Positions 1 to 47,717 of a stretch of 47,717 bases of DNA are shown piece by piece (the stretch's first letter is position 1; each line of letters begins with the position of its first letter). The stretch lies in contig JAUVYN010000018.1 of NCBI GenBank assembly GCA_030603065.1, positions 1-47,717 of the forward strand, written 5' to 3'. The notes beneath the pieces are model-generated. The model made no database searches and was not told the DNA's origin. It saw only the letters and a list, made by a program, of their open reading frames with translations. Both the position numbers and the translations under genes were made by a program. The stretch is from Pseudomonas sp. (GTDB taxonomy: Bacteria; Pseudomonadota; Gammaproteobacteria; Pseudomonadales; Pseudomonadaceae).

Positions 1-329
1 ACCGGCTTGCTCCTGCACAGTAGCCCAACCGAAATTGCCGAGCCCTTGAGCCCTTTTAAAAAATCGGCGGTGCCATCGTGAGGGTCCACTACCCAGCAAT
101 GCTCCTCACCATCGAGCTGAGAACCGGTCTCCTCCCCCCAGAAGTCGCAGTTAAGGATTTGCAGCAGGCCATCACGAAGCTGTATCTCAATGTCGACGTC
201 CACATCAGCTTTGTCTCCGGAGCCACGGGGGCCGTCAGGACGCTGCCACTCAGTGATCAAGAGCTGACCAGCTGCCAATACCTCCTTGATGACTAGCTTG
301 AGCATTTTCGAATAATCGAGCGTGTGCAT
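1..329 (-). CDS. Inositol monophosphatase/CysQ-like phosphatase, 3' end outside the window
   Basis: Only the first 109 codons are present; the gene runs leftward off the window. The translation has the family's metal-binding signatures: GEE at residues 65-67 and WVVDPHDGTADF at about 79-90, the DPxDGT motif with His in place of the usual Ile. These motifs bind Mg2+ in the Li+-sensitive phosphatase superfamily (inositol monophosphatase, 3'-phosphoadenosine 5'-phosphatase CysQ, fructose bisphosphatase). The ATG at 329 follows a GAGG ribosome-binding site lying inside the end of the upstream phosphoesterase gene. Only one base separates the two genes, so they are almost certainly cotranscribed and translationally coupled. 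The substrate cannot be told from this half. The family call is fairly secure; CysQ versus inositol phosphatase is open. Confidence 0.75.
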   Translation of the reverse strand, partial: MHTLDYSKMLKLVIKEVLAAGQLLITEWQRPDGPRGSGDKADVDVDIEIQLRDGLLQILNCDFWGEETGSQLDGEEHCWVVDPHDGTADFLKGLKGSAISVGLLCRSKP

Positions 330-330
330 T

Positions 331-1137
331 TCAAGACCTCTGGTCAGCCGTGTTAAGCTCGATTATGAGATGAGGGTTGAAGTGCTCCAGCTCGCCCGGG
401 TACCCGCGGGGGTTGCTGACGACCCGTGTCTGTTTTATCTGGTAGTCGACTGGAAAATGGGTGTGCCCATGAAGCCACAACTCGACCGATGGACCCATCA
501 GGTCATCCCACGAGTTTGCAAAAGCGGCATCAAGCATGCCGCCTGCATAGCGACTCCCCTGTATCGAAAGTAGCGAAGGAGCGTGATGCGTAACGATGAC
601 GGTGGGCCCATCAAAGGGCTTCATCAACTCAGACTGGAGCCACCTGCGTGTATGGAGTGCCTTCAGAACAAGGTCTTTGGGCTTGATCCTACGATACCGG
701 TCCGTACGAATTGATTTGAAATCTTGCATCCCAGCCTCTGCGGCTAGCGATGCCTTTTGGGCATTTCCTGTGGACGCGAAATCTGTCCAGGCTGTAGCCC
801 CTAGAAAACGCACGCCGTAAATATCCATTTGGTCGCAGTCAAGCACATGTACGTGAGGCGCAGCAGCTTTTCGCATCTTTTCCAGCGTGTGTTGTAAATG
901 GCCCCCGTAAAAATCATGGTTGCCAGGCACATACACCACTGGACACCGGAAATTATTGTTAGCCCAGACAACCCCCATCTCTTTTACTCCGATGTCGCCG
1001 GCGAGCACGACAATGTCCGCATCGAGTTCAGCCGGAGCATAACCCTCGAACTCCACGTGAAGATCCGAAAGCACATGAATCCGTTGCGATTTTTTAAGGC
1101 GCATATCGCTTTGGGTAATAGGAGTTATTTCGGTCAT
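331..1137 (-). CDS. Calcineurin-like metallophosphoesterase
   Basis: A 268-aa protein with the full dinuclear-metal signature of the superfamily: SDLHVEF (Asp25, His27), LAGDIG (Asp48), PGNHDFYGG (Asn73, His74), VTHHAP (His184) and HGHTHFP (His225, His227). It should be a cytosolic hydrolase of phosphomonoesters or phosphodiesters; the substrate is unknown. No signal peptide or membrane segment is seen. The ATG overlaps the TGA of the 56-aa gene upstream (TGATG), and the phosphatase-like gene downstream starts one base after its stop, so it sits in a tight operon with a second phosphatase. An in-frame ATG at 1104, just before the SDLH strand, is a possible later start. A decayed piece of a related gene lies at 5400-5510. 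Confidence 0.85.
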   Translation of the reverse strand: MTEITPITQSDMRLKKSQRIHVLSDLHVEFEGYAPAELDADIVVLAGDIGVKEMGVVWANNNFRCPVVYVPGNHDFYGGHLQHTLEKMRKAAAPHVHVLDCDQMDIYGVRFLGATAWTDFASTGNAQKASLAAEAGMQDFKSIRTDRYRRIKPKDLVLKALHTRRWLQSELMKPFDGPTVIVTHHAPSLLSIQGSRYAGGMLDAAFANSWDDLMGPSVELWLHGHTHFPVDYQIKQTRVVSNPRGYPGELEHFNPHLIIELNTADQRS

Positions 1138-1307
1138 CAGTCGAAAGCCTTTATATCCAGCAAATGGAGTTCGATTGCTTCTGCAAGTTCGCTGAGGGCA
1201 TCACATAACCTACAATCCTCACGGAAATCGCCACTGCTTGGCTTGTAACTCTTAGCATGACGCAACAAAGCCTCGGCATCGTTGATATTCAATTCAAGAT
1301 TGATCAT
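1137..1307 (-). CDS. Small hypothetical protein, 56 aa
   Basis: A short, acidic, mostly helical protein beginning MINLELNINDAEALLRHAK. It contains two close cysteines (DCRLC) and ends LDIKAFD. Its TGA overlaps the ATG of the metallophosphoesterase by one base, and it begins 13 bases after the stop of the 111-aa gene upstream, the spacing expected within an operon. I do not recognise the family. The coupling to its neighbours is the main reason to call it real. It could be a small accessory or regulatory partner of the phosphoesterase, but nothing in the sequence shows that. Confidence 0.55.
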   Translation of the reverse strand: MINLELNINDAEALLRHAKSYKPSSGDFREDCRLCDALSELAEAIELHLLDIKAFD

Positions 1308-1320
1308 GTTTATAACTTAC

Positions 1321-1656
1321 TCAATGTGTAAGCGGCTTAGACAAGGCATCGAAGTGCGAGAAGAAAATAGCTCGTTCGAAGTGAAGAGTTACACACACAT
1401 ACAGACTGTTCAGCGTCGAGACTGCAACAACCTGATTTCTTTCATAAACCTTCATTACAGTGGACGTATGCATCAGATGACCGTCAGCAAACCTACCTGT
1501 ATGGGAATCGGCTCTAACGTGACCGTAGACTCTTCCAAAGCAGATATCTTCGTACGGAAAAACCCCTAGGAGATAGCCGGTAACCGAGAAAGAGGAATAT
1601 ACCGCTTTCGCCTCTTTCAAAAGCAACAGATCCAGCGTTGATAAAGGGTCATACAT
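1321..1656 (-). CDS. Hypothetical protein, 111 aa, first gene of the phosphoesterase operon
   Basis: No known domain is recognised. The segments VTGYLLG, CFGRVYGHV, GRFADGHLMHTS and TLNSLYVC look like a compact beta-rich domain. The start chosen is the ATG at 1656, which has GAGGTG six bases upstream; an ATG at 1674 in the same frame has no better site. Reality is supported by a second, broken copy at 5598-5768 that keeps GYLLG, GRVY and a frameshifted NLIRTS match to the HLMHTS segment. The gene is followed after 13 bases by the 56-aa gene and then the metallophosphoesterase. Function is unknown. It may be a partner of the phosphatases because the same pairing recurs in the decayed copy. Confidence 0.6.
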   Translation of the reverse strand: MYDPLSTLDLLLLKEAKAVYSSFSVTGYLLGVFPYEDICFGRVYGHVRADSHTGRFADGHLMHTSTVMKVYERNQVVAVSTLNSLYVCVTLHFERAIFFSHFDALSKPLTH

Positions 1657-2163
1657 AGTTGTCACCTCGATCATTTGGCAAACACCAGTACCCTAGCAAC
1701 AACCTGTCTGTCCGCTGTTCTACTATTTCTGGGTTCACGCCCGACGCGGGTCTGGCTCTTGCCTGTTGAAATGTTGTGCTCAGACCTACTAATCCGACGA
1801 TCCCTCTCGCGACTCTCCTTGAAAAGGGGCGACCTGACTTCATCACCCTGTTTTTACCCCGCAGCGTTCGGGTGGCCAGCCGCCCTTGATCTGTAGTCAT
1901 GCTGGAGCCTTCTTAGGGCATGCCATTAGGGGCCTAAATGCTTTCGGTCAGCGCCTCACGCACGTAACCTTGATTCCACACGGTCGATCCCGCAACATTC
2001 CTCGAGCCTTGAGGAATCGCTTGAGATGGACAAGAGGCATTGAATGTCAGCTTCATTATTTGGTGCTCTGACTACATTTAATGTGATGCTACTATGGCGG
2101 CCGATGAATGGCGCGTCAAGCTTTATTATGTCCAGTGTACCAAATTAAATTCGAGGAATATTC
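1657..2163. other. Gene-free stretch between divergent genes
   Basis: About 500 bases separate the leftward phosphoesterase operon from the rightward 298-aa gene. Short open frames exist on both strands but none has a convincing start, length or recognisable protein. The stretch must hold the promoters of both flanking transcription units; I could not pick out clear -35/-10 pairs. The last 15 bases carry the GAGGA ribosome-binding site of the 298-aa gene. Confidence 0.4.
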
Positions 2164-3060
2164 ATGGGCCGTAAAGCACGTCAGGATTGGTACAGCCTGT
2201 ACAGGGGCATTTCGCCGAAAATCGAAGCGGACACCTCAGGAGGAAGCCTCTATGGCTTCATCAGGAAGGAGGCTGAGATTGCAGGCTACGAGGAAAAGGT
2301 TTTAAAAAGGATGCTGAACGCAGGGGCTTTCCTCGAGCGCGTGGCGGGCGATCAGCTCCGCAGCGAAAACATCAGATGCGGCTACGCGCACATAGAGCTG
2401 CTTGAGCGATTACACAGACTAGACAGCATCCAGGCAAAAGAGTGGCTGCCTCGCGTATTATCTCAAGACATCACTCTCAAGGAGCTGAGCGAGGCGATTG
2501 CCGTGCATGCTAAGAACCCAGGGCAGGCGCAATTTACGGCCCGGTCTAAAGCCCGATCACGCATCGCTGAGCATCGGCGCATGAGTATCGAACTCGCTAG
2601 GAAGGTAGGCCCTGCCTTCTTTGGAAATGCCCACGCCGAGCCGATACTAGTTCGCCGCTTCAAATCGCTCGGCCACTTTTTGCTGCTTAATGACCCGAAG
2701 GCTCCGATAGCAGTGATACCGCGGCTGGGCGATACCTCAATGAAGGAGTCCAAGGCTGCAGAGCACATACTGACTCTCGCATTGTCTTACAAGAATTACT
2801 TTGCTCGGATATGGCTCCTCTTCCCAAAAGACTCACTGCTCACTCAGGAAGTACTAGCGCAAGCTTTTGAAATAGGCGCGCTGGATACATGGCTCTTTTT
2901 GGCCATTCCCGCCGAGGACTTAAACGGTTTAATTCACTACCAGAACCACGGCCGTTGGCTGGTGAAGGGAATGGATGGGATAGACGACGATGCTTGGGAA
3001 GGTCAATCTCTAGTTGATGGCCGCCCTATGCGCGGACGGCTTGAAATACTATCGAAGTGA
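2164..3060 (+). CDS. Hypothetical protein, 298 aa
   Basis: I do not recognise this protein. The ATG has a GAGGA site at good spacing. The N-terminal 120 residues are charged and look helical, with an ELLERLHRLDSIQAKEWL stretch and a helix-turn-helix-like LSQDITLKELSEAI. The C-terminal half alternates strands and helices (APIAVIPRLGD, ARIWLLFPKDS, DTWLFLAIP), suggesting an alpha/beta fold, but no catalytic motif of a named family stands out. There is no signal peptide or membrane segment. It converges on the helicase gene across an IS3 transposase remnant, so a shared function cannot be assumed. It could be an island-borne DNA-binding or nuclease-like protein; that is speculation. Confidence 0.6.
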   Translation: MGRKARQDWYSLYRGISPKIEADTSGGSLYGFIRKEAEIAGYEEKVLKRMLNAGAFLERVAGDQLRSENIRCGYAHIELLERLHRLDSIQAKEWLPRVLSQDITLKELSEAIAVHAKNPGQAQFTARSKARSRIAEHRRMSIELARKVGPAFFGNAHAEPILVRRFKSLGHFLLLNDPKAPIAVIPRLGDTSMKESKAAEHILTLALSYKNYFARIWLLFPKDSLLTQEVLAQAFEIGALDTWLFLAIPAEDLNGLIHYQNHGRWLVKGMDGIDDDAWEGQSLVDGRPMRGRLEILSK

Positions 3061-3209
3061 AGTGTAAGAACTACTCAGCCTCACCCGGTACGTCCCAGTC
3101 GGCCAGCCGCGCTTCTCCGGTCTGATAAAACTGCTTTTATGCATCGTGCTGGCCTCGTGAGCCCTTGATTGTAGCCGGAGACCTGTGGTTATCGTTAGAC
3201 CGATTTTAC

Positions 3210-3329
3210 GGGGAGGCGACAGTTCATTGGTTCAACCATCAGCGCCATCTGGGGTCGATTGGATATATACCGCCGGCAGAAGCTGACGCAAACTCCTACC
3301 AGCAACATGGTCAGGCCTTGGCGGCCTGA
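3210..3329 (+). pseudogene. IS3-family transposase (OrfB) C-terminal remnant
   Basis: The frame reading ATVHWFNHQRHLGSIGYIPP and then AEADANSYQQ up to a TGA at 3327-3329 is the characteristic C-terminus of IS3-group integrase-like transposases (WFNxxRxLxxIGxxPPAE). No start and none of the catalytic core is attached, so it is a fragment. Another fragment of the same kind of gene lies on the opposite strand at 6353-6475 and stops just where this one begins in the protein. The two are probably halves of one gene separated by an inversion. Confidence 0.75.
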
Positions 3330-3362
3330 AGAAGCATACGGACGCGGAGACACATAATGATC

Positions 3363-5249
3363 CTAGTGTTCGGCCAGATAGGCTTCCCAGTCTCTGTGGG
3401 AGCTGGGAAGATAAATACTCCGGACTCCCCTGGTCATCGAAGTGTATAGCTTGTTGATCACGGCTCCTAAGTGCTCCTTACTTTTGTCTCGCTCGATGTA
3501 GTACAGGTCCTCCGAGAGAGCGATCACCGGAAGCTCGAAGCTTTTGATATCGTGGATTTTCGCTATCACTGGTCGTAGGGGCCGCAAGTATCCGATGCTG
3601 GTAGCTGTCACTGGCACGCTAGCTAGCCCAAATCGCCCGCCAGCCCCCAGCCACGTTTCTACGCGACTGAAAGAGTCATTCCATGACATCTCACGCGAAA
3701 GTGAGTCCCAGGATGCATGGTGAGCCAGTGCAATGTGCGTCGGACAATGAGCGCCCGCGAACAACTTCTCACAGTCAAAAATAAATTCCGAGATGCTAGC
3801 GCCCGACTGGAATGTTTCCACACTGACTCCAGCACGACGCGCCCGTATCAACCAGTCTAGCATTCCCCAGTCATCGGCTACAGCTATAACTGAAGGCTCA
3901 GGGGGCAAAGACCCTGCGGGATATTCCAAAAAATGGGTGACTTTATCGGGGTCAGCAGTAAAGTTTCCAGCAGGTCTCTTTGGATGCAGCGCTAAAATGG
4001 GATTGATGTGGCGTTCAACTTCTTGGCCTGACCTTAACGAAAAATTCATTTCGGCTTGGAGCACACCTTCGATTCTAGGAAGCCCCTTTCCCGAGAGGTT
4101 CTGGTAATTATCACCCATGGCCACCGCAGGTAAAGAGCTGCGCCGCAATACACTCAAAATTGGCCGCGGAGCATCATGCACCTCATCAATCAAAACAGTG
4201 CCGTATCGCTCCGGAAGCTTGACACCATTCAAAGACAAAAGCTTCACAACGTGACTGCCCTCCATGCGGAGCCTGGGATTCTGGAGGCCTACGATAGACT
4301 CCCATAGGTTGCTAGCAGCTTTTACATATGCTGCAGCATCCTGCCTGCTCAAAGAAATTTTAAAGTTGCTCGGGAAGTGGGCAATCGATATAGAGGAGCT
4401 CAAGCTGTCGCAAAACTTACTAACAGCGTCCCAGCACAATTTTGCAAACTCCTCCACGCTGTAACCAGGGTGATATCTCAATCCTGCGCTGCTATAAACC
4501 TCTACCGTGCGGTATGGGGCTGTCTTCGCCGCAGAAAAGACTGGCTTCAAATTCGGGTAAGAATTTACCAAAAGATTAGTTGCAAGCTGAGTATAGGTCA
4601 GAAAATGTACCCTGCTTTTATGGGATTCACAGACCTTATCGCCGAGACTTTTCTTAATCGGGAAGAACTTATTCACACTATCCGCCAAGAAAGTTACTGG
4701 CCTAAAGCCTTTCACAGCCGTTTCTTCAATTATTAAGCTTATCATTCTTGTTTTTCCCGCCCCCGCAAAGGCCGGGCCAAAAATCATTTCTTCTTGGTTG
4801 CTCTTAATACATTCCATCAGCCTCAACTGACCGTCTGTCAAGCGCATATCGTCGCGGTTATCGATTTGATGCATGAACTTTGCGTGATCGGCGAAATTAT
4901 AATTCCAAGTCCGATCAAAATTTAAATATTTTTCCCCAGCAAAATCTTCAGGGCTCATCAAACTAATTCCGAGACTGGAAGCGATGGATATGTTCAATGT
5001 CAGCGTAGAGAAGTCGAAGTCATTTTTTAATAAAGCCTCTAGGCGGCGCCTGTCGAGCACAAGCAAGCTAGCAAATTCTCGCTGTCTAGCTATGGAACTA
5101 AAATAAACCATATGTGTTTTGGCAAGGCGTTCCAGATAGATTAGTGCGGCTAATTCCCAGACTTCGAGAGCTGAAACATCAAGCTCCTTCAGCGCGACTA
5201 TTTTTTTGCAGCGATCCTCAGTCAGAGGCAGATACCAGACTCGGTTCAA
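3363..5249 (-). CDS. UvrD/Rep-like superfamily 1 helicase, 628 aa
   Basis: An ATP-dependent helicase-type protein. Motif I is GPAFAGAGKTRM (about 158-169), motif II IDEVHDAP (about 354-361), motif III MGDNYQNLSG (378-387), motif IV-like FSLRSGQEVERH (403-414) and motif VI YTSMTRGVRSIY (602-613). The split between motifs I and II is long (about 190 residues) and the first 140 residues match nothing I know, so it is not a housekeeping UvrD or Rep. It starts at TTG (5247-5249), chosen because AGGAG lies seven bases upstream. It has no obvious partner in the same orientation and is flanked by IS3 remnants. Such solitary helicases are common in defence or mobile islands, but a role is not shown. 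No nuclease motif is evident. Confidence 0.75.
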   Translation of the reverse strand: MNRVWYLPLTEDRCKKIVALKELDVSALEVWELAALIYLERLAKTHMVYFSSIARQREFASLLVLDRRRLEALLKNDFDFSTLTLNISIASSLGISLMSPEDFAGEKYLNFDRTWNYNFADHAKFMHQIDNRDDMRLTDGQLRLMECIKSNQEEMIFGPAFAGAGKTRMISLIIEETAVKGFRPVTFLADSVNKFFPIKKSLGDKVCESHKSRVHFLTYTQLATNLLVNSYPNLKPVFSAAKTAPYRTVEVYSSAGLRYHPGYSVEEFAKLCWDAVSKFCDSLSSSISIAHFPSNFKISLSRQDAAAYVKAASNLWESIVGLQNPRLRMEGSHVVKLLSLNGVKLPERYGTVLIDEVHDAPRPILSVLRRSSLPAVAMGDNYQNLSGKGLPRIEGVLQAEMNFSLRSGQEVERHINPILALHPKRPAGNFTADPDKVTHFLEYPAGSLPPEPSVIAVADDWGMLDWLIRARRAGVSVETFQSGASISEFIFDCEKLFAGAHCPTHIALAHHASWDSLSREMSWNDSFSRVETWLGAGGRFGLASVPVTATSIGYLRPLRPVIAKIHDIKSFELPVIALSEDLYYIERDKSKEHLGAVINKLYTSMTRGVRSIYLPSSHRDWEAYLAEH

Positions 5250-5399
5250 GAGTAATCTCCTAAGATATTTAAAATCTTACATTGGGCCGAACGAACCACC
5301 CGCCAGAAAAAAAGCAATTTGCACAACATTCTTCACCTTTCTCTTACACTATCTCTGAAGAAACTGAACGGGATCGAGCGGCTCGCTGAAGAACCCTCT

Positions 5400-5510
5400 T
5401 CACCCGGGCACTTCGATCTCAATAATGAGATTGGGGTCGAATCCGCTTACTTTTCGCCAAGGTATCCTCGAGGATTGCTGACAAACGTCGTGCCGTCGTG
5501 CCTTGGACAT
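5400..5510 (-). pseudogene. Decayed 3' end of a second metallophosphoesterase gene
   Basis: Read leftward, this stretch encodes FVSNPRGYLGEK, then after a frame change GFDPNLIIEIEVPG and a TGA at 5400-5402. It matches the end of the intact phosphoesterase at 331-1137 (VVSNPRGYPGELEHFNPHLI). An in-frame stop and a shift lie between the two blocks, and nothing of the catalytic part remains. It sits just downstream of a broken copy of the 111-aa gene, in the same order as in the intact operon. Confidence 0.7.
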
Positions 5511-5597
5511 TATTTCGGCTCATTGTCATATGCGTTCTTTTCATGCAGATGTTTGTTAATCGCCTAAGCAAGCTCGTGCACTGATGTACGAATCAGA

Positions 5598-5768
5598 TTA
5601 CCGTAAAAAACTCCCTGCTCCGGAGTCAGCTCCAACGTAGTGATAAACCCGCCCAAGACAAGTCACGGAAAATGGACGACCCAGGAGATATCCAATAACC
5701 GGAGAAGAGGAACCCTTTTTGGCTCTTGATAGAGCCGAACTATCAATGGGCGAAAGGGCGCACTCCAT
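5598..5768 (-). pseudogene. Truncated second copy of the 111-aa operon gene
   Basis: A 56-codon frame starting at an ATG (5768) behind AGAGG. It keeps PVIGYLLG, LGRVYHYVGADSG and GSF in register with the intact 111-aa protein at 1321-1656 (VTGYLLG, FGRVYGHVRADSH, GRF). It then ends early because of a frame change; the next frame continues YGNLIRTS, matching GHLMHTS of the intact gene. The 56-aa gene and the front of the phosphoesterase that should follow are missing. The start and ribosome-binding site are still good, so a short product could be made, but it is most simply a decaying paralogue. Confidence 0.65.
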
Positions 5769-6004
5769 ATACCACCTCTTTGATTATTCCGACCAAGCCA
5801 CCCATCGGTGGCATGAAGCAGATTATACATAACACGAGTGATAAATTAGCCGAAATCTTGTGCAGGCGGTAGCCTTATACTAAAAGACAATGTACGATTC
5901 TCTCGCAAATTCTAATCAGCTGATACTAATTCAATTAGTAGTTATTGACACAGCCTCTAGCGAACAAACAAAAGTCCCCTCTATTATGGTCCCTAGGAGT
6001 TAGC

Positions 6005-6307
6005 ATGCCCCAACTCGACAGCGATCTCGTAGCCGCCATGGCAGCCACGAAAGTTTGTGAGAGACTCGGCATTGAGATATATGCTTTGGCAGTTGCTGGC
6101 CCGGGGGAGACAAGCTGCCGCTATACAAGAAATCAAGCCCTTCAGCTTATTCAGGTCTATACAGAGCTGCTTCGCATAACCGGCGCTGAAGCCTCTGCAC
6201 GTGCCTGGGTGCACGCCCACAACAACGATCTTGGATGTACGCCCGCAGAGCTACTGAACGCGAACGGGCTCCCTAAGGTTTTGGTGTACCTACAGACGAG
6301 CCCGTGA
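6005..6307 (+). CDS. MbcA/ParS/Xre antitoxin-like protein (DUF2384-type C-terminus), 100 aa
   Basis: The C-terminal third (ARAWVHAHNNDLGCTPAELL, then NANGLPKVLVYL) resembles the toxin-binding domain of MbcA/ParS/Xre antitoxins, whose pattern is A-x2-W then LGG-x-P-x2-LL and a final helix. The ATG at 6005 is chosen because AGGAG lies five bases upstream; a TTG 20 codons earlier has no such site. The N-terminal half carries no clear helix-turn-helix. Antitoxins of this kind normally pair with a RES-domain or similar toxin; none follows, and the next sequence is transposase debris. It may be an orphan antitoxin or a structural relative with another role. Confidence 0.5.
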   Translation: MPQLDSDLVAAMAATKVCERLGIEIYALAVAGPGETSCRYTRNQALQLIQVYTELLRITGAEASARAWVHAHNNDLGCTPAELLNANGLPKVLVYLQTSP

Positions 6308-6352
6308 CCTCCCGGGTGGCTCAGAGCGATAACAGTGCTTCGAATCGCGGTT

Positions 6353-6475
6353 GGCGATTTCTACTGGTTCGGGGCTCCGCCATGATTGCCGGTGTATCAG
6401 TTCCGCCTTGTATAACCTGTTCATGGTTTCAACGCGGGCATTTTCGTAGCTATCTCCCCAAGGGCTATCGAGCAA
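6353..6475 (-). pseudogene. IS3-family transposase (OrfB) middle remnant
   Basis: The leftward frame reads WGDSYENARVETMNRLYKAE and then LIHRQSWRSPEPVEIA, the conserved block around the catalytic glutamate of IS3-group transposases (GDSYDNAxxE...LYKAExIHR). After EIA at 6353 the similarity stops abruptly. The rest of the C-terminus of such a protein is found on the other strand at 3210-3329. No terminal repeats were found around either piece. Confidence 0.7.
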
Positions 6476-6803
6476 TGAAGCCCAGATTTCCAGGGTGGAT
6501 TACGATGAATCAACGGCCTCTCATCTCTCACCCTACCCGGTCGATGAGCAGGTACTGCTTGACGCTATCCAGCACTTTTCCTTGATAGTTCTTTATCAAT
6601 CAAGGCGCGCGCTAGCCCCAGGGCGTCCCCCGTAGCTGTACGAGAAAAGAAAATACAACGGACCTATAAAACATAGGCTAAAAAGTATCCGATATCGCGT
6701 TGATCGGACGTTCTCAACGAATGTATGTTAGGAATTAAATTCAACTGCACGTTACGCTGGTGTTGTTATGTCCAACCCTACTGTCAGGCTTGGTCGGACA
6801 AGA
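6476..6803. other. Gene-free stretch with no recognised content
   Basis: About 330 bases between the transposase fragment and the antitoxin-like gene. A leftward frame ending VLDSVKQYLLIDRVG just before a TGA looks like the tail of a protein but is too short to assign. No toxin gene follows the antitoxin-like gene on the minus strand here, which is where one would expect it. The AT-rich stretch around 6655-6780 may be promoter-like, but I see no clear signal. Confidence 0.35.
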
Positions 6804-7019
6804 TTAAGCGACCCCACCATGCTCAACACTCAAAAGTGTAGACATTACTGAGCGGAGTCCTTCGTCTGTCTGGAGCAAATCCACTGCTTTTCCCCCACCG
6901 AAAAGGTACAGGGGCGCGTTGAGCCATTCCCGCGCGTGGTCGCGGGACTCAAATACCTTTTCCGCAGCATCCAGCGCTTTTTTGTAGCGCTGCTCATAGT
7001 CAGTCATGTAGTCGGTCAT
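6804..7019 (-). CDS. MbcA/ParS/Xre antitoxin C-terminal domain protein (DUF2384), 71 aa
   Basis: Nearly the whole protein is the toxin-binding domain of this antitoxin family: EKVFESRDHAREWLNAPLYL followed by FGGGKAVDLLQTDEG and a final helix ending EHGGVA, close to the family pattern WLxxPxxxLGGxxPxdLLxTxeGxxxV. Usual family members are 120-150 residues with an N-terminal Xre-like helix-turn-helix; here only some 18 residues precede the domain, so the DNA-binding part is missing or lost. The ATG at 7019 has GGAAGG close upstream. No toxin gene lies downstream. Identification of the domain is confident; whether the gene still acts as an antitoxin is not. Confidence 0.7.
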   Translation of the reverse strand: MTDYMTDYEQRYKKALDAAEKVFESRDHAREWLNAPLYLFGGGKAVDLLQTDEGLRSVMSTLLSVEHGGVA

Positions 7020-7160
7020 GACCCTTCCCCCCCAGCTAAGCGAATTGAAAAAATCAAGGTGGCGGCAAGCCTCCGCTCTGGAACTGCTTAGTCTCGAGTT
7101 TAGGCAGCAATTTGAACAGCAGCATCGAAGTCAAAGATTTCGATTTAATACTTGTCCGCG

Positions 7161-7302
7161 CTTGACCGGGACCGAAAGGTTAATATAATCGATGAAGATT
7201 CTGAGACGCCACCTAATCCAGCTAGCGCCGCGACCTCGCGCAACAGCCTGATTATCTGGGAGGCTTGAGCCTTATTGTTCAAATCCCCCCGGCTCACCAA
7301 AT
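7161..7302 (+). repeat. Left copy of a 142-bp direct repeat with a tmRNA 3'-like end (putative att)
   Basis: This copy matches 46278-46420 in the same orientation. Shared blocks are GAAAGGTTAATATAATCGA (7174-7192), AGATTCTGAGA, GCCACCTAATCCA, TGATTAT and the end TCCCCCCGGCTCACCAAAT. The last 24 bases resemble the 3' end of a Pseudomonas tmRNA (TTCAACTCCCGCCGGCTCCACCA, from memory), a classic integrase target. This copy has lost one C (CTCACCA for CTCCACCA) and has no terminator after it. I read it as the junction of two elements stacked at one attachment site. No integrase gene is in the window. Confidence 0.6.
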
Positions 7303-7472
7303 GCAGTAAGAAATGCGGCTTTGGCGCTATCGAAGCCCGGATGTTGTTGAAATGCGCATAGCAATCCCAAGGGATTCAGCGGCGTTTCAACAACATTTTT
7401 TTTGCCCGCGATTTGTCCTTTCCCATAACGCCCCCCGAACGCTTGTCGCTGCGACAGCATCAGCGTCACTGC

Positions 7473-7595
7473 CTAGCGTTCGTCAGCACGCCATCTGGAA
7501 ACAGACGAAACAGCTTTCTGGAAGTGGCGGGCGGCCGCGGTGAAACTCCCTGTCGCGGCAACCCGCTCGAAGACGCGCAGTGCATTGAGAGCCAT
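7473..7595 (-). pseudogene. LysR-family regulator, N-terminal helix-turn-helix remnant
   Basis: From an ATG at 7595 the frame reads MALNALRVFERVAATGSFTA then AARHFQKAVSSVSR, a typical LysR DNA-binding helix-turn-helix, and then hits a stop after 40 codons. The next open frame to the left (down to 7272) ends in LGLLCAFQQHPGFDSAKAAF, which could be the tail of the same protein after an internal deletion, but that is uncertain and it runs into the repeat. The fragment is divergent from the dehydrogenase pseudogene at 7737, the usual arrangement for a LysR regulator and its target. Confidence 0.6.
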
Positions 7596-7736
7596 GGACC
7601 TGACATTTCTGAAGTTGCGTTCAACGCAATAGAGATTTGCGCCGCTTTCGATTGTAGCAACGATAGCCTGCTACCAGACTGCGGATATCAACTCCCCAAT
7701 GGGGAGCCGAAATGGTCCGTAAAAGGAGCAGAATTA

Positions 7737-8793
7737 ATGCGTAAAGGTACTGTACTGGTAGTAGGCGCCACCGGTATCACCGGCGGCAACCTGGCTTCTT
7801 ACCTGGTTGCCAGCGGATGGACGGTATACGGTCTTTCCCGTCACCCCACCGAGCAGAGTGGTGTGATCCCAGTGGCGGCGGACCTGCTTGATGCGTCCGC
7901 TACGCGCAAGTCGCTGGCGGGGCTCCCAATCACCCACGTCTTCTATTGCACCTGGATACGCCGCGACAACGAAAAGGCCAACGTTGAGGCCAACAGCGCC
8001 ATGATGCGCAACCTGTTTGCCGCTTTGACGGAGGCCGATCTGCATCACGCCTCGCTGGTTACCGGCACCAAGCAGTATCTTGGCTCCTTCGAAGCCTATG
8101 GCAGCGGCAGGACCGAGACGCCCTTCCGTGAATCCGAACCGCGCGTGCCCGGGGAAAACTTTTATTACGCCCTCGAAGATTTACTGTTCGAAGCAGCCGA
8201 GCGCCAAGGTTTCGCCTGGAACGTGCATCGGCCGCACACGGTGATCGGCTACGCCCGCGGTAACGCAATGAACATGGGCACAACCCTCGCCGTCTACGCC
8301 TCGATCTGTAAAGCACCGGCAAGCCCTTCGTGTTCCCGGGATCACAGACCCAATGGAACGCGCTTACCGATATGACCGACGCACTGGTCTTGGCACGCCA
8401 GATGGAATGGGCTGCCACCTCGCCTGGTGCACATCACCAGGCCTTCAACACGGTAAACGGTGACGTGTTTCGCTGGCGCCGGATGTGGCGCGAGATTGGT
8501 GAATATTTCGGCTTAGAAGTAGCAGATTGCCCTGAAACGCCAGAGCCGCTCGAGACGCAAATGGCCAGCGCCGACGCAACCTGGCGCGATCTTGCGGCGA
8601 AGATGGTCTCGTTGAGCACGACGTTACCAAGCTTGCCTCGTGGTGGCACACCGACGCCGACCTTGGACGCGATCAGGAATGCGTCAACGACACCACCAAG
8701 TTCCGCGATTTCGGCTTTGACCACTTTCGCGAAACCCGCGGTGCATTCTTCGACCTGTTTGATCGCTTGCGGGCAGAAAAACTGATTCCCTGA
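7737..8793 (+). pseudogene. SDR/PRISE-like NAD(P)-dependent reductase, two frameshifts
   Basis: The ATG at 7737 (AGGAG eight bases upstream) opens an extended SDR protein with the Rossmann motif VLVVGATGITGGNLASYL. It resembles progesterone 5-beta-reductase/iridoid-synthase-like (PRISE) reductases: THVFYCTWIR, TGTKQYLGSF, FYYALEDLLFE and NVHRPHTVIGY. Around 8312 one base is missing and the protein continues in another frame (KPFVFPGSQTQWNALTDMTD by inference). A second missing base near 8600 moves it again, the last frame reading VEHDVTKLASWWHTDADLG to the TGA at 8791-8793. All three parts together make one normal protein of about 350 residues. Unless these are sequencing errors the gene is dead. 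It ends one base from the end of the convergent benE. Confidence 0.8.
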
Positions 8794-8794
8794 A

Positions 8795-9943
8795 TCAGCG
8801 CTTCAATACCAGATAACACCCATAACCGATGACCACGCCCCAAAGCGCGGAGGACAGCCCGAACAGGGACATGCCTGATGCAGTGACGATGAAGGTGATC
8901 AGCGATGCCTCACGGTGACTGGCGTCTTCCAAAGCTGAAAACAGGTTACCCGCAATCGCACCCAGCAGCGCCAACCCTGCCAATACCGCTACGAAGGCGG
9001 CTGGCAGGGATGTGAAAAGGCTGACGATGGTGCCTGCGAAAATGCCGCCCACCAGATAGAAGATTCCGTTGAATACTCCGGCAACGTAGCGCCGGGCGGG
9101 ATCTTCATGGGCATCCTTGCCGGTACAGATAGCAGCAGTGATGGCCGCTACCACGGTGGTTATGCCGCCAAAAAACGCAATGGGCACTGAGATCAGGCTG
9201 GTCACGCCGATGACCGGCTTGGCTTTGACCGCATAGCCTGCGCTCTGCAGGATAGCCATACCAGGCAGAAACTGGCCTGTCAGGCTGACCAACACCAACG
9301 GAATGGCCAGACTCAGGGTGGACGTCAAAGACCACTGTGGCTCGATGAACTGGGGTATCGCCAGACTCCAGCGCACGCCGGACAGCGAAGCACCTTCGAG
9401 TATCACGGCCAAAACGACCCCGACGACCAGAAGCAAAACCAGAGTGTATTTGGGGCAGACCCGCCGCAGCACCACGTAAGCTGCCAGCATTCCGATAGCC
9501 AGTGCGGGAGTCGTCTCAATCGCTGTGAAAGCGCCGACGCCGAACTGAAAGAGAATACCCGCCATCATCCCGGCCGCAATGCCCTTGGGAATCGCTCTAA
9601 CAAAAGCGTCAAAGGTGCCGGATACACCGATGATGAAGATGATGACTGCTGCCGTGATATAGGCGCCGACGGCCTCATTCAATGACAGCCCAGGAAAGAG
9701 GGTAACCAGTAGCGCGGTGCCCGGCGCCGACCAGGCAGTGACAATCGGCGCCTTGAGCCAGACCGACAAAATGATGCCGGATACCCCCGCACCGATAGAG
9801 ATGGCCCAGACCCAGGAGGTCATCATTTCCGCCGAGATGCCCGCACTGGAGCCTGCCTGAAAAAAGATTGCCAGCGGCCCCGAGTAGGACACCAGTACAG
9901 CCAAGAAACCGGCCACTATCGCTGGCAAGGAAAGGTCTTTCAC
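8795..9943 (-). CDS. benE: Benzoate transporter BenE
   Basis: A 382-aa polytopic inner-membrane protein with about 12 hydrophobic segments, of the BenE benzoate:H+ symporter family. Family-like stretches include AGFLAVLVSYSGPLAIFFQA near the N-terminus, VTAWSAPGTALL and FFGGITTVVAAITAAICTGK. The start is GTG at 9941-9943, with AGGA about nine bases upstream; no ATG lies near. It is the last gene of the leftward cat-ben string, 12 bases after benK, and gives the cell a second benzoate importer besides BenK. The convergent SDR pseudogene stops one base away, with no terminator seen between them. Confidence 0.93.
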   Translation of the reverse strand: MKDLSLPAIVAGFLAVLVSYSGPLAIFFQAGSSAGISAEMMTSWVWAISIGAGVSGIILSVWLKAPIVTAWSAPGTALLVTLFPGLSLNEAVGAYITAAVIIFIIGVSGTFDAFVRAIPKGIAAGMMAGILFQFGVGAFTAIETTPALAIGMLAAYVVLRRVCPKYTLVLLLVVGVVLAVILEGASLSGVRWSLAIPQFIEPQWSLTSTLSLAIPLVLVSLTGQFLPGMAILQSAGYAVKAKPVIGVTSLISVPIAFFGGITTVVAAITAAICTGKDAHEDPARRYVAGVFNGIFYLVGGIFAGTIVSLFTSLPAAFVAVLAGLALLGAIAGNLFSALEDASHREASLITFIVTASGMSLFGLSSALWGVVIGYGCYLVLKR

Positions 9944-9955
9944 GGGCTAAAGTCC

Positions 9956-11311
9956 TTAGCTACCGGTGGCTCTCATTGCTTCACCACGGACGGAGGTCGT
10001 TTTGGGTTCTACGCCAAATCCGCTGCGTCCTACCAGGGCGATGGCGACGGTTGCGATGACGCCAGGAACAGCCAACGCCAGAAAGTTTATATGGTGCGGC
10101 ATTGCCATGGCCAGGAGAGCGCCGCCGACCAATGGACCGACGATAGCACCGTTGCGGCCAATTCCCGAAGCCCACCCAAGCCCGGTGGAACGGATGCTAG
10201 TGGGGTAGTACTGGGCAACATAGGCGTACAACAGAATCTGCGAACCGATGGTAGTCGCGCCGGCAATGCCAACGAGGGTATAGAGGAACCACATGGGATT
10301 GTCATACCCGAGCGTCACCAGCGATACCGAAGCCAGAACAAAGAAGGCTACAAGCACCGAGCGCAGCGACAGTCTATCCGCCAGCCAGCCACCCCCGACC
10401 GCGCCAACTATCGCCCCGATATTCAGCACCATCAAAAACATCAGACTGGAACTCAAGGCATAGCCTGCACTGGACATCAGTTTCGGCAACCAGGACCCAA
10501 GGGCGTACACCATCAGCAGACAGCAGAAGAATGCGATCCAGAACATCGTGGTGCTCATTGCGCGGCCATCGCGGAACAGCTCCAGAACCGGGGCCTTGCT
10601 GTCATTGACTGGAGGCACCACAAGCGCGTCTTGAGTACGGATATCCATCTGCGGAGCGACTTGCTGGAGCACATTGCGCGCTTCATTCTCGCGCTTCTGC
10701 GCCATCAGGAAGGCTACCGATTCGGGCAGGTATTTCAGCATAAGCGGCAGCAGAAGTAGCGGCACACCGGCCAGAAAGAACATGATTTGCCAGCCGAAGT
10801 TGGGCACGATCCAGATACCCAGACCGGCAGACATCATCCCCCCCACGGCATAGCCGCTGAACATCAGCGCGACCAGCGTGCTGCGTCGCCGCGCGGGTGA
10901 GTATTCACTCATCAGGGAAACTACGTTTGGCATTACTCCGCCAATACCCAACCCGGCAATAAAGCGCAGAGCGCCGAACTCCCAGGGCGAGGTTGCCAGA
11001 CCATTGATCACCGTGGTCAGACTGAACAGCACAACGCAGCCGATGATGACTTTCTTGCGCCCTATCCGGTCCGACAGCATTCCGAAGCCCATGGCCCCGA
11101 ACATCATGCCGAACAGAGCACTACTACCGAGCAGGCCGGCAACATAAGGACTCAGCTGCCACTCATCCATAAGGATGGGCAGCACCACGCCGTAGATCAC
11201 CAGATCATAGCCGTCGAAGATGATAATGAGGGTGCACCAGAAGAGAACCTTCCAGTGAAACCGGTTGAATTTGGCGTTATCGATAACGTCATTTACGTCG
11301 ATAGTTCTCAT
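9956..11311 (-). CDS. benK: Benzoate:H+ symporter BenK (MFS, AAHS family)
   Basis: A 451-aa major facilitator protein with 12 predicted membrane helices. It has the aromatic acid:H+ symporter marks FDGYDLVIYGVVLP in helix 1 and SDRIGRKKV in the helix 2-3 loop, repeated as LADRLSLRSV in the second half. BenK imports benzoate in Acinetobacter and Pseudomonas. It follows benD by 63 bases and precedes benE by 12 bases on the same strand, so it is cotranscribed with the enzymes that use its substrate. Other AAHS members take 4-hydroxybenzoate or muconate; position makes benzoate by far the likeliest. Confidence 0.92.
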   Translation of the reverse strand: MRTIDVNDVIDNAKFNRFHWKVLFWCTLIIIFDGYDLVIYGVVLPILMDEWQLSPYVAGLLGSSALFGMMFGAMGFGMLSDRIGRKKVIIGCVVLFSLTTVINGLATSPWEFGALRFIAGLGIGGVMPNVVSLMSEYSPARRRSTLVALMFSGYAVGGMMSAGLGIWIVPNFGWQIMFFLAGVPLLLLPLMLKYLPESVAFLMAQKRENEARNVLQQVAPQMDIRTQDALVVPPVNDSKAPVLELFRDGRAMSTTMFWIAFFCCLLMVYALGSWLPKLMSSAGYALSSSLMFLMVLNIGAIVGAVGGGWLADRLSLRSVLVAFFVLASVSLVTLGYDNPMWFLYTLVGIAGATTIGSQILLYAYVAQYYPTSIRSTGLGWASGIGRNGAIVGPLVGGALLAMAMPHHINFLALAVPGVIATVAIALVGRSGFGVEPKTTSVRGEAMRATGS

Positions 11312-11374
11312 CGGTCTGTACTCGCCCTATTGTTTTTGTGCGGGAGTTACCTTCCTGGCGTTTGTTACGAAGAC

Positions 11375-12154
11375 TTAGCCCTGATCTCCGCCTGCAACCG
11401 GAATCACGGTCCCGGTGATGTAACTGGCCGCATCTGATGCCAGAAAAAGAATGGGTTCGGCCTGTTCATCGAGGTCGCCATAGCGATGCATGAAGCTGTT
11501 TTGTTTGGTCTGATCGACCAGCGCCTGGTACCAGGCCTTTTCATGCTCGCCCTGCTCGCTCGAATTACGTGGCGTGAGCCGCGGCGGGGCCTCGGTACCG
11601 CCCGGTGCCGTGGCATTTACTCGGATATTGTGCGGGGCGTATTCGTAAGCCAGGTTGACGGTCATGGCGTTGACGCCACCCTTGGCCGCGCCGTAAGGCA
11701 CCCGCATCAACCCGCGCGTAGCTACGGACGAAACGTTAACGATCACGCCGCCCTTCTGCTCGAGCATGTAAGGCAATGCTGCGCGGCAGCACCAGAGTGT
11801 GGGAAACAGCGACCGCAGGATTTCCTTCTCGATCTGCTCGGGGCTGTATTGATCAAAGGGTTGCGCCCAGATTGTGCCGCCGACGTTGTTGATCAGAATG
11901 TCGATACGAGCGAAGTGCTTGTACGCCTCAGCCATGACCTGCTCAGCACCAGCCCAGGTTTCAAGATTTGCCTGCACCGCAACGGCGTCAGCACCATGCT
12001 CCCTGAGCTCAGCAGCCACGCCCTGAACAAAATCTGCGATATCAACCAGCAGCAGCCGCCCGCCCTCTGCGGCTGCCAGCTCGGCGACGCGCTTGCCGAT
12101 TCCCTGTGCGGCGCCGGTGATAACCATTACCTTGCCGGTAAAGCGGGCCTTCAT
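11375..12154 (-). CDS. benD: Benzoate cis-diol dehydrogenase BenD
   Basis: A 259-aa short-chain dehydrogenase that oxidises and decarboxylates 1,6-dihydroxycyclohexa-2,4-diene-1-carboxylate to catechol with NAD+. It shows the cofactor loop TGAAQGIG (13-20), NNVGG (89-93), Ser142-143 in NVSSVAT, and catalytic Tyr154 and Lys158 in YGAAKGG. Its ATG overlaps the benC stop by four bases (ATGA), indicating translational coupling in the ben operon. Length and motifs are normal for BenD. Confidence 0.95.
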   Translation of the reverse strand: MKARFTGKVMVITGAAQGIGKRVAELAAAEGGRLLLVDIADFVQGVAAELREHGADAVAVQANLETWAGAEQVMAEAYKHFARIDILINNVGGTIWAQPFDQYSPEQIEKEILRSLFPTLWCCRAALPYMLEQKGGVIVNVSSVATRGLMRVPYGAAKGGVNAMTVNLAYEYAPHNIRVNATAPGGTEAPPRLTPRNSSEQGEHEKAWYQALVDQTKQNSFMHRYGDLDEQAEPILFLASDAASYITGTVIPVAGGDQG

Positions 12155-13179
12155 GCCACTTGCTCCTGAGCCGCAGACACACTTGGCGTGAATTTCTCAT
12201 AATGAAAGGAATTCGGAGTGATGCCTTTCTCTCGGAAGAAGGCAAGGACGGAATCGACCATGGGCGGGGGCCCGCAGAGATAGACGTCAACATCACCCTC
12301 GTTGAGGGGCGCCTGATCCATATGGTGGGTGACGTATCCCTTGCGCGGATGGGCGCTGTCCTTACTGGATACGCACGTCACGTAACTAAAGTGCTCCAGC
12401 TCCTCGACAAAGCGGTCGAGAATATCAAGGCACACCAGGTCATCCTCGGTGCTGACGCCATAAACCAGATGCGTGGGGAGATCACAGCCGTTGGCCTTCA
12501 TATGCTCAAGCTTGGCCAGAAAAGGCGCCAAGCCCGTACCACCAGCAAGCATCAGCACTGGCCGCTCGATGGGCCGTAAATAGAAGCTGCCCATTGGCCC
12601 GGTGAGGGTTACCTTGTCACCCGTACGTGCCTCACCAACCAGCCAGGAACTCATCAGCCCGCCTGGCACATTGCGGATCAGAAAGCTCAGGTCCCGGCTG
12701 CCGGGCTTGGAGCTAAAGGAATAGGCACGGGTTTGCTCGCTACCCGGAACCTGAATGTTGACGTACTGCCCTGGCAGAAACGCAAGCTCCTCTGCAACGC
12801 TGATCTTCAACTCGATGGATGTCGGCGAAATCAGGTTAACCTCTGCGACTGTACCCGACACCGTGGCATTTCCGGTCTTGCACATGGTCGATGGCACCGG
12901 CACTTCAACCACGCAATCACTGGAAGGCACCATCTGGCAGGTGAGAACCATTCCCTGGCTCACTTCCTCTTCGGACAGGGCTTCCTCGATGTATTCCTCG
13001 CCCAGGTCGAACTCGCCCTGACGACAGGCACCCTTGCAGGTGCCGCAGACGCCATCGGAGCAATCCATGGGCAGGTTGATCTGCGCACGATATGCCGCAT
13101 CCAGCACCGTTTCGCCTTCGTTGCAGGACACAAAACGGGTCACGCCGTCTTCGAAATTCAGTGCGATGTTGTAGCTCAT
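12151..13179 (-). CDS. benC: Benzoate 1,2-dioxygenase reductase BenC
   Basis: The 342-aa electron-transfer component that passes electrons from NADH to the BenAB oxygenase. It has an N-terminal plant-type [2Fe-2S] domain with Cys40, Cys45, Cys48 and Cys81 (MDCSDGVCGTCKG, LTCQM). Then come the FAD-binding RAYSFSS and the NAD-binding GGTGLAPFLA and CGPPPMVDSV. The ATG at 13179 has GGGAG upstream. It lies 19 bases after benB and overlaps benD. Confidence 0.95.
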   Translation of the reverse strand: MSYNIALNFEDGVTRFVSCNEGETVLDAAYRAQINLPMDCSDGVCGTCKGACRQGEFDLGEEYIEEALSEEEVSQGMVLTCQMVPSSDCVVEVPVPSTMCKTGNATVSGTVAEVNLISPTSIELKISVAEELAFLPGQYVNIQVPGSEQTRAYSFSSKPGSRDLSFLIRNVPGGLMSSWLVGEARTGDKVTLTGPMGSFYLRPIERPVLMLAGGTGLAPFLAKLEHMKANGCDLPTHLVYGVSTEDDLVCLDILDRFVEELEHFSYVTCVSSKDSAHPRKGYVTHHMDQAPLNEGDVDVYLCGPPPMVDSVLAFFREKGITPNSFHYEKFTPSVSAAQEQVA

Positions 13180-13198
13180 GATGATGCTCTCCCATCAA

Positions 13199-13690
13199 TT
13201 ACAGGTGGTAAACGTCCAGCACCTGATTGATGCAATCGTTGTTCAGAACCAATCGCTTCTCTCGAATCAGCGGCTGTTCTCCGGTGACATCCAAGGTGTA
13301 GAAGGAGGTGCCGAAGAACTCGGCAGTCTTCTTGTAGCGGTAGGCCTTGGTCAGCCAGTTGAACCTCAGCTTCACTTCACTATCGCTCTGGGACAGGATC
13401 TCCAGGTTGCTGGTGAAGTGCGTGGTCCGTGGTTCAGGCATGGAGCTGGCACCGGAGCGCTCGGTCTTGATGCGGTAGACCCGGTCCTCCAGGCCATCCT
13501 TGTTGGGGTAATAGATGAGCGAGATTTCGCGCTGCGGGTCCTCAGTCAGCTCATCGTTGTCATCCCAAGCCGGCATCCAGTAGGTGACGTCTGCGTGGTA
13601 GCACGCCAGCCATTTGTCCCACTCGCGGTCGTCCAGATAACGCGCCTCGCGCAGAATGAATTGCTCGATGTCGTGATAACTCAGGTTCAT
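13199..13690 (-). CDS. benB: Benzoate 1,2-dioxygenase small (beta) subunit BenB
   Basis: A 163-aa subunit of the ring-hydroxylating dioxygenase; it stabilises the alpha3beta3 hexamer and carries no metal. [37 protein letters not shown] and the C-terminal [16 protein letters not shown] match the family. The frame is open further upstream, but the ATG at 13690 is chosen because AGAGGAGG lies seven bases before it and it overlaps the benA stop by four bases, standard for benAB. Confidence 0.94.
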
Positions 13691-15063
13691 GCGGAAGCCT
13701 CCTCTGTAGTCACAGGAATGAGGCTGGCACGCTCGGCCTCGATGGCGCGGCCCATCTCGACTTGCCAATGCTGGTGATGATTGACGTACAGACCTTCGTC
13801 ATCCGGCTTGGCTCCACTCATGATGGGCTTCATGTCGATCTGGTTGGCGTGCTCGTCAGGGCCATCTATCCAATGCGTAGCACCGCGGCTCATGTCATTC
13901 CAGCGCATGCCGTGTGCTTCGTAACCATTCTGGCAGGCACGGAATTCCTCCAGATCGTCCGGCGTACCCATACCCGTGACGTTGAAGAAGTCCTCATACT
14001 GGCGAATACGCTTGGTGCGCAGCTCGGCCGGCTCGTTCTTCGGGCCAAAGGCGTAAATGGTCACCTCGGTCTTGTTGACGCTGATCGGACGCGTCACGCG
14101 GATCTGCGTGGAAAACTGATCCATCAGGTACACATTGGGGTACAGGCACAGGTTCTTGGTAGTGCGCACTATGGAGTCGGCGCGGGCATCGCCAAAGGTC
14201 TGGCGCAACCGCTCGAGCTGGCTGAAAATAGGCCGCACTTCCGGATTAAGCAGGCGCGTCCAGAGCATCATGTGGCCGTTTTCGAAGGAATAGAAACCGC
14301 CGTCAGCCGACCAGCTCTTGGCATCGACCGCCTCGGTGCCACCCTTTTCGTAATTGCGCTGGCCCATGGTGGACAGATAGTTCCAGTGGACGGTGCCGAC
14401 GTGGTAGCCGTCCGCCCCATTCTCGGCGGTGAGCTTCCAGTTACCCTCGTAGGTATAGGTCGAGGTGCCGCGCAGAATTTCCAGGCCGTCTTCGGACTGA
14501 TCCACGATGTTATCGATGATCTTGGTGGTTTCGCCCAGATGCTCTTCGAGGGGCACCACGTCGGCGTTCAGACTGCCGAACAGGAAGCCGCGGTAGTTTC
14601 CGAACTTGGGCATCTGCTTGAGATCATGCGAGCCATCCGTATTGAACTGCTCGGGATAGCCGCCCTTTTTCTGATCCTTGGCCTTGAGTAGCTGACCATC
14701 GTTGCGGAAGGTCCAGCCGTGAAAGGGGCAGGTGAAAGAGGTCTTGTTGCCGCGTTTCTTGCGGCACAGGGTGGCGCCACGGTGCGAGCAGGTATTAAGG
14801 ATGGCCTTGAGCTCACCCTCCTTGGTGCGGGTGATAACCACCGGCTGGCGACCCACGGTCACGGTGAAGTAGTCGCCCGGCTCCTGGACCTGACTCTCGT
14901 GGGCCAGGTAAACCCAGTTGCCTTCGAAGATGTATTTCATCTCCAGTTCGAACAGATCCTCATCGGTGAAAATGCCGCGATCACACTGGTAGCGTCCGGT
15001 TGCCGGGTCGGCGACCACGGCGCCCTTTACCTTTTCGGCGAGCTTTGCGAGCTTACTGGTCAT
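13687..15063 (-). CDS. benA: Benzoate 1,2-dioxygenase large (alpha) subunit BenA
   Basis: The 458-aa catalytic subunit adds O2 to benzoate to give the cis-diol. The Rieske centre is CSHRG (Cys92, His94) with CPFHGW (Cys112, His115). The mononuclear iron site is in [13 protein letters not shown], about residues 215-228. The ATG at 15063 has GGAG eight bases upstream; a GTG three codons earlier (15072) is an alternative start. It lies only 30 bases after catA on the same strand, with no room for a strong separate promoter or binding array, so ben expression probably depends on transcription through the cat genes. Confidence 0.95.
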
Positions 15064-15093
15064 GTTATTCACTCCGTATCTGCAAGGGCGTTT

Positions 15094-16035
15094 TCACGCA
15101 GCGTTCTCTTCCAGAGCGCGACGGCGGGCATGGCGCTCATGAAGCTCGGCCTTGTCAGTGGCGACCAGTACTACATTGAACTCCACCTCGGTGATCGGTC
15201 CTTCCCAGCCGTGCCTGGCGGCGATATCGGAGCGCTCAACCGGCTTGGGCTCAAGCACCAGCTCTTCACGGGTGGCAAAGGCAAAATCATCAAAGGTGTA
15301 TTCATCACCGGCAATGTTGACTTGGGTAGTCAGGTGCTTGAAGCCGGGCTTGGCGACGAAGTAATGAATGTGCGCAGGCCGCTGGCCGTGCCGACCTAGC
15401 TGGGTGAGCAGTTTCTGAGTAGAGCCGTCGGGAGGGCAACCGTAGCCGCAGGGCATGATGCTTTGCGCTGCGTAGCGACCCTCAGCATCTGTCTTGATGC
15501 GGCGACGCAGATGATATTCACTCTGCGACTGGTCAAAGAAAGAGTAGGCGCCCTTGGCGTCAGCTTGCCAGATGTCGACAATGGCGTTAGCTACCGGCAC
15601 ACCCTGCTCATCAGTGACCTGGCCCTTGATCAGAATGACTTCGGCTTCTGTATCAGAACCGTCATCCATTCTTGCAAAGCCCTCGCTTAGCGGCGCTCCG
15701 GCAACATAAAGAGGGCCTTCGATGGTGCGTGGCGTGCCACCTGCCAGACCAGCCGCCTCATCGATGGCGTCCTGGCGGATGTCCAGGTAGCGATCCATTC
15801 CCAAACCCGGAGCCAACAGGGCAGTTTCATTGTTGGCGCCCAGTTCGCCGACGTAATACACGGCGCTCCAGAATTCCTCGGGGGTGACGTCGAAATCCTC
15901 GACGATCTGAAAAATGTCATGCATGACGCGGTGAACGATCTTCTTTACTCGCTCGTTACCTTCGGACTTGTCGAAGCCTGCGACCTTTTCCAGCAGTTCC
16001 TTCACTTCAGCGGTTTGCATTGTTTTAACAGTCAT
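15094..16035 (-). CDS. catA: Catechol 1,2-dioxygenase CatA
   Basis: A 313-aa intradiol dioxygenase that cleaves catechol to cis,cis-muconate using Fe3+. Ligand-bearing motifs are visible: the tyrosine in GAYSFFD, the tyrosine in MPCGYGCPPDG, and both histidines of RPAHIHYFV. An N-terminal helical dimerisation domain precedes the catalytic beta-sandwich, as usual. The ATG at 16035 has GAGGAGAA upstream; a second ATG five codons later is possible. It is third in the catB-catC-catA order and is followed by benA. Confidence 0.95.
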   Translation of the reverse strand: MTVKTMQTAEVKELLEKVAGFDKSEGNERVKKIVHRVMHDIFQIVEDFDVTPEEFWSAVYYVGELGANNETALLAPGLGMDRYLDIRQDAIDEAAGLAGGTPRTIEGPLYVAGAPLSEGFARMDDGSDTEAEVILIKGQVTDEQGVPVANAIVDIWQADAKGAYSFFDQSQSEYHLRRRIKTDAEGRYAAQSIMPCGYGCPPDGSTQKLLTQLGRHGQRPAHIHYFVAKPGFKHLTTQVNIAGDEYTFDDFAFATREELVLEPKPVERSDIAARHGWEGPITEVEFNVVLVATDKAELHERHARRRALEENAA

Positions 16036-16143
16036 TGTCGTTCTCCTCAGTTTCTTGTTTTTGTTGCTCAGAACATCAATCGGTGGGCAACAGCTTGAAT
16101 TGGCGCCGGTTATCTCATGCGCCAGCCTCCAGTGGGCTCCCTG

Positions 16144-16434
16144 TCAGCTGTCATCCCCACGGATAGAGGACGGGTGACGGCACAGGGGTGCGACGGATAT
16201 ATCCATATAAGGAAACAGGGGCAGATTGCTGATCAGCTCCTGCAATTCGGCGTTGTCCTCAACGTCGAAAATACTCACGTTGGCGTAACTACCTGCCACG
16301 CGCCAAAGGTGACGCCACTTGCCCTGCTCCTGCAGATTCTGGGCATAAGCCTTCTCGGCGGCCTTGATATCTGCCGCGACGCTGGCGGACATGTCATGCG
16401 GGATATTCACTTTCATTTCGACTTTGAACAGCAT
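16144..16434 (-). CDS. catC: Muconolactone delta-isomerase CatC
   Basis: A 96-aa enzyme converting muconolactone to 3-oxoadipate enol-lactone. The opening MLFKVEMKVNIPHDM, the GKWRHLWRVAGSYANVSIFD stretch and the LPLFPYMDISVAPLCRHPSS end are the family hallmarks, and length is standard. GGAG precedes the ATG by eight bases. It sits 33 bases after catB; 108 bases follow it before catA, without an obvious terminator. Confidence 0.95.
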   Translation of the reverse strand: MLFKVEMKVNIPHDMSASVAADIKAAEKAYAQNLQEQGKWRHLWRVAGSYANVSIFDVEDNAELQELISNLPLFPYMDISVAPLCRHPSSIRGDDS

Positions 16435-16467
16435 GGGCTTGTCTCCGGTTGCTGGGCTTTATGCCGG

Positions 16468-17589
16468 TTATGCCTGGCGGCGGTAGAAGGCCAGTTTGTC
16501 TTCATCAAGCTCGACGCCCAGGCCCGGGCCGGTGGGCAGGTCTACGCCGTTGTCATGGAAGTTCAGCGACTTGATCACGATGTCGTCCTTCATCAGCAAG
16601 GGGCCGAACATCTCGGTACCCCAATGCAGGGTTTCCAACGTCGACCAGGCGTGCAGCGAGGCGGCAGTACCGATAGTGCCTTCCAGCAGGGTGCCGCCAT
16701 ACAGACCAATACCCGCAGCTTGGGCAACCGCAGCCTGTTCAAGCGCACGCATGGGGCCGCCGGCCTTGGCGATCTTCATGGCGACTGCGCCAGCGAAGCC
16801 GGCAGCCACCAGAGCAAAGAGATCCTTGGCGTCTGCTACCGACTCATCGGCAAGAATGGGGATGTGAAACTTGGCAGACAGGCGCACCAGTGCTGCAAAA
16901 TCTTTCATGGGCGTAGGCTGTTCCACCAGGTCGATACCGGCTGCCTGCAACTCGGCCATGCCTCTGGTTGCGGTGGTCTCGTCCCAGGCCTGATTGACGT
17001 CGACTCGCACACTCGCGCTATTACCCACCGCAGCCTTGATAGCAGCCACGTGACGCACGTCATCCATCAGCGCACGGGAGCCGATCTTCAGCTTGAAATC
17101 GCAATGCCGTTTCTGCGCCAGGAGCGTCTGGGCTTCGTCGATATCCTTCGCCGTATCGCCACTGGCAAGCGTCCAAAGCACGGGGATATGCGTATGCAAG
17201 GCACCGCCAAGCAGATCAGACAGAGGCCGATTCAGCCGCTTGCCCAGCAGATCCAGCAGCGCCGTTTCAATGGCTGACTTGGCCAGGTTGTTTCCACGGG
17301 TAGCTTGGTTTAGCCTTACTCTCAGAGTATTGATACCATCAGCAGGCTGGTTGAGAAGCAGCGGCTTGAAATAGGTTTCAATGGTGAGCTTGACGCTTTC
17401 AGGGCTTTCGGGGCCGTAAGCCAGGCCTCCGATTGTGGTTGCCTCACCCAGGCCTTCAAGCCCGTCGGAATCCATCATGCGCACTATCACCATGGTCTGA
17501 ACCCCCATGGTTGTCATGGATAGCTTGTGCGGCCGGATAGTCGGAATATCGACCAGGATGGCTTCGATGGACTGAATGGTGGCGGACAT
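16468..17589 (-). CDS. catB: Muconate cycloisomerase CatB
   Basis: A 373-aa enolase-superfamily enzyme that lactonises cis,cis-muconate to muconolactone with Mn2+. Visible motifs are the catalytic-lysine strand FKLKIGS, metal ligands in VDVNQAW, VEQPT and LADES, and a C-terminal lid helix. The start at 17589 has GGAG five bases upstream; an ATG six codons earlier lacks a site. It is the first gene of the leftward cat-ben series and is divergent from catR, with CatR-type operators between them. Confidence 0.94.
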   Translation of the reverse strand: MSATIQSIEAILVDIPTIRPHKLSMTTMGVQTMVIVRMMDSDGLEGLGEATTIGGLAYGPESPESVKLTIETYFKPLLLNQPADGINTLRVRLNQATRGNNLAKSAIETALLDLLGKRLNRPLSDLLGGALHTHIPVLWTLASGDTAKDIDEAQTLLAQKRHCDFKLKIGSRALMDDVRHVAAIKAAVGNSASVRVDVNQAWDETTATRGMAELQAAGIDLVEQPTPMKDFAALVRLSAKFHIPILADESVADAKDLFALVAAGFAGAVAMKIAKAGGPMRALEQAAVAQAAGIGLYGGTLLEGTIGTAASLHAWSTLETLHWGTEMFGPLLMKDDIVIKSLNFHDNGVDLPTGPGLGVELDEDKLAFYRRQA

Positions 17590-17659
17590 GTGCTCTCCGA
17601 ATCGCAATTGAAAAAAAACCCGTGATTCGAACAGTACGAAGTTTCAAGATCATGAACCA

Positions 17660-17695
17660 ATACAGTTTAGGTTCGCTGCGATACCCTGGAGGTAT
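17660..17695. promoter_or_regulatory. CatR/BenM-type operator pair between catB and catR
   Basis: ATAC-N7-GTAT is present exactly at 17681-17695; this is the known high-affinity site of the LysR activators BenM and CatM. A weaker copy, ATAC-N7-GTTC, lies at 17660-17674, with centres 21 bp apart and so on the same face of the helix. This matches the recognition-plus-activation-site layout of LysR regulators. The perfect site overlaps the catR GGAGG ribosome-binding site and ends three bases before its ATG, so binding should also repress catR. The weak site lies on the catB side. Assignment to CatR is inferred from position and motif. Confidence 0.75.
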
Positions 17696-17697
17696 TG

Positions 17698-18600
17698 ATG
17701 GAGCTAAGACACCTGCGCTACTTCATGGCAGTGGCCGAGGAGCAGAACTTTACGCGGGCTGCGAAAAGACTTTTCATTGCCCAGCCACCCCTGACCCGGG
17801 CGATCAAGCAGCTTGAAGAAGAAATTGGCGTCGAGTTGTTCGTGCGTAAGCCTCGCGGCCTTGAACTCACCACCGGTGGAAAATACTTCCTGGAACAGGC
17901 ACGCCAGATCCTCGACAAGGTAGCGGCGACCATCAACGACACCCGGCGCATTGCACAACACCGGAAAACAGTCTTCTCCATCGGTTTCGTGCCCTCGGTG
18001 TTCTACGGTCAGCTGCCTTCCATGGTTCGCCGGCTGCGGCAGAACAAAAACCTCGAGATCGTCCTGCATGAGCTGAAGACCCGCGAGCAGGTGGACGCAC
18101 TCAAGGCGGGGAAAATCGATATCGGTTTTGGCCGTATCCGTATCGAAGACCCGGACGTTGATCAGGAGCTGCTATTCGACGAGCCCATCATTGCGGCCAT
18201 ACCATCGGGTAGTAAGCTGGCTAGCCACCGCCCTTCCATGAAGGAGCTATCGGCCTGGCCGATGATTACCTTCCCCTCCGGCCCCGGCCCCAATTTCTCC
18301 GATCTTACGCAGGGTCTGTTCCATCGCCGCGGCCTGCGCGTCAATGTTATCCAGCAGGTAAACGATGTGCAGACCGCGCTATCGCTGGTTGCCTCGGACA
18401 TGGGTTTCACCCTGGTACCCGAGCAGGTCCGGCGGCTTCAGCGTGAAGGCGTAGAGTACATGCCACTGGCGGATGAAAACATCAGTGTGCCGGTCATCGC
18501 CTCCCGGCGACGCGGAGAAAATCCCAATGCGGTCATGCGCCTGGCCAACACCATTCTGGATGGGCTGGTTGAAAATCGACTGACCGGGCGCTACCCCTGA
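17698..18600 (+). CDS. catR: LysR-type activator CatR (CatM/BenM-like)
   Basis: A 300-aa LysR regulator. MELRHLRYFMAVAEEQNFTR and LFIAQPPLTRAIKQLEEEIG form the helix-turn-helix, and FSIGFVPSVFYGQLP opens the effector domain. The APPLTRQI-like recognition helix and overall sequence are of the CatR/BenM/CatM type, which bind cis,cis-muconate and activate cat genes. The ATG at 17698 has GGAGG five bases upstream; the TTG just before it is not needed. It is divergent from catB. Since the ben genes follow the cat genes without a break, it may control both. Its end meets pcaR head-on. Confidence 0.92.
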   Translation: MELRHLRYFMAVAEEQNFTRAAKRLFIAQPPLTRAIKQLEEEIGVELFVRKPRGLELTTGGKYFLEQARQILDKVAATINDTRRIAQHRKTVFSIGFVPSVFYGQLPSMVRRLRQNKNLEIVLHELKTREQVDALKAGKIDIGFGRIRIEDPDVDQELLFDEPIIAAIPSGSKLASHRPSMKELSAWPMITFPSGPGPNFSDLTQGLFHRRGLRVNVIQQVNDVQTALSLVASDMGFTLVPEQVRRLQREGVEYMPLADENISVPVIASRRRGENPNAVMRLANTILDGLVENRLTGRYP

Positions 18601-18602
18601 AC

Positions 18603-18616
18603 GCCCGACATCGGGC
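18603..18616. terminator. Short hairpin between convergent catR and pcaR
   Basis: GCCCGA-CA-TCGGGC is a perfect 6-bp inverted repeat in the 22-base gap between the two convergent genes. It has no T-run on either side, so it is at best a weak two-way terminator. The two-base loop is tight, so the top pair would open in RNA. Confidence 0.3.
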
Positions 18617-18622
18617 CATGGT

Positions 18623-19405
18623 TCATGACCGAGCTGTCTGCCTGATCGACTCTGCCGCCTGCTGAAGACGAGGAAGGTACGATCCCTTTAGCGTTTCCAT
18701 GCTCACCCGGGCCGCGTTGGTACTGATATTGATGGCGCCGAGCAACTGCCCGCTCCCTGCGAAGACCGGCACCGCCACGGAGCGCAAGCCGGAGTCCAGT
18801 TCCTGATCAACGATGGCATATCCATTTTTGCGCGCCTTGTCGACTTCATCCTTGAGCGCGAGGCGGCTGGTGACAGAGGAGGCCGTGAATGCTTGCAGCT
18901 GGACCCGATCCAGAAACGCCTCGAGATCCGCGTCAGGCAATTGCCCGAGCAGCACCCGCCCCATGGAAGTGTAGGCCGCCGGCAGCCGGGTCCCCACTGA
19001 CAGTGTGATCGCCATCAGGCGATGTCGCGCGGAGGACCGCACCACATAAACGACATCGTCCCCGTCCAGCACGGCCAGCGAGGCGGATTCCCCCAGCTCA
19101 TCGGTTAGTTCCTCGAGATATTGCTGAACCACTGCACGGTACTGGTTGGAAGACTGATAGGCGTAGCCCAGTTGCAGCACTCTGGGCGTCAACTCGAAAT
19201 AACGCCCGCTGCGTCTCACAAAGCCCAGCGCGTGCAGGGTAAGCAGAAATCGTCTTGCCTTGGCCCTGTCCATTTGGGTTCGAGCAGCGACTTCGCTCAA
19301 CGTCATTCTCGGATGCTCGCCATCGAATGCCTGCAGCACATCCAGTCCGGAGGCGAGAGCAGCCACATAGTCTCGATCCCCCGGTTTCAACACCTGATCT
19401 TCCAT
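18623..19405 (-). CDS. pcaR: IclR-family regulator PcaR of the 3-oxoadipate branch
   Basis: A 260-aa IclR-type protein: winged helix-turn-helix at about 25-80 (MTLSEVAARTQMDRAKARRF), then the effector-binding domain with TRLPAAYTSMGRVLLGQLPD and a C-terminal GSGQLLGAINIST. It closely resembles PcaR/PcaU proteins that respond to 3-oxoadipate and control pca genes. Two perfect GTTCG-N5-CGAAC palindromes lie in the 180-base gap before catI, one near its own start, which fits regulation of itself and the divergent catIJ-pcaFD operon. Naming rests on sequence type and context. Confidence 0.88.
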   Translation of the reverse strand: MEDQVLKPGDRDYVAALASGLDVLQAFDGEHPRMTLSEVAARTQMDRAKARRFLLTLHALGFVRRSGRYFELTPRVLQLGYAYQSSNQYRAVVQQYLEELTDELGESASLAVLDGDDVVYVVRSSARHRLMAITLSVGTRLPAAYTSMGRVLLGQLPDADLEAFLDRVQLQAFTASSVTSRLALKDEVDKARKNGYAIVDQELDSGLRSVAVPVFAGSGQLLGAINISTNAARVSMETLKGSYLPRLQQAAESIRQTARS

Positions 19406-19449
19406 CTAACCCTCACGCTGACATTAGTGCGACGCCACATGCTAACACT

Positions 19450-19464
19450 GTTCGCTCTCCGAAC
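19450..19464. promoter_or_regulatory. Perfect IclR/PcaR-type palindrome on the pcaR side
   Basis: GTTCGCTCTCCGAAC is a perfect GTTCG-N5-CGAAC inverted repeat 45 bases before the pcaR start. IclR-family regulators of the 3-oxoadipate pathway bind 15-bp sites of this type. It is exactly 100 bp from the matching palindrome at 19550, so the two may be bridged or serve opposite promoters. Confidence 0.7.
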
Positions 19465-19530
19465 ATCTGTGCCGCTCAGCCCTTCGCTGGTTAATTGCAC
19501 TTGACGCCGGTAAAAAAACCCCTTCATCAT

Positions 19531-19564
19531 GTTCGCATATTAAACATTAGTTCGTCATACGAAC
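19531..19564. promoter_or_regulatory. PcaR-type operator pair upstream of catI
   Basis: GTTCGTCATACGAAC at 19550-19564 is a perfect GTTCG-N5-CGAAC palindrome ending 21 bases before the catI ATG. A degenerate copy, GTTCGCATATTAAAC, lies at 19531-19545, leaving four bases between them. Two adjacent copies fit dimer-of-dimers binding known for IclR proteins. The nearest promoter candidate, TTGACG at 19501-19506, lies upstream, but I could not identify its -10 securely. Confidence 0.7.
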
Positions 19565-19585
19565 TATAAAAATGGAGATACGGTT

Positions 19586-20404
19586 ATGGCTGAATTTCTT
19601 TCCCTCCAGGAAGCCGTGAGCCGCCACATCAAAAATGGCGACACGGTTTGCATGGAAGGCTTTACCCACCTGATTCCCTTCGCTGCTGGTCATGAAGTTA
19701 TTCGACAGGAAATACGGGACCTGACGCTGGTGCGCATGACGCCGGATCTGATCTACGACCAGATGATCGGCGCGGGCTGCGCCAAGAAACTGATCTTTTC
19801 CTGGGGTGGAAACCCCGGCGTCGGGTCCCTGCATCGCCTGCGCGACGCCGTGGAAAAAGGCTGGCCGAGCAAGCTGGAAATTCTGGAGCACAGTCATGCC
19901 GCCATGGCATGCGCCTACGAGGCAGGCGCAGCGGGACTCCCGCTTGCGGTTCTTCGAGGATATGTGGGCAGTGACCTGCCGAAGGTCAATGATCAGATCA
20001 AATTCATCGAATGCCCCTTTACCGGTGAACGACTGGCGGCCGTGCCCTCAATACGACCGGACGTAGCGGTCGTTCACGCACAACGTGCCGACCGCAAGGG
20101 CAACGTGCTGATTGAAGGCATTGTCGGCATCCAGAAAGAAGCCGTACTCGCGGCCAAGCGCAGCATCGTCACCGTCGAAGAGGTGGTGGACGACCTCAAT
20201 GCTGGCGTTAACGCCTGCGTCCTGCCGTCCTGGGCCATCAGCGCGGTCGTGGTAGCGCCGCGGGGCGCCTCCCCCTCCTATGCCCTGGGTTACTACGACC
20301 GTAACAACGCCTTTTACAAGGAGTGGGACGGCATTGCCCGAGACCGGGAGGCGTTTCAAAGCTGGTTGAAAGACAACGTATTCAATAAAGGAGCTGCGCA
20401 ATGA
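19586..20404 (+). CDS. catI: 3-oxoadipate CoA-transferase subunit A (CatI/PcaI)
   Basis: A 272-aa alpha subunit that, with CatJ, moves CoA from succinyl-CoA to 3-oxoadipate. VCMEGFTHLIPFAAGHE is the class I glycine-rich region, and FSWGGNPGVGSLHRLR and RADRKGNVLIEG match the longer CatI type rather than the shorter PcaI of P. putida (about 230 aa). GGAG lies eight bases before the ATG. It is first of a rightward operon and its stop overlaps catJ by four bases. Confidence 0.9.
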   Translation: MAEFLSLQEAVSRHIKNGDTVCMEGFTHLIPFAAGHEVIRQEIRDLTLVRMTPDLIYDQMIGAGCAKKLIFSWGGNPGVGSLHRLRDAVEKGWPSKLEILEHSHAAMACAYEAGAAGLPLAVLRGYVGSDLPKVNDQIKFIECPFTGERLAAVPSIRPDVAVVHAQRADRKGNVLIEGIVGIQKEAVLAAKRSIVTVEEVVDDLNAGVNACVLPSWAISAVVVAPRGASPSYALGYYDRNNAFYKEWDGIARDREAFQSWLKDNVFNKGAAQ

Positions 20405-21177
20405 GCCTGGATTACACCTCCGCCGAAATGATGAGCGTTACTGCCGCTCGGGCATTGACCAACGACATGACCTGCTTCGTCGGTATCGGCGTGCCTAGCG
20501 AGGCTGCAAACCTCGCGCGTCTCACTCATGCGCCAGATGTCACGCTGATCTACGAATCGGGCACCCTGCAGACCAAACCCGACGTACTGCCGCTATCCAT
20601 TGGTGATGGCGAACTCTGTGAGTCGGCGTTGACCACCGTTTCCGTACCGGAAATGTTCCGGTACTGGCTGCAAGGAGGACATGTCAGTGTCGGCTTTCTA
20701 GGCACTGCCCAGCTGGATCGCTACGCCAACATCAATACGACCCTGATCGGCGATTACCTCTCGCCGCAGGTGCGCCTGCCGGGCGGCGGCGGGGCGCCAG
20801 AAATTGGCACCAATGCAAAAGAAGTGTTCATCACCGTCAAGCAATCCAAGCGCACCTTTGTCAAAGACGTTGATTTCATCACTACCGTTGGATTTGGTCG
20901 GGACGGCAAGGCGCGGGATAACGTGCCCAACATCGGCCGCGGGCCAACAGTTGTGATCACCGATCTCTGCATTCTCAAGCCCGATCCTGAAACCAAGGAA
21001 CTGGTCGTGACCTCACTGCACCCCAACGTGACGCGCGAGCAGGTAATCGACGCCACCGGTTGGGAGATTCGCTTTGCAGAGCAACTGGAAACCACCCCCG
21101 CGCCATCAGAGAAAGAGCTTCAAGTCCTGCGCGACCTCAAGTCCCGCACCGACGCCCATCACGCGGCACAAGAGTGA
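20401..21177 (+). CDS. catJ: 3-oxoadipate CoA-transferase subunit B (CatJ/PcaJ)
   Basis: A 258-aa beta subunit carrying the glutamate that forms the enzyme-CoA thioester, in the [12 protein letters not shown] segment. The oxyanion region is [11 protein letters not shown]. It is longer than the P. putida PcaJ (about 213 aa), as is the CatJ type. AAAGGAG precedes the ATG, which overlaps the catI stop (ATGA). pcaF begins eight bases after its stop. Confidence 0.9.
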
Positions 21178-21185
21178 GGCCGACC

Positions 21186-22388
21186 ATGAACGATGTTTAT
21201 CTATGTCATCCCCGCCGCTCAGCTATCGGACGCTTTGGCGGCGCCTTGGGTGGCATTCGCCCGGATGACCTGGCGGCCCAGATATTCCGTGCAGTGCTGG
21301 AGCTGGCGCCCGACCTGGATCCTGCCGCCATCGACGAGGTGGTAATGGGCTGTGCAAATCAGGCTGGAGAGGACAACCGCAATGTGGCGCGCATGTCCGC
21401 CCTGCTCGCGGGGCTGCCAACCTCCGTACCTGGCACAACCATCAACCGGCTCTGCGGTTCTGGCATGGATGCGGTGGGCACCGCCTTTCGTGCGATCCGC
21501 GCTGGCGAAATGGATCTGGTCCTGGCGGGCGGGGTGGAATCCATGTCACGGGCGCCTTATGTCATGGGCAAGGCGGACACCCCCTTCTCACGCGGCCAGC
21601 ACATCGAAGACACGACCATCGGCTGGCGCTTCGTGAACCCACTCATGAAAGCGCAATACGGCATAGATTCCATGCCCGAAACAGCCGAAAACGTCGCCGA
21701 GGCATTCGGCATATCGAGGGCAGACCAGGACCTTTTCGCCCTGGCGTCCCAACAGAAAGCGGCCAGGGCTCAGCAGGCAGGCATATTTGCCGAGGAGATC
21801 GCGCCGATAAATATTCCTCAGCGCAAACAGGCGCCGGTGATTTTCGACACCGACGAGCATCCGCGTAGCACCACCATCGAAAAGCTGGCGTCACTGCCTG
21901 CGCCGTTTCGCAGCGGTGGAAGCGTGACTGCCGGCAATGCGTCCGGGGTGAACGACGGAGCAGCTGCCATGCTGGTCGCCAGCGAAGCTGCGGTGAAACA
22001 GCACGGGCTCAAGCCCATAGCGCGTATTCTGGGCATGGCTACAGCGGGCGTGGAGCCAAGAATCATGGGCATTGGCCCCGTGCCTGCGGTTCGCAAGCTG
22101 CTGGAAAAACAGGACGTCAACTTGGCCGACATTGATGTAATAGAGTTGAACGAAGCCTTCGCAGCACAGGGCCTGGCCGTTCTGCGAGAACTTGGCATTG
22201 CCGACGATGATCCGCGGGTGAACCCCAATGGTGGTGGAATCGCTTTGGGCCACCCGCTGGGGATGTCAGGCGCTAGGCTGCTGCTGACTGCGGCCCAGCA
22301 GCTCCAGCGCACCGGCGGCCGGTACGCCCTGTGTACCATGTGCATCGGCGTAGGCCAGGGCATTGCAACACTCATCGAACGGGTCTGA
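21186..22388 (+). CDS. pcaF: 3-oxoadipyl-CoA thiolase PcaF
   Basis: A 400-aa thiolase splitting 3-oxoadipyl-CoA into succinyl-CoA and acetyl-CoA, the last step of the pathway. Catalytic Cys90 lies in [14 protein letters not shown], the active-site loops are NEAFAAQ and [16 protein letters not shown], and the second cysteine is in [10 protein letters not shown]. The frame is open upstream inside catJ, but the ATG at 21186 has GAGG six bases before it and gives the exact family length. Confidence 0.95.
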
Positions 22389-22402
22389 GGACAGGAGATC
22401 AC

Positions 22403-23191
22403 ATGGCATTTCTACATCATAAGGGCCGAGTAATCTATTATCGCTTGCTGGGCGACAACGCTAAGCCATTGCTGATACTGGCTCATGCGCTGGGCATGAC
22501 CCAGGGGGCATGGGACGACACGCTGCCAGCGCTGCTCGAGCGGTTTCGTGTCTTGACCTGGGATCTGCCCGGCCACGGCGCAAGTGCCGCCTGGCCGGAA
22601 GGATCCGACGAGATTACGCCGGAGGATCTGGCGGCAGAGGCGCTGGCGCTGGCAGACCTGGCCGGGGCAGATACCTTCCGTTTCGTGGGCACATCCATCG
22701 GTGGCGTAGTGGGCCAGCAATTGCTTGCATACCACCATAAGAGGTTGGTCTCAGCGGTTCTGACCAATACCGGGGCGGTCATTGGCACCCGAGACAGATG
22801 GGAAACACGGTCCGCCGATGTATTGCAGAAAGGGCTAGAAGTCATGTCTGAAGCAATCGTACCGCGCTGGTTCGGCCCGGAAAGCTGTCGACAGCAACCC
22901 GCCTTAGTAGAAGGCTGGGCCGGGATCATGGGCCGTGGCGATGCGCGCAGCTACGCCTTGTTGTGTGAGATGTTGGGTACCTGCAATTACAGCGAAAAAC
23001 TGAAGCAGCTCAGTACCCCCCTGTTGCTGGTCGGCGGCAGCGACGACGTGGCCACTCCCCCGGCGTCCCTGCAAACCCTTGCGCAGGTCAGTGGCGCAGC
23101 CGCGCCAATCATCCTCGAACAGATCGGCCACGTTCCCTCTGTCGAGTGCCCGGCCAGGCTCAGCCAGATATTGATCGATTACCTGAGCTGA
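22403..23191 (+). CDS. pcaD: 3-oxoadipate enol-lactonase PcaD
   Basis: A 262-aa alpha/beta hydrolase that opens 3-oxoadipate enol-lactone, the meeting point of the catechol and protocatechuate branches. Nucleophile Ser98 is in VGTSIGGVVG, the acid Asp in GGSDDVATPP, and His243 in IGHVPSVE. GGAG lies just before the ATG. It is the last gene of the catI-catJ-pcaF-pcaD operon and supplies the step between CatC and CatIJ. Confidence 0.93.
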   Translation: MAFLHHKGRVIYYRLLGDNAKPLLILAHALGMTQGAWDDTLPALLERFRVLTWDLPGHGASAAWPEGSDEITPEDLAAEALALADLAGADTFRFVGTSIGGVVGQQLLAYHHKRLVSAVLTNTGAVIGTRDRWETRSADVLQKGLEVMSEAIVPRWFGPESCRQQPALVEGWAGIMGRGDARSYALLCEMLGTCNYSEKLKQLSTPLLLVGGSDDVATPPASLQTLAQVSGAAAPIILEQIGHVPSVECPARLSQILIDYLS

Positions 23192-23323
23192 ACGGTCTGG
23201 AGCCAGGTCTGCTCACAGCAGGCCAGGCTTCTCCCTTATGGCTGTGGTTCTGCCGAGTTTGGATAAACCTGTGCGTCCTGCGGATAGACCTGCTCCGCTG
23301 AACCTCGTAGCTTTTCTCAGACT

Positions 23324-24286
23324 ATGCATTCGCCCGCGATGGAAAAGGCCATGATCAGCAACCACACCGACAGACCAGAAACGTCTATCATCGAACCTTC
23401 CAAAGCGTGGATCTACGGAGCGCTGATGCTGATGATGCTCTGCTCTGGTCTGCAAATTTTCCTTTCTACCGACAAGATGTCGTTGATCGTCTCAACCATA
23501 TCGATTGGGCTAGCCGCTGCCGCCTTCTCCTTTTGCGTTAGGTTGAAACCGACCACTCGTAAAGTTCACGAACAAACGCAATTACCGTTCCCCGAGCCTG
23601 TTACTCCACCTTTGCCAGAAGAGCAGCCCGAGATCCTTTCGCCTGCCGCAGACTGGCCAGACGCTCTGGCCAGCCGACACCTGGACGACTTACGACGTAA
23701 CGTGGAGGTGGTGCTGAATGAAATGACCGAAGCCGGCGAGTTGGCCAAAGCTTCAGGTGTCAAGGTCGCCCGAAGTGCCAGCTGCATCTCCGACGCAGAG
23801 ATATCCATTCGGGATTTGTCCGAGTTCATGAAGCGTGTTGACGGGATATTTGTTCAGCTGGGCACGCAATCAGGGCAAATCGGGAGCATTGTGAGCGACA
23901 TTCAGGATATTGCAAAACAGACCAACTTATTGGCATTAAATGCTTCAATCGAGGCCGCCCGAGCCGGTGATTATGGCCGAGGCTTTGCAGTCGTAGCGGA
24001 TGAAGTCCGCCGTCTGGCGATACGTGCCAATGAATCCAGCACCGGTATTGGCACCATTGCAAAGAACCTCAAAGTCACCTCAATCGAAGCAGGGCAAGGC
24101 ATGCTGCAAATACGAGAGTCGTGTAACCGCTGCTTGGACCAGTCCGGTGAGGCCTTGCACGCAATGAATGAAATCAAAGTCGGGGCGATTGCGCGCATGG
24201 AAGTCGTAAAAGGAATCACCGACAGGTTACAGGTACAGCGCGAGCTTGCCCGACAACTCCAGACCGATCTGAGCAGAGAGACATAA
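23324..24286 (+). CDS. Short methyl-accepting chemotaxis protein lacking a sensor domain
   Basis: A 320-aa protein with two closely spaced membrane helices (about 28-48 and 52-74), so almost no periplasmic loop. A proline-rich linker follows, then a signalling domain with the CheA/CheW-contacting hairpin: [20 protein letters not shown] then [18 protein letters not shown]. The absence of a ligand-binding domain means it cannot sense an external compound directly as PcaY-type receptors do. It may read an internal or membrane signal, or assist another receptor. It follows pcaD by about 130 bases. The ATG at 23324 has a weak site; a later ATG at 23351 region is possible. Confidence 0.8.
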
Positions 24287-24315
24287 AAGCCAGCTGACTG
24301 AACACCTGTACGACA

Positions 24316-26208
24316 CTAACGACCGCTATTAGGGCCTTTCAACCTGCGATACAACGTCGCCCTGCCCATGCCCAGTCGCTTAGCCGCCAGGCTCACATTG
24401 CCCTGCTCCAAGACGAGTGCCTCCTCAATGGCCGCGCGCTCCATGGCTTGCAGACTTCCTCCCCTCGCTACAAGATGCGCACGCTCCCGATTTTTTTCAG
24501 CGAACGCTATTTCTTCGGGGAAGTGACCAGTTTCCAGCAATGCCCCGGGCTCGGCCACGGCGTCCGCGTGGGTGAGCGCGTAGATAAGCTCGCGGACATT
24601 GCCCGGCCAGTCATAGCTGATCAAGCGGAAGAGGCACGACTCCGACAGTTCACGAGTACCGCCTGTTGTTCTGTAACACTGATCCACTATGAAGGATCTC
24701 AAGTTTGAGCGCTCTGACAGGCGCGGTAAGCGGACCGTTATGCCTTTTATGCGATAGAGCAGATCCTCGCGAAACTCGCCGCGTCGGGTTGCATCCGCCA
24801 GATCACGATGGGTCGCACATATCAGTTGAAAGCGGATTTTTTTTGCAGTCGCACTGCCCAGGCGAGTTACCTCCCGGGTCTCCAGTACGCGCAACAGTCG
24901 AGACTGAAGCGTGAGTGGCATATCACCAATTTCGTCAAGAAACAGGGTCCCCCCCTCTGCCTGCTCGATCTTGCCGGCTGCCCCGCCTTTTCGTGCACCG
25001 GTATAAGCCCCGTCGGCGTGCCCGAACAACTCACCCTCGATCAGGGTATCGGGAATGGCCGCGCAATTGATGGCTACAAGTTTTCCGGAGGCAAACGCGC
25101 TGCCGTCATGTAGCGATCTCGCCATCACCTCCTTCCCGGTCCCGGTTTCTCCAAGCACTAGAACAGGTAGACCCTTGGCAATAGCACGAGCTGCCACAAC
25201 AACCTGACTATCAATACCCGGATCACCGAAATCGATGGAATCTGGCAGACATCTGTCCGATCTGCCCTGGGCAACTCGCCTGACAGCCGTCTGCGTCCTT
25301 CTGCTTACCGACCGTAGCGAAAACGATAATCCGGAATGCATTACCGCAGTCATTGGCTGCTTCCCACGCCGCAAGCCGTCAACCAACTCGTCGAAGCGCA
25401 AATCGAAAAGATCCTGAAAACTCAAGCTCCAATCTGCCGATACGAGACCTGTCAAATCCCGCACGCGGGGCGAGAGACCCAGCACCTGGCCGTCTGAACC
25501 AAGAGCTATAAGCAGATCTTCGGGTCTGTCGTGATCGCTCATTTCCCAGCCAAGGCCAACCATGAGAAAGGGCGACAGCATGGCCATCAATTGGCGCTCT
25601 ACCCGCGCCGAACATTGCTGTACCAGCGAAAGAGCGCTGCCGGGCTCAAGCGGGTTCTCACGTGTGATGTCGATAGCGCCTAGCACGCGCCCCATGGGAT
25701 CCACGATAGGAGACGCCGCACAGTTGAATACGCTGTTGGCATGGAGGTAGTGTTCCACCCCCGAGACTAGTACCGGACGCCGTTTCGATACGGCGCAGCT
25801 CATCGCCGATGTCCCGATATTCGCCTCGGAAAGATTCACACCCTGGCGGAACGCCCCGTTGATCAGCGTGTGAGCACATCGCTGAGAGCGCCTTACAGCT
25901 AGCGCGATGCCCTTGTCGTCAGTCAGCAACACGGAATAACCGGCACCGTTGACGGTTTGACCCAATTGCTCCAATGGCTGGATGGCAGCATCTAACAGCA
26001 CCCGATTGCTGTCCAGCAGCTCCAACAAACCGTTTCTGGAAACAGCATCGAACTCGACCTGCTCGCTGACGCTTTTGCTTGCTGCGGAACAGCGCTGCCA
26101 GGAATCCACAATGGCATCGTCGATCAGGCCGGTTGGAATCTGGCCATGTTCGAAAAATACTTCGCGCGCCTTGGCACGCCTGTGATCGGTAGGAATGAGA
26201 AGGGACAT
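24316..26208 (-). CDS. Sigma-54-dependent activator, GAF-AAA+-Fis (AcoR-like)
   Basis: A 630-aa enhancer-binding protein. An N-terminal GAF-type sensor occupies about 70-210 (SEANIGTSAMSCAVSKRRPV). The AAA+ domain has Walker A GETGTGKE (353-360), the sigma-54-contacting GAYTGA (400-405) and Walker B GGTLFLDEIGD. A Fis-type helix-turn-helix ends the protein (NVSLAAKRLGMGRATLYRRL). AcoR relatives often sense small alcohols, aldehydes or aromatics. The gene is divergent from the alcohol/aldehyde operon, whose promoter is a good -24/-12 site, so it is very probably the activator of that operon. Confidence 0.88.
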   Translation of the reverse strand: MSLLIPTDHRRAKAREVFFEHGQIPTGLIDDAIVDSWQRCSAASKSVSEQVEFDAVSRNGLLELLDSNRVLLDAAIQPLEQLGQTVNGAGYSVLLTDDKGIALAVRRSQRCAHTLINGAFRQGVNLSEANIGTSAMSCAVSKRRPVLVSGVEHYLHANSVFNCAASPIVDPMGRVLGAIDITRENPLEPGSALSLVQQCSARVERQLMAMLSPFLMVGLGWEMSDHDRPEDLLIALGSDGQVLGLSPRVRDLTGLVSADWSLSFQDLFDLRFDELVDGLRRGKQPMTAVMHSGLSFSLRSVSRRTQTAVRRVAQGRSDRCLPDSIDFGDPGIDSQVVVAARAIAKGLPVLVLGETGTGKEVMARSLHDGSAFASGKLVAINCAAIPDTLIEGELFGHADGAYTGARKGGAAGKIEQAEGGTLFLDEIGDMPLTLQSRLLRVLETREVTRLGSATAKKIRFQLICATHRDLADATRRGEFREDLLYRIKGITVRLPRLSERSNLRSFIVDQCYRTTGGTRELSESCLFRLISYDWPGNVRELIYALTHADAVAEPGALLETGHFPEEIAFAEKNRERAHLVARGGSLQAMERAAIEEALVLEQGNVSLAAKRLGMGRATLYRRLKGPNSGR

Positions 26209-26352
26209 GTTGCTACCTCGTTCGCCGGACGATCCGTTCTGGACGTCCAGCGTTCTGGCCAGTCGGCTTGGCTCTTGTTATGCCACAAATGAAACTCTAC
26301 CACGTAAATCCAGCAAAGCTATTCGCGCGACGCAGCCAGCGGCAAACCACCG

Positions 26353-26365
26353 TCTCGAATTGAGA
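26353..26365. promoter_or_regulatory. Possible upstream activator site (TCTC-N5-GAGA)
   Basis: TCTCGAATTGAGA is a perfect inverted repeat 117 bp upstream of the -24 element, the usual distance for an enhancer of sigma-54 activators. A related half site, GAGACACGAG, follows near 26391-26400. Its binding by the adjacent activator is inferred from position only. Confidence 0.4.
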
Positions 26366-26481
26366 ACATGAATTTGGCTTTTCCCGGAATGAGACACGAG
26401 CGCGCAGAAACCGAGAACTCCCTATAAAAACTATCTTTTAAAAACAATCGGTTGGTCAACGCCTGACATGATCGCCTGCTC

Positions 26482-26497
26482 TGGCACGATATTCGCT
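26482..26497 (+). promoter_or_regulatory. Sigma-54 (-24/-12) promoter
   Basis: TGGCACG-ATAT-TCGCT matches the consensus TGGCACG-N4-TTGCW at all but one base and keeps GG-N10-GC spacing. It lies 48 bases before the ATG of the outer-membrane protein gene and faces away from the sigma-54 activator gene. It should start transcription of the 26545-31170 operon. Confidence 0.75.
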
Positions 26498-26544
26498 CCA
26501 GTTACCTCGCTGCTACAAAAACAATATCAAGCTTGGAGCGCCTC

Positions 26545-27456
26545 ATGCGATCACCCCGTGAAATAACCTCACTAAATACCCTCATTCACTGTTCCGCATT
26601 GTTACTCAGTACGGGACTTTTTTCCGGCATGGCCCAGTCCGTCGAGATTGCTACTGATCCTGGCGACTACACGCCGCTGCCCGCCGGAGCGAGTCTTGGC
26701 ATTCTATATGGACAGTACGCAACGCGTGATCGCGTCTACGCCGACGGAGACCGTGTCCCCATGGACGCCGGATTGGACACCACTATCGGATTGGCCCGAT
26801 ATGTACATTACGTGGACGTCGGCGGCGTAATCGTCAATCCACAGGTCATTTTGCCCTTCGGCGAGGTTGAACTGACCGAGCCCTTCGGTCCGCTAAAACC
26901 AATGTCGGGCAGCGGCGTGGGTGATCCAATTGTCGGCGCTACCGCCTGGTTCCTCAACGACTCCGAGGCACAACAATGGTTTGGTCTGTCAGCGTTCGTC
27001 TCCGTACCGCTGGGCCGATACGACGCGGCCAGAGGCCCGGTTAATGTAGGGGAAAACCGCTGGAAAGGCATCTTTCACGCAGCCTACGTCAAGCACCTGA
27101 CCGACAAGGTGGCGATGGATCTGATCGGGGAGTACTCGATCTACGGCGACAACGACGATTTCCTAGGGCTGCGCCGCAAACAGGACGATGCCCAAAGCAT
27201 ACAGGGCCACCTGCGCTATATGCTGCAAGGGCAGAGCCACGTTGCATTGTCCTACTATCATTCGTTCGGCGGCGAGACCATTCTCGGCGGAATGGACCAG
27301 GATGACAAGGCCAACTCCAATCGCTGGCTAGCCACGTACGCCACCTTCCTTGCTCCCACCACTCAGCTGCAGATTCAGGCAGGCCGCGATATCCGAGTGG
27401 AAAACGGGTTCAAGGAAGACGCGCGGATCAACCTGCGTCTTCTCAAGGTGTTTTGA
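26545..27456 (+). CDS. Outer-membrane protein of the phenol MetA degradation family
   Basis: A 303-aa protein with a signal peptide ending near SGMAQS and a body of alternating amphipathic strands (LDTTIGLARYVHYVDVGGV, QAGRDIRVENGF), ending in hydrophobic residues with a terminal Phe as outer-membrane barrels do. It resembles the MetA-pathway putative transporters often found with aromatic catabolism genes. The ATG at 26545 has GGAG six bases upstream; a TTG four codons earlier overlaps that site. It is the first gene behind the sigma-54 promoter, and probably admits the hydrophobic substrate of the enzymes downstream. Confidence 0.8.
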   Translation: MRSPREITSLNTLIHCSALLLSTGLFSGMAQSVEIATDPGDYTPLPAGASLGILYGQYATRDRVYADGDRVPMDAGLDTTIGLARYVHYVDVGGVIVNPQVILPFGEVELTEPFGPLKPMSGSGVGDPIVGATAWFLNDSEAQQWFGLSAFVSVPLGRYDAARGPVNVGENRWKGIFHAAYVKHLTDKVAMDLIGEYSIYGDNDDFLGLRRKQDDAQSIQGHLRYMLQGQSHVALSYYHSFGGETILGGMDQDDKANSNRWLATYATFLAPTTQLQIQAGRDIRVENGFKEDARINLRLLKVF

Positions 27457-27507
27457 GCACGCTTCGCCCTGCCCAGGCAATTTCACGACACTTACTTGGA
27501 GAACACC

Positions 27508-28104
27508 ATGAGTCAGATGAGCGAACAAACGCTAGCAGCCATCGACCAGCTCGAAGGCTTGAGCCGCCGCACTTTCCTGAAGGCCGCCGCAGGCGTCGCG
27601 GTTGCGGTAACCATCGGTACGGGGTTAATGGGGGCCGCTGGGGCGTTCGCCTCGCTACCAGCGGGTATCAAGGTCATGTCCGCTGCGGAATATGGGGTCA
27701 TGAACCGTCTTATGCAGGTCATGCTGGTAACGGAGGGAACTGCACTGGTCCCGGCCAGCGAGATACCTGTTATGCAGACGCTGGACGCTGCCCTTTTGGC
27801 TGGCATGGCGCCCAACATCCTCGATGGTCTCAAGGGCGGGATCGGTTACTTCAACGCAGGGCCCAAGGCTACCTACGGCAAATTCTTCGTTGAGCTCAAC
27901 GACGCCCAGGCGGCAGCCTTCTGCGATGCCTGGGCAGACTCCGACGAGATACCTCACCGGGCTCTCGCCATGGGCCTGAAGAAACTGGTCGGCCTGGCCT
28001 ACTGGGCCAACCCTCCCACCTGGCAGCCGCTCGGGTACGGCGGGCCGGTCACGGAAAAATGGAATCTGCAGTCTCTGGGCAACGCGCCTTTACCGAAAAG
28101 CTGA
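27508..28104 (+). CDS. Tat-exported small subunit of a GMC dehydrogenase (gluconate 2-dehydrogenase subunit 3-like)
   Basis: A 198-aa protein with a twin-arginine signal, LSRRTFLKAAAG (Arg20, Arg21) followed by a hydrophobic stretch to about residue 50. The mature part (MQTLDAALLAGMAPNILDGL, YFNAGPKATYGKFFVELNDA) resembles the small subunit of gluconate 2-dehydrogenase and related periplasmic dehydrogenases. GGAG lies six bases before the ATG. It lies 15 bases before the GMC gene, which lacks a signal of its own; in this family the small subunit carries the folded flavoprotein through Tat. No cytochrome c subunit gene is nearby, so the electron acceptor is unclear. Confidence 0.78.
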   Translation: MSQMSEQTLAAIDQLEGLSRRTFLKAAAGVAVAVTIGTGLMGAAGAFASLPAGIKVMSAAEYGVMNRLMQVMLVTEGTALVPASEIPVMQTLDAALLAGMAPNILDGLKGGIGYFNAGPKATYGKFFVELNDAQAAAFCDAWADSDEIPHRALAMGLKKLVGLAYWANPPTWQPLGYGGPVTEKWNLQSLGNAPLPKS

Positions 28105-28119
28105 ATGGCGAGATAAACC

Positions 28120-29682
28120 ATGCAAACAATAAAAGCAAAAGCAGTGCCTGCGCACGGACTTCAGGTGACTCAGGCCTCGGACGTCAGCCGTGACGATATT
28201 GAACTGAATGTCGACGCGGTAGTTATCGGCTCTGGCGCTGGCGGGGCGATCGCCGCCTACGAGCTGGCCAAGGCGGGCAAGAAGGTGGTCGTCCTGGAGG
28301 CAGGGCCCTACATTCCCTCCGAGAAGTTTACCGAAATGATGGCAGTATCCATGGACCAGCTCTATGCCGACCATGGTGGGCAAGCCAACACGGCTGGCGA
28401 TATATCCATTCTGCAGGGCGCCTGCGTTGGCGGCTCGACAGTCGTGAATGCAGCCCTGTGTTTCCGCACCCCGGATTACTATCTGAACCTGTGGGCCAGG
28501 GAGTTCGGGCTTACCAACCTGAACCCCAGCGTCATGCTCCCCTACTTCGAAAAAGTGGAGGCCAACCTGGGTATCGCTCCCAACAAGCCTCATGAAACCA
28601 GCGCTGGCGCTCAGCTGCTCAAAAGCGGGATGAAGAAGCTTGACCTGCCGGAGGGTAACGCCGTACGCAACATCCGTGACTGCGCAATGACGGGCTTTTG
28701 TTTTGCCGGTTGTAAATCGGATCGCAAGCAGTCGATGCTGGTGACCTATCTGCCCTGGGCCGTGGCTCACGGCGCAGAGATTTATGCTGATACACGAGCC
28801 ATCCAGATTTTAGCCGGGTCCGGCAAGGCCACTGGCGTGCTTGCGGAAATCGTCGACCCGGCCACCAAAACGGTAAAAAGCAGACTCAAGGTCAACGCGC
28901 CCATAGTCGTTGCGGCCGCAGGTCCTATCCAGACGCCGATCCTGCTTCAAAAAAGCAACCTCGCAAACAACAATGGGCAGGTTGGGAAGAATTTCGCCTG
29001 TCACCCTACCTTGTCAATCACCGGCATGTTCGAGAAAAACATCGACGCGTTCTACGGCGCGACCCACTCCCTGTTCATGGACAAGTACACCATGCCGGAG
29101 GAAGGTGGCTATCTGCTACTGGACGCCGTTCAGGACCCTGTCGAAGCCAGCACTCAGGTCGAGCCCGGTACCGGCAAGCCTTACATGTCCTATATGGCCA
29201 AGTATCGGAACTCGCTCAGGCTGATCACCCTGATTCATGATCAGAACGTGGGCGAGGTCAATTGGAAGGATGGCGTCAAGGAGATCAAGTACTTCGTTGA
29301 CGACGAGGATTTCGAGATTATGAAGGCGGGCTTGAAAACCAACGCAAGGGTGCTGTTTGCCGCTGGCGCCCAGTATTTGTACATCCCGACCTCTCAGAAA
29401 CTGACCATAGAAAGTGAGGACCAGATCGACTCCGTGATCGACGGGCTGCAAAACGAACCTGCCCGCTACCGCTATACCTCTTTTCACCCCCAGGGAACCT
29501 GTCGCATGGGTGCCGATCCGGCCACTACTGTGGTGTCCCCATCTGGAGAGACGCATGAGGTTAAGAATCTTTACATCGTGGACGCCAGCCTGTTGCCAAC
29601 TTCGATCGGGTACAACCCTTCGGAAACCGTCTATGCCCTGGCCCACTACATCAGCGATCAGATCAACCGGGCCCATGCCTGA
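28120..29682 (+). CDS. GMC-family FAD-dependent alcohol dehydrogenase, probable aryl/benzyl alcohol dehydrogenase
   Basis: A 520-aa flavoprotein. The FAD motif is VVIGSGAGGAIAAYELAKAG with Glu60 for the ribose; GGSTVVNAALCF follows, then a cysteine cluster CAMTGFCFAGC (188, 194, 198). The C-terminal active site holds His456 (FHPQGTCRMG) and Asn499 (GYNPSETVYALAH). It has no signal peptide; the Tat subunit just upstream is its likely export partner. The next gene is a XylC-like aldehyde dehydrogenase and the region carries full benzoate genes, so a benzyl-type alcohol is the best guess for the substrate. Terpenoid or aliphatic alcohols remain possible. Confidence 0.82.
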   Translation: MQTIKAKAVPAHGLQVTQASDVSRDDIELNVDAVVIGSGAGGAIAAYELAKAGKKVVVLEAGPYIPSEKFTEMMAVSMDQLYADHGGQANTAGDISILQGACVGGSTVVNAALCFRTPDYYLNLWAREFGLTNLNPSVMLPYFEKVEANLGIAPNKPHETSAGAQLLKSGMKKLDLPEGNAVRNIRDCAMTGFCFAGCKSDRKQSMLVTYLPWAVAHGAEIYADTRAIQILAGSGKATGVLAEIVDPATKTVKSRLKVNAPIVVAAAGPIQTPILLQKSNLANNNGQVGKNFACHPTLSITGMFEKNIDAFYGATHSLFMDKYTMPEEGGYLLLDAVQDPVEASTQVEPGTGKPYMSYMAKYRNSLRLITLIHDQNVGEVNWKDGVKEIKYFVDDEDFEIMKAGLKTNARVLFAAGAQYLYIPTSQKLTIESEDQIDSVIDGLQNEPARYRYTSFHPQGTCRMGADPATTVVSPSGETHEVKNLYIVDASLLPTSIGYNPSETVYALAHYISDQINRAHA

Positions 29683-29709
29683 CCGCAACTGAGATTGAGG
29701 AGCATGATT

Positions 29710-31170
29710 ATGAATAGTCAGGAAACCCCGATATGGGAAGACAACCTCTACCTGGGCTCGTGGAAAAGTGGTGTCGGGGAACGATTCGCAGTAACGGCGC
29801 CTGCAACGGGTGAGACGATTGCACAGCTCAGATTAGCAACCACCGCCGACGTCGACCGCGCCGCAAGCATTGCCAAAGCCGCGGAGAGACAGTGGTCAGA
29901 GGCCTCCTTCGACCAAAAGGCGGAAATACTCCGCCGGGCGGCCGCACTCCTGCGCGATCGGGCCCCTGAGATCAACGCGTGGAATACCCGTGAATGCGGC
30001 TCCATCGGACCGAAGGCCGATTTCGAACTGCAGGCAACTTACGAGCAGGCTCAAATGTCTGCGGCACTGCCCATGCAGCCTTATGGAAGCATTTTCCCAT
30101 CCTCCATGCCGGGCCGACGGAACTACTGGAGGCGCGTTCCGCTCGGCACGGTTGGGGTGATTGCTCCCTGGAATTTTCCAATACTGTTGGCTATGCGATC
30201 GGTCTTTCCAGCGTTGGCCATGGGTAATTGCGTCATCCTCAAACCGGACGTGAAGAGCGCCGTTTGTGGAGGCGCACTGATGGCGCAACTTCTGCAAGAC
30301 GCAGGGTTACCCGAAGGGGTTTTTCATGTGTTGCCGGGTGGACCAGAGGTGGGCGAGGCGCTGGTGGAACACCCGCTGATCAAGATGATTTCCTTTACCG
30401 GGTCAACCGCAGTCGGTCGCAAGATCGGTGAGACCTGCGGCCGCATGCTGAAGAAAGCCGCGCTTGAACTCGGTGGCAACAATGCCCAGGTGGTGATGGA
30501 CGACGCTGATCTGAACACCGCCAGCTCCTGCGGGGCCTGGGGTTCTTTCTTGCACCAGGGCCAGATCTGTATGCAGACAGGCCGTCATCTTGTGCACAGT
30601 TCTATAGCTGACGAGTACATCGAGCTGCTCGCCAAACGGGCCAAAAATCTGAACTGTGGCGATCCGGCGACCGAGCAGGTGCATCTGGGCCCGCTGATAA
30701 ACGAAGCCCAAGCCAGACGGGTTGAAGATATCGTGAACCGGTCGGTTGCGATGGGGGCCAAGGTGATCGCTGGCGGTAAGCGTAACGGCTGCTATTACGA
30801 AGCCACGGTCCTCGCGGAGGTGACCGAGGACATGCCTGCCTTCGCCGAGGAGATCTTCGGCCCTGTTGCCCCGGTTACGACCTTCGATTCCGACGCAGAC
30901 GCTTGCGCTCTGGTCAATCAATCCCCCTACGGCCTGGCCGCCGCCATACATTCGAAATCAACGGAGCGAGCACAGCGCCTCGCAAACCAGTTGCACGTCG
31001 GAATGATTCATATCAATGACCAGACAATAAACAACGAATTTCAGGTTCCGTTTGGCGGCATGGGTAGCTCCGGCAATAGCGGCCGCTTCGGTGGGCCTGC
31101 GAACATTGAGGAGTTCACAACCAGCCAGTGGGTCAGCGTGATGGATGAGGGAGTTCAATATCCCTTCTGA
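29710..31170 (+). CDS. XylC-like (benzaldehyde) aldehyde dehydrogenase
   Basis: A 486-aa NAD(P)-dependent aldehyde dehydrogenase with Asn155 (APWNFP), Glu253 (LELGGNN) and nucleophile Cys287 (GQICMQTG). Stretches such as WNTRECGSIGPK, FPSSMPGRRNYWRRVPLG and the C-terminal PANIEEFTTSQWVSVMDEG are, from memory, very like XylC benzaldehyde dehydrogenase of TOL plasmids, and the length matches (487 aa). It should turn the aldehyde made by the GMC enzyme into benzoate or a relative. The ATG at 29710 has GAGGAG seven bases upstream. It ends the operon; a terminator follows at 31232. Confidence 0.85.
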   Translation: MNSQETPIWEDNLYLGSWKSGVGERFAVTAPATGETIAQLRLATTADVDRAASIAKAAERQWSEASFDQKAEILRRAAALLRDRAPEINAWNTRECGSIGPKADFELQATYEQAQMSAALPMQPYGSIFPSSMPGRRNYWRRVPLGTVGVIAPWNFPILLAMRSVFPALAMGNCVILKPDVKSAVCGGALMAQLLQDAGLPEGVFHVLPGGPEVGEALVEHPLIKMISFTGSTAVGRKIGETCGRMLKKAALELGGNNAQVVMDDADLNTASSCGAWGSFLHQGQICMQTGRHLVHSSIADEYIELLAKRAKNLNCGDPATEQVHLGPLINEAQARRVEDIVNRSVAMGAKVIAGGKRNGCYYEATVLAEVTEDMPAFAEEIFGPVAPVTTFDSDADACALVNQSPYGLAAAIHSKSTERAQRLANQLHVGMIHINDQTINNEFQVPFGGMGSSGNSGRFGGPANIEEFTTSQWVSVMDEGVQYPF

Positions 31171-31231
31171 TTGACCTGGACAGGAGCGACCATCGCTACT
31201 GGGTGCACGTTCTCAAAGAACCTTGGCACTG

Positions 31232-31263
31232 ACCCGGAGGGTATCGAGCCCTCTGGGTTTTTT
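31232..31263 (+). terminator. Rho-independent terminator of the alcohol-oxidation operon
   Basis: ACCCGGAGGG and CCCTCTGGGT form a 10-bp stem (one G-T mismatch) around a seven-base loop, followed by six T residues. It lies 61 bases after the aldehyde dehydrogenase stop and separates this operon from the ABC transporter genes. Confidence 0.85.
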
Positions 31264-31289
31264 GTTCACTCTGCCACTACAACGCTTTT

Positions 31290-31341
31290 CGCATGCTGCA
31301 TATGCGTCTAACGGACAGCCGTCTGCAGAAAACGGATATTT
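31290..31341. promoter_or_regulatory. Inverted repeats and CGGATATTT motif upstream of the ABC transporter
   Basis: CGCAT-N7-ATGCG (31290-31306) and ACGG-N4-CCGT (31311-31322) are inverted repeats in the 137 bases between the terminator and the transporter operon. CGGATATTT at 31333-31341 recurs at 36010-36018 before the porin gene. These may be operators of the IclR regulator at 37162, but nothing in the sequence proves which protein binds. Confidence 0.35.
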
Positions 31342-31400
31342 CTTTTACCTCGCCAACCCTCTAATGACAAAACCAACAAGAACAAATATGAGGTGTTGAG

Positions 31401-32576
31401 ATGAACAGAACCAGGACTTTAGCCAGCGCGATGCTGGCGGCTACGCTTACTGCCGGCGCATCTACGAATTCATCCGCCGCCGCCGGTGATACAGTCAAGA
31501 TCGGGGTCATGCTGCCCTTCAGTGGCATCTATGCCCAACTGGGGGAAGCCGGCCGGGATGGCCTGAAACTGGCGTTGAAAGAGCAGGCTAGCCAGTTACA
31601 CGGTTCCAGGGTCGAGTTCATCGAACTGGACACCGAAGCGAAACCTGCACGCGCCCCAGAGCTTGCCTCCTCTCTCCTCAACCAGCACAAAGCTGACTTC
31701 GTAATCGGACCCGTCCATTCGGGTGTAGCCATGGGCATGATCAAGGTCCTCCGTGGCAAGGACACCGTCATGATCATTCCTAACGCGGGATCTGCCGCCG
31801 CAACTGGCCCTTTGTGCGCCCCCAATGTTTTCCGAACGTCATTCTCATCCTGGCAGCCTTCCTACCCCATGGGGCAGGTAGCTCTGGACCGGGGCTACAA
31901 GAAAGTCTATGCCATCAGCTGGAACTACGGCATGGGGCGCGAGAGCCTTGAGGCCTTCGCTGAATCCTTCACTGCCGGGGGAGGTGAAATCGTTAAGATG
32001 GAATTGCTGCCGTTCCCTTCCACCAACTTTCAGCCCCACGTTAGCGACATTGCCAACTCCAAACCTGACGCGGTTTTCACCTTCTTCGCAGGCGGCGGGG
32101 CCATCAAATTCGCCAAGGATTACGAGGCCTCAGGCCTGCTTGGCAAGATCCCTTTGCTAGGCTCCGGGTTTCTTACTGAGGGCACGCTCCCGGCTCAGGG
32201 CAAAGCTGCCGAAGGCATCGTTACCACATTGCATTACGCCGAAGAACTGGATATTCCGAAAAACCATCAGTTCCGCAAGGCGTTTCATGCGGAGTACGGC
32301 AAGTACCCCGATATCTACGCCGTGCAGGGCTACGACGCCGGCCAGGCCATCGCCAGCACCATCGATATGCTCGGCGGGGACATCTCAGACAAGCAAGCCG
32401 TCATAAAAACCATGGAGAAGCTGACCATCGACAGCCCGCGTGGTGCATTCACGTTCTCCAAGGCTCACAACCCGATCCAGAACATCTATCTGAGGGAAGT
32501 AGAGAACGGTGTGAACGTGGTTAAAGGTATCGCTGCCGAGGCGCTGGAGGATCCTGCTCGGGGGTGCAAGGCCTGA
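31401..32576 (+). CDS. ABC transporter periplasmic substrate-binding protein (Leu/Ile/Val-type)
   Basis: A 391-aa type I binding protein with an N-terminal signal sequence (cleavage near SSAAAG). The mature start VKIGVMLPFSGIYAQLGEAG and the DAVFTFFAGGGAIKFAKDYE stretch are typical of the LivK/AmiC group. Many relatives in catabolic clusters bind aromatic acids rather than amino acids. GAGG precedes the ATG by seven bases. It is the first gene of a five-gene transporter followed by a porin. The substrate is most likely an aromatic compound fed to the nearby enzymes, by context only. Confidence 0.85.
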   Translation: MNRTRTLASAMLAATLTAGASTNSSAAAGDTVKIGVMLPFSGIYAQLGEAGRDGLKLALKEQASQLHGSRVEFIELDTEAKPARAPELASSLLNQHKADFVIGPVHSGVAMGMIKVLRGKDTVMIIPNAGSAAATGPLCAPNVFRTSFSSWQPSYPMGQVALDRGYKKVYAISWNYGMGRESLEAFAESFTAGGGEIVKMELLPFPSTNFQPHVSDIANSKPDAVFTFFAGGGAIKFAKDYEASGLLGKIPLLGSGFLTEGTLPAQGKAAEGIVTTLHYAEELDIPKNHQFRKAFHAEYGKYPDIYAVQGYDAGQAIASTIDMLGGDISDKQAVIKTMEKLTIDSPRGAFTFSKAHNPIQNIYLREVENGVNVVKGIAAEALEDPARGCKA

Positions 32577-32665
32577 TCCGACACTGGGCCCCCTGCTTGC
32601 CCGGGGGCCCAGTGGCTGCTCTCTGCACTGAACACACCTCTCCATAACACCGTTTGGGTATCGTT

Positions 32666-33529
32666 ATGTCTGCCGAGCTCTTTCTCGTACAACTGATCAA
32701 TGGGGTCCAGTACGGGCTACTGCTGTTCCTAATTGCTTCCGGCCTGACGCTCGTTTTTGGCGTAATGGGCATCCTCAACCTGGCCCACGGCTCCATGTAT
32801 ATGGTCGGCGCGTACCTGACATGGTACTTCGTCACCGTTACCGGAAGTTTTACCGCAGCGGCTCTGATATCCGCCGTCATCGCCCTGCTGCTTGGGCTGG
32901 TCATTGAGCGGGTACTGATACAACGACTCTACAATCGCAATCACCTGGATCAGGTGTTGCTTACCATCGGCATGATCTTCGTGTTCAACGCCTTGCAGAG
33001 CATGCTCTGGGGCAATGATCCTCACGGGGTAGACGTGCCAGAGGCGCTCGGCGGCAGCTTTCCACTCACGGAAAATTCCAGCTATCCGGTCTACCGCGTT
33101 TTTGCCGCGGCCATCTGCGTGGCGATTGCGGGGGCGCTCTATTATCTGGTGAGCCAGACGCGCTTAGGGATGCTGATCCGTGCCGGGGAATCCAACCGGG
33201 AGATGGTGGAGGCGCTTGGCGTCAACATCAAATCGCTCTACACCATCGTGTTCGCCATTGGCGTCATGCTGGCTGCCATATCAGGCATCATCGCCGCGCC
33301 CATGAGATCCATCGTGCCAGGAATGGGCGAAAGCGTGTTGATCACCTGTTTCGTGGTGGTAGTGATTGGCGGCATGGGCTCCATCAAGGGGGCCTTCGTG
33401 GGGGCGCTGGCGGTCGGGGTCATCAGCACCTTTGCCGCCGTGCTGATACCCGCCATGTCGAACATGATTATCTACATCTTTATGATCCTGGTGCTGCTGG
33501 TAAAGCCCCAGGGCCTGTTCGCCAAATAG
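32666..33529 (+). CDS. ABC transporter permease, LivH type
   Basis: A 287-aa inner-membrane permease with about eight helices, opening FLVQLINGVQYGLLLFLIAS and containing the conserved GIMNLAHG-like MGILNLAHGSMYMVGAY. The EAA-like loop with GVNIKSLYTIVFAIG and the GMGSIKGAFVGAL segment are standard. The ATG at 32666 is preferred over a TTG four codons earlier; both have weak ribosome-binding sites. It pairs with the LivM-type permease 13 bases downstream. Confidence 0.88.
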   Translation: MSAELFLVQLINGVQYGLLLFLIASGLTLVFGVMGILNLAHGSMYMVGAYLTWYFVTVTGSFTAAALISAVIALLLGLVIERVLIQRLYNRNHLDQVLLTIGMIFVFNALQSMLWGNDPHGVDVPEALGGSFPLTENSSYPVYRVFAAAICVAIAGALYYLVSQTRLGMLIRAGESNREMVEALGVNIKSLYTIVFAIGVMLAAISGIIAAPMRSIVPGMGESVLITCFVVVVIGGMGSIKGAFVGALAVGVISTFAAVLIPAMSNMIIYIFMILVLLVKPQGLFAK

Positions 33530-33542
33530 GCGGGAGCGAAAC

Positions 33543-34499
33543 ATGATTTTCGAAAAGCGTACCGAACGCATTTTTCTGGCGGTTTTCTTCACTGTCGCTT
33601 TATGCATCCCCCTGTTCCTGGAAGCCAATTCTTTCTTTGTAGGCAAGGTCACGACGATCCTGATCCTGACAATATTCGTAATGTCCCTTGATTTTCTGGT
33701 GGGCCGCGTTGGGCTGGTAACCTTGGGGCACGCGCTTTTCTATGGGCTAGGAGGTTACCTGTTTGCCATCCTTGCCCCGGAATACGAAGCCGTTAATTTC
33801 TGGGTCTATGCCTTCTACATCATGGCCATCAACGCGTTGATTGCGCTGGTCGTCGGCGCGGTGGTGCTTCGCACCTCCGGCATCTACTTCATCATGATTA
33901 CGCTGGCCATGTCGCAGATGGTCTATTACTTCTTCTTCGATTCATTGGAGTTTGGTGGCGACGACGGTCTGTTCATCTTCATGAAGCCGGAAACGACCAT
34001 TTTTGGAATCAGCTTTCTGGATCTGGATAACCCATCGCACTTTTATTACCTCGCGCTGTTCGCCGTATTGATTACCCTCCTCTCGATCAAGATCGTCCTG
34101 CGTTCGCGCTTCGGACGCATCGTCGAGGCCAGTCGCATCAATCCACAACGCACCGAAGCACTCGGCTACAACATTTTTGCCTTCCGTCTGATCAGCTACG
34201 TCGTCGGCAGCATGCTGGCAGCTTATGCCGGCCTGTTGTTCGCTCTGCAATACGGGTACGTGAACCCGCAGTTCATGACTTGGGAAATGTCTGGCACGGC
34301 GCTGGTGATGCTCATACTGGGCGGCATGGGGACCATCTACGGCGCGATTCTCGGCACCATCGCCTACGAAAGCCTGCATTACCTTTTCGAACACATGACG
34401 ACCGATTGGATGCTGTTCATGGGCGGCGCCATCATTCTGATGGTTCTGCTGCTACGCAAAGGTCTGGCCGGGTATCTTGAAAAGCTGCTGGAGAAATAA
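33543..34499 (+). CDS. ABC transporter permease, LivM type
   Basis: A 318-aa second permease. SLDFLVGRVGLVTLGHALFY near the N-terminus and ILGGMGTIYGAILGTIAYES near the end are the usual LivM landmarks, with about nine hydrophobic segments. GGGAG lies six bases before the ATG. The LivG-type ATPase begins two bases after its stop, so translation is coupled. Confidence 0.88.
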   Translation: MIFEKRTERIFLAVFFTVALCIPLFLEANSFFVGKVTTILILTIFVMSLDFLVGRVGLVTLGHALFYGLGGYLFAILAPEYEAVNFWVYAFYIMAINALIALVVGAVVLRTSGIYFIMITLAMSQMVYYFFFDSLEFGGDDGLFIFMKPETTIFGISFLDLDNPSHFYYLALFAVLITLLSIKIVLRSRFGRIVEASRINPQRTEALGYNIFAFRLISYVVGSMLAAYAGLLFALQYGYVNPQFMTWEMSGTALVMLILGGMGTIYGAILGTIAYESLHYLFEHMTTDWMLFMGGAIILMVLLLRKGLAGYLEKLLEK

Positions 34500-34501
34500 T
34501 C

Positions 34502-35266
34502 ATGGTCAACGACATCATCCTTTCAACCGAGTCGCTCAGCAAACATTGGGGGGGCATAAAAGCCGTCAATGATATTTCTCTCAAGTTTCATGACAAGCAG
34601 CTGCATGGTGTGGTCGGTCCCAACGGCGCCGGAAAAAGCACCCTGCTGAACCTTTTGTGCGGCACGCTCAAACCCACTGGCGGCTGCATCTTCCACAAGG
34701 GGGAACGGATCGAAGGCGCAAAACCCTGGAAATTCGCCCGTCGGGGCATCGGCCGCAGCTTTCAGAAAACCAACATCTATCCAGACGTGACGTGCCTGGA
34801 GAATTGTTCGGTAGCAGCGCAGCGCCGTTTCACCGGAAGCTTCAACCTGTTCGCCTCCCGTCACGGCAACCAGCTGGTTATAGCTGCAGCAAAAAAAGCA
34901 CTCGACCAGGTAGGGCTTGCCACAAGGGCAAACACTATCGCAGCAGAGATTTCCTACGGCGAGCAACGGCAACTGGAGCTCGCCATGGTGCTAGCAACGG
35001 ATCCATGCATCCTGTTGCTGGATGAGCCCATGGCAGGCATGGGTCACGATGAGTCGCAGCGCATTATCGAGCTACTCAAGGAACTCAAAAAAACCTACTG
35101 CATTGTGCTGGTCGAACACGACATGGACGCCATCTTCGAGCTTTCGGACCAACTGACGGTGCTGGATAACGGCTCCCACCTGATTACAGGAACCGTAGAG
35201 CAGGTGCGCAACGAGCCCCGGGTGAAAGAAGCCTATCTGGGCAAGGAAGAAGAGGAGCACGCATGA
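34502..35266 (+). CDS. ABC transporter ATP-binding protein, LivG type
   Basis: A 254-aa ATPase with Walker A GPNGAGKSTLL and Walker B CILLLDEPMAGM. The ABC signature is degenerate: ISYGEQRQLELAMVLATDP instead of LSGGQ, which is normal for LivG proteins. The switch histidine is in LVEHDMD. It starts two bases after the permease gene and overlaps the LivF-type gene by four bases. Confidence 0.9.
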   Translation: MVNDIILSTESLSKHWGGIKAVNDISLKFHDKQLHGVVGPNGAGKSTLLNLLCGTLKPTGGCIFHKGERIEGAKPWKFARRGIGRSFQKTNIYPDVTCLENCSVAAQRRFTGSFNLFASRHGNQLVIAAAKKALDQVGLATRANTIAAEISYGEQRQLELAMVLATDPCILLLDEPMAGMGHDESQRIIELLKELKKTYCIVLVEHDMDAIFELSDQLTVLDNGSHLITGTVEQVRNEPRVKEAYLGKEEEEHA

Positions 35267-35976
35267 ATACCCCCCTTCTGGAGGTCAAGAGCCTCAATAC
35301 TCTATACGGCCGCAGCCACGTGCTTCACGACCTGTCATTCCGCCTCGACAAGGGCGAGTCCATGAGCCTGATGGGGCGTAACGGCATGGGAAAGACGACC
35401 ACACTCAAGTCCATTCTAGGCATAGTCGGCCCCCGCAGTGGCGAGATCTATTTCGATGGCGAAGACATCGGCAAGCTACCGACCTGGAAGCGTATGCGCC
35501 GGGATATAGCCTATGTACCGGAAGGTCGCGGCATGTTTCATAACCTCACCGTAAAGGAACACCTGCTGATGGCCGCCAGGCCGGACAGCAATGGCAGAAC
35601 CAGTTGGGACTTCGACCGCGTCATGGAGACCTTCCCCCGTCTTCAGGAGCGTCTGACCAACCTGGGCACAGAGCTGTCCGGTGGAGAACAGCAGATGCTC
35701 GCCATTGGCCGTGCGTTGGTCACGAATCCGCGATTGATGATACTGGATGAGGCAACCGAGGGCCTCGCACCACTGATTCGTCAGGATATCTGGAACGTTA
35801 TCGCGACCATACGAGACTCAGGTATCTCCACGCTTATTGTCGACAAGAACATCAAAGCACTGACAAAGCTCTGTGACCGCCACGTGGTCGTTGTAAAAGG
35901 TAGTGTTCACTTCAACGGCACCTCTGCCGAGCTTCAACAGAACATCGAAAAAGTCGAATCCGCGCTCAGTGTCTAA
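35263..35976 (+). CDS. ABC transporter ATP-binding protein, LivF type
   Basis: A 237-aa ATPase with Walker A GRNGMGKTTTL, signature LSGGEQQMLAIGRAL and Walker B LMILDEATEGLAP. The position of the usual switch histidine reads LIVDKN, so His is replaced by Lys; LivF proteins commonly have VEQN here, so variation is expected. It completes the five-part transporter and ends 98 bases before the porin. Confidence 0.9.
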   Translation: MNTPLLEVKSLNTLYGRSHVLHDLSFRLDKGESMSLMGRNGMGKTTTLKSILGIVGPRSGEIYFDGEDIGKLPTWKRMRRDIAYVPEGRGMFHNLTVKEHLLMAARPDSNGRTSWDFDRVMETFPRLQERLTNLGTELSGGEQQMLAIGRALVTNPRLMILDEATEGLAPLIRQDIWNVIATIRDSGISTLIVDKNIKALTKLCDRHVVVVKGSVHFNGTSAELQQNIEKVESALSV

Positions 35977-36074
35977 ATTTACAAGAAACGGATAAAGGTG
36001 TTCATTTCTCGGATATTTGCCTTCATCTGAATCATCGATAGTTCATGTGCAAAAACAATAAGGAGAAAATGCAC

Positions 36075-37079
36075 ATGAACTATCGCAACTCACTACTGGC
36101 CCTGACCCTTGCTACCGGCTTCAGCGCCGCCCCAACAATCCATGCACTCGAAATCGGCACCTTCAATGACACCACTTTCAGCATAGGCGGCTATGTGAAA
36201 GCTGAAGGGCTTTATGAAAAAGTTGATGGGGGCGACTCCCGCATCTTTGGCCGCGCCAACGAAACCCGAATAAACCTCAAGGCCGAAACCCAGCAGCACG
36301 GGCATTCCATTGTCGGCTTTATCGAAGGGGACTTTTACGGCGGCAGCTACCCGGGTGAAACCAGCGACTTGCGACTACGCCACGCGTTCATCAAGATCAA
36401 TCAGACCACCGTCGGGCAAACCTGGACGGGCCAGTTCTGGAGCGTCGCCTACCATGATTACCTGGATTTTCTGGGTGGACCGCGAGGCACCTTGGGCGGC
36501 TTTAACTTCCGCACCAATCTCATCAGCCACGAGGTGGCAGGTTTAAGATTCACGGCTCAGGATCCGGTCAACAACGATGCGGAGATTCCTGACCTCGCAG
36601 TCAACTACAGCCTGAAGCTGGATGGCGGCCACAGCATCATTCTGACGGCCTCTGGGCGCGAAATCGTGAACGGGGATTTTGTGGCCGGTGGCGCTCTGGG
36701 ATCGAAGTTCATGATCGGACCCCATAGCTTTAACCTGAATGCCCATTACGGCGATGGGCTTGGGGCATTCACTGGTGTTGGCGTCAACAACAGCCTGGCA
36801 GCACCCGATGTGGAAAACGGCGACTCCGTCAGCCAGAAAGGATTCGATGTCGGCTTCCGTTACGTCATCAACAACACCTGGAGAACGAACGTAGCGTACA
36901 CAGCAGTGGACGTGGATGACGAGGCAGACACGAGCTACCGAGCCTATCGCGCCAACCTGATACACAGCATGACGCCAGACATCGACGTCGGCGTTGAATG
37001 GCGGAAATACAACCTGGCGTTCGGTCCGCTGCTACCCGACGGCCAGCAGGTTGAACTGATGGCAAAGTACAAATTCTGA
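36075..37079 (+). CDS. DcaP-like outer-membrane porin
   Basis: A 334-aa protein with a signal peptide ending near TIHALE and a barrel-like body: FSIGGYVKAEGLYEKV, GRANETRINLKAETQ, and a final strand VELMAKYKF ending in Phe. It fits trimeric DcaP-type porins, which take up organic acids. The ATG at 36075 is chosen because AGGAG lies nine bases upstream; the frame opens ten codons earlier at 36045. It follows the ABC transporter on the same strand and probably brings its substrate across the outer membrane. Confidence 0.75.
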   Translation: MNYRNSLLALTLATGFSAAPTIHALEIGTFNDTTFSIGGYVKAEGLYEKVDGGDSRIFGRANETRINLKAETQQHGHSIVGFIEGDFYGGSYPGETSDLRLRHAFIKINQTTVGQTWTGQFWSVAYHDYLDFLGGPRGTLGGFNFRTNLISHEVAGLRFTAQDPVNNDAEIPDLAVNYSLKLDGGHSIILTASGREIVNGDFVAGGALGSKFMIGPHSFNLNAHYGDGLGAFTGVGVNNSLAAPDVENGDSVSQKGFDVGFRYVINNTWRTNVAYTAVDVDDEADTSYRAYRANLIHSMTPDIDVGVEWRKYNLAFGPLLPDGQQVELMAKYKF

Positions 37080-37161
37080 TCTGGATTGGAAGAATTGGTA
37101 TCCTGAGCATTACCCCCGCAGACAGATCGGCGCGAATGCAACGATCTGGCCTGGCGGTGTG

Positions 37162-38007
37162 ATGCACGCACTGCAGTCACCTGGAACGGAAAAGCACATG
37201 GTCGAAGAAAGCCCCAAGCGACAGGGCATTGGCTCGCTGGAGATTGGCCTCAGTATTCTCAATTACATCTCGTCAGCACCCAAACCACCTTCTCTTAAAG
37301 AACTGTCAGGTGCATTGGGCTTGTCCCCCAGTCGGGCGCATAAATATCTCGTGAGCTTGCTACGGGAGGGATTCATAAACCAGGTGAACCAGACCCAGTA
37401 CACCCTGGGTAATTCCAGCCTGACTTTGGGCATTTCGGCATTGCGAAGGATAAACCCGATCCAGCTGTCCTACGACGCGGTTGATCGGCTCAACCAGCAG
37501 ATCGACAAGACCCTGTCTGTGACCGTGTGGAACGGAAACGGGCCACTAGTCATCAAATGGCTGGATTCGAGTCAGCCTATTTCGGTGAACGTTCGGCTCG
37601 GTGCTGAGCTGTCTCCCCTGAACTCCGCTTCGGGCCGGATATTTCTTGCCCATCTCCCTGAAAGTCGACGCAAGCAGCTGGTAGATCATTATTACAAGAG
37701 CTCCCGGACCCTGCCCAAGCACAGGGGCAGGCCGGTCACCCGAGAAGAACTGCAGCCGCACCTGGACTCAATCAAGCGCGACAACTATTGCGCGTTCTTC
37801 AGTGACTATCTGCCAGAGATCAACGTTTTGAGCATGCCGGTATTCGATATAAACGCCCGGATCGTCACCGTAATCACCTTGTTAGGGCTTGATCTGGACA
37901 CCGATATCAGCGAGGGCTCTTACCTGTTCGAAAAGGTCCGGGAATGCAGCGAGCTTATCACTCGGCAGGTCTGCGGTTTGCAGAAAAACAACACCGCCGA
38001 AGGCTAA
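37162..38007 (+). CDS. IclR-family transcriptional regulator
   Basis: A 281-aa regulator with an N-terminal winged helix-turn-helix (PSLKELSGALGLSPSRAHKY, LVSLLREGFINQV) and an IclR effector domain (ELSPLNSASGRIFLAHLPES, VFDINARIVTVITLLG). It lies 82 bases after the porin on the same strand and probably controls the transporter genes. The start is uncertain: ATG at 37162 or ATG at 37198, both with poor ribosome-binding sites. It is unlike PcaR in sequence. Its end overlaps that of the AraC fragment by four bases. Confidence 0.85.
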   Translation: MHALQSPGTEKHMVEESPKRQGIGSLEIGLSILNYISSAPKPPSLKELSGALGLSPSRAHKYLVSLLREGFINQVNQTQYTLGNSSLTLGISALRRINPIQLSYDAVDRLNQQIDKTLSVTVWNGNGPLVIKWLDSSQPISVNVRLGAELSPLNSASGRIFLAHLPESRRKQLVDHYYKSSRTLPKHRGRPVTREELQPHLDSIKRDNYCAFFSDYLPEINVLSMPVFDINARIVTVITLLGLDLDTDISEGSYLFEKVRECSELITRQVCGLQKNNTAEG

Positions 38008-38524
38008 CCGGCCATTCTCAGGGTTTCAGACGGCAATTCACCAAAAGCCTTTCGGTAATCCGAAGAAAACCGCCCCAGATGACTGAACCCGTAGTCCAGC
38101 GCAATTTCTGTCACGTTGCGACATTTGCCCTGAATTAGATCCTCTCGCAGCTTATGCAGTTTGAGCTGCTTGATGTAGCACTTGGGTGTGGTTGCAAACG
38201 CTTTGGAAAAGGCGTTGTAGATCGACCTCTCGCTCATATTCGAAACCGATGCGAGCTCTTCGATATCGATATCGTTGCGACAATTGCGTTCGATATAGCC
38301 CAGCATGTGAGTTAGCGCTGCACTGCATGACTGTCCCTGTGGCCTCCCGGACCAGTTGCTGGGAAATATCTTGAGTAGTTTCTTCAAAATTATGTCCGTG
38401 TAGGGCCCGTACAGTGGACTGATGTCCTCCTCCTGCGCCTCGGATACCTCGGCAAGCATCGCCTCGATAATATTGAGAAGTGAGGGACATGAACTCAGAT
38501 CGATGGGAGCTCGGGTGAACCTAA
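38004..38524 (-). pseudogene. AraC/XylS-family (BenR-like) regulator, N-terminus cut off by the IS5 element
   Basis: The leftward frame runs from the IS end, beginning RFTRAPIDLSSCPSLLNIIE, to TAG at 38004-38006. It keeps the whole C-terminal DNA-binding domain with both helix-turn-helix motifs (IEELASVSNMSERSIYNAF, NVTEIALDYGFSHLGRFSSD) and the ending YRKAFGELPSETLR typical of XylS/BenR. Intact relatives have about 320 residues; roughly the first 150 are gone, with the inducer-binding part. An internal ATG (38459) could still make a DNA-binding fragment. In Pseudomonas, BenR activates benABCD; whether this was BenR or a relative cannot be settled. Confidence 0.75.
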
Positions 38525-39712
38525 GGAAGGTCTGAAGTAGCGACCATATCGGCAGCCATCATGACCGCTTAGCTAAAAAAATCATTTCCAGAACGATTTT
38601 CATCGCACCGGTCACGCTCTCATGCCTATTTGCCCGATATTAGGCCGAACAGGCCGTCATACCCGGAATTCCGGGCGGATTTATCCCGCTCTCAATAGTT
38701 GTTTCCTGGCCATCCATAAATTGGCCAATGCAAACAAGGTATGCAGTTGGGCTGTGTTTTTGGCCAGACCCTTGTAGCGCACCTTGGTAAATCCGAACTG
38801 GCATTTGATCACCCTGAACGGGTGCTCAACCTTGGCTCGCGTACTGGCCTTGGCGCGCTCGATACCACGCAACCCTTTTTCGATCAGCTTGGTTTTACTC
38901 AGCGATCTCAGCTTGCCGGGGCGCATGGCGATTGACCAGATCACCTGCTTGCGCTCTTTGTGTTCGTCACGTTTCTGGACGCCGGTATAGCCAGCGTCAC
39001 CGCACACATGGGTTTCTTCGCCATGCAGCAACTTGTCGACCTGCGTGACGTCTGCAGCGTTGGCTGGGGTACCGGCGAGGCTGTGAACCAGACCTGTGTC
39101 AGCATCCACACCGATGTGCGCCTTCATGCCGAAATAGTACTGATTGCCTTTCTTTGTCTGGTGCATCTCGGGATCACGCTTTCCGTCTGCATTCTTGGTC
39201 GAACTGGGTGCATGAATGATGGTTGCATCGACTATGGTCCCTTGGCGGAGCATTAGCCCATGTTCACCCAGGTAACGGTTCACCACCTCGAACAACGCGG
39301 TGGACATGCCGTGGCGTTCCAGCAAGCGACGGAAGTTGAGGATGGTGGTTTCGTCGGGGATGCGATCTAGCTGCAAGCCCGCAAAATGCCGCAAGATGGT
39401 CGTTTCATACAGGGCCTCTTCCATCGCCGGATCGCTGTAGCCAAACCAGTTCTGCATCAGATGAACCCGCAGCATGGCTTCCAGCGGATAGGCAGGGCGC
39501 CCACCTTCACCCTTGGGATAATGGGGCTCGATCAATGCCAGCAATGGCTTCCAGGGGACAACCTGATCCATTTCGATCAGGAAGCGCTCACGGCGGGTCT
39601 GCTTACGTTTTCCGGCGTATTCGGCGTCAGCGAAGCTCATCTGTTTCATGCGGTGATCTCGAAAATGGGCTGCGCCATTTTACCGTTTTAGAAAGTCTTT
39701 TTCAGACGTTCC
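38525..39712 (-). mobile_element. IS5-family insertion sequence, 1188 bp
   Basis: The ends are inverted: GGAAGGTCTGAAGTAG at the left and GGAACGTCTGAAAAAG (complement of the right end), 12 of the first 13 bases or so agreeing. The element holds one intact transposase gene. IS5-group elements duplicate four bases of the form CTAR; here CTAA (38521-38524) precedes and CTAG (39713-39716) follows, so the flanks are not a matching pair. With a different truncated gene on each side, this points to recombination or deletion beside the element rather than a simple insertion. Confidence 0.8.
38681..39649 (-). CDS. IS5-family transposase
   Basis: A 322-aa DDE transposase. KQMSFADAEYAGKRKQTRRE at the start, the first Asp in QGTIVDATIIHAPSS, the second in HVCGDAGYTG and the Glu in KVEHPFRVIKCQFG form the catalytic triad. 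The DEIT-like RIPDETTILNFRRLLE is an IS5-group mark. The gene looks intact and of normal length, so the element may still be mobile. Confidence 0.92.
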   Translation of the reverse strand: MKQMSFADAEYAGKRKQTRRERFLIEMDQVVPWKPLLALIEPHYPKGEGGRPAYPLEAMLRVHLMQNWFGYSDPAMEEALYETTILRHFAGLQLDRIPDETTILNFRRLLERHGMSTALFEVVNRYLGEHGLMLRQGTIVDATIIHAPSSTKNADGKRDPEMHQTKKGNQYYFGMKAHIGVDADTGLVHSLAGTPANAADVTQVDKLLHGEETHVCGDAGYTGVQKRDEHKERKQVIWSIAMRPGKLRSLSKTKLIEKGLRGIERAKASTRAKVEHPFRVIKCQFGFTKVRYKGLAKNTAQLHTLFALANLWMARKQLLRAG

Positions 39713-40025
39713 CTAGTACAAATACATGATATTTCTTGCTGAGCATGTACAGCAGGTTTATATGCTCTGCGCCACCCGCGGACCAGCCCGGAAGGAATAT
39801 CAGCGGCTCACCTTCCCCGGCCTCCCAATAAGACAATTTTACGCCATCACTAGTTTGGAAAGAGTTTATCTGTAGACCTTCGAAATCTGATATACGGGCC
39901 GGCAGCCCCTCTATTTTCGCAGGAAAAGTATAATCCTCACCAAGGACGGACACCGCAGAGTCGGCTAGAAGCTGACCGCTGCACACCACGGTGATCAAGG
40001 CTGCGATTCTGAGTAGTCGTTTCAC
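39713..40025 (-). pseudogene. Exported alpha/beta hydrolase, C-terminus cut off by the IS5 element
   Basis: The leftward frame starts at GTG (40023-40025), chosen because AGGAG lies eight bases upstream. It encodes a signal peptide (KRLLRIAALITVVCSGQLLA) and then DGVKLSYWEAGEGEPLIFLP with GWSAGGAEHINLLYML, the first strands and oxyanion loop of an alpha/beta hydrolase. At 39713 it meets the insertion sequence, so the nucleophile elbow and the rest are absent. The frame runs on into the element to a stop at 39702. Confidence 0.75.
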
Positions 40026-40232
40026 TATGAAAGCTCCTGAACTGAAGGCCACTTATCTCAACTCGCCAGGGCGAGATACTCCCCCGAAAGTAAGTGGCTT
40101 TATGTGTGTGGCGAAGTTTAGGGTTCGGAGTAAATTATTAAGCCCCGTGACGAGGTACGATCTATTTCTATTTTCGAGGCAATAATATCTCGTAAATAAC
40201 CAACTCCTTTTTAAATCATAATCTTTTATTGA

Positions 40233-40631
40233 TTATGCGCGAGACGGTTTTACCGCGAAGATACCGTCACCGAGTAATGCCACGACCAGAGCGGTAGCGG
40301 ACAGGTAAATCGGATACTCCCAGCCGCCGTTGGCATTGGTGAAGCTCCAGCCGTTGCCAAAATGCACAGTCGCCGCAACGAAAAGCTGGACAACTGCCAA
40401 GGCTGCCACCCAGCGGGTGTAAACCCCGAATATCAGCATCAAACCGCCGATCACCTCGAATGCCATGACTGGATACGCGAGAAACCCCGGGAAGCCGATG
40501 GACTCGAAAAAGCCCACAGTGCCTGCCGGTGTAAAGACCAGTACTTTGGTCAGACCGTGTGCAACAAACATGATGCCGAGGGTCAGACGCAGCACTAAAG
40601 CTGCGTAGGGCGCAGTACGTGAATCAATCAT
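40233..40631 (-). CDS. DoxX-family membrane protein
   Basis: A 132-aa inner-membrane protein with four hydrophobic helices. LVLRLTLGIMFVAHGLTKVL and YPVMAFEVIGGLMLIFGVYT are the DoxX family marks. AGGAAA precedes the ATG, which overlaps the end of the esterase gene by eight bases. It is the last gene of a four-gene leftward operon divergent from a LysR regulator. DoxX proteins are linked to thiosulfate or quinone redox and oxidative stress; the role here is unknown. Confidence 0.85.
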   Translation of the reverse strand: MIDSRTAPYAALVLRLTLGIMFVAHGLTKVLVFTPAGTVGFFESIGFPGFLAYPVMAFEVIGGLMLIFGVYTRWVAALAVVQLFVAATVHFGNGWSFTNANGGWEYPIYLSATALVVALLGDGIFAVKPSRA

Positions 40632-41322
40632 GATGTGTTTCCTGTTTTGAGTTGGACAGCGCTAGTGTTTTTGTGAGCCACCGTGAAAAGTCAGCCATTT
40701 CGGCAGCGACGATTTCGTGGGCCATGTCGTAGAAATGTGTATCGTGCTGTACCCCGATCCTGTCCAGCCAGGCGTCTGCCTCTTTCGCCCAGTCGACAGG
40801 AAGCACTCCGTCCTGAACGCCATGCGCGATAAAACCCGATACCGATTTGAGCCGGTCTTTCGATGCAATCTGCGAATCGATCTCTCGCAGCATCCTTCCG
40901 CTCAGCACGCCAAATCCAGCGACTAGCTCAGGCTCGGTTAAACCAAGGCTGGCGCTCATAATTCCGCCCTGACTGAATCCGGCTACCACAGTGGGTAAAG
41001 GCGGAAGAACTTCGATAAAGCGCTTCAATAACTTTCGGCCGGCCTCGGATTGCTCATAGCTGAAGGCTGGCCCGTTACCCGTGAAGTCAACCTGATACCA
41101 GGCGAAACCTTGAGGCCCAGACTGCAAAGGCCCACGTAACAGCAGAATCTCCAGATCCGCAGGGAGCGATTCAGCAAGGGCGGCCAAACTGGATTCGTTG
41201 GCGCCAACGCCATGAAGCAGGAGCAAACGTGCGCTTGGGCTAGTCGAGCTAGCCGCTTTGCGAAAGAAGACGCCGGACTCTGGCTGGCGCACAGATTCCG
41301 AAAAATCGTATCTATGTTTCAT
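40624..41322 (-). CDS. Alpha/beta hydrolase, phospholipase/carboxylesterase type
   Basis: A 232-aa serine hydrolase with LLLLHGVGANESSL, nucleophile motif AGFSQGGIMSASL, an acid region VQDGVLPVDWA and a late histidine in YDMAHEIVAAEM. This is the YpfH/carboxylesterase group. The ATG at 41322 is preferred because it overlaps the stop of the dioxygenase gene by four bases (ATGA); a TTG three codons earlier is possible. Substrate unknown. Confidence 0.82.
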   Translation of the reverse strand: MKHRYDFSESVRQPESGVFFRKAASSTSPSARLLLLHGVGANESSLAALAESLPADLEILLLRGPLQSGPQGFAWYQVDFTGNGPAFSYEQSEAGRKLLKRFIEVLPPLPTVVAGFSQGGIMSASLGLTEPELVAGFGVLSGRMLREIDSQIASKDRLKSVSGFIAHGVQDGVLPVDWAKEADAWLDRIGVQHDTHFYDMAHEIVAAEMADFSRWLTKTLALSNSKQETHHD

Positions 41323-42158
41323 GGTATGCAAGCACCTTGCTTAGTTTCAGGCGAATCGACTTTGTCATTGGCGTCGGACTCGAACAGGTAGCTGTCCATT
41401 GCCAGCACTCCATAGGTGATGCCCCCTTCCAGGACACGAGTGCGATAGCTCTCCCCCGCCGCGCCAAGCGCCACCAGCAAAGGGAGGAAATGCTCGTCGG
41501 TAGGATGAGCGCGTTCGGATGCAGGCGCTGAGTGGCGGTAATTCACCACTTGCTCAGTGTGTCCAGCCTGCAAGGTTCTCGCGGTCCAGGCTGCAAACTC
41601 CTTCACGTAGTCCGCACCTTGCGTCATAGCGCCCCTGAACTCGTACAAGTTGTGTGTCAGGCTCCCGGACGCGACTATCAATACGTTCATTTCGCGCAGC
41701 GGCTTCAATGCCTCACCCAGTTTCAGAGCACTGGACGTATCCATTGGCATAGGCATCGAAACCTGAACCACCGGAATCGTCGCGCCGGGTGCGAGATACA
41801 ACAATGGAACCCAGGCACCGTGGTCTAGTCCCCGGTTTGGGTCCAATTGTGCCTTCCACCCTGCGGATGTAAGCAGGCTGACAACCTGGCCTGCTAATGC
41901 CGGTGCACCAGGTGCCGGATAACTCAACTGGTACAGAGCATCAGGGAAGCCACCAAAGTCGTGAATGGTTTCCGGGCTAGCGCTCGCAGTGACGCGGACC
42001 TCACCCCTGGTCAACCAATGAGGCGAGATGACCACGATAGCTTCTGGTTGCGGCAGCTCGCGGCCGAGTTCGGTCAGGGTTTTACCGGCCAGACCAGGCT
42101 CGATAGCGAACATCGGCGCCCCATGGGATACAAACAGAAGTGGGAATGGCGCTTTCAT
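41319..42158 (-). CDS. Class III extradiol ring-cleavage dioxygenase, DOPA-dioxygenase (YgiD) type
   Basis: A 279-aa protein of the LigB/DODA group. Metal-binding candidates are the histidines in FVSHGAP, VISPHWLTRG, TIHDFGGFPD and RAHPTDEHFLPLLVALG, and LDHGAWVPLLYLAP is a family hallmark. Bacterial YgiD-type enzymes open catechol-like compounds such as DOPA at the 4,5 bond. GAGG lies before the ATG. In this operon with DoxX, a hydrolase and a reductase it is more likely a stress or detoxification enzyme than part of the catechol route, which uses CatA. Confidence 0.85.
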   Translation of the reverse strand: MKAPFPLLFVSHGAPMFAIEPGLAGKTLTELGRELPQPEAIVVISPHWLTRGEVRVTASASPETIHDFGGFPDALYQLSYPAPGAPALAGQVVSLLTSAGWKAQLDPNRGLDHGAWVPLLYLAPGATIPVVQVSMPMPMDTSSALKLGEALKPLREMNVLIVASGSLTHNLYEFRGAMTQGADYVKEFAAWTARTLQAGHTEQVVNYRHSAPASERAHPTDEHFLPLLVALGAAGESYRTRVLEGGITYGVLAMDSYLFESDANDKVDSPETKQGACIP

Positions 42159-42177
42159 GGCGAATCCTCAGAGTGAA

Positions 42178-42807
42178 TTACTTGCTAAGCCAGACAGGGG
42201 CGATGGAAGTACCCAGGCCGGCGCCGTAACCGAGATAGATGTTGAAGGCTGCCAGCGGCTCCAGATAACGAGCATTGACCAAGCCGCCTGCATCCACCGT
42301 GGTCCAACCCAGGCTTTCAGCAAGCGCTACAGCGCTCTGTTTTGCCCGCTCGCTGTCACTGGCTACAAACACGCTGCCTCGCTGACCCTGGGCGAACTCC
42401 GGACCATCTGCTAGCACCTGAGCAAAAAGGGTGTTGAACGCTTTGACTACATGCGCTTCAGGCACTGCCTTGGCAATCTCTTCAGCGGCGCTGGTAGTGT
42501 GGCCGATAGTTAAGGACATGAAGTCGGCGCTTAGTGGATTGGTGATGTCGATGACCGTTTTCCCGGTCAAGTTACCCAAGCTTTGCAGAGCCTGCGAAGC
42601 GGCTTCATAGGCCGTTGCCACTAGCACAATGTCGCTGTCACCCAGCGCCTCCGAAGGTGCATATGCATTGACGTTTGGAAACTGCTCAGCCAATGCCTTG
42701 GCCTTCGCGATGTCACGCCCAGTGATTCGAACGATGTGCCCAGCCCCGGAAAGCTGCTTGGCGAACGCCGAACCCATGTTGCCAGTGCCAATAATTGTGA
42801 TTTTCAT
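42178..42807 (-). CDS. NAD(P)-binding oxidoreductase, F420-dependent NADP reductase-like
   Basis: A 209-aa protein with an N-terminal Rossmann motif ITIIGTGNMGSAFAKQL and the arginine of NADP-preferring enzymes (ITGRDIAKAKAL). VIDITNPLSADFMSL and AHVVKAFNTLFAQVL are typical of the short NpdG/YfdG-like NADPH reductases found across bacteria without F420. It is first in the operon divergent from the LysR gene at 42923; the dioxygenase gene starts 19 bases after its stop. Confidence 0.82.
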   Translation of the reverse strand: MKITIIGTGNMGSAFAKQLSGAGHIVRITGRDIAKAKALAEQFPNVNAYAPSEALGDSDIVLVATAYEAASQALQSLGNLTGKTVIDITNPLSADFMSLTIGHTTSAAEEIAKAVPEAHVVKAFNTLFAQVLADGPEFAQGQRGSVFVASDSERAKQSAVALAESLGWTTVDAGGLVNARYLEPLAAFNIYLGYGAGLGTSIAPVWLSK

Positions 42808-42922
42808 ATTTACCTCGTCGATGACTGCTGAGCTGCTGATTTGATGGACGCAGTTTGATCGTTTGATATAACGAGATAAATAGGCTTATATATGATTAAC
42901 AATCCCACTAGGTGAGACAATC

Positions 42923-43816
42923 ATGGATAGAGCATTGGAGATGCAGGTGTTTTGCACAGTGGTGGAAAAAGGTAGCTTCGTGGGCGCTGCAGAGCCCCTG
43001 GAAATGTCCAAAGCTGCCATTTCGCGATACGTGAGCGCGCTGGAAGAGCGGCTTGGTGCGCGGCTTCTCCACCGCACAACCAGACGCCTATCTCTTACTG
43101 ACGAGGGGAGCCAGTTCTATCAGCGAGCCAAAGACGCGCTAGCCATGATCGATGAGGCGGAGGAGGCAGCTTCCTCGGTGACTCCTGAACCCAACGGCTT
43201 ACTCAGGATAAATGCGCCCGTTAGTTTCGGCATCCTCCATTTAGCGCCGCTCTGGGCAGAGTTCATGCGCGAATACCCCAAGGTTGAGCTCGAGGTCAGC
43301 CTGAATGACAGAGTGGTCAATTTAGTAGAGGAAGGCTTTGACGCTGCGGTACGCATTGCCCGACTGGAAAACTCTTCCTTGGTGGGAAGACGCCTGGCTA
43401 GCACCCGCATGCGTTTGTGCGCATCACCAGACTATATCGCCAGCAATACGCCGATAGCCGAACTGGCAGACCTTTCCGAGCACAAGATCGTGGCATACAC
43501 CAATTTTGCTAGCGGCAACGAGTGGGAGTTTGATGGCCCAAGGGGAAGCGAACGCGTCAAGACACAGTCGACATTTCGCTGTAACAATGGCGATACCTGT
43601 CGAAGCATCGCTTTATCAGGCGGAGGTATCGCTCTACAGCCGAGCTTCATGCTGGCCGACGATCTGGCAAGGGGCAATCTGGTTGAAATCCTGCCGGATT
43701 ACAAATCGATTGAACTGGGCATCTATGCGGTGTACCCCAGCCGCAAACACCTACCCTCCAAGGTGCGCGTTTTCGTCAACTTCCTTGCTGAGCAATTCGC
43801 CAACCCACCCTGGTAG
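42923..43816 (+). CDS. LysR-family regulator (CrgA-like), divergent from the DoxX/dioxygenase operon
   Basis: A 297-aa LysR protein with helix-turn-helix MQVFCTVVEKGSFVGAAEPL and MSKAAISRYVSALEERLG, followed by HRTTRRLSLTDEG. The effector domain begins GLLRINAPVSFGILHLAP. The 115-base gap to the divergent operon is AT-rich and is where its target promoter should be. Proteins of this group often answer to electrophiles or redox compounds. It resembles the other regulator at 45292. Confidence 0.9.
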   Translation: MDRALEMQVFCTVVEKGSFVGAAEPLEMSKAAISRYVSALEERLGARLLHRTTRRLSLTDEGSQFYQRAKDALAMIDEAEEAASSVTPEPNGLLRINAPVSFGILHLAPLWAEFMREYPKVELEVSLNDRVVNLVEEGFDAAVRIARLENSSLVGRRLASTRMRLCASPDYIASNTPIAELADLSEHKIVAYTNFASGNEWEFDGPRGSERVKTQSTFRCNNGDTCRSIALSGGGIALQPSFMLADDLARGNLVEILPDYKSIELGIYAVYPSRKHLPSKVRVFVNFLAEQFANPPW

Positions 43817-43879
43817 AGCAGAACTCCACCCGCAACAAAACTCACTGGCGGATGGGGATATGCTGACAGACTTGAGTAT

Positions 43880-44494
43880 CTACACGAACTCCAGAATGTC
43901 TTTAACCGCCTTGCGCGGTTTCTGAGGCCAGTTGCTCTCTCCTGGGTAACCGACGGTGACCAGCATGACGGGAACATCTTCCGGCGCCAGCCCAAATGTC
44001 TCGGAGACTGCAGCAGAGTCGAAACCAATCATGGGCGTCGACACCAACCCCTGGCCCTTGGCTGCAAGCATCAACGTCATGGCTGCCAATGAGCCGGAGC
44101 GAATTGCTTCGTCACGTTGAAGCTGAAGGTTATCCTGATACATGCCCTGTGCGGCACCGACCCACATATCGTAGATGGCTTTATCAATGATCCCCGCTTC
44201 CAATGTCGGCTTCAGCGAAGATGGCAAAGAGCTGTGAGGATTCATGGTACCGCAAACAATAAAGGTCACTGCAGCGTCCATGACTTTTTGCTGGCCATAC
44301 GCCAAGGGCAGCAAGCGGGCCTTGGCCTCGGAGCTACGCACCGCCAGGAACCGCCAATTCTGAAGATTGAAGGCCGATGGCGCATGGGTTGCGAGTTCGA
44401 TCAGGTCTGATATCTCTTGATCGCTCAAAGTACGTGCCGCATCGTAACTGTTAGCAGAAATTCGCGATCTAATAACGTCAGCAATGGTCGTCAT
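43880..44494 (-). CDS. Nitroreductase-family FMN oxidoreductase
   Basis: A 204-aa protein beginning TTIADVIRSRISANSYD, with the FMN-contacting ATHAPSAFNLQNWRFLAV and the late PVMLVTVGYPGESNWPQKPR. It belongs to the NADH/NADPH-dependent nitroreductase and quinone reductase superfamily. It is the last gene of a leftward group with a monooxygenase-like protein and a tautomerase, and it converges on the LysR gene at 42923. Confidence 0.88.
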   Translation of the reverse strand: MTTIADVIRSRISANSYDAARTLSDQEISDLIELATHAPSAFNLQNWRFLAVRSSEAKARLLPLAYGQQKVMDAAVTFIVCGTMNPHSSLPSSLKPTLEAGIIDKAIYDMWVGAAQGMYQDNLQLQRDEAIRSGSLAAMTLMLAAKGQGLVSTPMIGFDSAAVSETFGLAPEDVPVMLVTVGYPGESNWPQKPRKAVKDILEFV

Positions 44495-44522
44495 AGGTGC
44501 TCTCGGTCCGAAATGAAATGAG

Positions 44523-44876
44523 TTATCGGCTGAAGCCGTCGAAAGGTGTCATGTACACAGCACCGAAAGGATCCAGACGCTGGCGAATATCTGCATCCGC
44601 AGTGCCATAGACAACCAGGGCGGTAATCGTGCAAAGCTCCAGAAAGCGCGTACCGAAGGGCGCAAAGGTGGTGTCCACGTGACTCACCACCGCATCAGCG
44701 TTATAACGCTCCAGAATATGAACGACGCTTTGATCTTCGTTCACGCTGTATTCATAAATCAGGGTGCCTGACTCTTGCTGAGTGGCGTCGACAATTTTGG
44801 AAATCAACGCTTTGAATTCTGGAAACTCTGCTGGTTTGACTGCCAGGGTAAAGAGGCAGGAGATCGTCGGGTGCAT
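44523..44876 (-). CDS. Antibiotic biosynthesis monooxygenase (ABM)-domain protein
   Basis: A 117-aa ferredoxin-like-fold protein: SCLFTLAVKPAEFPEFKALI, QESGTLIYEYSVNEDQSVVH and ILERYNADAVVSHV are the domain's recurring pattern. It may be a cofactor-free quinone-forming oxygenase or a heme/ligand binder. The start at 44876 gives the family-like N-terminus; an ATG 24 codons upstream (44948) is in frame, but neither has a clear ribosome-binding site. It lies 28 bases before the nitroreductase gene. Confidence 0.75.
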   Translation of the reverse strand: MHPTISCLFTLAVKPAEFPEFKALISKIVDATQQESGTLIYEYSVNEDQSVVHILERYNADAVVSHVDTTFAPFGTRFLELCTITALVVYGTADADIRQRLDPFGAVYMTPFDGFSR

Positions 44877-44966
44877 GGAGATGGTGTCCGTCTTGGGCAG
44901 AGTGTCTACCCTGAGATAGGGAGTGCATCGCTGTACTAGCCGATGCATTCGTTTTCGGCGACTGCT

Positions 44967-45164
44967 TTAGGGTTTGTCTGGTGCATCGCCAAACAATTTG
45001 CCGGAACCGGCCCAGTCCGATTGCACCACGTCTTCGAAGATGACGTAAATGTACTCCGCCGGAGTACCAGTGTTTTTCACAATACTCTCGGTAATATCAG
45101 CAGCAACAGTGGCTTTTTGCGCGTGCTCTTTCCCTTCAAACCAGCTAACTCGTACGACGGGCAT
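44967..45164 (-). CDS. 4-oxalocrotonate tautomerase-family protein
   Basis: A 65-aa protein with the catalytic Pro that becomes the N-terminus (MPVVRVSWFEGK), then ATVAADITESIVKNTGTPAE and YIYVIFEDVVQSDWAGSG. It is a small keto-enol tautomerase of the 4-OT family. It is first in a leftward group with the ABM protein and nitroreductase, divergent from the LysR gene at 45292. No meta-cleavage pathway genes accompany it, so its substrate is probably not 2-oxalocrotonate. Confidence 0.85.
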   Translation of the reverse strand: MPVVRVSWFEGKEHAQKATVAADITESIVKNTGTPAEYIYVIFEDVVQSDWAGSGKLFGDAPDKP

Positions 45165-45291
45165 GGTAGATCCTCTTCACAATGGATAAAAATGATGACT
45201 GACAGGAACATGCTAGGGTAGAAACCAGTGGTGATAAACAGTCTGAAACTATAATCTCGGTAGAGTTTATTTCTACAATGAGCTCTTCCAC

Positions 45292-46194
45292 ATGCTACCT
45301 ATCGATTCGTTTCAAGGCGTCATCACCTTTGTGGTGGCTGCTCGCTGCAATAGTTTTACTGCGGCAGCCGACCAGCTAGGGGTTTCCAAATCGGCGGTGG
45401 GCAAATCTATCGCCCGCCTTGAATCACGGTTAGGTGTACAGCTATTTCACAGGACCACTCGAAGAATTTCGCTTACCGCCGATGGCGACGCCTATCTATC
45501 GGCCTGTTCTGCTGCGATGGAAGAGATTGGCTCAGCAGAGAGCGGTTTGGGCCCAGGAGCACGAGAACCAGCAGGCCGGCTTAGGGTGGACATGCCAGTA
45601 GCTTTTGGCCGCAGAGTCGTTGCTCCGCTGCTGTTTGATATCGTCAATCGATACCCGGCTTTGCAGCTCAATATGACCTTCTCCGACCACCTGGTGGATC
45701 CCATAGAAGAAGGCATCGACCTTATGGTCAGGTTCGGGGAACTGAAGGACACCGGAGGACTAGTAGCGCGGCGCCTGGCGCGACAGCGTTGGGCTATTTG
45801 TGCATCGCCTAGCTACCTTGCGCGGTTCGGCACTCCTCAAAACCTCGAAGATCTTACTCGCCATCATTGCATTGTCGGGCACAGGCGTGGGCAGCCGTTA
45901 TCCTGGCGCTTACGAATCGACTCCGAAAACATCAGGTTCGCTCCACCAGTTACTCACCAGATAGGCGACGGGGAGGCCATGATGCTGGGCGCCTTAGCGG
46001 GCGTCGGATTGTGCCAGATGCCTCGATGTCTGTTTGAAGACGACATCCAAGCGGGCGAGCTCGTTGAGGTGCTCGGCCCATTCGAGCCCGAACCAGTTGA
46101 AGTGCACGCGGTATGGCCCCGTGTATCTCACCTGCGGCCAAAGGTGCGTTACGTTGTAGATGAGCTGGTCAAACTTTTTGAGCGATGGGAATGA
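45292..46194 (+). CDS. LysR-family regulator (CrgA-like), divergent from the tautomerase/nitroreductase genes
   Basis: A 300-aa LysR protein: SFTAAADQLGVSKSAVGKSI with ARLESRLGVQLFHRTTRRIS forms the DNA-binding domain, and GRLRVDMPVAFGRRVVAPL opens the effector domain. The 127-base gap to the divergent tautomerase gene should hold its operator. It is similar in type to the regulator at 42923, so the two modules may be old relatives. It is the last gene inside the repeated-end segment. Confidence 0.9.
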   Translation: MLPIDSFQGVITFVVAARCNSFTAAADQLGVSKSAVGKSIARLESRLGVQLFHRTTRRISLTADGDAYLSACSAAMEEIGSAESGLGPGAREPAGRLRVDMPVAFGRRVVAPLLFDIVNRYPALQLNMTFSDHLVDPIEEGIDLMVRFGELKDTGGLVARRLARQRWAICASPSYLARFGTPQNLEDLTRHHCIVGHRRGQPLSWRLRIDSENIRFAPPVTHQIGDGEAMMLGALAGVGLCQMPRCLFEDDIQAGELVEVLGPFEPEPVEVHAVWPRVSHLRPKVRYVVDELVKLFERWE

Positions 46195-46277
46195 GGTGCT
46201 CGCTTAGGGAGCGAGACTAGCCAACGGATGCAAACCTTTAGCGGATCGTAAGTATTTCAATGAAAGGTCCAAAGACC

Positions 46278-46420
46278 CTTGACGACGAAGGAAAGGTTAA
46301 TATAATCGACTCAGATTCTGAGATGCCACCTAATCCAACTCAAAAGGCGAGTATGCCTAAGAGCTTGATTATCCGGGATATTTGAGCATAAGGCTTCAAT
46401 TCCCCCCGGCTCCACCAAAT
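46278..46420 (+). repeat. Right copy of the direct repeat, with tmRNA 3'-like end (putative att)
   Basis: This copy is the partner of 7161-7302, in the same orientation. Its end, TTCAATTCCCCCCGGCTCCACCA, differs at about two of 23 bases from a Pseudomonas tmRNA 3' end (from memory) and is directly followed by a strong terminator, the arrangement after a real tmRNA gene. The T-arm pairing is damaged and the rest of tmRNA (tag reading frame, pseudoknots) is not present upstream, so it is a remnant and not a working gene. It probably marks the junction of an integrated element with the older chromosome. Confidence 0.65.
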
Positions 46421-46424
46421 ACAA

Positions 46425-46454
46425 AGCCCCAACCGGCGACGGTTGGGGCTTTTT
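46425..46454 (+). terminator. Strong rho-independent terminator after the att-like repeat
   Basis: AGCCCCAACC and GGTTGGGGCT make a perfect 10-bp GC-rich stem with a six-base loop, followed by TTTTT. Its position right after the CCA-like end suggests it was the terminator of the original tmRNA gene. It also isolates the island from the transporter gene downstream. Confidence 0.9.
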
Positions 46455-46470
46455 CGTTCAGGCACTCACC

Positions 46471-47436
46471 ATGCATAGACTGACGCTCGAAAAGCGACAG
46501 GTGTGGATCTACCTGCTGGCAATTACTGGCGGACTGCTGGTTGGCAGCTTGGCACCTGAGGCGGGTACATACCTCGAGCGACTCGTATGGCCTGTGCTCG
46601 CGATGCTGCTTTACGCCACCTTCTGCCAGGTTCCGCTGCTGCATGTGCGCAGCGCCTTCAGCGACCGCCGCTTCGTCCTGGCAGTGCTGCTCGGAAATTT
46701 CGTACTCGTCCCCTGCTGGGTCTGGGTTGTCCTTGGGTGGCTACCGGGCGACGATCCGGCCCTGCGCCTGGGCATCGCTCTGGTGCTGCTGATGCCCTGC
46801 ACCGACTGGTTCATCACCTTCACGCAACTAGGCCGTGGCGACACTGCTCGCGCGATGGCGATTACTCCACTCAACCTGCTTGCGCAGCTCTTCTTACTGC
46901 CCTTCTATCTCTGGCTGATGCTTCCTCCCGCCGACTTTGGCGGGGTATGGCACGCCGACTCCGCGCTGTTCGCAGCGCTAGCGCTCATCGGCATTCCCCT
47001 AACGGCGGCAATATTGACCGAATGCTGGACTGAAGCGACCGCCAAGGGCGCGCGGTGGCGTGACTACCTCGGCTGGGGCCCCGTGCCGCTGCTGGCGACG
47101 GTCCTGTTCCTGATCGCCACCTCACAGGTTGGCGCCGTGCGTGGCGCGGGTGCTCTGCTTCCGACCTTGCTGCCGGTGTTCATCGGCTTTCTGATAAGTA
47201 TGGCGCTTTTCGCTCGAGGCCTTGCCTGGTCGTTGCGACTACCGACCGAGGCCGGTCGCACGCTGGCCTTCAGCCTCGCCACTCGCAACTCCTTTCTCGT
47301 ATTACCATTCGCACTTGCGCTCCCGGGCGGCTGGGAGGTCGCCGTCGTGGTGATCGTCTTCCAGTCGCTGATCGAGCTGCTCGGCATGGTGGTCTTCCTG
47401 CGCTGGGTCCCCGGGATGCTTTTTCCCCACCACTGA
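46471..47436 (+). CDS. BASS/ACR3-superfamily transporter (annotated elsewhere as arsenic resistance protein)
   Basis: A 321-aa inner-membrane protein with about ten helices. LLMPCTDWFITFTQLGRGDT with its cysteine resembles the helix-4 cysteine motif of ACR3 arsenite exporters, and SLATRNSFLVLPFALALPGG is the second conserved repeat of the bile acid:Na+ symporter superfamily. Arsenite export is possible, but no arsR, arsC or arsH lies beside it. It begins 16 bases after the terminator, outside the repeated-end segment, and is likely older chromosome. Confidence 0.75.
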   Translation: MHRLTLEKRQVWIYLLAITGGLLVGSLAPEAGTYLERLVWPVLAMLLYATFCQVPLLHVRSAFSDRRFVLAVLLGNFVLVPCWVWVVLGWLPGDDPALRLGIALVLLMPCTDWFITFTQLGRGDTARAMAITPLNLLAQLFLLPFYLWLMLPPADFGGVWHADSALFAALALIGIPLTAAILTECWTEATAKGARWRDYLGWGPVPLLATVLFLIATSQVGAVRGAGALLPTLLPVFIGFLISMALFARGLAWSLRLPTEAGRTLAFSLATRNSFLVLPFALALPGGWEVAVVVIVFQSLIELLGMVVFLRWVPGMLFPHH

Positions 47437-47633
47437 ATGCCGATGCCAAGCGAAACGGCGCCGCTACTGCAAGCGCAGCGGAACTTTCAGCGACGCCAGA
47501 GTCCTTAAAGCATGAGCGAACTCATTTGACCCTGCTCTGGACTCGACTGCCCGACTCCGTGGAGCTCCCCAGTGCACCCGCTGCGTGACCCCTTCCGCAG
47601 CGCAGGGTCCTCTCGAGAAAGGGAGTTTTGTTG

Positions 47634-47717
47634 ATGCCGTGTTACCCGGTTTTCCTGTCGGTGGTACTGGTCGTGCGCAACCAGGCTGCCCAGCTGGAAC
47701 AGATCCTGTCGGATGCT
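47634..47717 (+). CDS. Glycosyltransferase family 2-like protein, 5' end only
   Basis: Only 28 codons are inside the window: the ATG follows AGGGAG at eight bases, and FLSVVLVVRNQAAQLEQIL is the opening strand and helix of GT-A fold family 2 glycosyltransferases (LSVVIPxYN-like). The substrate and acceptor cannot be judged. The 197 bases between it and the transporter gene hold no gene I can support. Confidence 0.6.
   Translation, partial: MPCYPVFLSVVLVVRNQAAQLEQILSDA

Follow-up and report, generated by a model that had tools for sequence, protein, structure and literature searches.

We describe here a putative sigma-54-controlled operon of a Pseudomonas sp. that would bring benzyl alcohol into the benzoate pathway by means of an exported GMC flavoprotein/Tat-signal protein pair and a XylC-like aldehyde dehydrogenase, a reading to which we assign a probability of about three in four. 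The window, i.e., the whole stretch of DNA analyzed, comprises positions 1 to 47,717 (47,717 nt) of contig JAUVYN010000018.1 (GCA_030603065.1). The sequence establishes which parts are present and how they are arranged, as well as the promoter element, the pairing of the small-subunit and GMC genes, the link to benzoate genes and the XylC affiliation of the aldehyde dehydrogenase; benzyl alcohol as the substrate, the compartment, the Fe-S cluster and the electron acceptor are inferred. Each kind of part is familiar, but the combination is new, an exported flavin enzyme apparently standing in for the textbook zinc enzyme.

Organization and putative promoter of the operon

Every part named in the original prediction, which covered 26482..31170, was found where it had been placed. 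Following the promoter element, the genes occur in the order: MetA-type outer-membrane protein, Gluconate_2-dh3 small subunit, GMC flavoprotein and aldehyde dehydrogenase (Table 1).

Table 1. Features of the operon and its surroundings in the window
Feature	Coordinates	Strand	Basis
Benzoate block: benE, aromatic-acid MFS, benDCBA, catA, catB, benM-like, pcaR, pcaIJ-like, pcaF, pcaD-like	8795..23191		Profile matches
Methyl-accepting chemotaxis-like protein; recurrent module neighbor	23324..24286	+	Read from sequence
Sigma-54-dependent activator (GAF + AAA + Fis-type HTH); candidate operon regulator	24316..26208	-	Pfam
Sigma-54 (-24/-12) promoter-like element TGGCACGATATTCGCT	26482..26497	+	11 of 12 specified consensus bases match
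MetA-type outer-membrane protein (Phenol_MetA_deg)	26545..27456	+	Pfam, E 1.7e-28
Tat-signal small subunit, Gluconate_2-dh3 family (LaoB/GDH gamma-like)	27508..28104	+	Pfam; starts at ATG 27508
GMC flavoprotein without visible signal peptide	28120..29682	+	Pfam: GMC_oxred_N 7e-45, GMC_oxred_C 8e-26
XylC-like benzaldehyde dehydrogenase	29710..31170	+	Pfam aldehyde dehydrogenase, E 1e-154; 54.8% identity to pWW0 XylC
Intrinsic terminator-like hairpin; candidate operon end	31231..31259	+	Follows the aldehyde dehydrogenase gene
Liv-type ABC transporter: binding protein, two permeases, two ATPases	31401..35976	+	Pfam/NCBIfam and sequence

Taken by itself, the bare sigma-54 pattern is not above chance across the window (24 matches at two or fewer mismatches vs 30.6 expected). 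Within the 110-base stretch upstream of the first gene, however, none of 300 shuffles scored as high as the element found there. In a comparison set of 23 loci (22 related loci plus plasmid pKD02), 16 possess an element with 9-11 of the 12 bases matching, situated 50-80 bases before the first gene, with a shuffle fraction of ≤0.05 in 12 of these and 0.057-0.07 in four. L010, L016, L022, L023 and L025 have no such element in that interval, though L016 and L023 show one 11 bases upstream of the script-chosen start; L013 has one at 24 bases, and L007 is too short for scoring. Hence, the position before the first gene and the conservation in most relatives argue against a chance match despite the chance-level behavior of the lone pattern, and support the predicted sigma-54 promoter.

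The outer-membrane gene probably begins at ATG 26545. Its product, recognized as MetA-type in the original prediction and confirmed as such by its Phenol_MetA_deg match, has homologs in 15 of the 22 related loci and is possibly an uptake channel. The activator, presumably AcoR-like, has a homolog in 19/22. Genes for chemotaxis-like proteins recur near the module in five loci (L004, L015, L016, L023 and L024), and an annotated MCP occurs on pKD02. At the other end, the hairpin following the aldehyde dehydrogenase gene lies in a region where terminator-like sites occur at chance number. The Liv-type transporter, whose binding protein and first permease are supported by Pfam/NCBIfam and whose remaining subunits were called from sequence, possibly transports an aromatic acid; its homologs adjoin the module in L005, L006 and L024 and lie about 4.5 kb away in L018 and L021.

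The aldehyde dehydrogenase, the search for XylB and the link to benzoate degradation

The longest open reading frame of the aldehyde dehydrogenase opens at TTG 29695, but the gene probably starts at ATG 29710, behind a GAGGAG stretch. Clustering of this enzyme with non-aromatic dehydrogenases had been named beforehand as the result that would overturn the prediction. In the tree it instead falls, with support of 100/99, in a group of 27 rows that comprises the window enzyme, 18 others from GMC loci, four TOL-type XylC proteins and four plasmid relatives, and that is separate from NahF, XylG and two aldehyde dehydrogenases of the same genome, the branching within the group being provisional (five rows, namely the L001 fragment, own_L054, the partial L007, L028 and L021, are omitted). 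On this tree we reject the idea of a general aldehyde dehydrogenase.

XylB of the TOL plasmid is a zinc enzyme that uses NAD and resides in the cytoplasm. A search with pWW0 XylB at E≤1e-30, covering 10 genome handles that represent nine distinct genomes, recovered no XylB ortholog in the host genome (95.4% complete). The sole host match is a 33% identical protein that passes the class III (formaldehyde-type) alcohol dehydrogenase cut-off and adjoins an S-formylglutathione hydrolase; on this search we reject a XylB ortholog elsewhere in the genome. Counting against the reading, a zinc alcohol dehydrogenase fragment in L005 is 37% identical to XylB over 180 aa. The aldehyde dehydrogenase tree, the missing XylB ortholog and the neighboring benzoate genes together support the proposal that the GMC/Tat pair takes the place of a XylB-type zinc enzyme.

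The benzoate block of the window includes an intradiol-type catechol dioxygenase, and the ORF at 16144-16434 is presumably catC-like; benA (725.6 vs 781 bits), pcaD and pcaIJ score below their curated cut-offs. The 22 related loci were gathered with six peptide patterns and are thus close relatives only. A XylC-like gene lies beside the pair in 20 of these public loci, while L022 and L025 lack both this gene and the regulator. Among the 22 GMC-bearing genomes searched for BenA and BoxB (G139 and G148, apparently one P. neustonica genome, being counted once, and the genome of L007, a 3.3-kb contig, lying outside the set), 13 encode BenA (≥59% identity), seven others BoxB above its cut-off, and none both. 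The two without either are those also lacking the XylC-like gene and the regulator, so the full module and a set of genes for benzoate breakdown occur together in 20 of the 22. In 11 of the 13 BenA genomes, benA lies on the same contig as the GMC gene at a distance of 5.0-17.1 kb; boxB is 14.4 kb from the GMC gene in one of the seven BoxB genomes but, as a point against the link, on a separate contig in the other six.

These associations bear on whether the same machinery could serve another alcohol, either a substituted benzyl or cinnamyl-type one or one released from benzyl esters, with the XylC-like enzyme generating the matching acid. XylC-type enzymes accept substituted benzaldehydes, relatives in the XylC group accompany different gene sets on plasmids, and in Hydrogenophaga (L017) the GMC gene is followed by one for a protein 25% identical to pcaD, perhaps a hydrolase. 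However, the partner pathway in 20/22 genomes is degradation of unsubstituted benzoate via BenA or BoxB, and the window itself has the intradiol-type dioxygenase; we therefore consider another alcohol unlikely and benzyl alcohol the favored substrate.

The GMC flavoprotein and its Tat-signal partner

The presence of both GMC_oxred domains and an FAD motif, along with fold matches, places the flavoprotein in the GMC superfamily. The GSGAGG motif, H456, N499, C188, C194 and C198 are invariant across 21 GMC sequences, and we propose that His456 and Asn499 form the catalytic pair. The Cys188-x5-Cys194-x3-Cys198 arrangement has 3Fe-4S-type spacing, identical to that of Cys212/218/222 of FAD-GDH, where the parts of PMC6719666 consulted here describe C-x5-C-x3-C as the 3Fe-4S motif. 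Hence, the enzyme probably carries a 3Fe-4S cluster. Its best profile match in the PDB is an FAD-GDH catalytic subunit, with the cysteine loop lying outside the alignment, and the structure model is of middling confidence, with pLDDT <50 in that loop. FAD-GDH and fructose dehydrogenase are among the top fold matches, at about 15-20% identity in the fold alignments. In the GMC tree, from which nine locus entries were excluded (duplicates, truncated genes and paralogs) and whose branching is provisional, the Sulfuricella protein (L022) falls inside the module clade despite its locus having no aldehyde dehydrogenase.

The window small subunit matches the Pfam models TAT_signal (3.5e-5) and Gluconate_2-dh3 (7.5e-5), the latter at its curated threshold of 23.4 bits (it scores 23.5, falling to 23.2 when the ATG start is used). 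PF13618 is detected at E≤0.01 in 21 of 22 small subunits and the TAT_signal model in 10, and the RRxF motif is invariant in all 22. The structure model of the window small subunit gave no significant fold match, with the GDH gamma subunit absent from the matches listed, and a profile search against PDB sequences yielded nothing useful. The gene is directly 5' of the GMC gene in all 22 public loci, and inspection by eye revealed no signal peptide at the GMC N-termini. This organization, with an adjacent Gluconate_2-dh3 subunit bearing a twin-arginine signal and a GMC protein without one, is that of the two-subunit Tat-dependent GMC type. Accordingly, we propose that the small subunit is a hitchhiker carrier for the flavoprotein: the invariant RRxF, the lack of a visible GMC signal peptide and the TatC encoded in the genome support Tat export of the pair and suggest a periplasmic location for the enzyme.

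The lack of a visible signal peptide would also fit a GMC enzyme that remains cytoplasmic, with the small Tat protein acting as a separate periplasmic partner. We regard this as quite improbable given the strict gene pairing in 22/22 loci and the precedents for hitchhiker complexes, which include FAD-GDH in the portions of PMC6719666 consulted and LaoAB in the reference list of PMC10779009.

Distribution and mobility

Across the host class, BenA at E≤1e-150 occurs in 3/369 genomes (host included) and the GMC enzyme in 2/369, the second being a 40% relative; these counts may be low because at most four first-look candidates were scored per genome. Some of the distribution weighs against the benzyl alcohol reading. 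A 40% relative in G175 has a small subunit but no BenA. In the host family, BenA is found in 75/148 genomes and the GMC enzyme in 2/148; with BenA common and the GMC enzyme rare, the latter looks like an optional add-on. BoxB is also fairly common in the order of G160, where 32/150 genomes exceed its cut-off.

A pair specific for an aliphatic alcohol, a terpenoid or a sugar, placed among benzoate genes as cargo of a mobile block, is most improbable: Lao-type pairs use long-chain alcohols (parts of PMC13291428 and PMC10779009), the pKD02 module lies between Tn3 transposase genes and the distribution in the genus is patchy (2/19), but the co-occurrence extends over several families with differing gene orders, and the XylC-like gene is missing precisely where BenA and BoxB are missing.

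Proposed pathway and implications

In the benzyl alcohol route that we favor, the outer-membrane protein may admit the alcohol. The GMC dehydrogenase, with FAD and probably a 3Fe-4S cluster, would fold in the cytoplasm, bind the Tat-signal small subunit and be co-exported, to oxidize benzyl alcohol to benzaldehyde in the periplasm. Electrons would pass to the respiratory chain via a cytochrome c or quinone, and the benzaldehyde would cross the inner membrane to be converted to benzoate by the cytoplasmic XylC-like NAD(P) enzyme, for degradation by the adjacent ben/cat/pca products. The respiratory acceptor would be encoded separately: a CxxCH ORF search of the operon turned up no cytochrome c gene and, in line with the predicted absence of a nearby cytochrome c subunit, the sole such ORF of the window looks antisense. 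CxxCH ORFs are absent from 22 of 25 loci; L006 has one without a Pfam match, L010 two (one di-haem peroxidase-like), and L020 genes for both a cytochrome c' and a cytochrome c, which lie outside the operon.

More broadly, the clade of Tat-exported 3Fe-4S GMC dehydrogenases might constitute an undescribed respiratory, NAD-independent benzyl alcohol route that mobile elements have carried into marine Pseudomonadales, Oceanospirillales-type bacteria, Alteromonas and some Betaproteobacteria, and XylC-type enzymes would have acquired GMC alcohol dehydrogenases as partners on two or more occasions; we see the odds of this wider scenario as even. The repeated recruitment is suggested by plasmids of Pseudomonas sp. 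BYT-5 and Rhizobium sp. CB3090, on which the XylC-like gene has a neighbor from a different GMC subfamily. If the proposal is correct, annotation pipelines overlook the benzyl alcohol step in genomes without XylB, and these bacteria, most of them marine, break down aromatic alcohols by way of a membrane-linked, practically irreversible reaction outside the cytoplasm. Such an arrangement would yield respiratory electrons and separate alcohol oxidation from cytoplasmic NADH pressure. The locus would also be well suited to testing cleanly by what route GMC/Tat pairs deliver electrons without an operon-encoded cytochrome, a situation in which LaoAB appears similar.

Comparison with known systems

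The aryl-alcohol oxidases of fungi and some bacteria are likewise GMC enzymes acting on benzylic alcohols, but they are oxygen-using oxidases. In the main text of a review of them (PMC12198266), a word search found no 'Tat', 'gluconate' or 'periplasm', and among the matches listed from the open-licence literature none described a Tat-linked GMC enzyme that acts on benzyl alcohol in bacteria. With the TOL pWW0 XylB-XylC system the operon shares a XylC-like enzyme feeding benzoate oxidation and a sigma-54-type regulator, but it has the GMC/Tat pair instead of XylB; none of the 33 window genes compared resembles XylM, and the regulator is 37% identical to XylR over 302 aa only. The Burkholderia FAD glucose dehydrogenase (gamma-alpha-beta) and Gluconobacter fructose dehydrogenase resemble the pair in that a hitchhiker small subunit accompanies the GMC subunit; however, the Burkholderia enzyme also includes a triheme cytochrome c (PMC6719666), and the window operon encodes no such subunit.

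The closest parallel is LaoABCR of Pseudomonas aeruginosa (PMC13291428 and PMC10779009, with their reference lists), which oxidizes long-chain alcohols with LaoAB as a Tat-dependent dehydrogenase and likewise brings together a GMC catalytic subunit, a small Tat partner and an aldehyde dehydrogenase. The window operon differs from the Lao type in its XylC-like aldehyde dehydrogenase, a sigma-54 regulator instead of TetR and its benzoate-cluster setting. Elsewhere, the host genome has a separate operon (L058) encoding an aldehyde dehydrogenase, a Tat-signal protein, a GMC protein and a divergent TetR, which we take from its organization to be Lao-like. The Lao comparison was made with this paralog, a separate gene, in place of LaoA itself, and gave 30% identity for the GMC proteins and 24% for the small subunits. 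The best NCBIfam match of the L058 aldehyde dehydrogenase, below the cut-off, is the benzaldehyde dehydrogenase MdlD, and for this reason aromatic alcohols could also be handled by the Lao-like operon, which lowers our confidence in the main reading slightly. Taken together, the window operon is most likely a benzyl-alcohol version of the LaoAB theme.

Organization and conservation of the GMC dehydrogenase module

The module of the window is real, conserved and coherent. All the genes named in the original prediction are present, as judged from sequence and domain matches, and they are arranged together with a promoter-like element and a terminator-like hairpin (see the table). With the GMC protein as the query, 22 loci were recovered from the genome collection, namely those of Pseudomonas neustonica (90%), Marinobacter, Azoarcus, Marinobacterium, Amphritea, Oceanobacter, Alteromonas, Hydrogenophaga, Sulfuricella, Perlucidibaca (52%), plus a few bins with less specific names. 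A homolog of the small subunit lies immediately 5' of the GMC gene in all 22, and a XylC-like gene adjoins this pair in 20; a regulator homolog occurs within the fetched stretch in 19 and a MetA-type gene in 15, these neighbor counts being limited by one 3.3-kb contig (L007). Two fetched loci (L022 and L025) lack the XylC-like, regulator and MetA-type genes. Gene order varies: the aldehyde dehydrogenase comes first in Hydrogenophaga, and the Alteromonas order is porin, regulator, small subunit. In Marinobacter sp. 2_MG-2023 (L024) and a Betaproteobacteria MAG (L020), the GMC gene is broken (split over two reading frames with TGA; a single internal TAG) and the rest of the module is intact, reflecting either sequencing error or recent decay.

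An element of the -24/-12 type, with 9 to 11 of 12 matches, is situated 50–80 bases 5' of the first gene in 16 of 23 loci (the 22 plus the Alteromonas plasmid pKD02; L007 was too short to score), including those of Hydrogenophaga, which begin with the aldehyde dehydrogenase gene. At a further locus (L013) it lies 24 bases before the first gene, and in five of the 23 it is absent from the 50–80-base interval.

Features of the window and of compared loci
Locus	Feature	Position	Strand	Remark
Window	benE, aromatic-acid MFS transporter gene, benDCBA, catA, catB	upstream of operon
Window	BenA	13687-15072
Window	benM-like regulator gene, pcaR, pcaIJ-like genes, pcaF, pcaD-like gene	upstream of operon
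Window	sigma-54-dependent activator with GAF domain	24316-26208	minus	faces operon
Window	-24/-12 element	26482-26497		operon start; 11/12 consensus matches
Window	outer-membrane protein, Phenol_MetA_deg family	likely start 26545		first operon gene
Window	small Tat-signal protein, Gluconate_2-dh3 family	likely start 27508
Window	GMC flavoprotein	likely start 28120
Window	aldehyde dehydrogenase	likely start 29710
Window	terminator-like hairpin	31231-31259		candidate operon end
Window	Liv-type ABC transporter	downstream of operon		then porin-like gene
Window	porin-like protein, 344 aa	36045-37079		between ABC transporter and IclR-like gene
Window	IS5 family transposase	38681-39649		directly 3' of transporter and IclR-like regulator
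Window	DoxX-like, carboxylesterase-like, LigB-type ring-opening dioxygenase, F420_oxidored-like and LysR genes	40233-43816		putative aromatic substrate
L020	cytochrome c' gene	3051-3530		directly before regulator
L028	pKD02 module	9845-17991		NZ_CP147980.1
L043	XylC-like and other-type GMC genes	4160-7380		Rhizobium sp. CB3090 plasmid
L044	XylC-like and other-type GMC genes	5944-12636		Pseudomonas sp. BYT-5 plasmid
L058	second operon, window's own genome	4009-8370		contig C162

The proposed alcohol and aldehyde oxidation steps

The proposal that the GMC pair replaces the zinc benzyl alcohol dehydrogenase XylB is supported: the sole match to pWW0 XylB in the window's genome (E up to 1e-30) has 33% identity, scores above the cut-off for class III alcohol dehydrogenases (737 vs 544 bits) and adjoins an S-formylglutathione hydrolase gene. 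The same search under ten handles (nine distinct genomes) gave nine with a match, at 31–35%; one locus (L005) has a 37% XylB-like fragment of 180 aa close to the contig end.

The window aldehyde dehydrogenase is 54.8% identical to pWW0 XylC, and among PDB sequences its neighbors are dehydrogenases of 4-hydroxybenzaldehyde and benzaldehyde. The predicted affinity with XylC was recovered in a 36-row tree, in which one group (support 100/99, referring to the group and not to the branching within it, several rows outside being long branches) unites the window enzyme with 18 more encoded at GMC loci, four XylC of the TOL type, two plasmid-borne enzymes of Burkholderiaceae and two from plasmids on which the GMC neighbor is of the other type. 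Outside it fall NahF, XylG, the pTTS12 type, two other aldehyde dehydrogenases of the window's genome and four more enzymes that come from plasmids or are related to such. The different GMC subfamily near XylC-like enzymes on the BYT-5 and CB3090 plasmids is 49% identical between the two and at most about 22% to the window GMC; the BYT-5 plasmid also carries a sigma-54 regulator and a chemoreceptor, and an IS separates its two enzyme genes. These might represent a second, independent recruitment of GMC enzymes.

As had been noted, no cytochrome c subunit is encoded in the operon, and 22 of 25 loci scanned have no CxxCH ORFs. At L020, a cytochrome c' gene precedes the GMC pair by about 4 kb and a cytochrome c gene lies downstream at about 6 kb; L010 carries a di-haem peroxidase-like gene near the module. 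The sister Hydrogenophaga loci, L017 and L019, showed no such cytochrome c' gene. As the position of cytochrome c genes is not conserved among loci, the electron acceptor is probably encoded outside the operon.

Linkage to benzoate degradation and probable mobility

The best NCBIfam model for the window BenA is benzoate 1,2-dioxygenase (725.6 bits, below the cut-off of 781), against 443.5 for anthranilate dioxygenase. Given this and the ben, cat and pca genes upstream, the operon opens into the benzoate to beta-ketoadipate pathway, a connection on which the original prediction did not draw. A small ORF between catA and catB is presumably catC-like. Across 22 GMC-bearing genomes (that of the window plus 21 from the loci, L007 excepted), BenA of at least 59% identity is found in 13, and BoxB above the curated cut-off in seven, all without BenA; neither was found in Sulfuricella or Perlucidibaca, the two whose loci are missing both the XylC-like gene and the regulator. 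GMC and benA share a contig, 5.0 to 17.1 kb apart, in 11 of the 13, the remaining two being metagenome assemblies with the genes on separate contigs; GMC and boxB do so in one of seven (Marinobacterium, 14.4 kb). As background, BenA (E up to 1e-150) occurs in 3 of 369 sampled class genomes, the window's own counted, and in 75 of 148 of its family, and BoxB above cut-off in 32 of 150 from the order of genome G160. Among 19 genus members listed, seven have BenA and two GMC, both with BenA. The window's porin-like protein has a weak Pfam match and a 70% homolog at an equivalent position in L006.

The window BenA is 95% identical to that of P. neustonica, 91% to one Marinobacter copy (G167), 80% to another (G150) and 77–80% to those of five further congeners. 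On Alteromonas macleodii pKD02, a chemoreceptor, porin, regulator, small subunit, GMC and aldehyde dehydrogenase are flanked by Tn3-family transposase genes, a candidate catabolic transposon. Since BenA is closer to G167 than to those five congeners, horizontal exchange of the ben/cat/pca/GMC block between these lineages is probable.

Proposed mechanism and relationship to Lao-type systems

The enzymes of the route are, by their sequences, present and grouped; export, benzyl alcohol as the substrate and the electron path are what we infer by analogy. The GMC protein would fold in the cytoplasm with FAD and pair with the small subunit, and Tat would export the pair. Benzyl alcohol would be oxidized in the periplasm by GMC, with electrons passing via a proposed 3Fe-4S cluster to the separately encoded acceptor; benzaldehyde would diffuse inward for oxidation by the XylC-like enzyme, followed by Ben/Cat/Pca. 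Among the matches listed from open-licence literature, no published description of such a module was found, and it is most likely a version of the Tat-dependent GMC dehydrogenase theme new in its use at the entry to benzoate degradation.

LaoABCR of Pseudomonas aeruginosa oxidizes long-chain alcohols, and the P. putida homologs are reported to be dispensable; a 2021 title in the reference list of PMC10779009 calls the Lao complex a Tat-dependent dehydrogenase. The second operon of the window's genome (L058) encodes an aldehyde dehydrogenase (best model MdlD benzaldehyde dehydrogenase, below cut-off), a Tat-signal protein and GMC, with a divergent TetR gene. It shares the LaoABCR organization and is called Lao-like here; its GMC is 30% identical to that of the window, whose module looks like a sister system.
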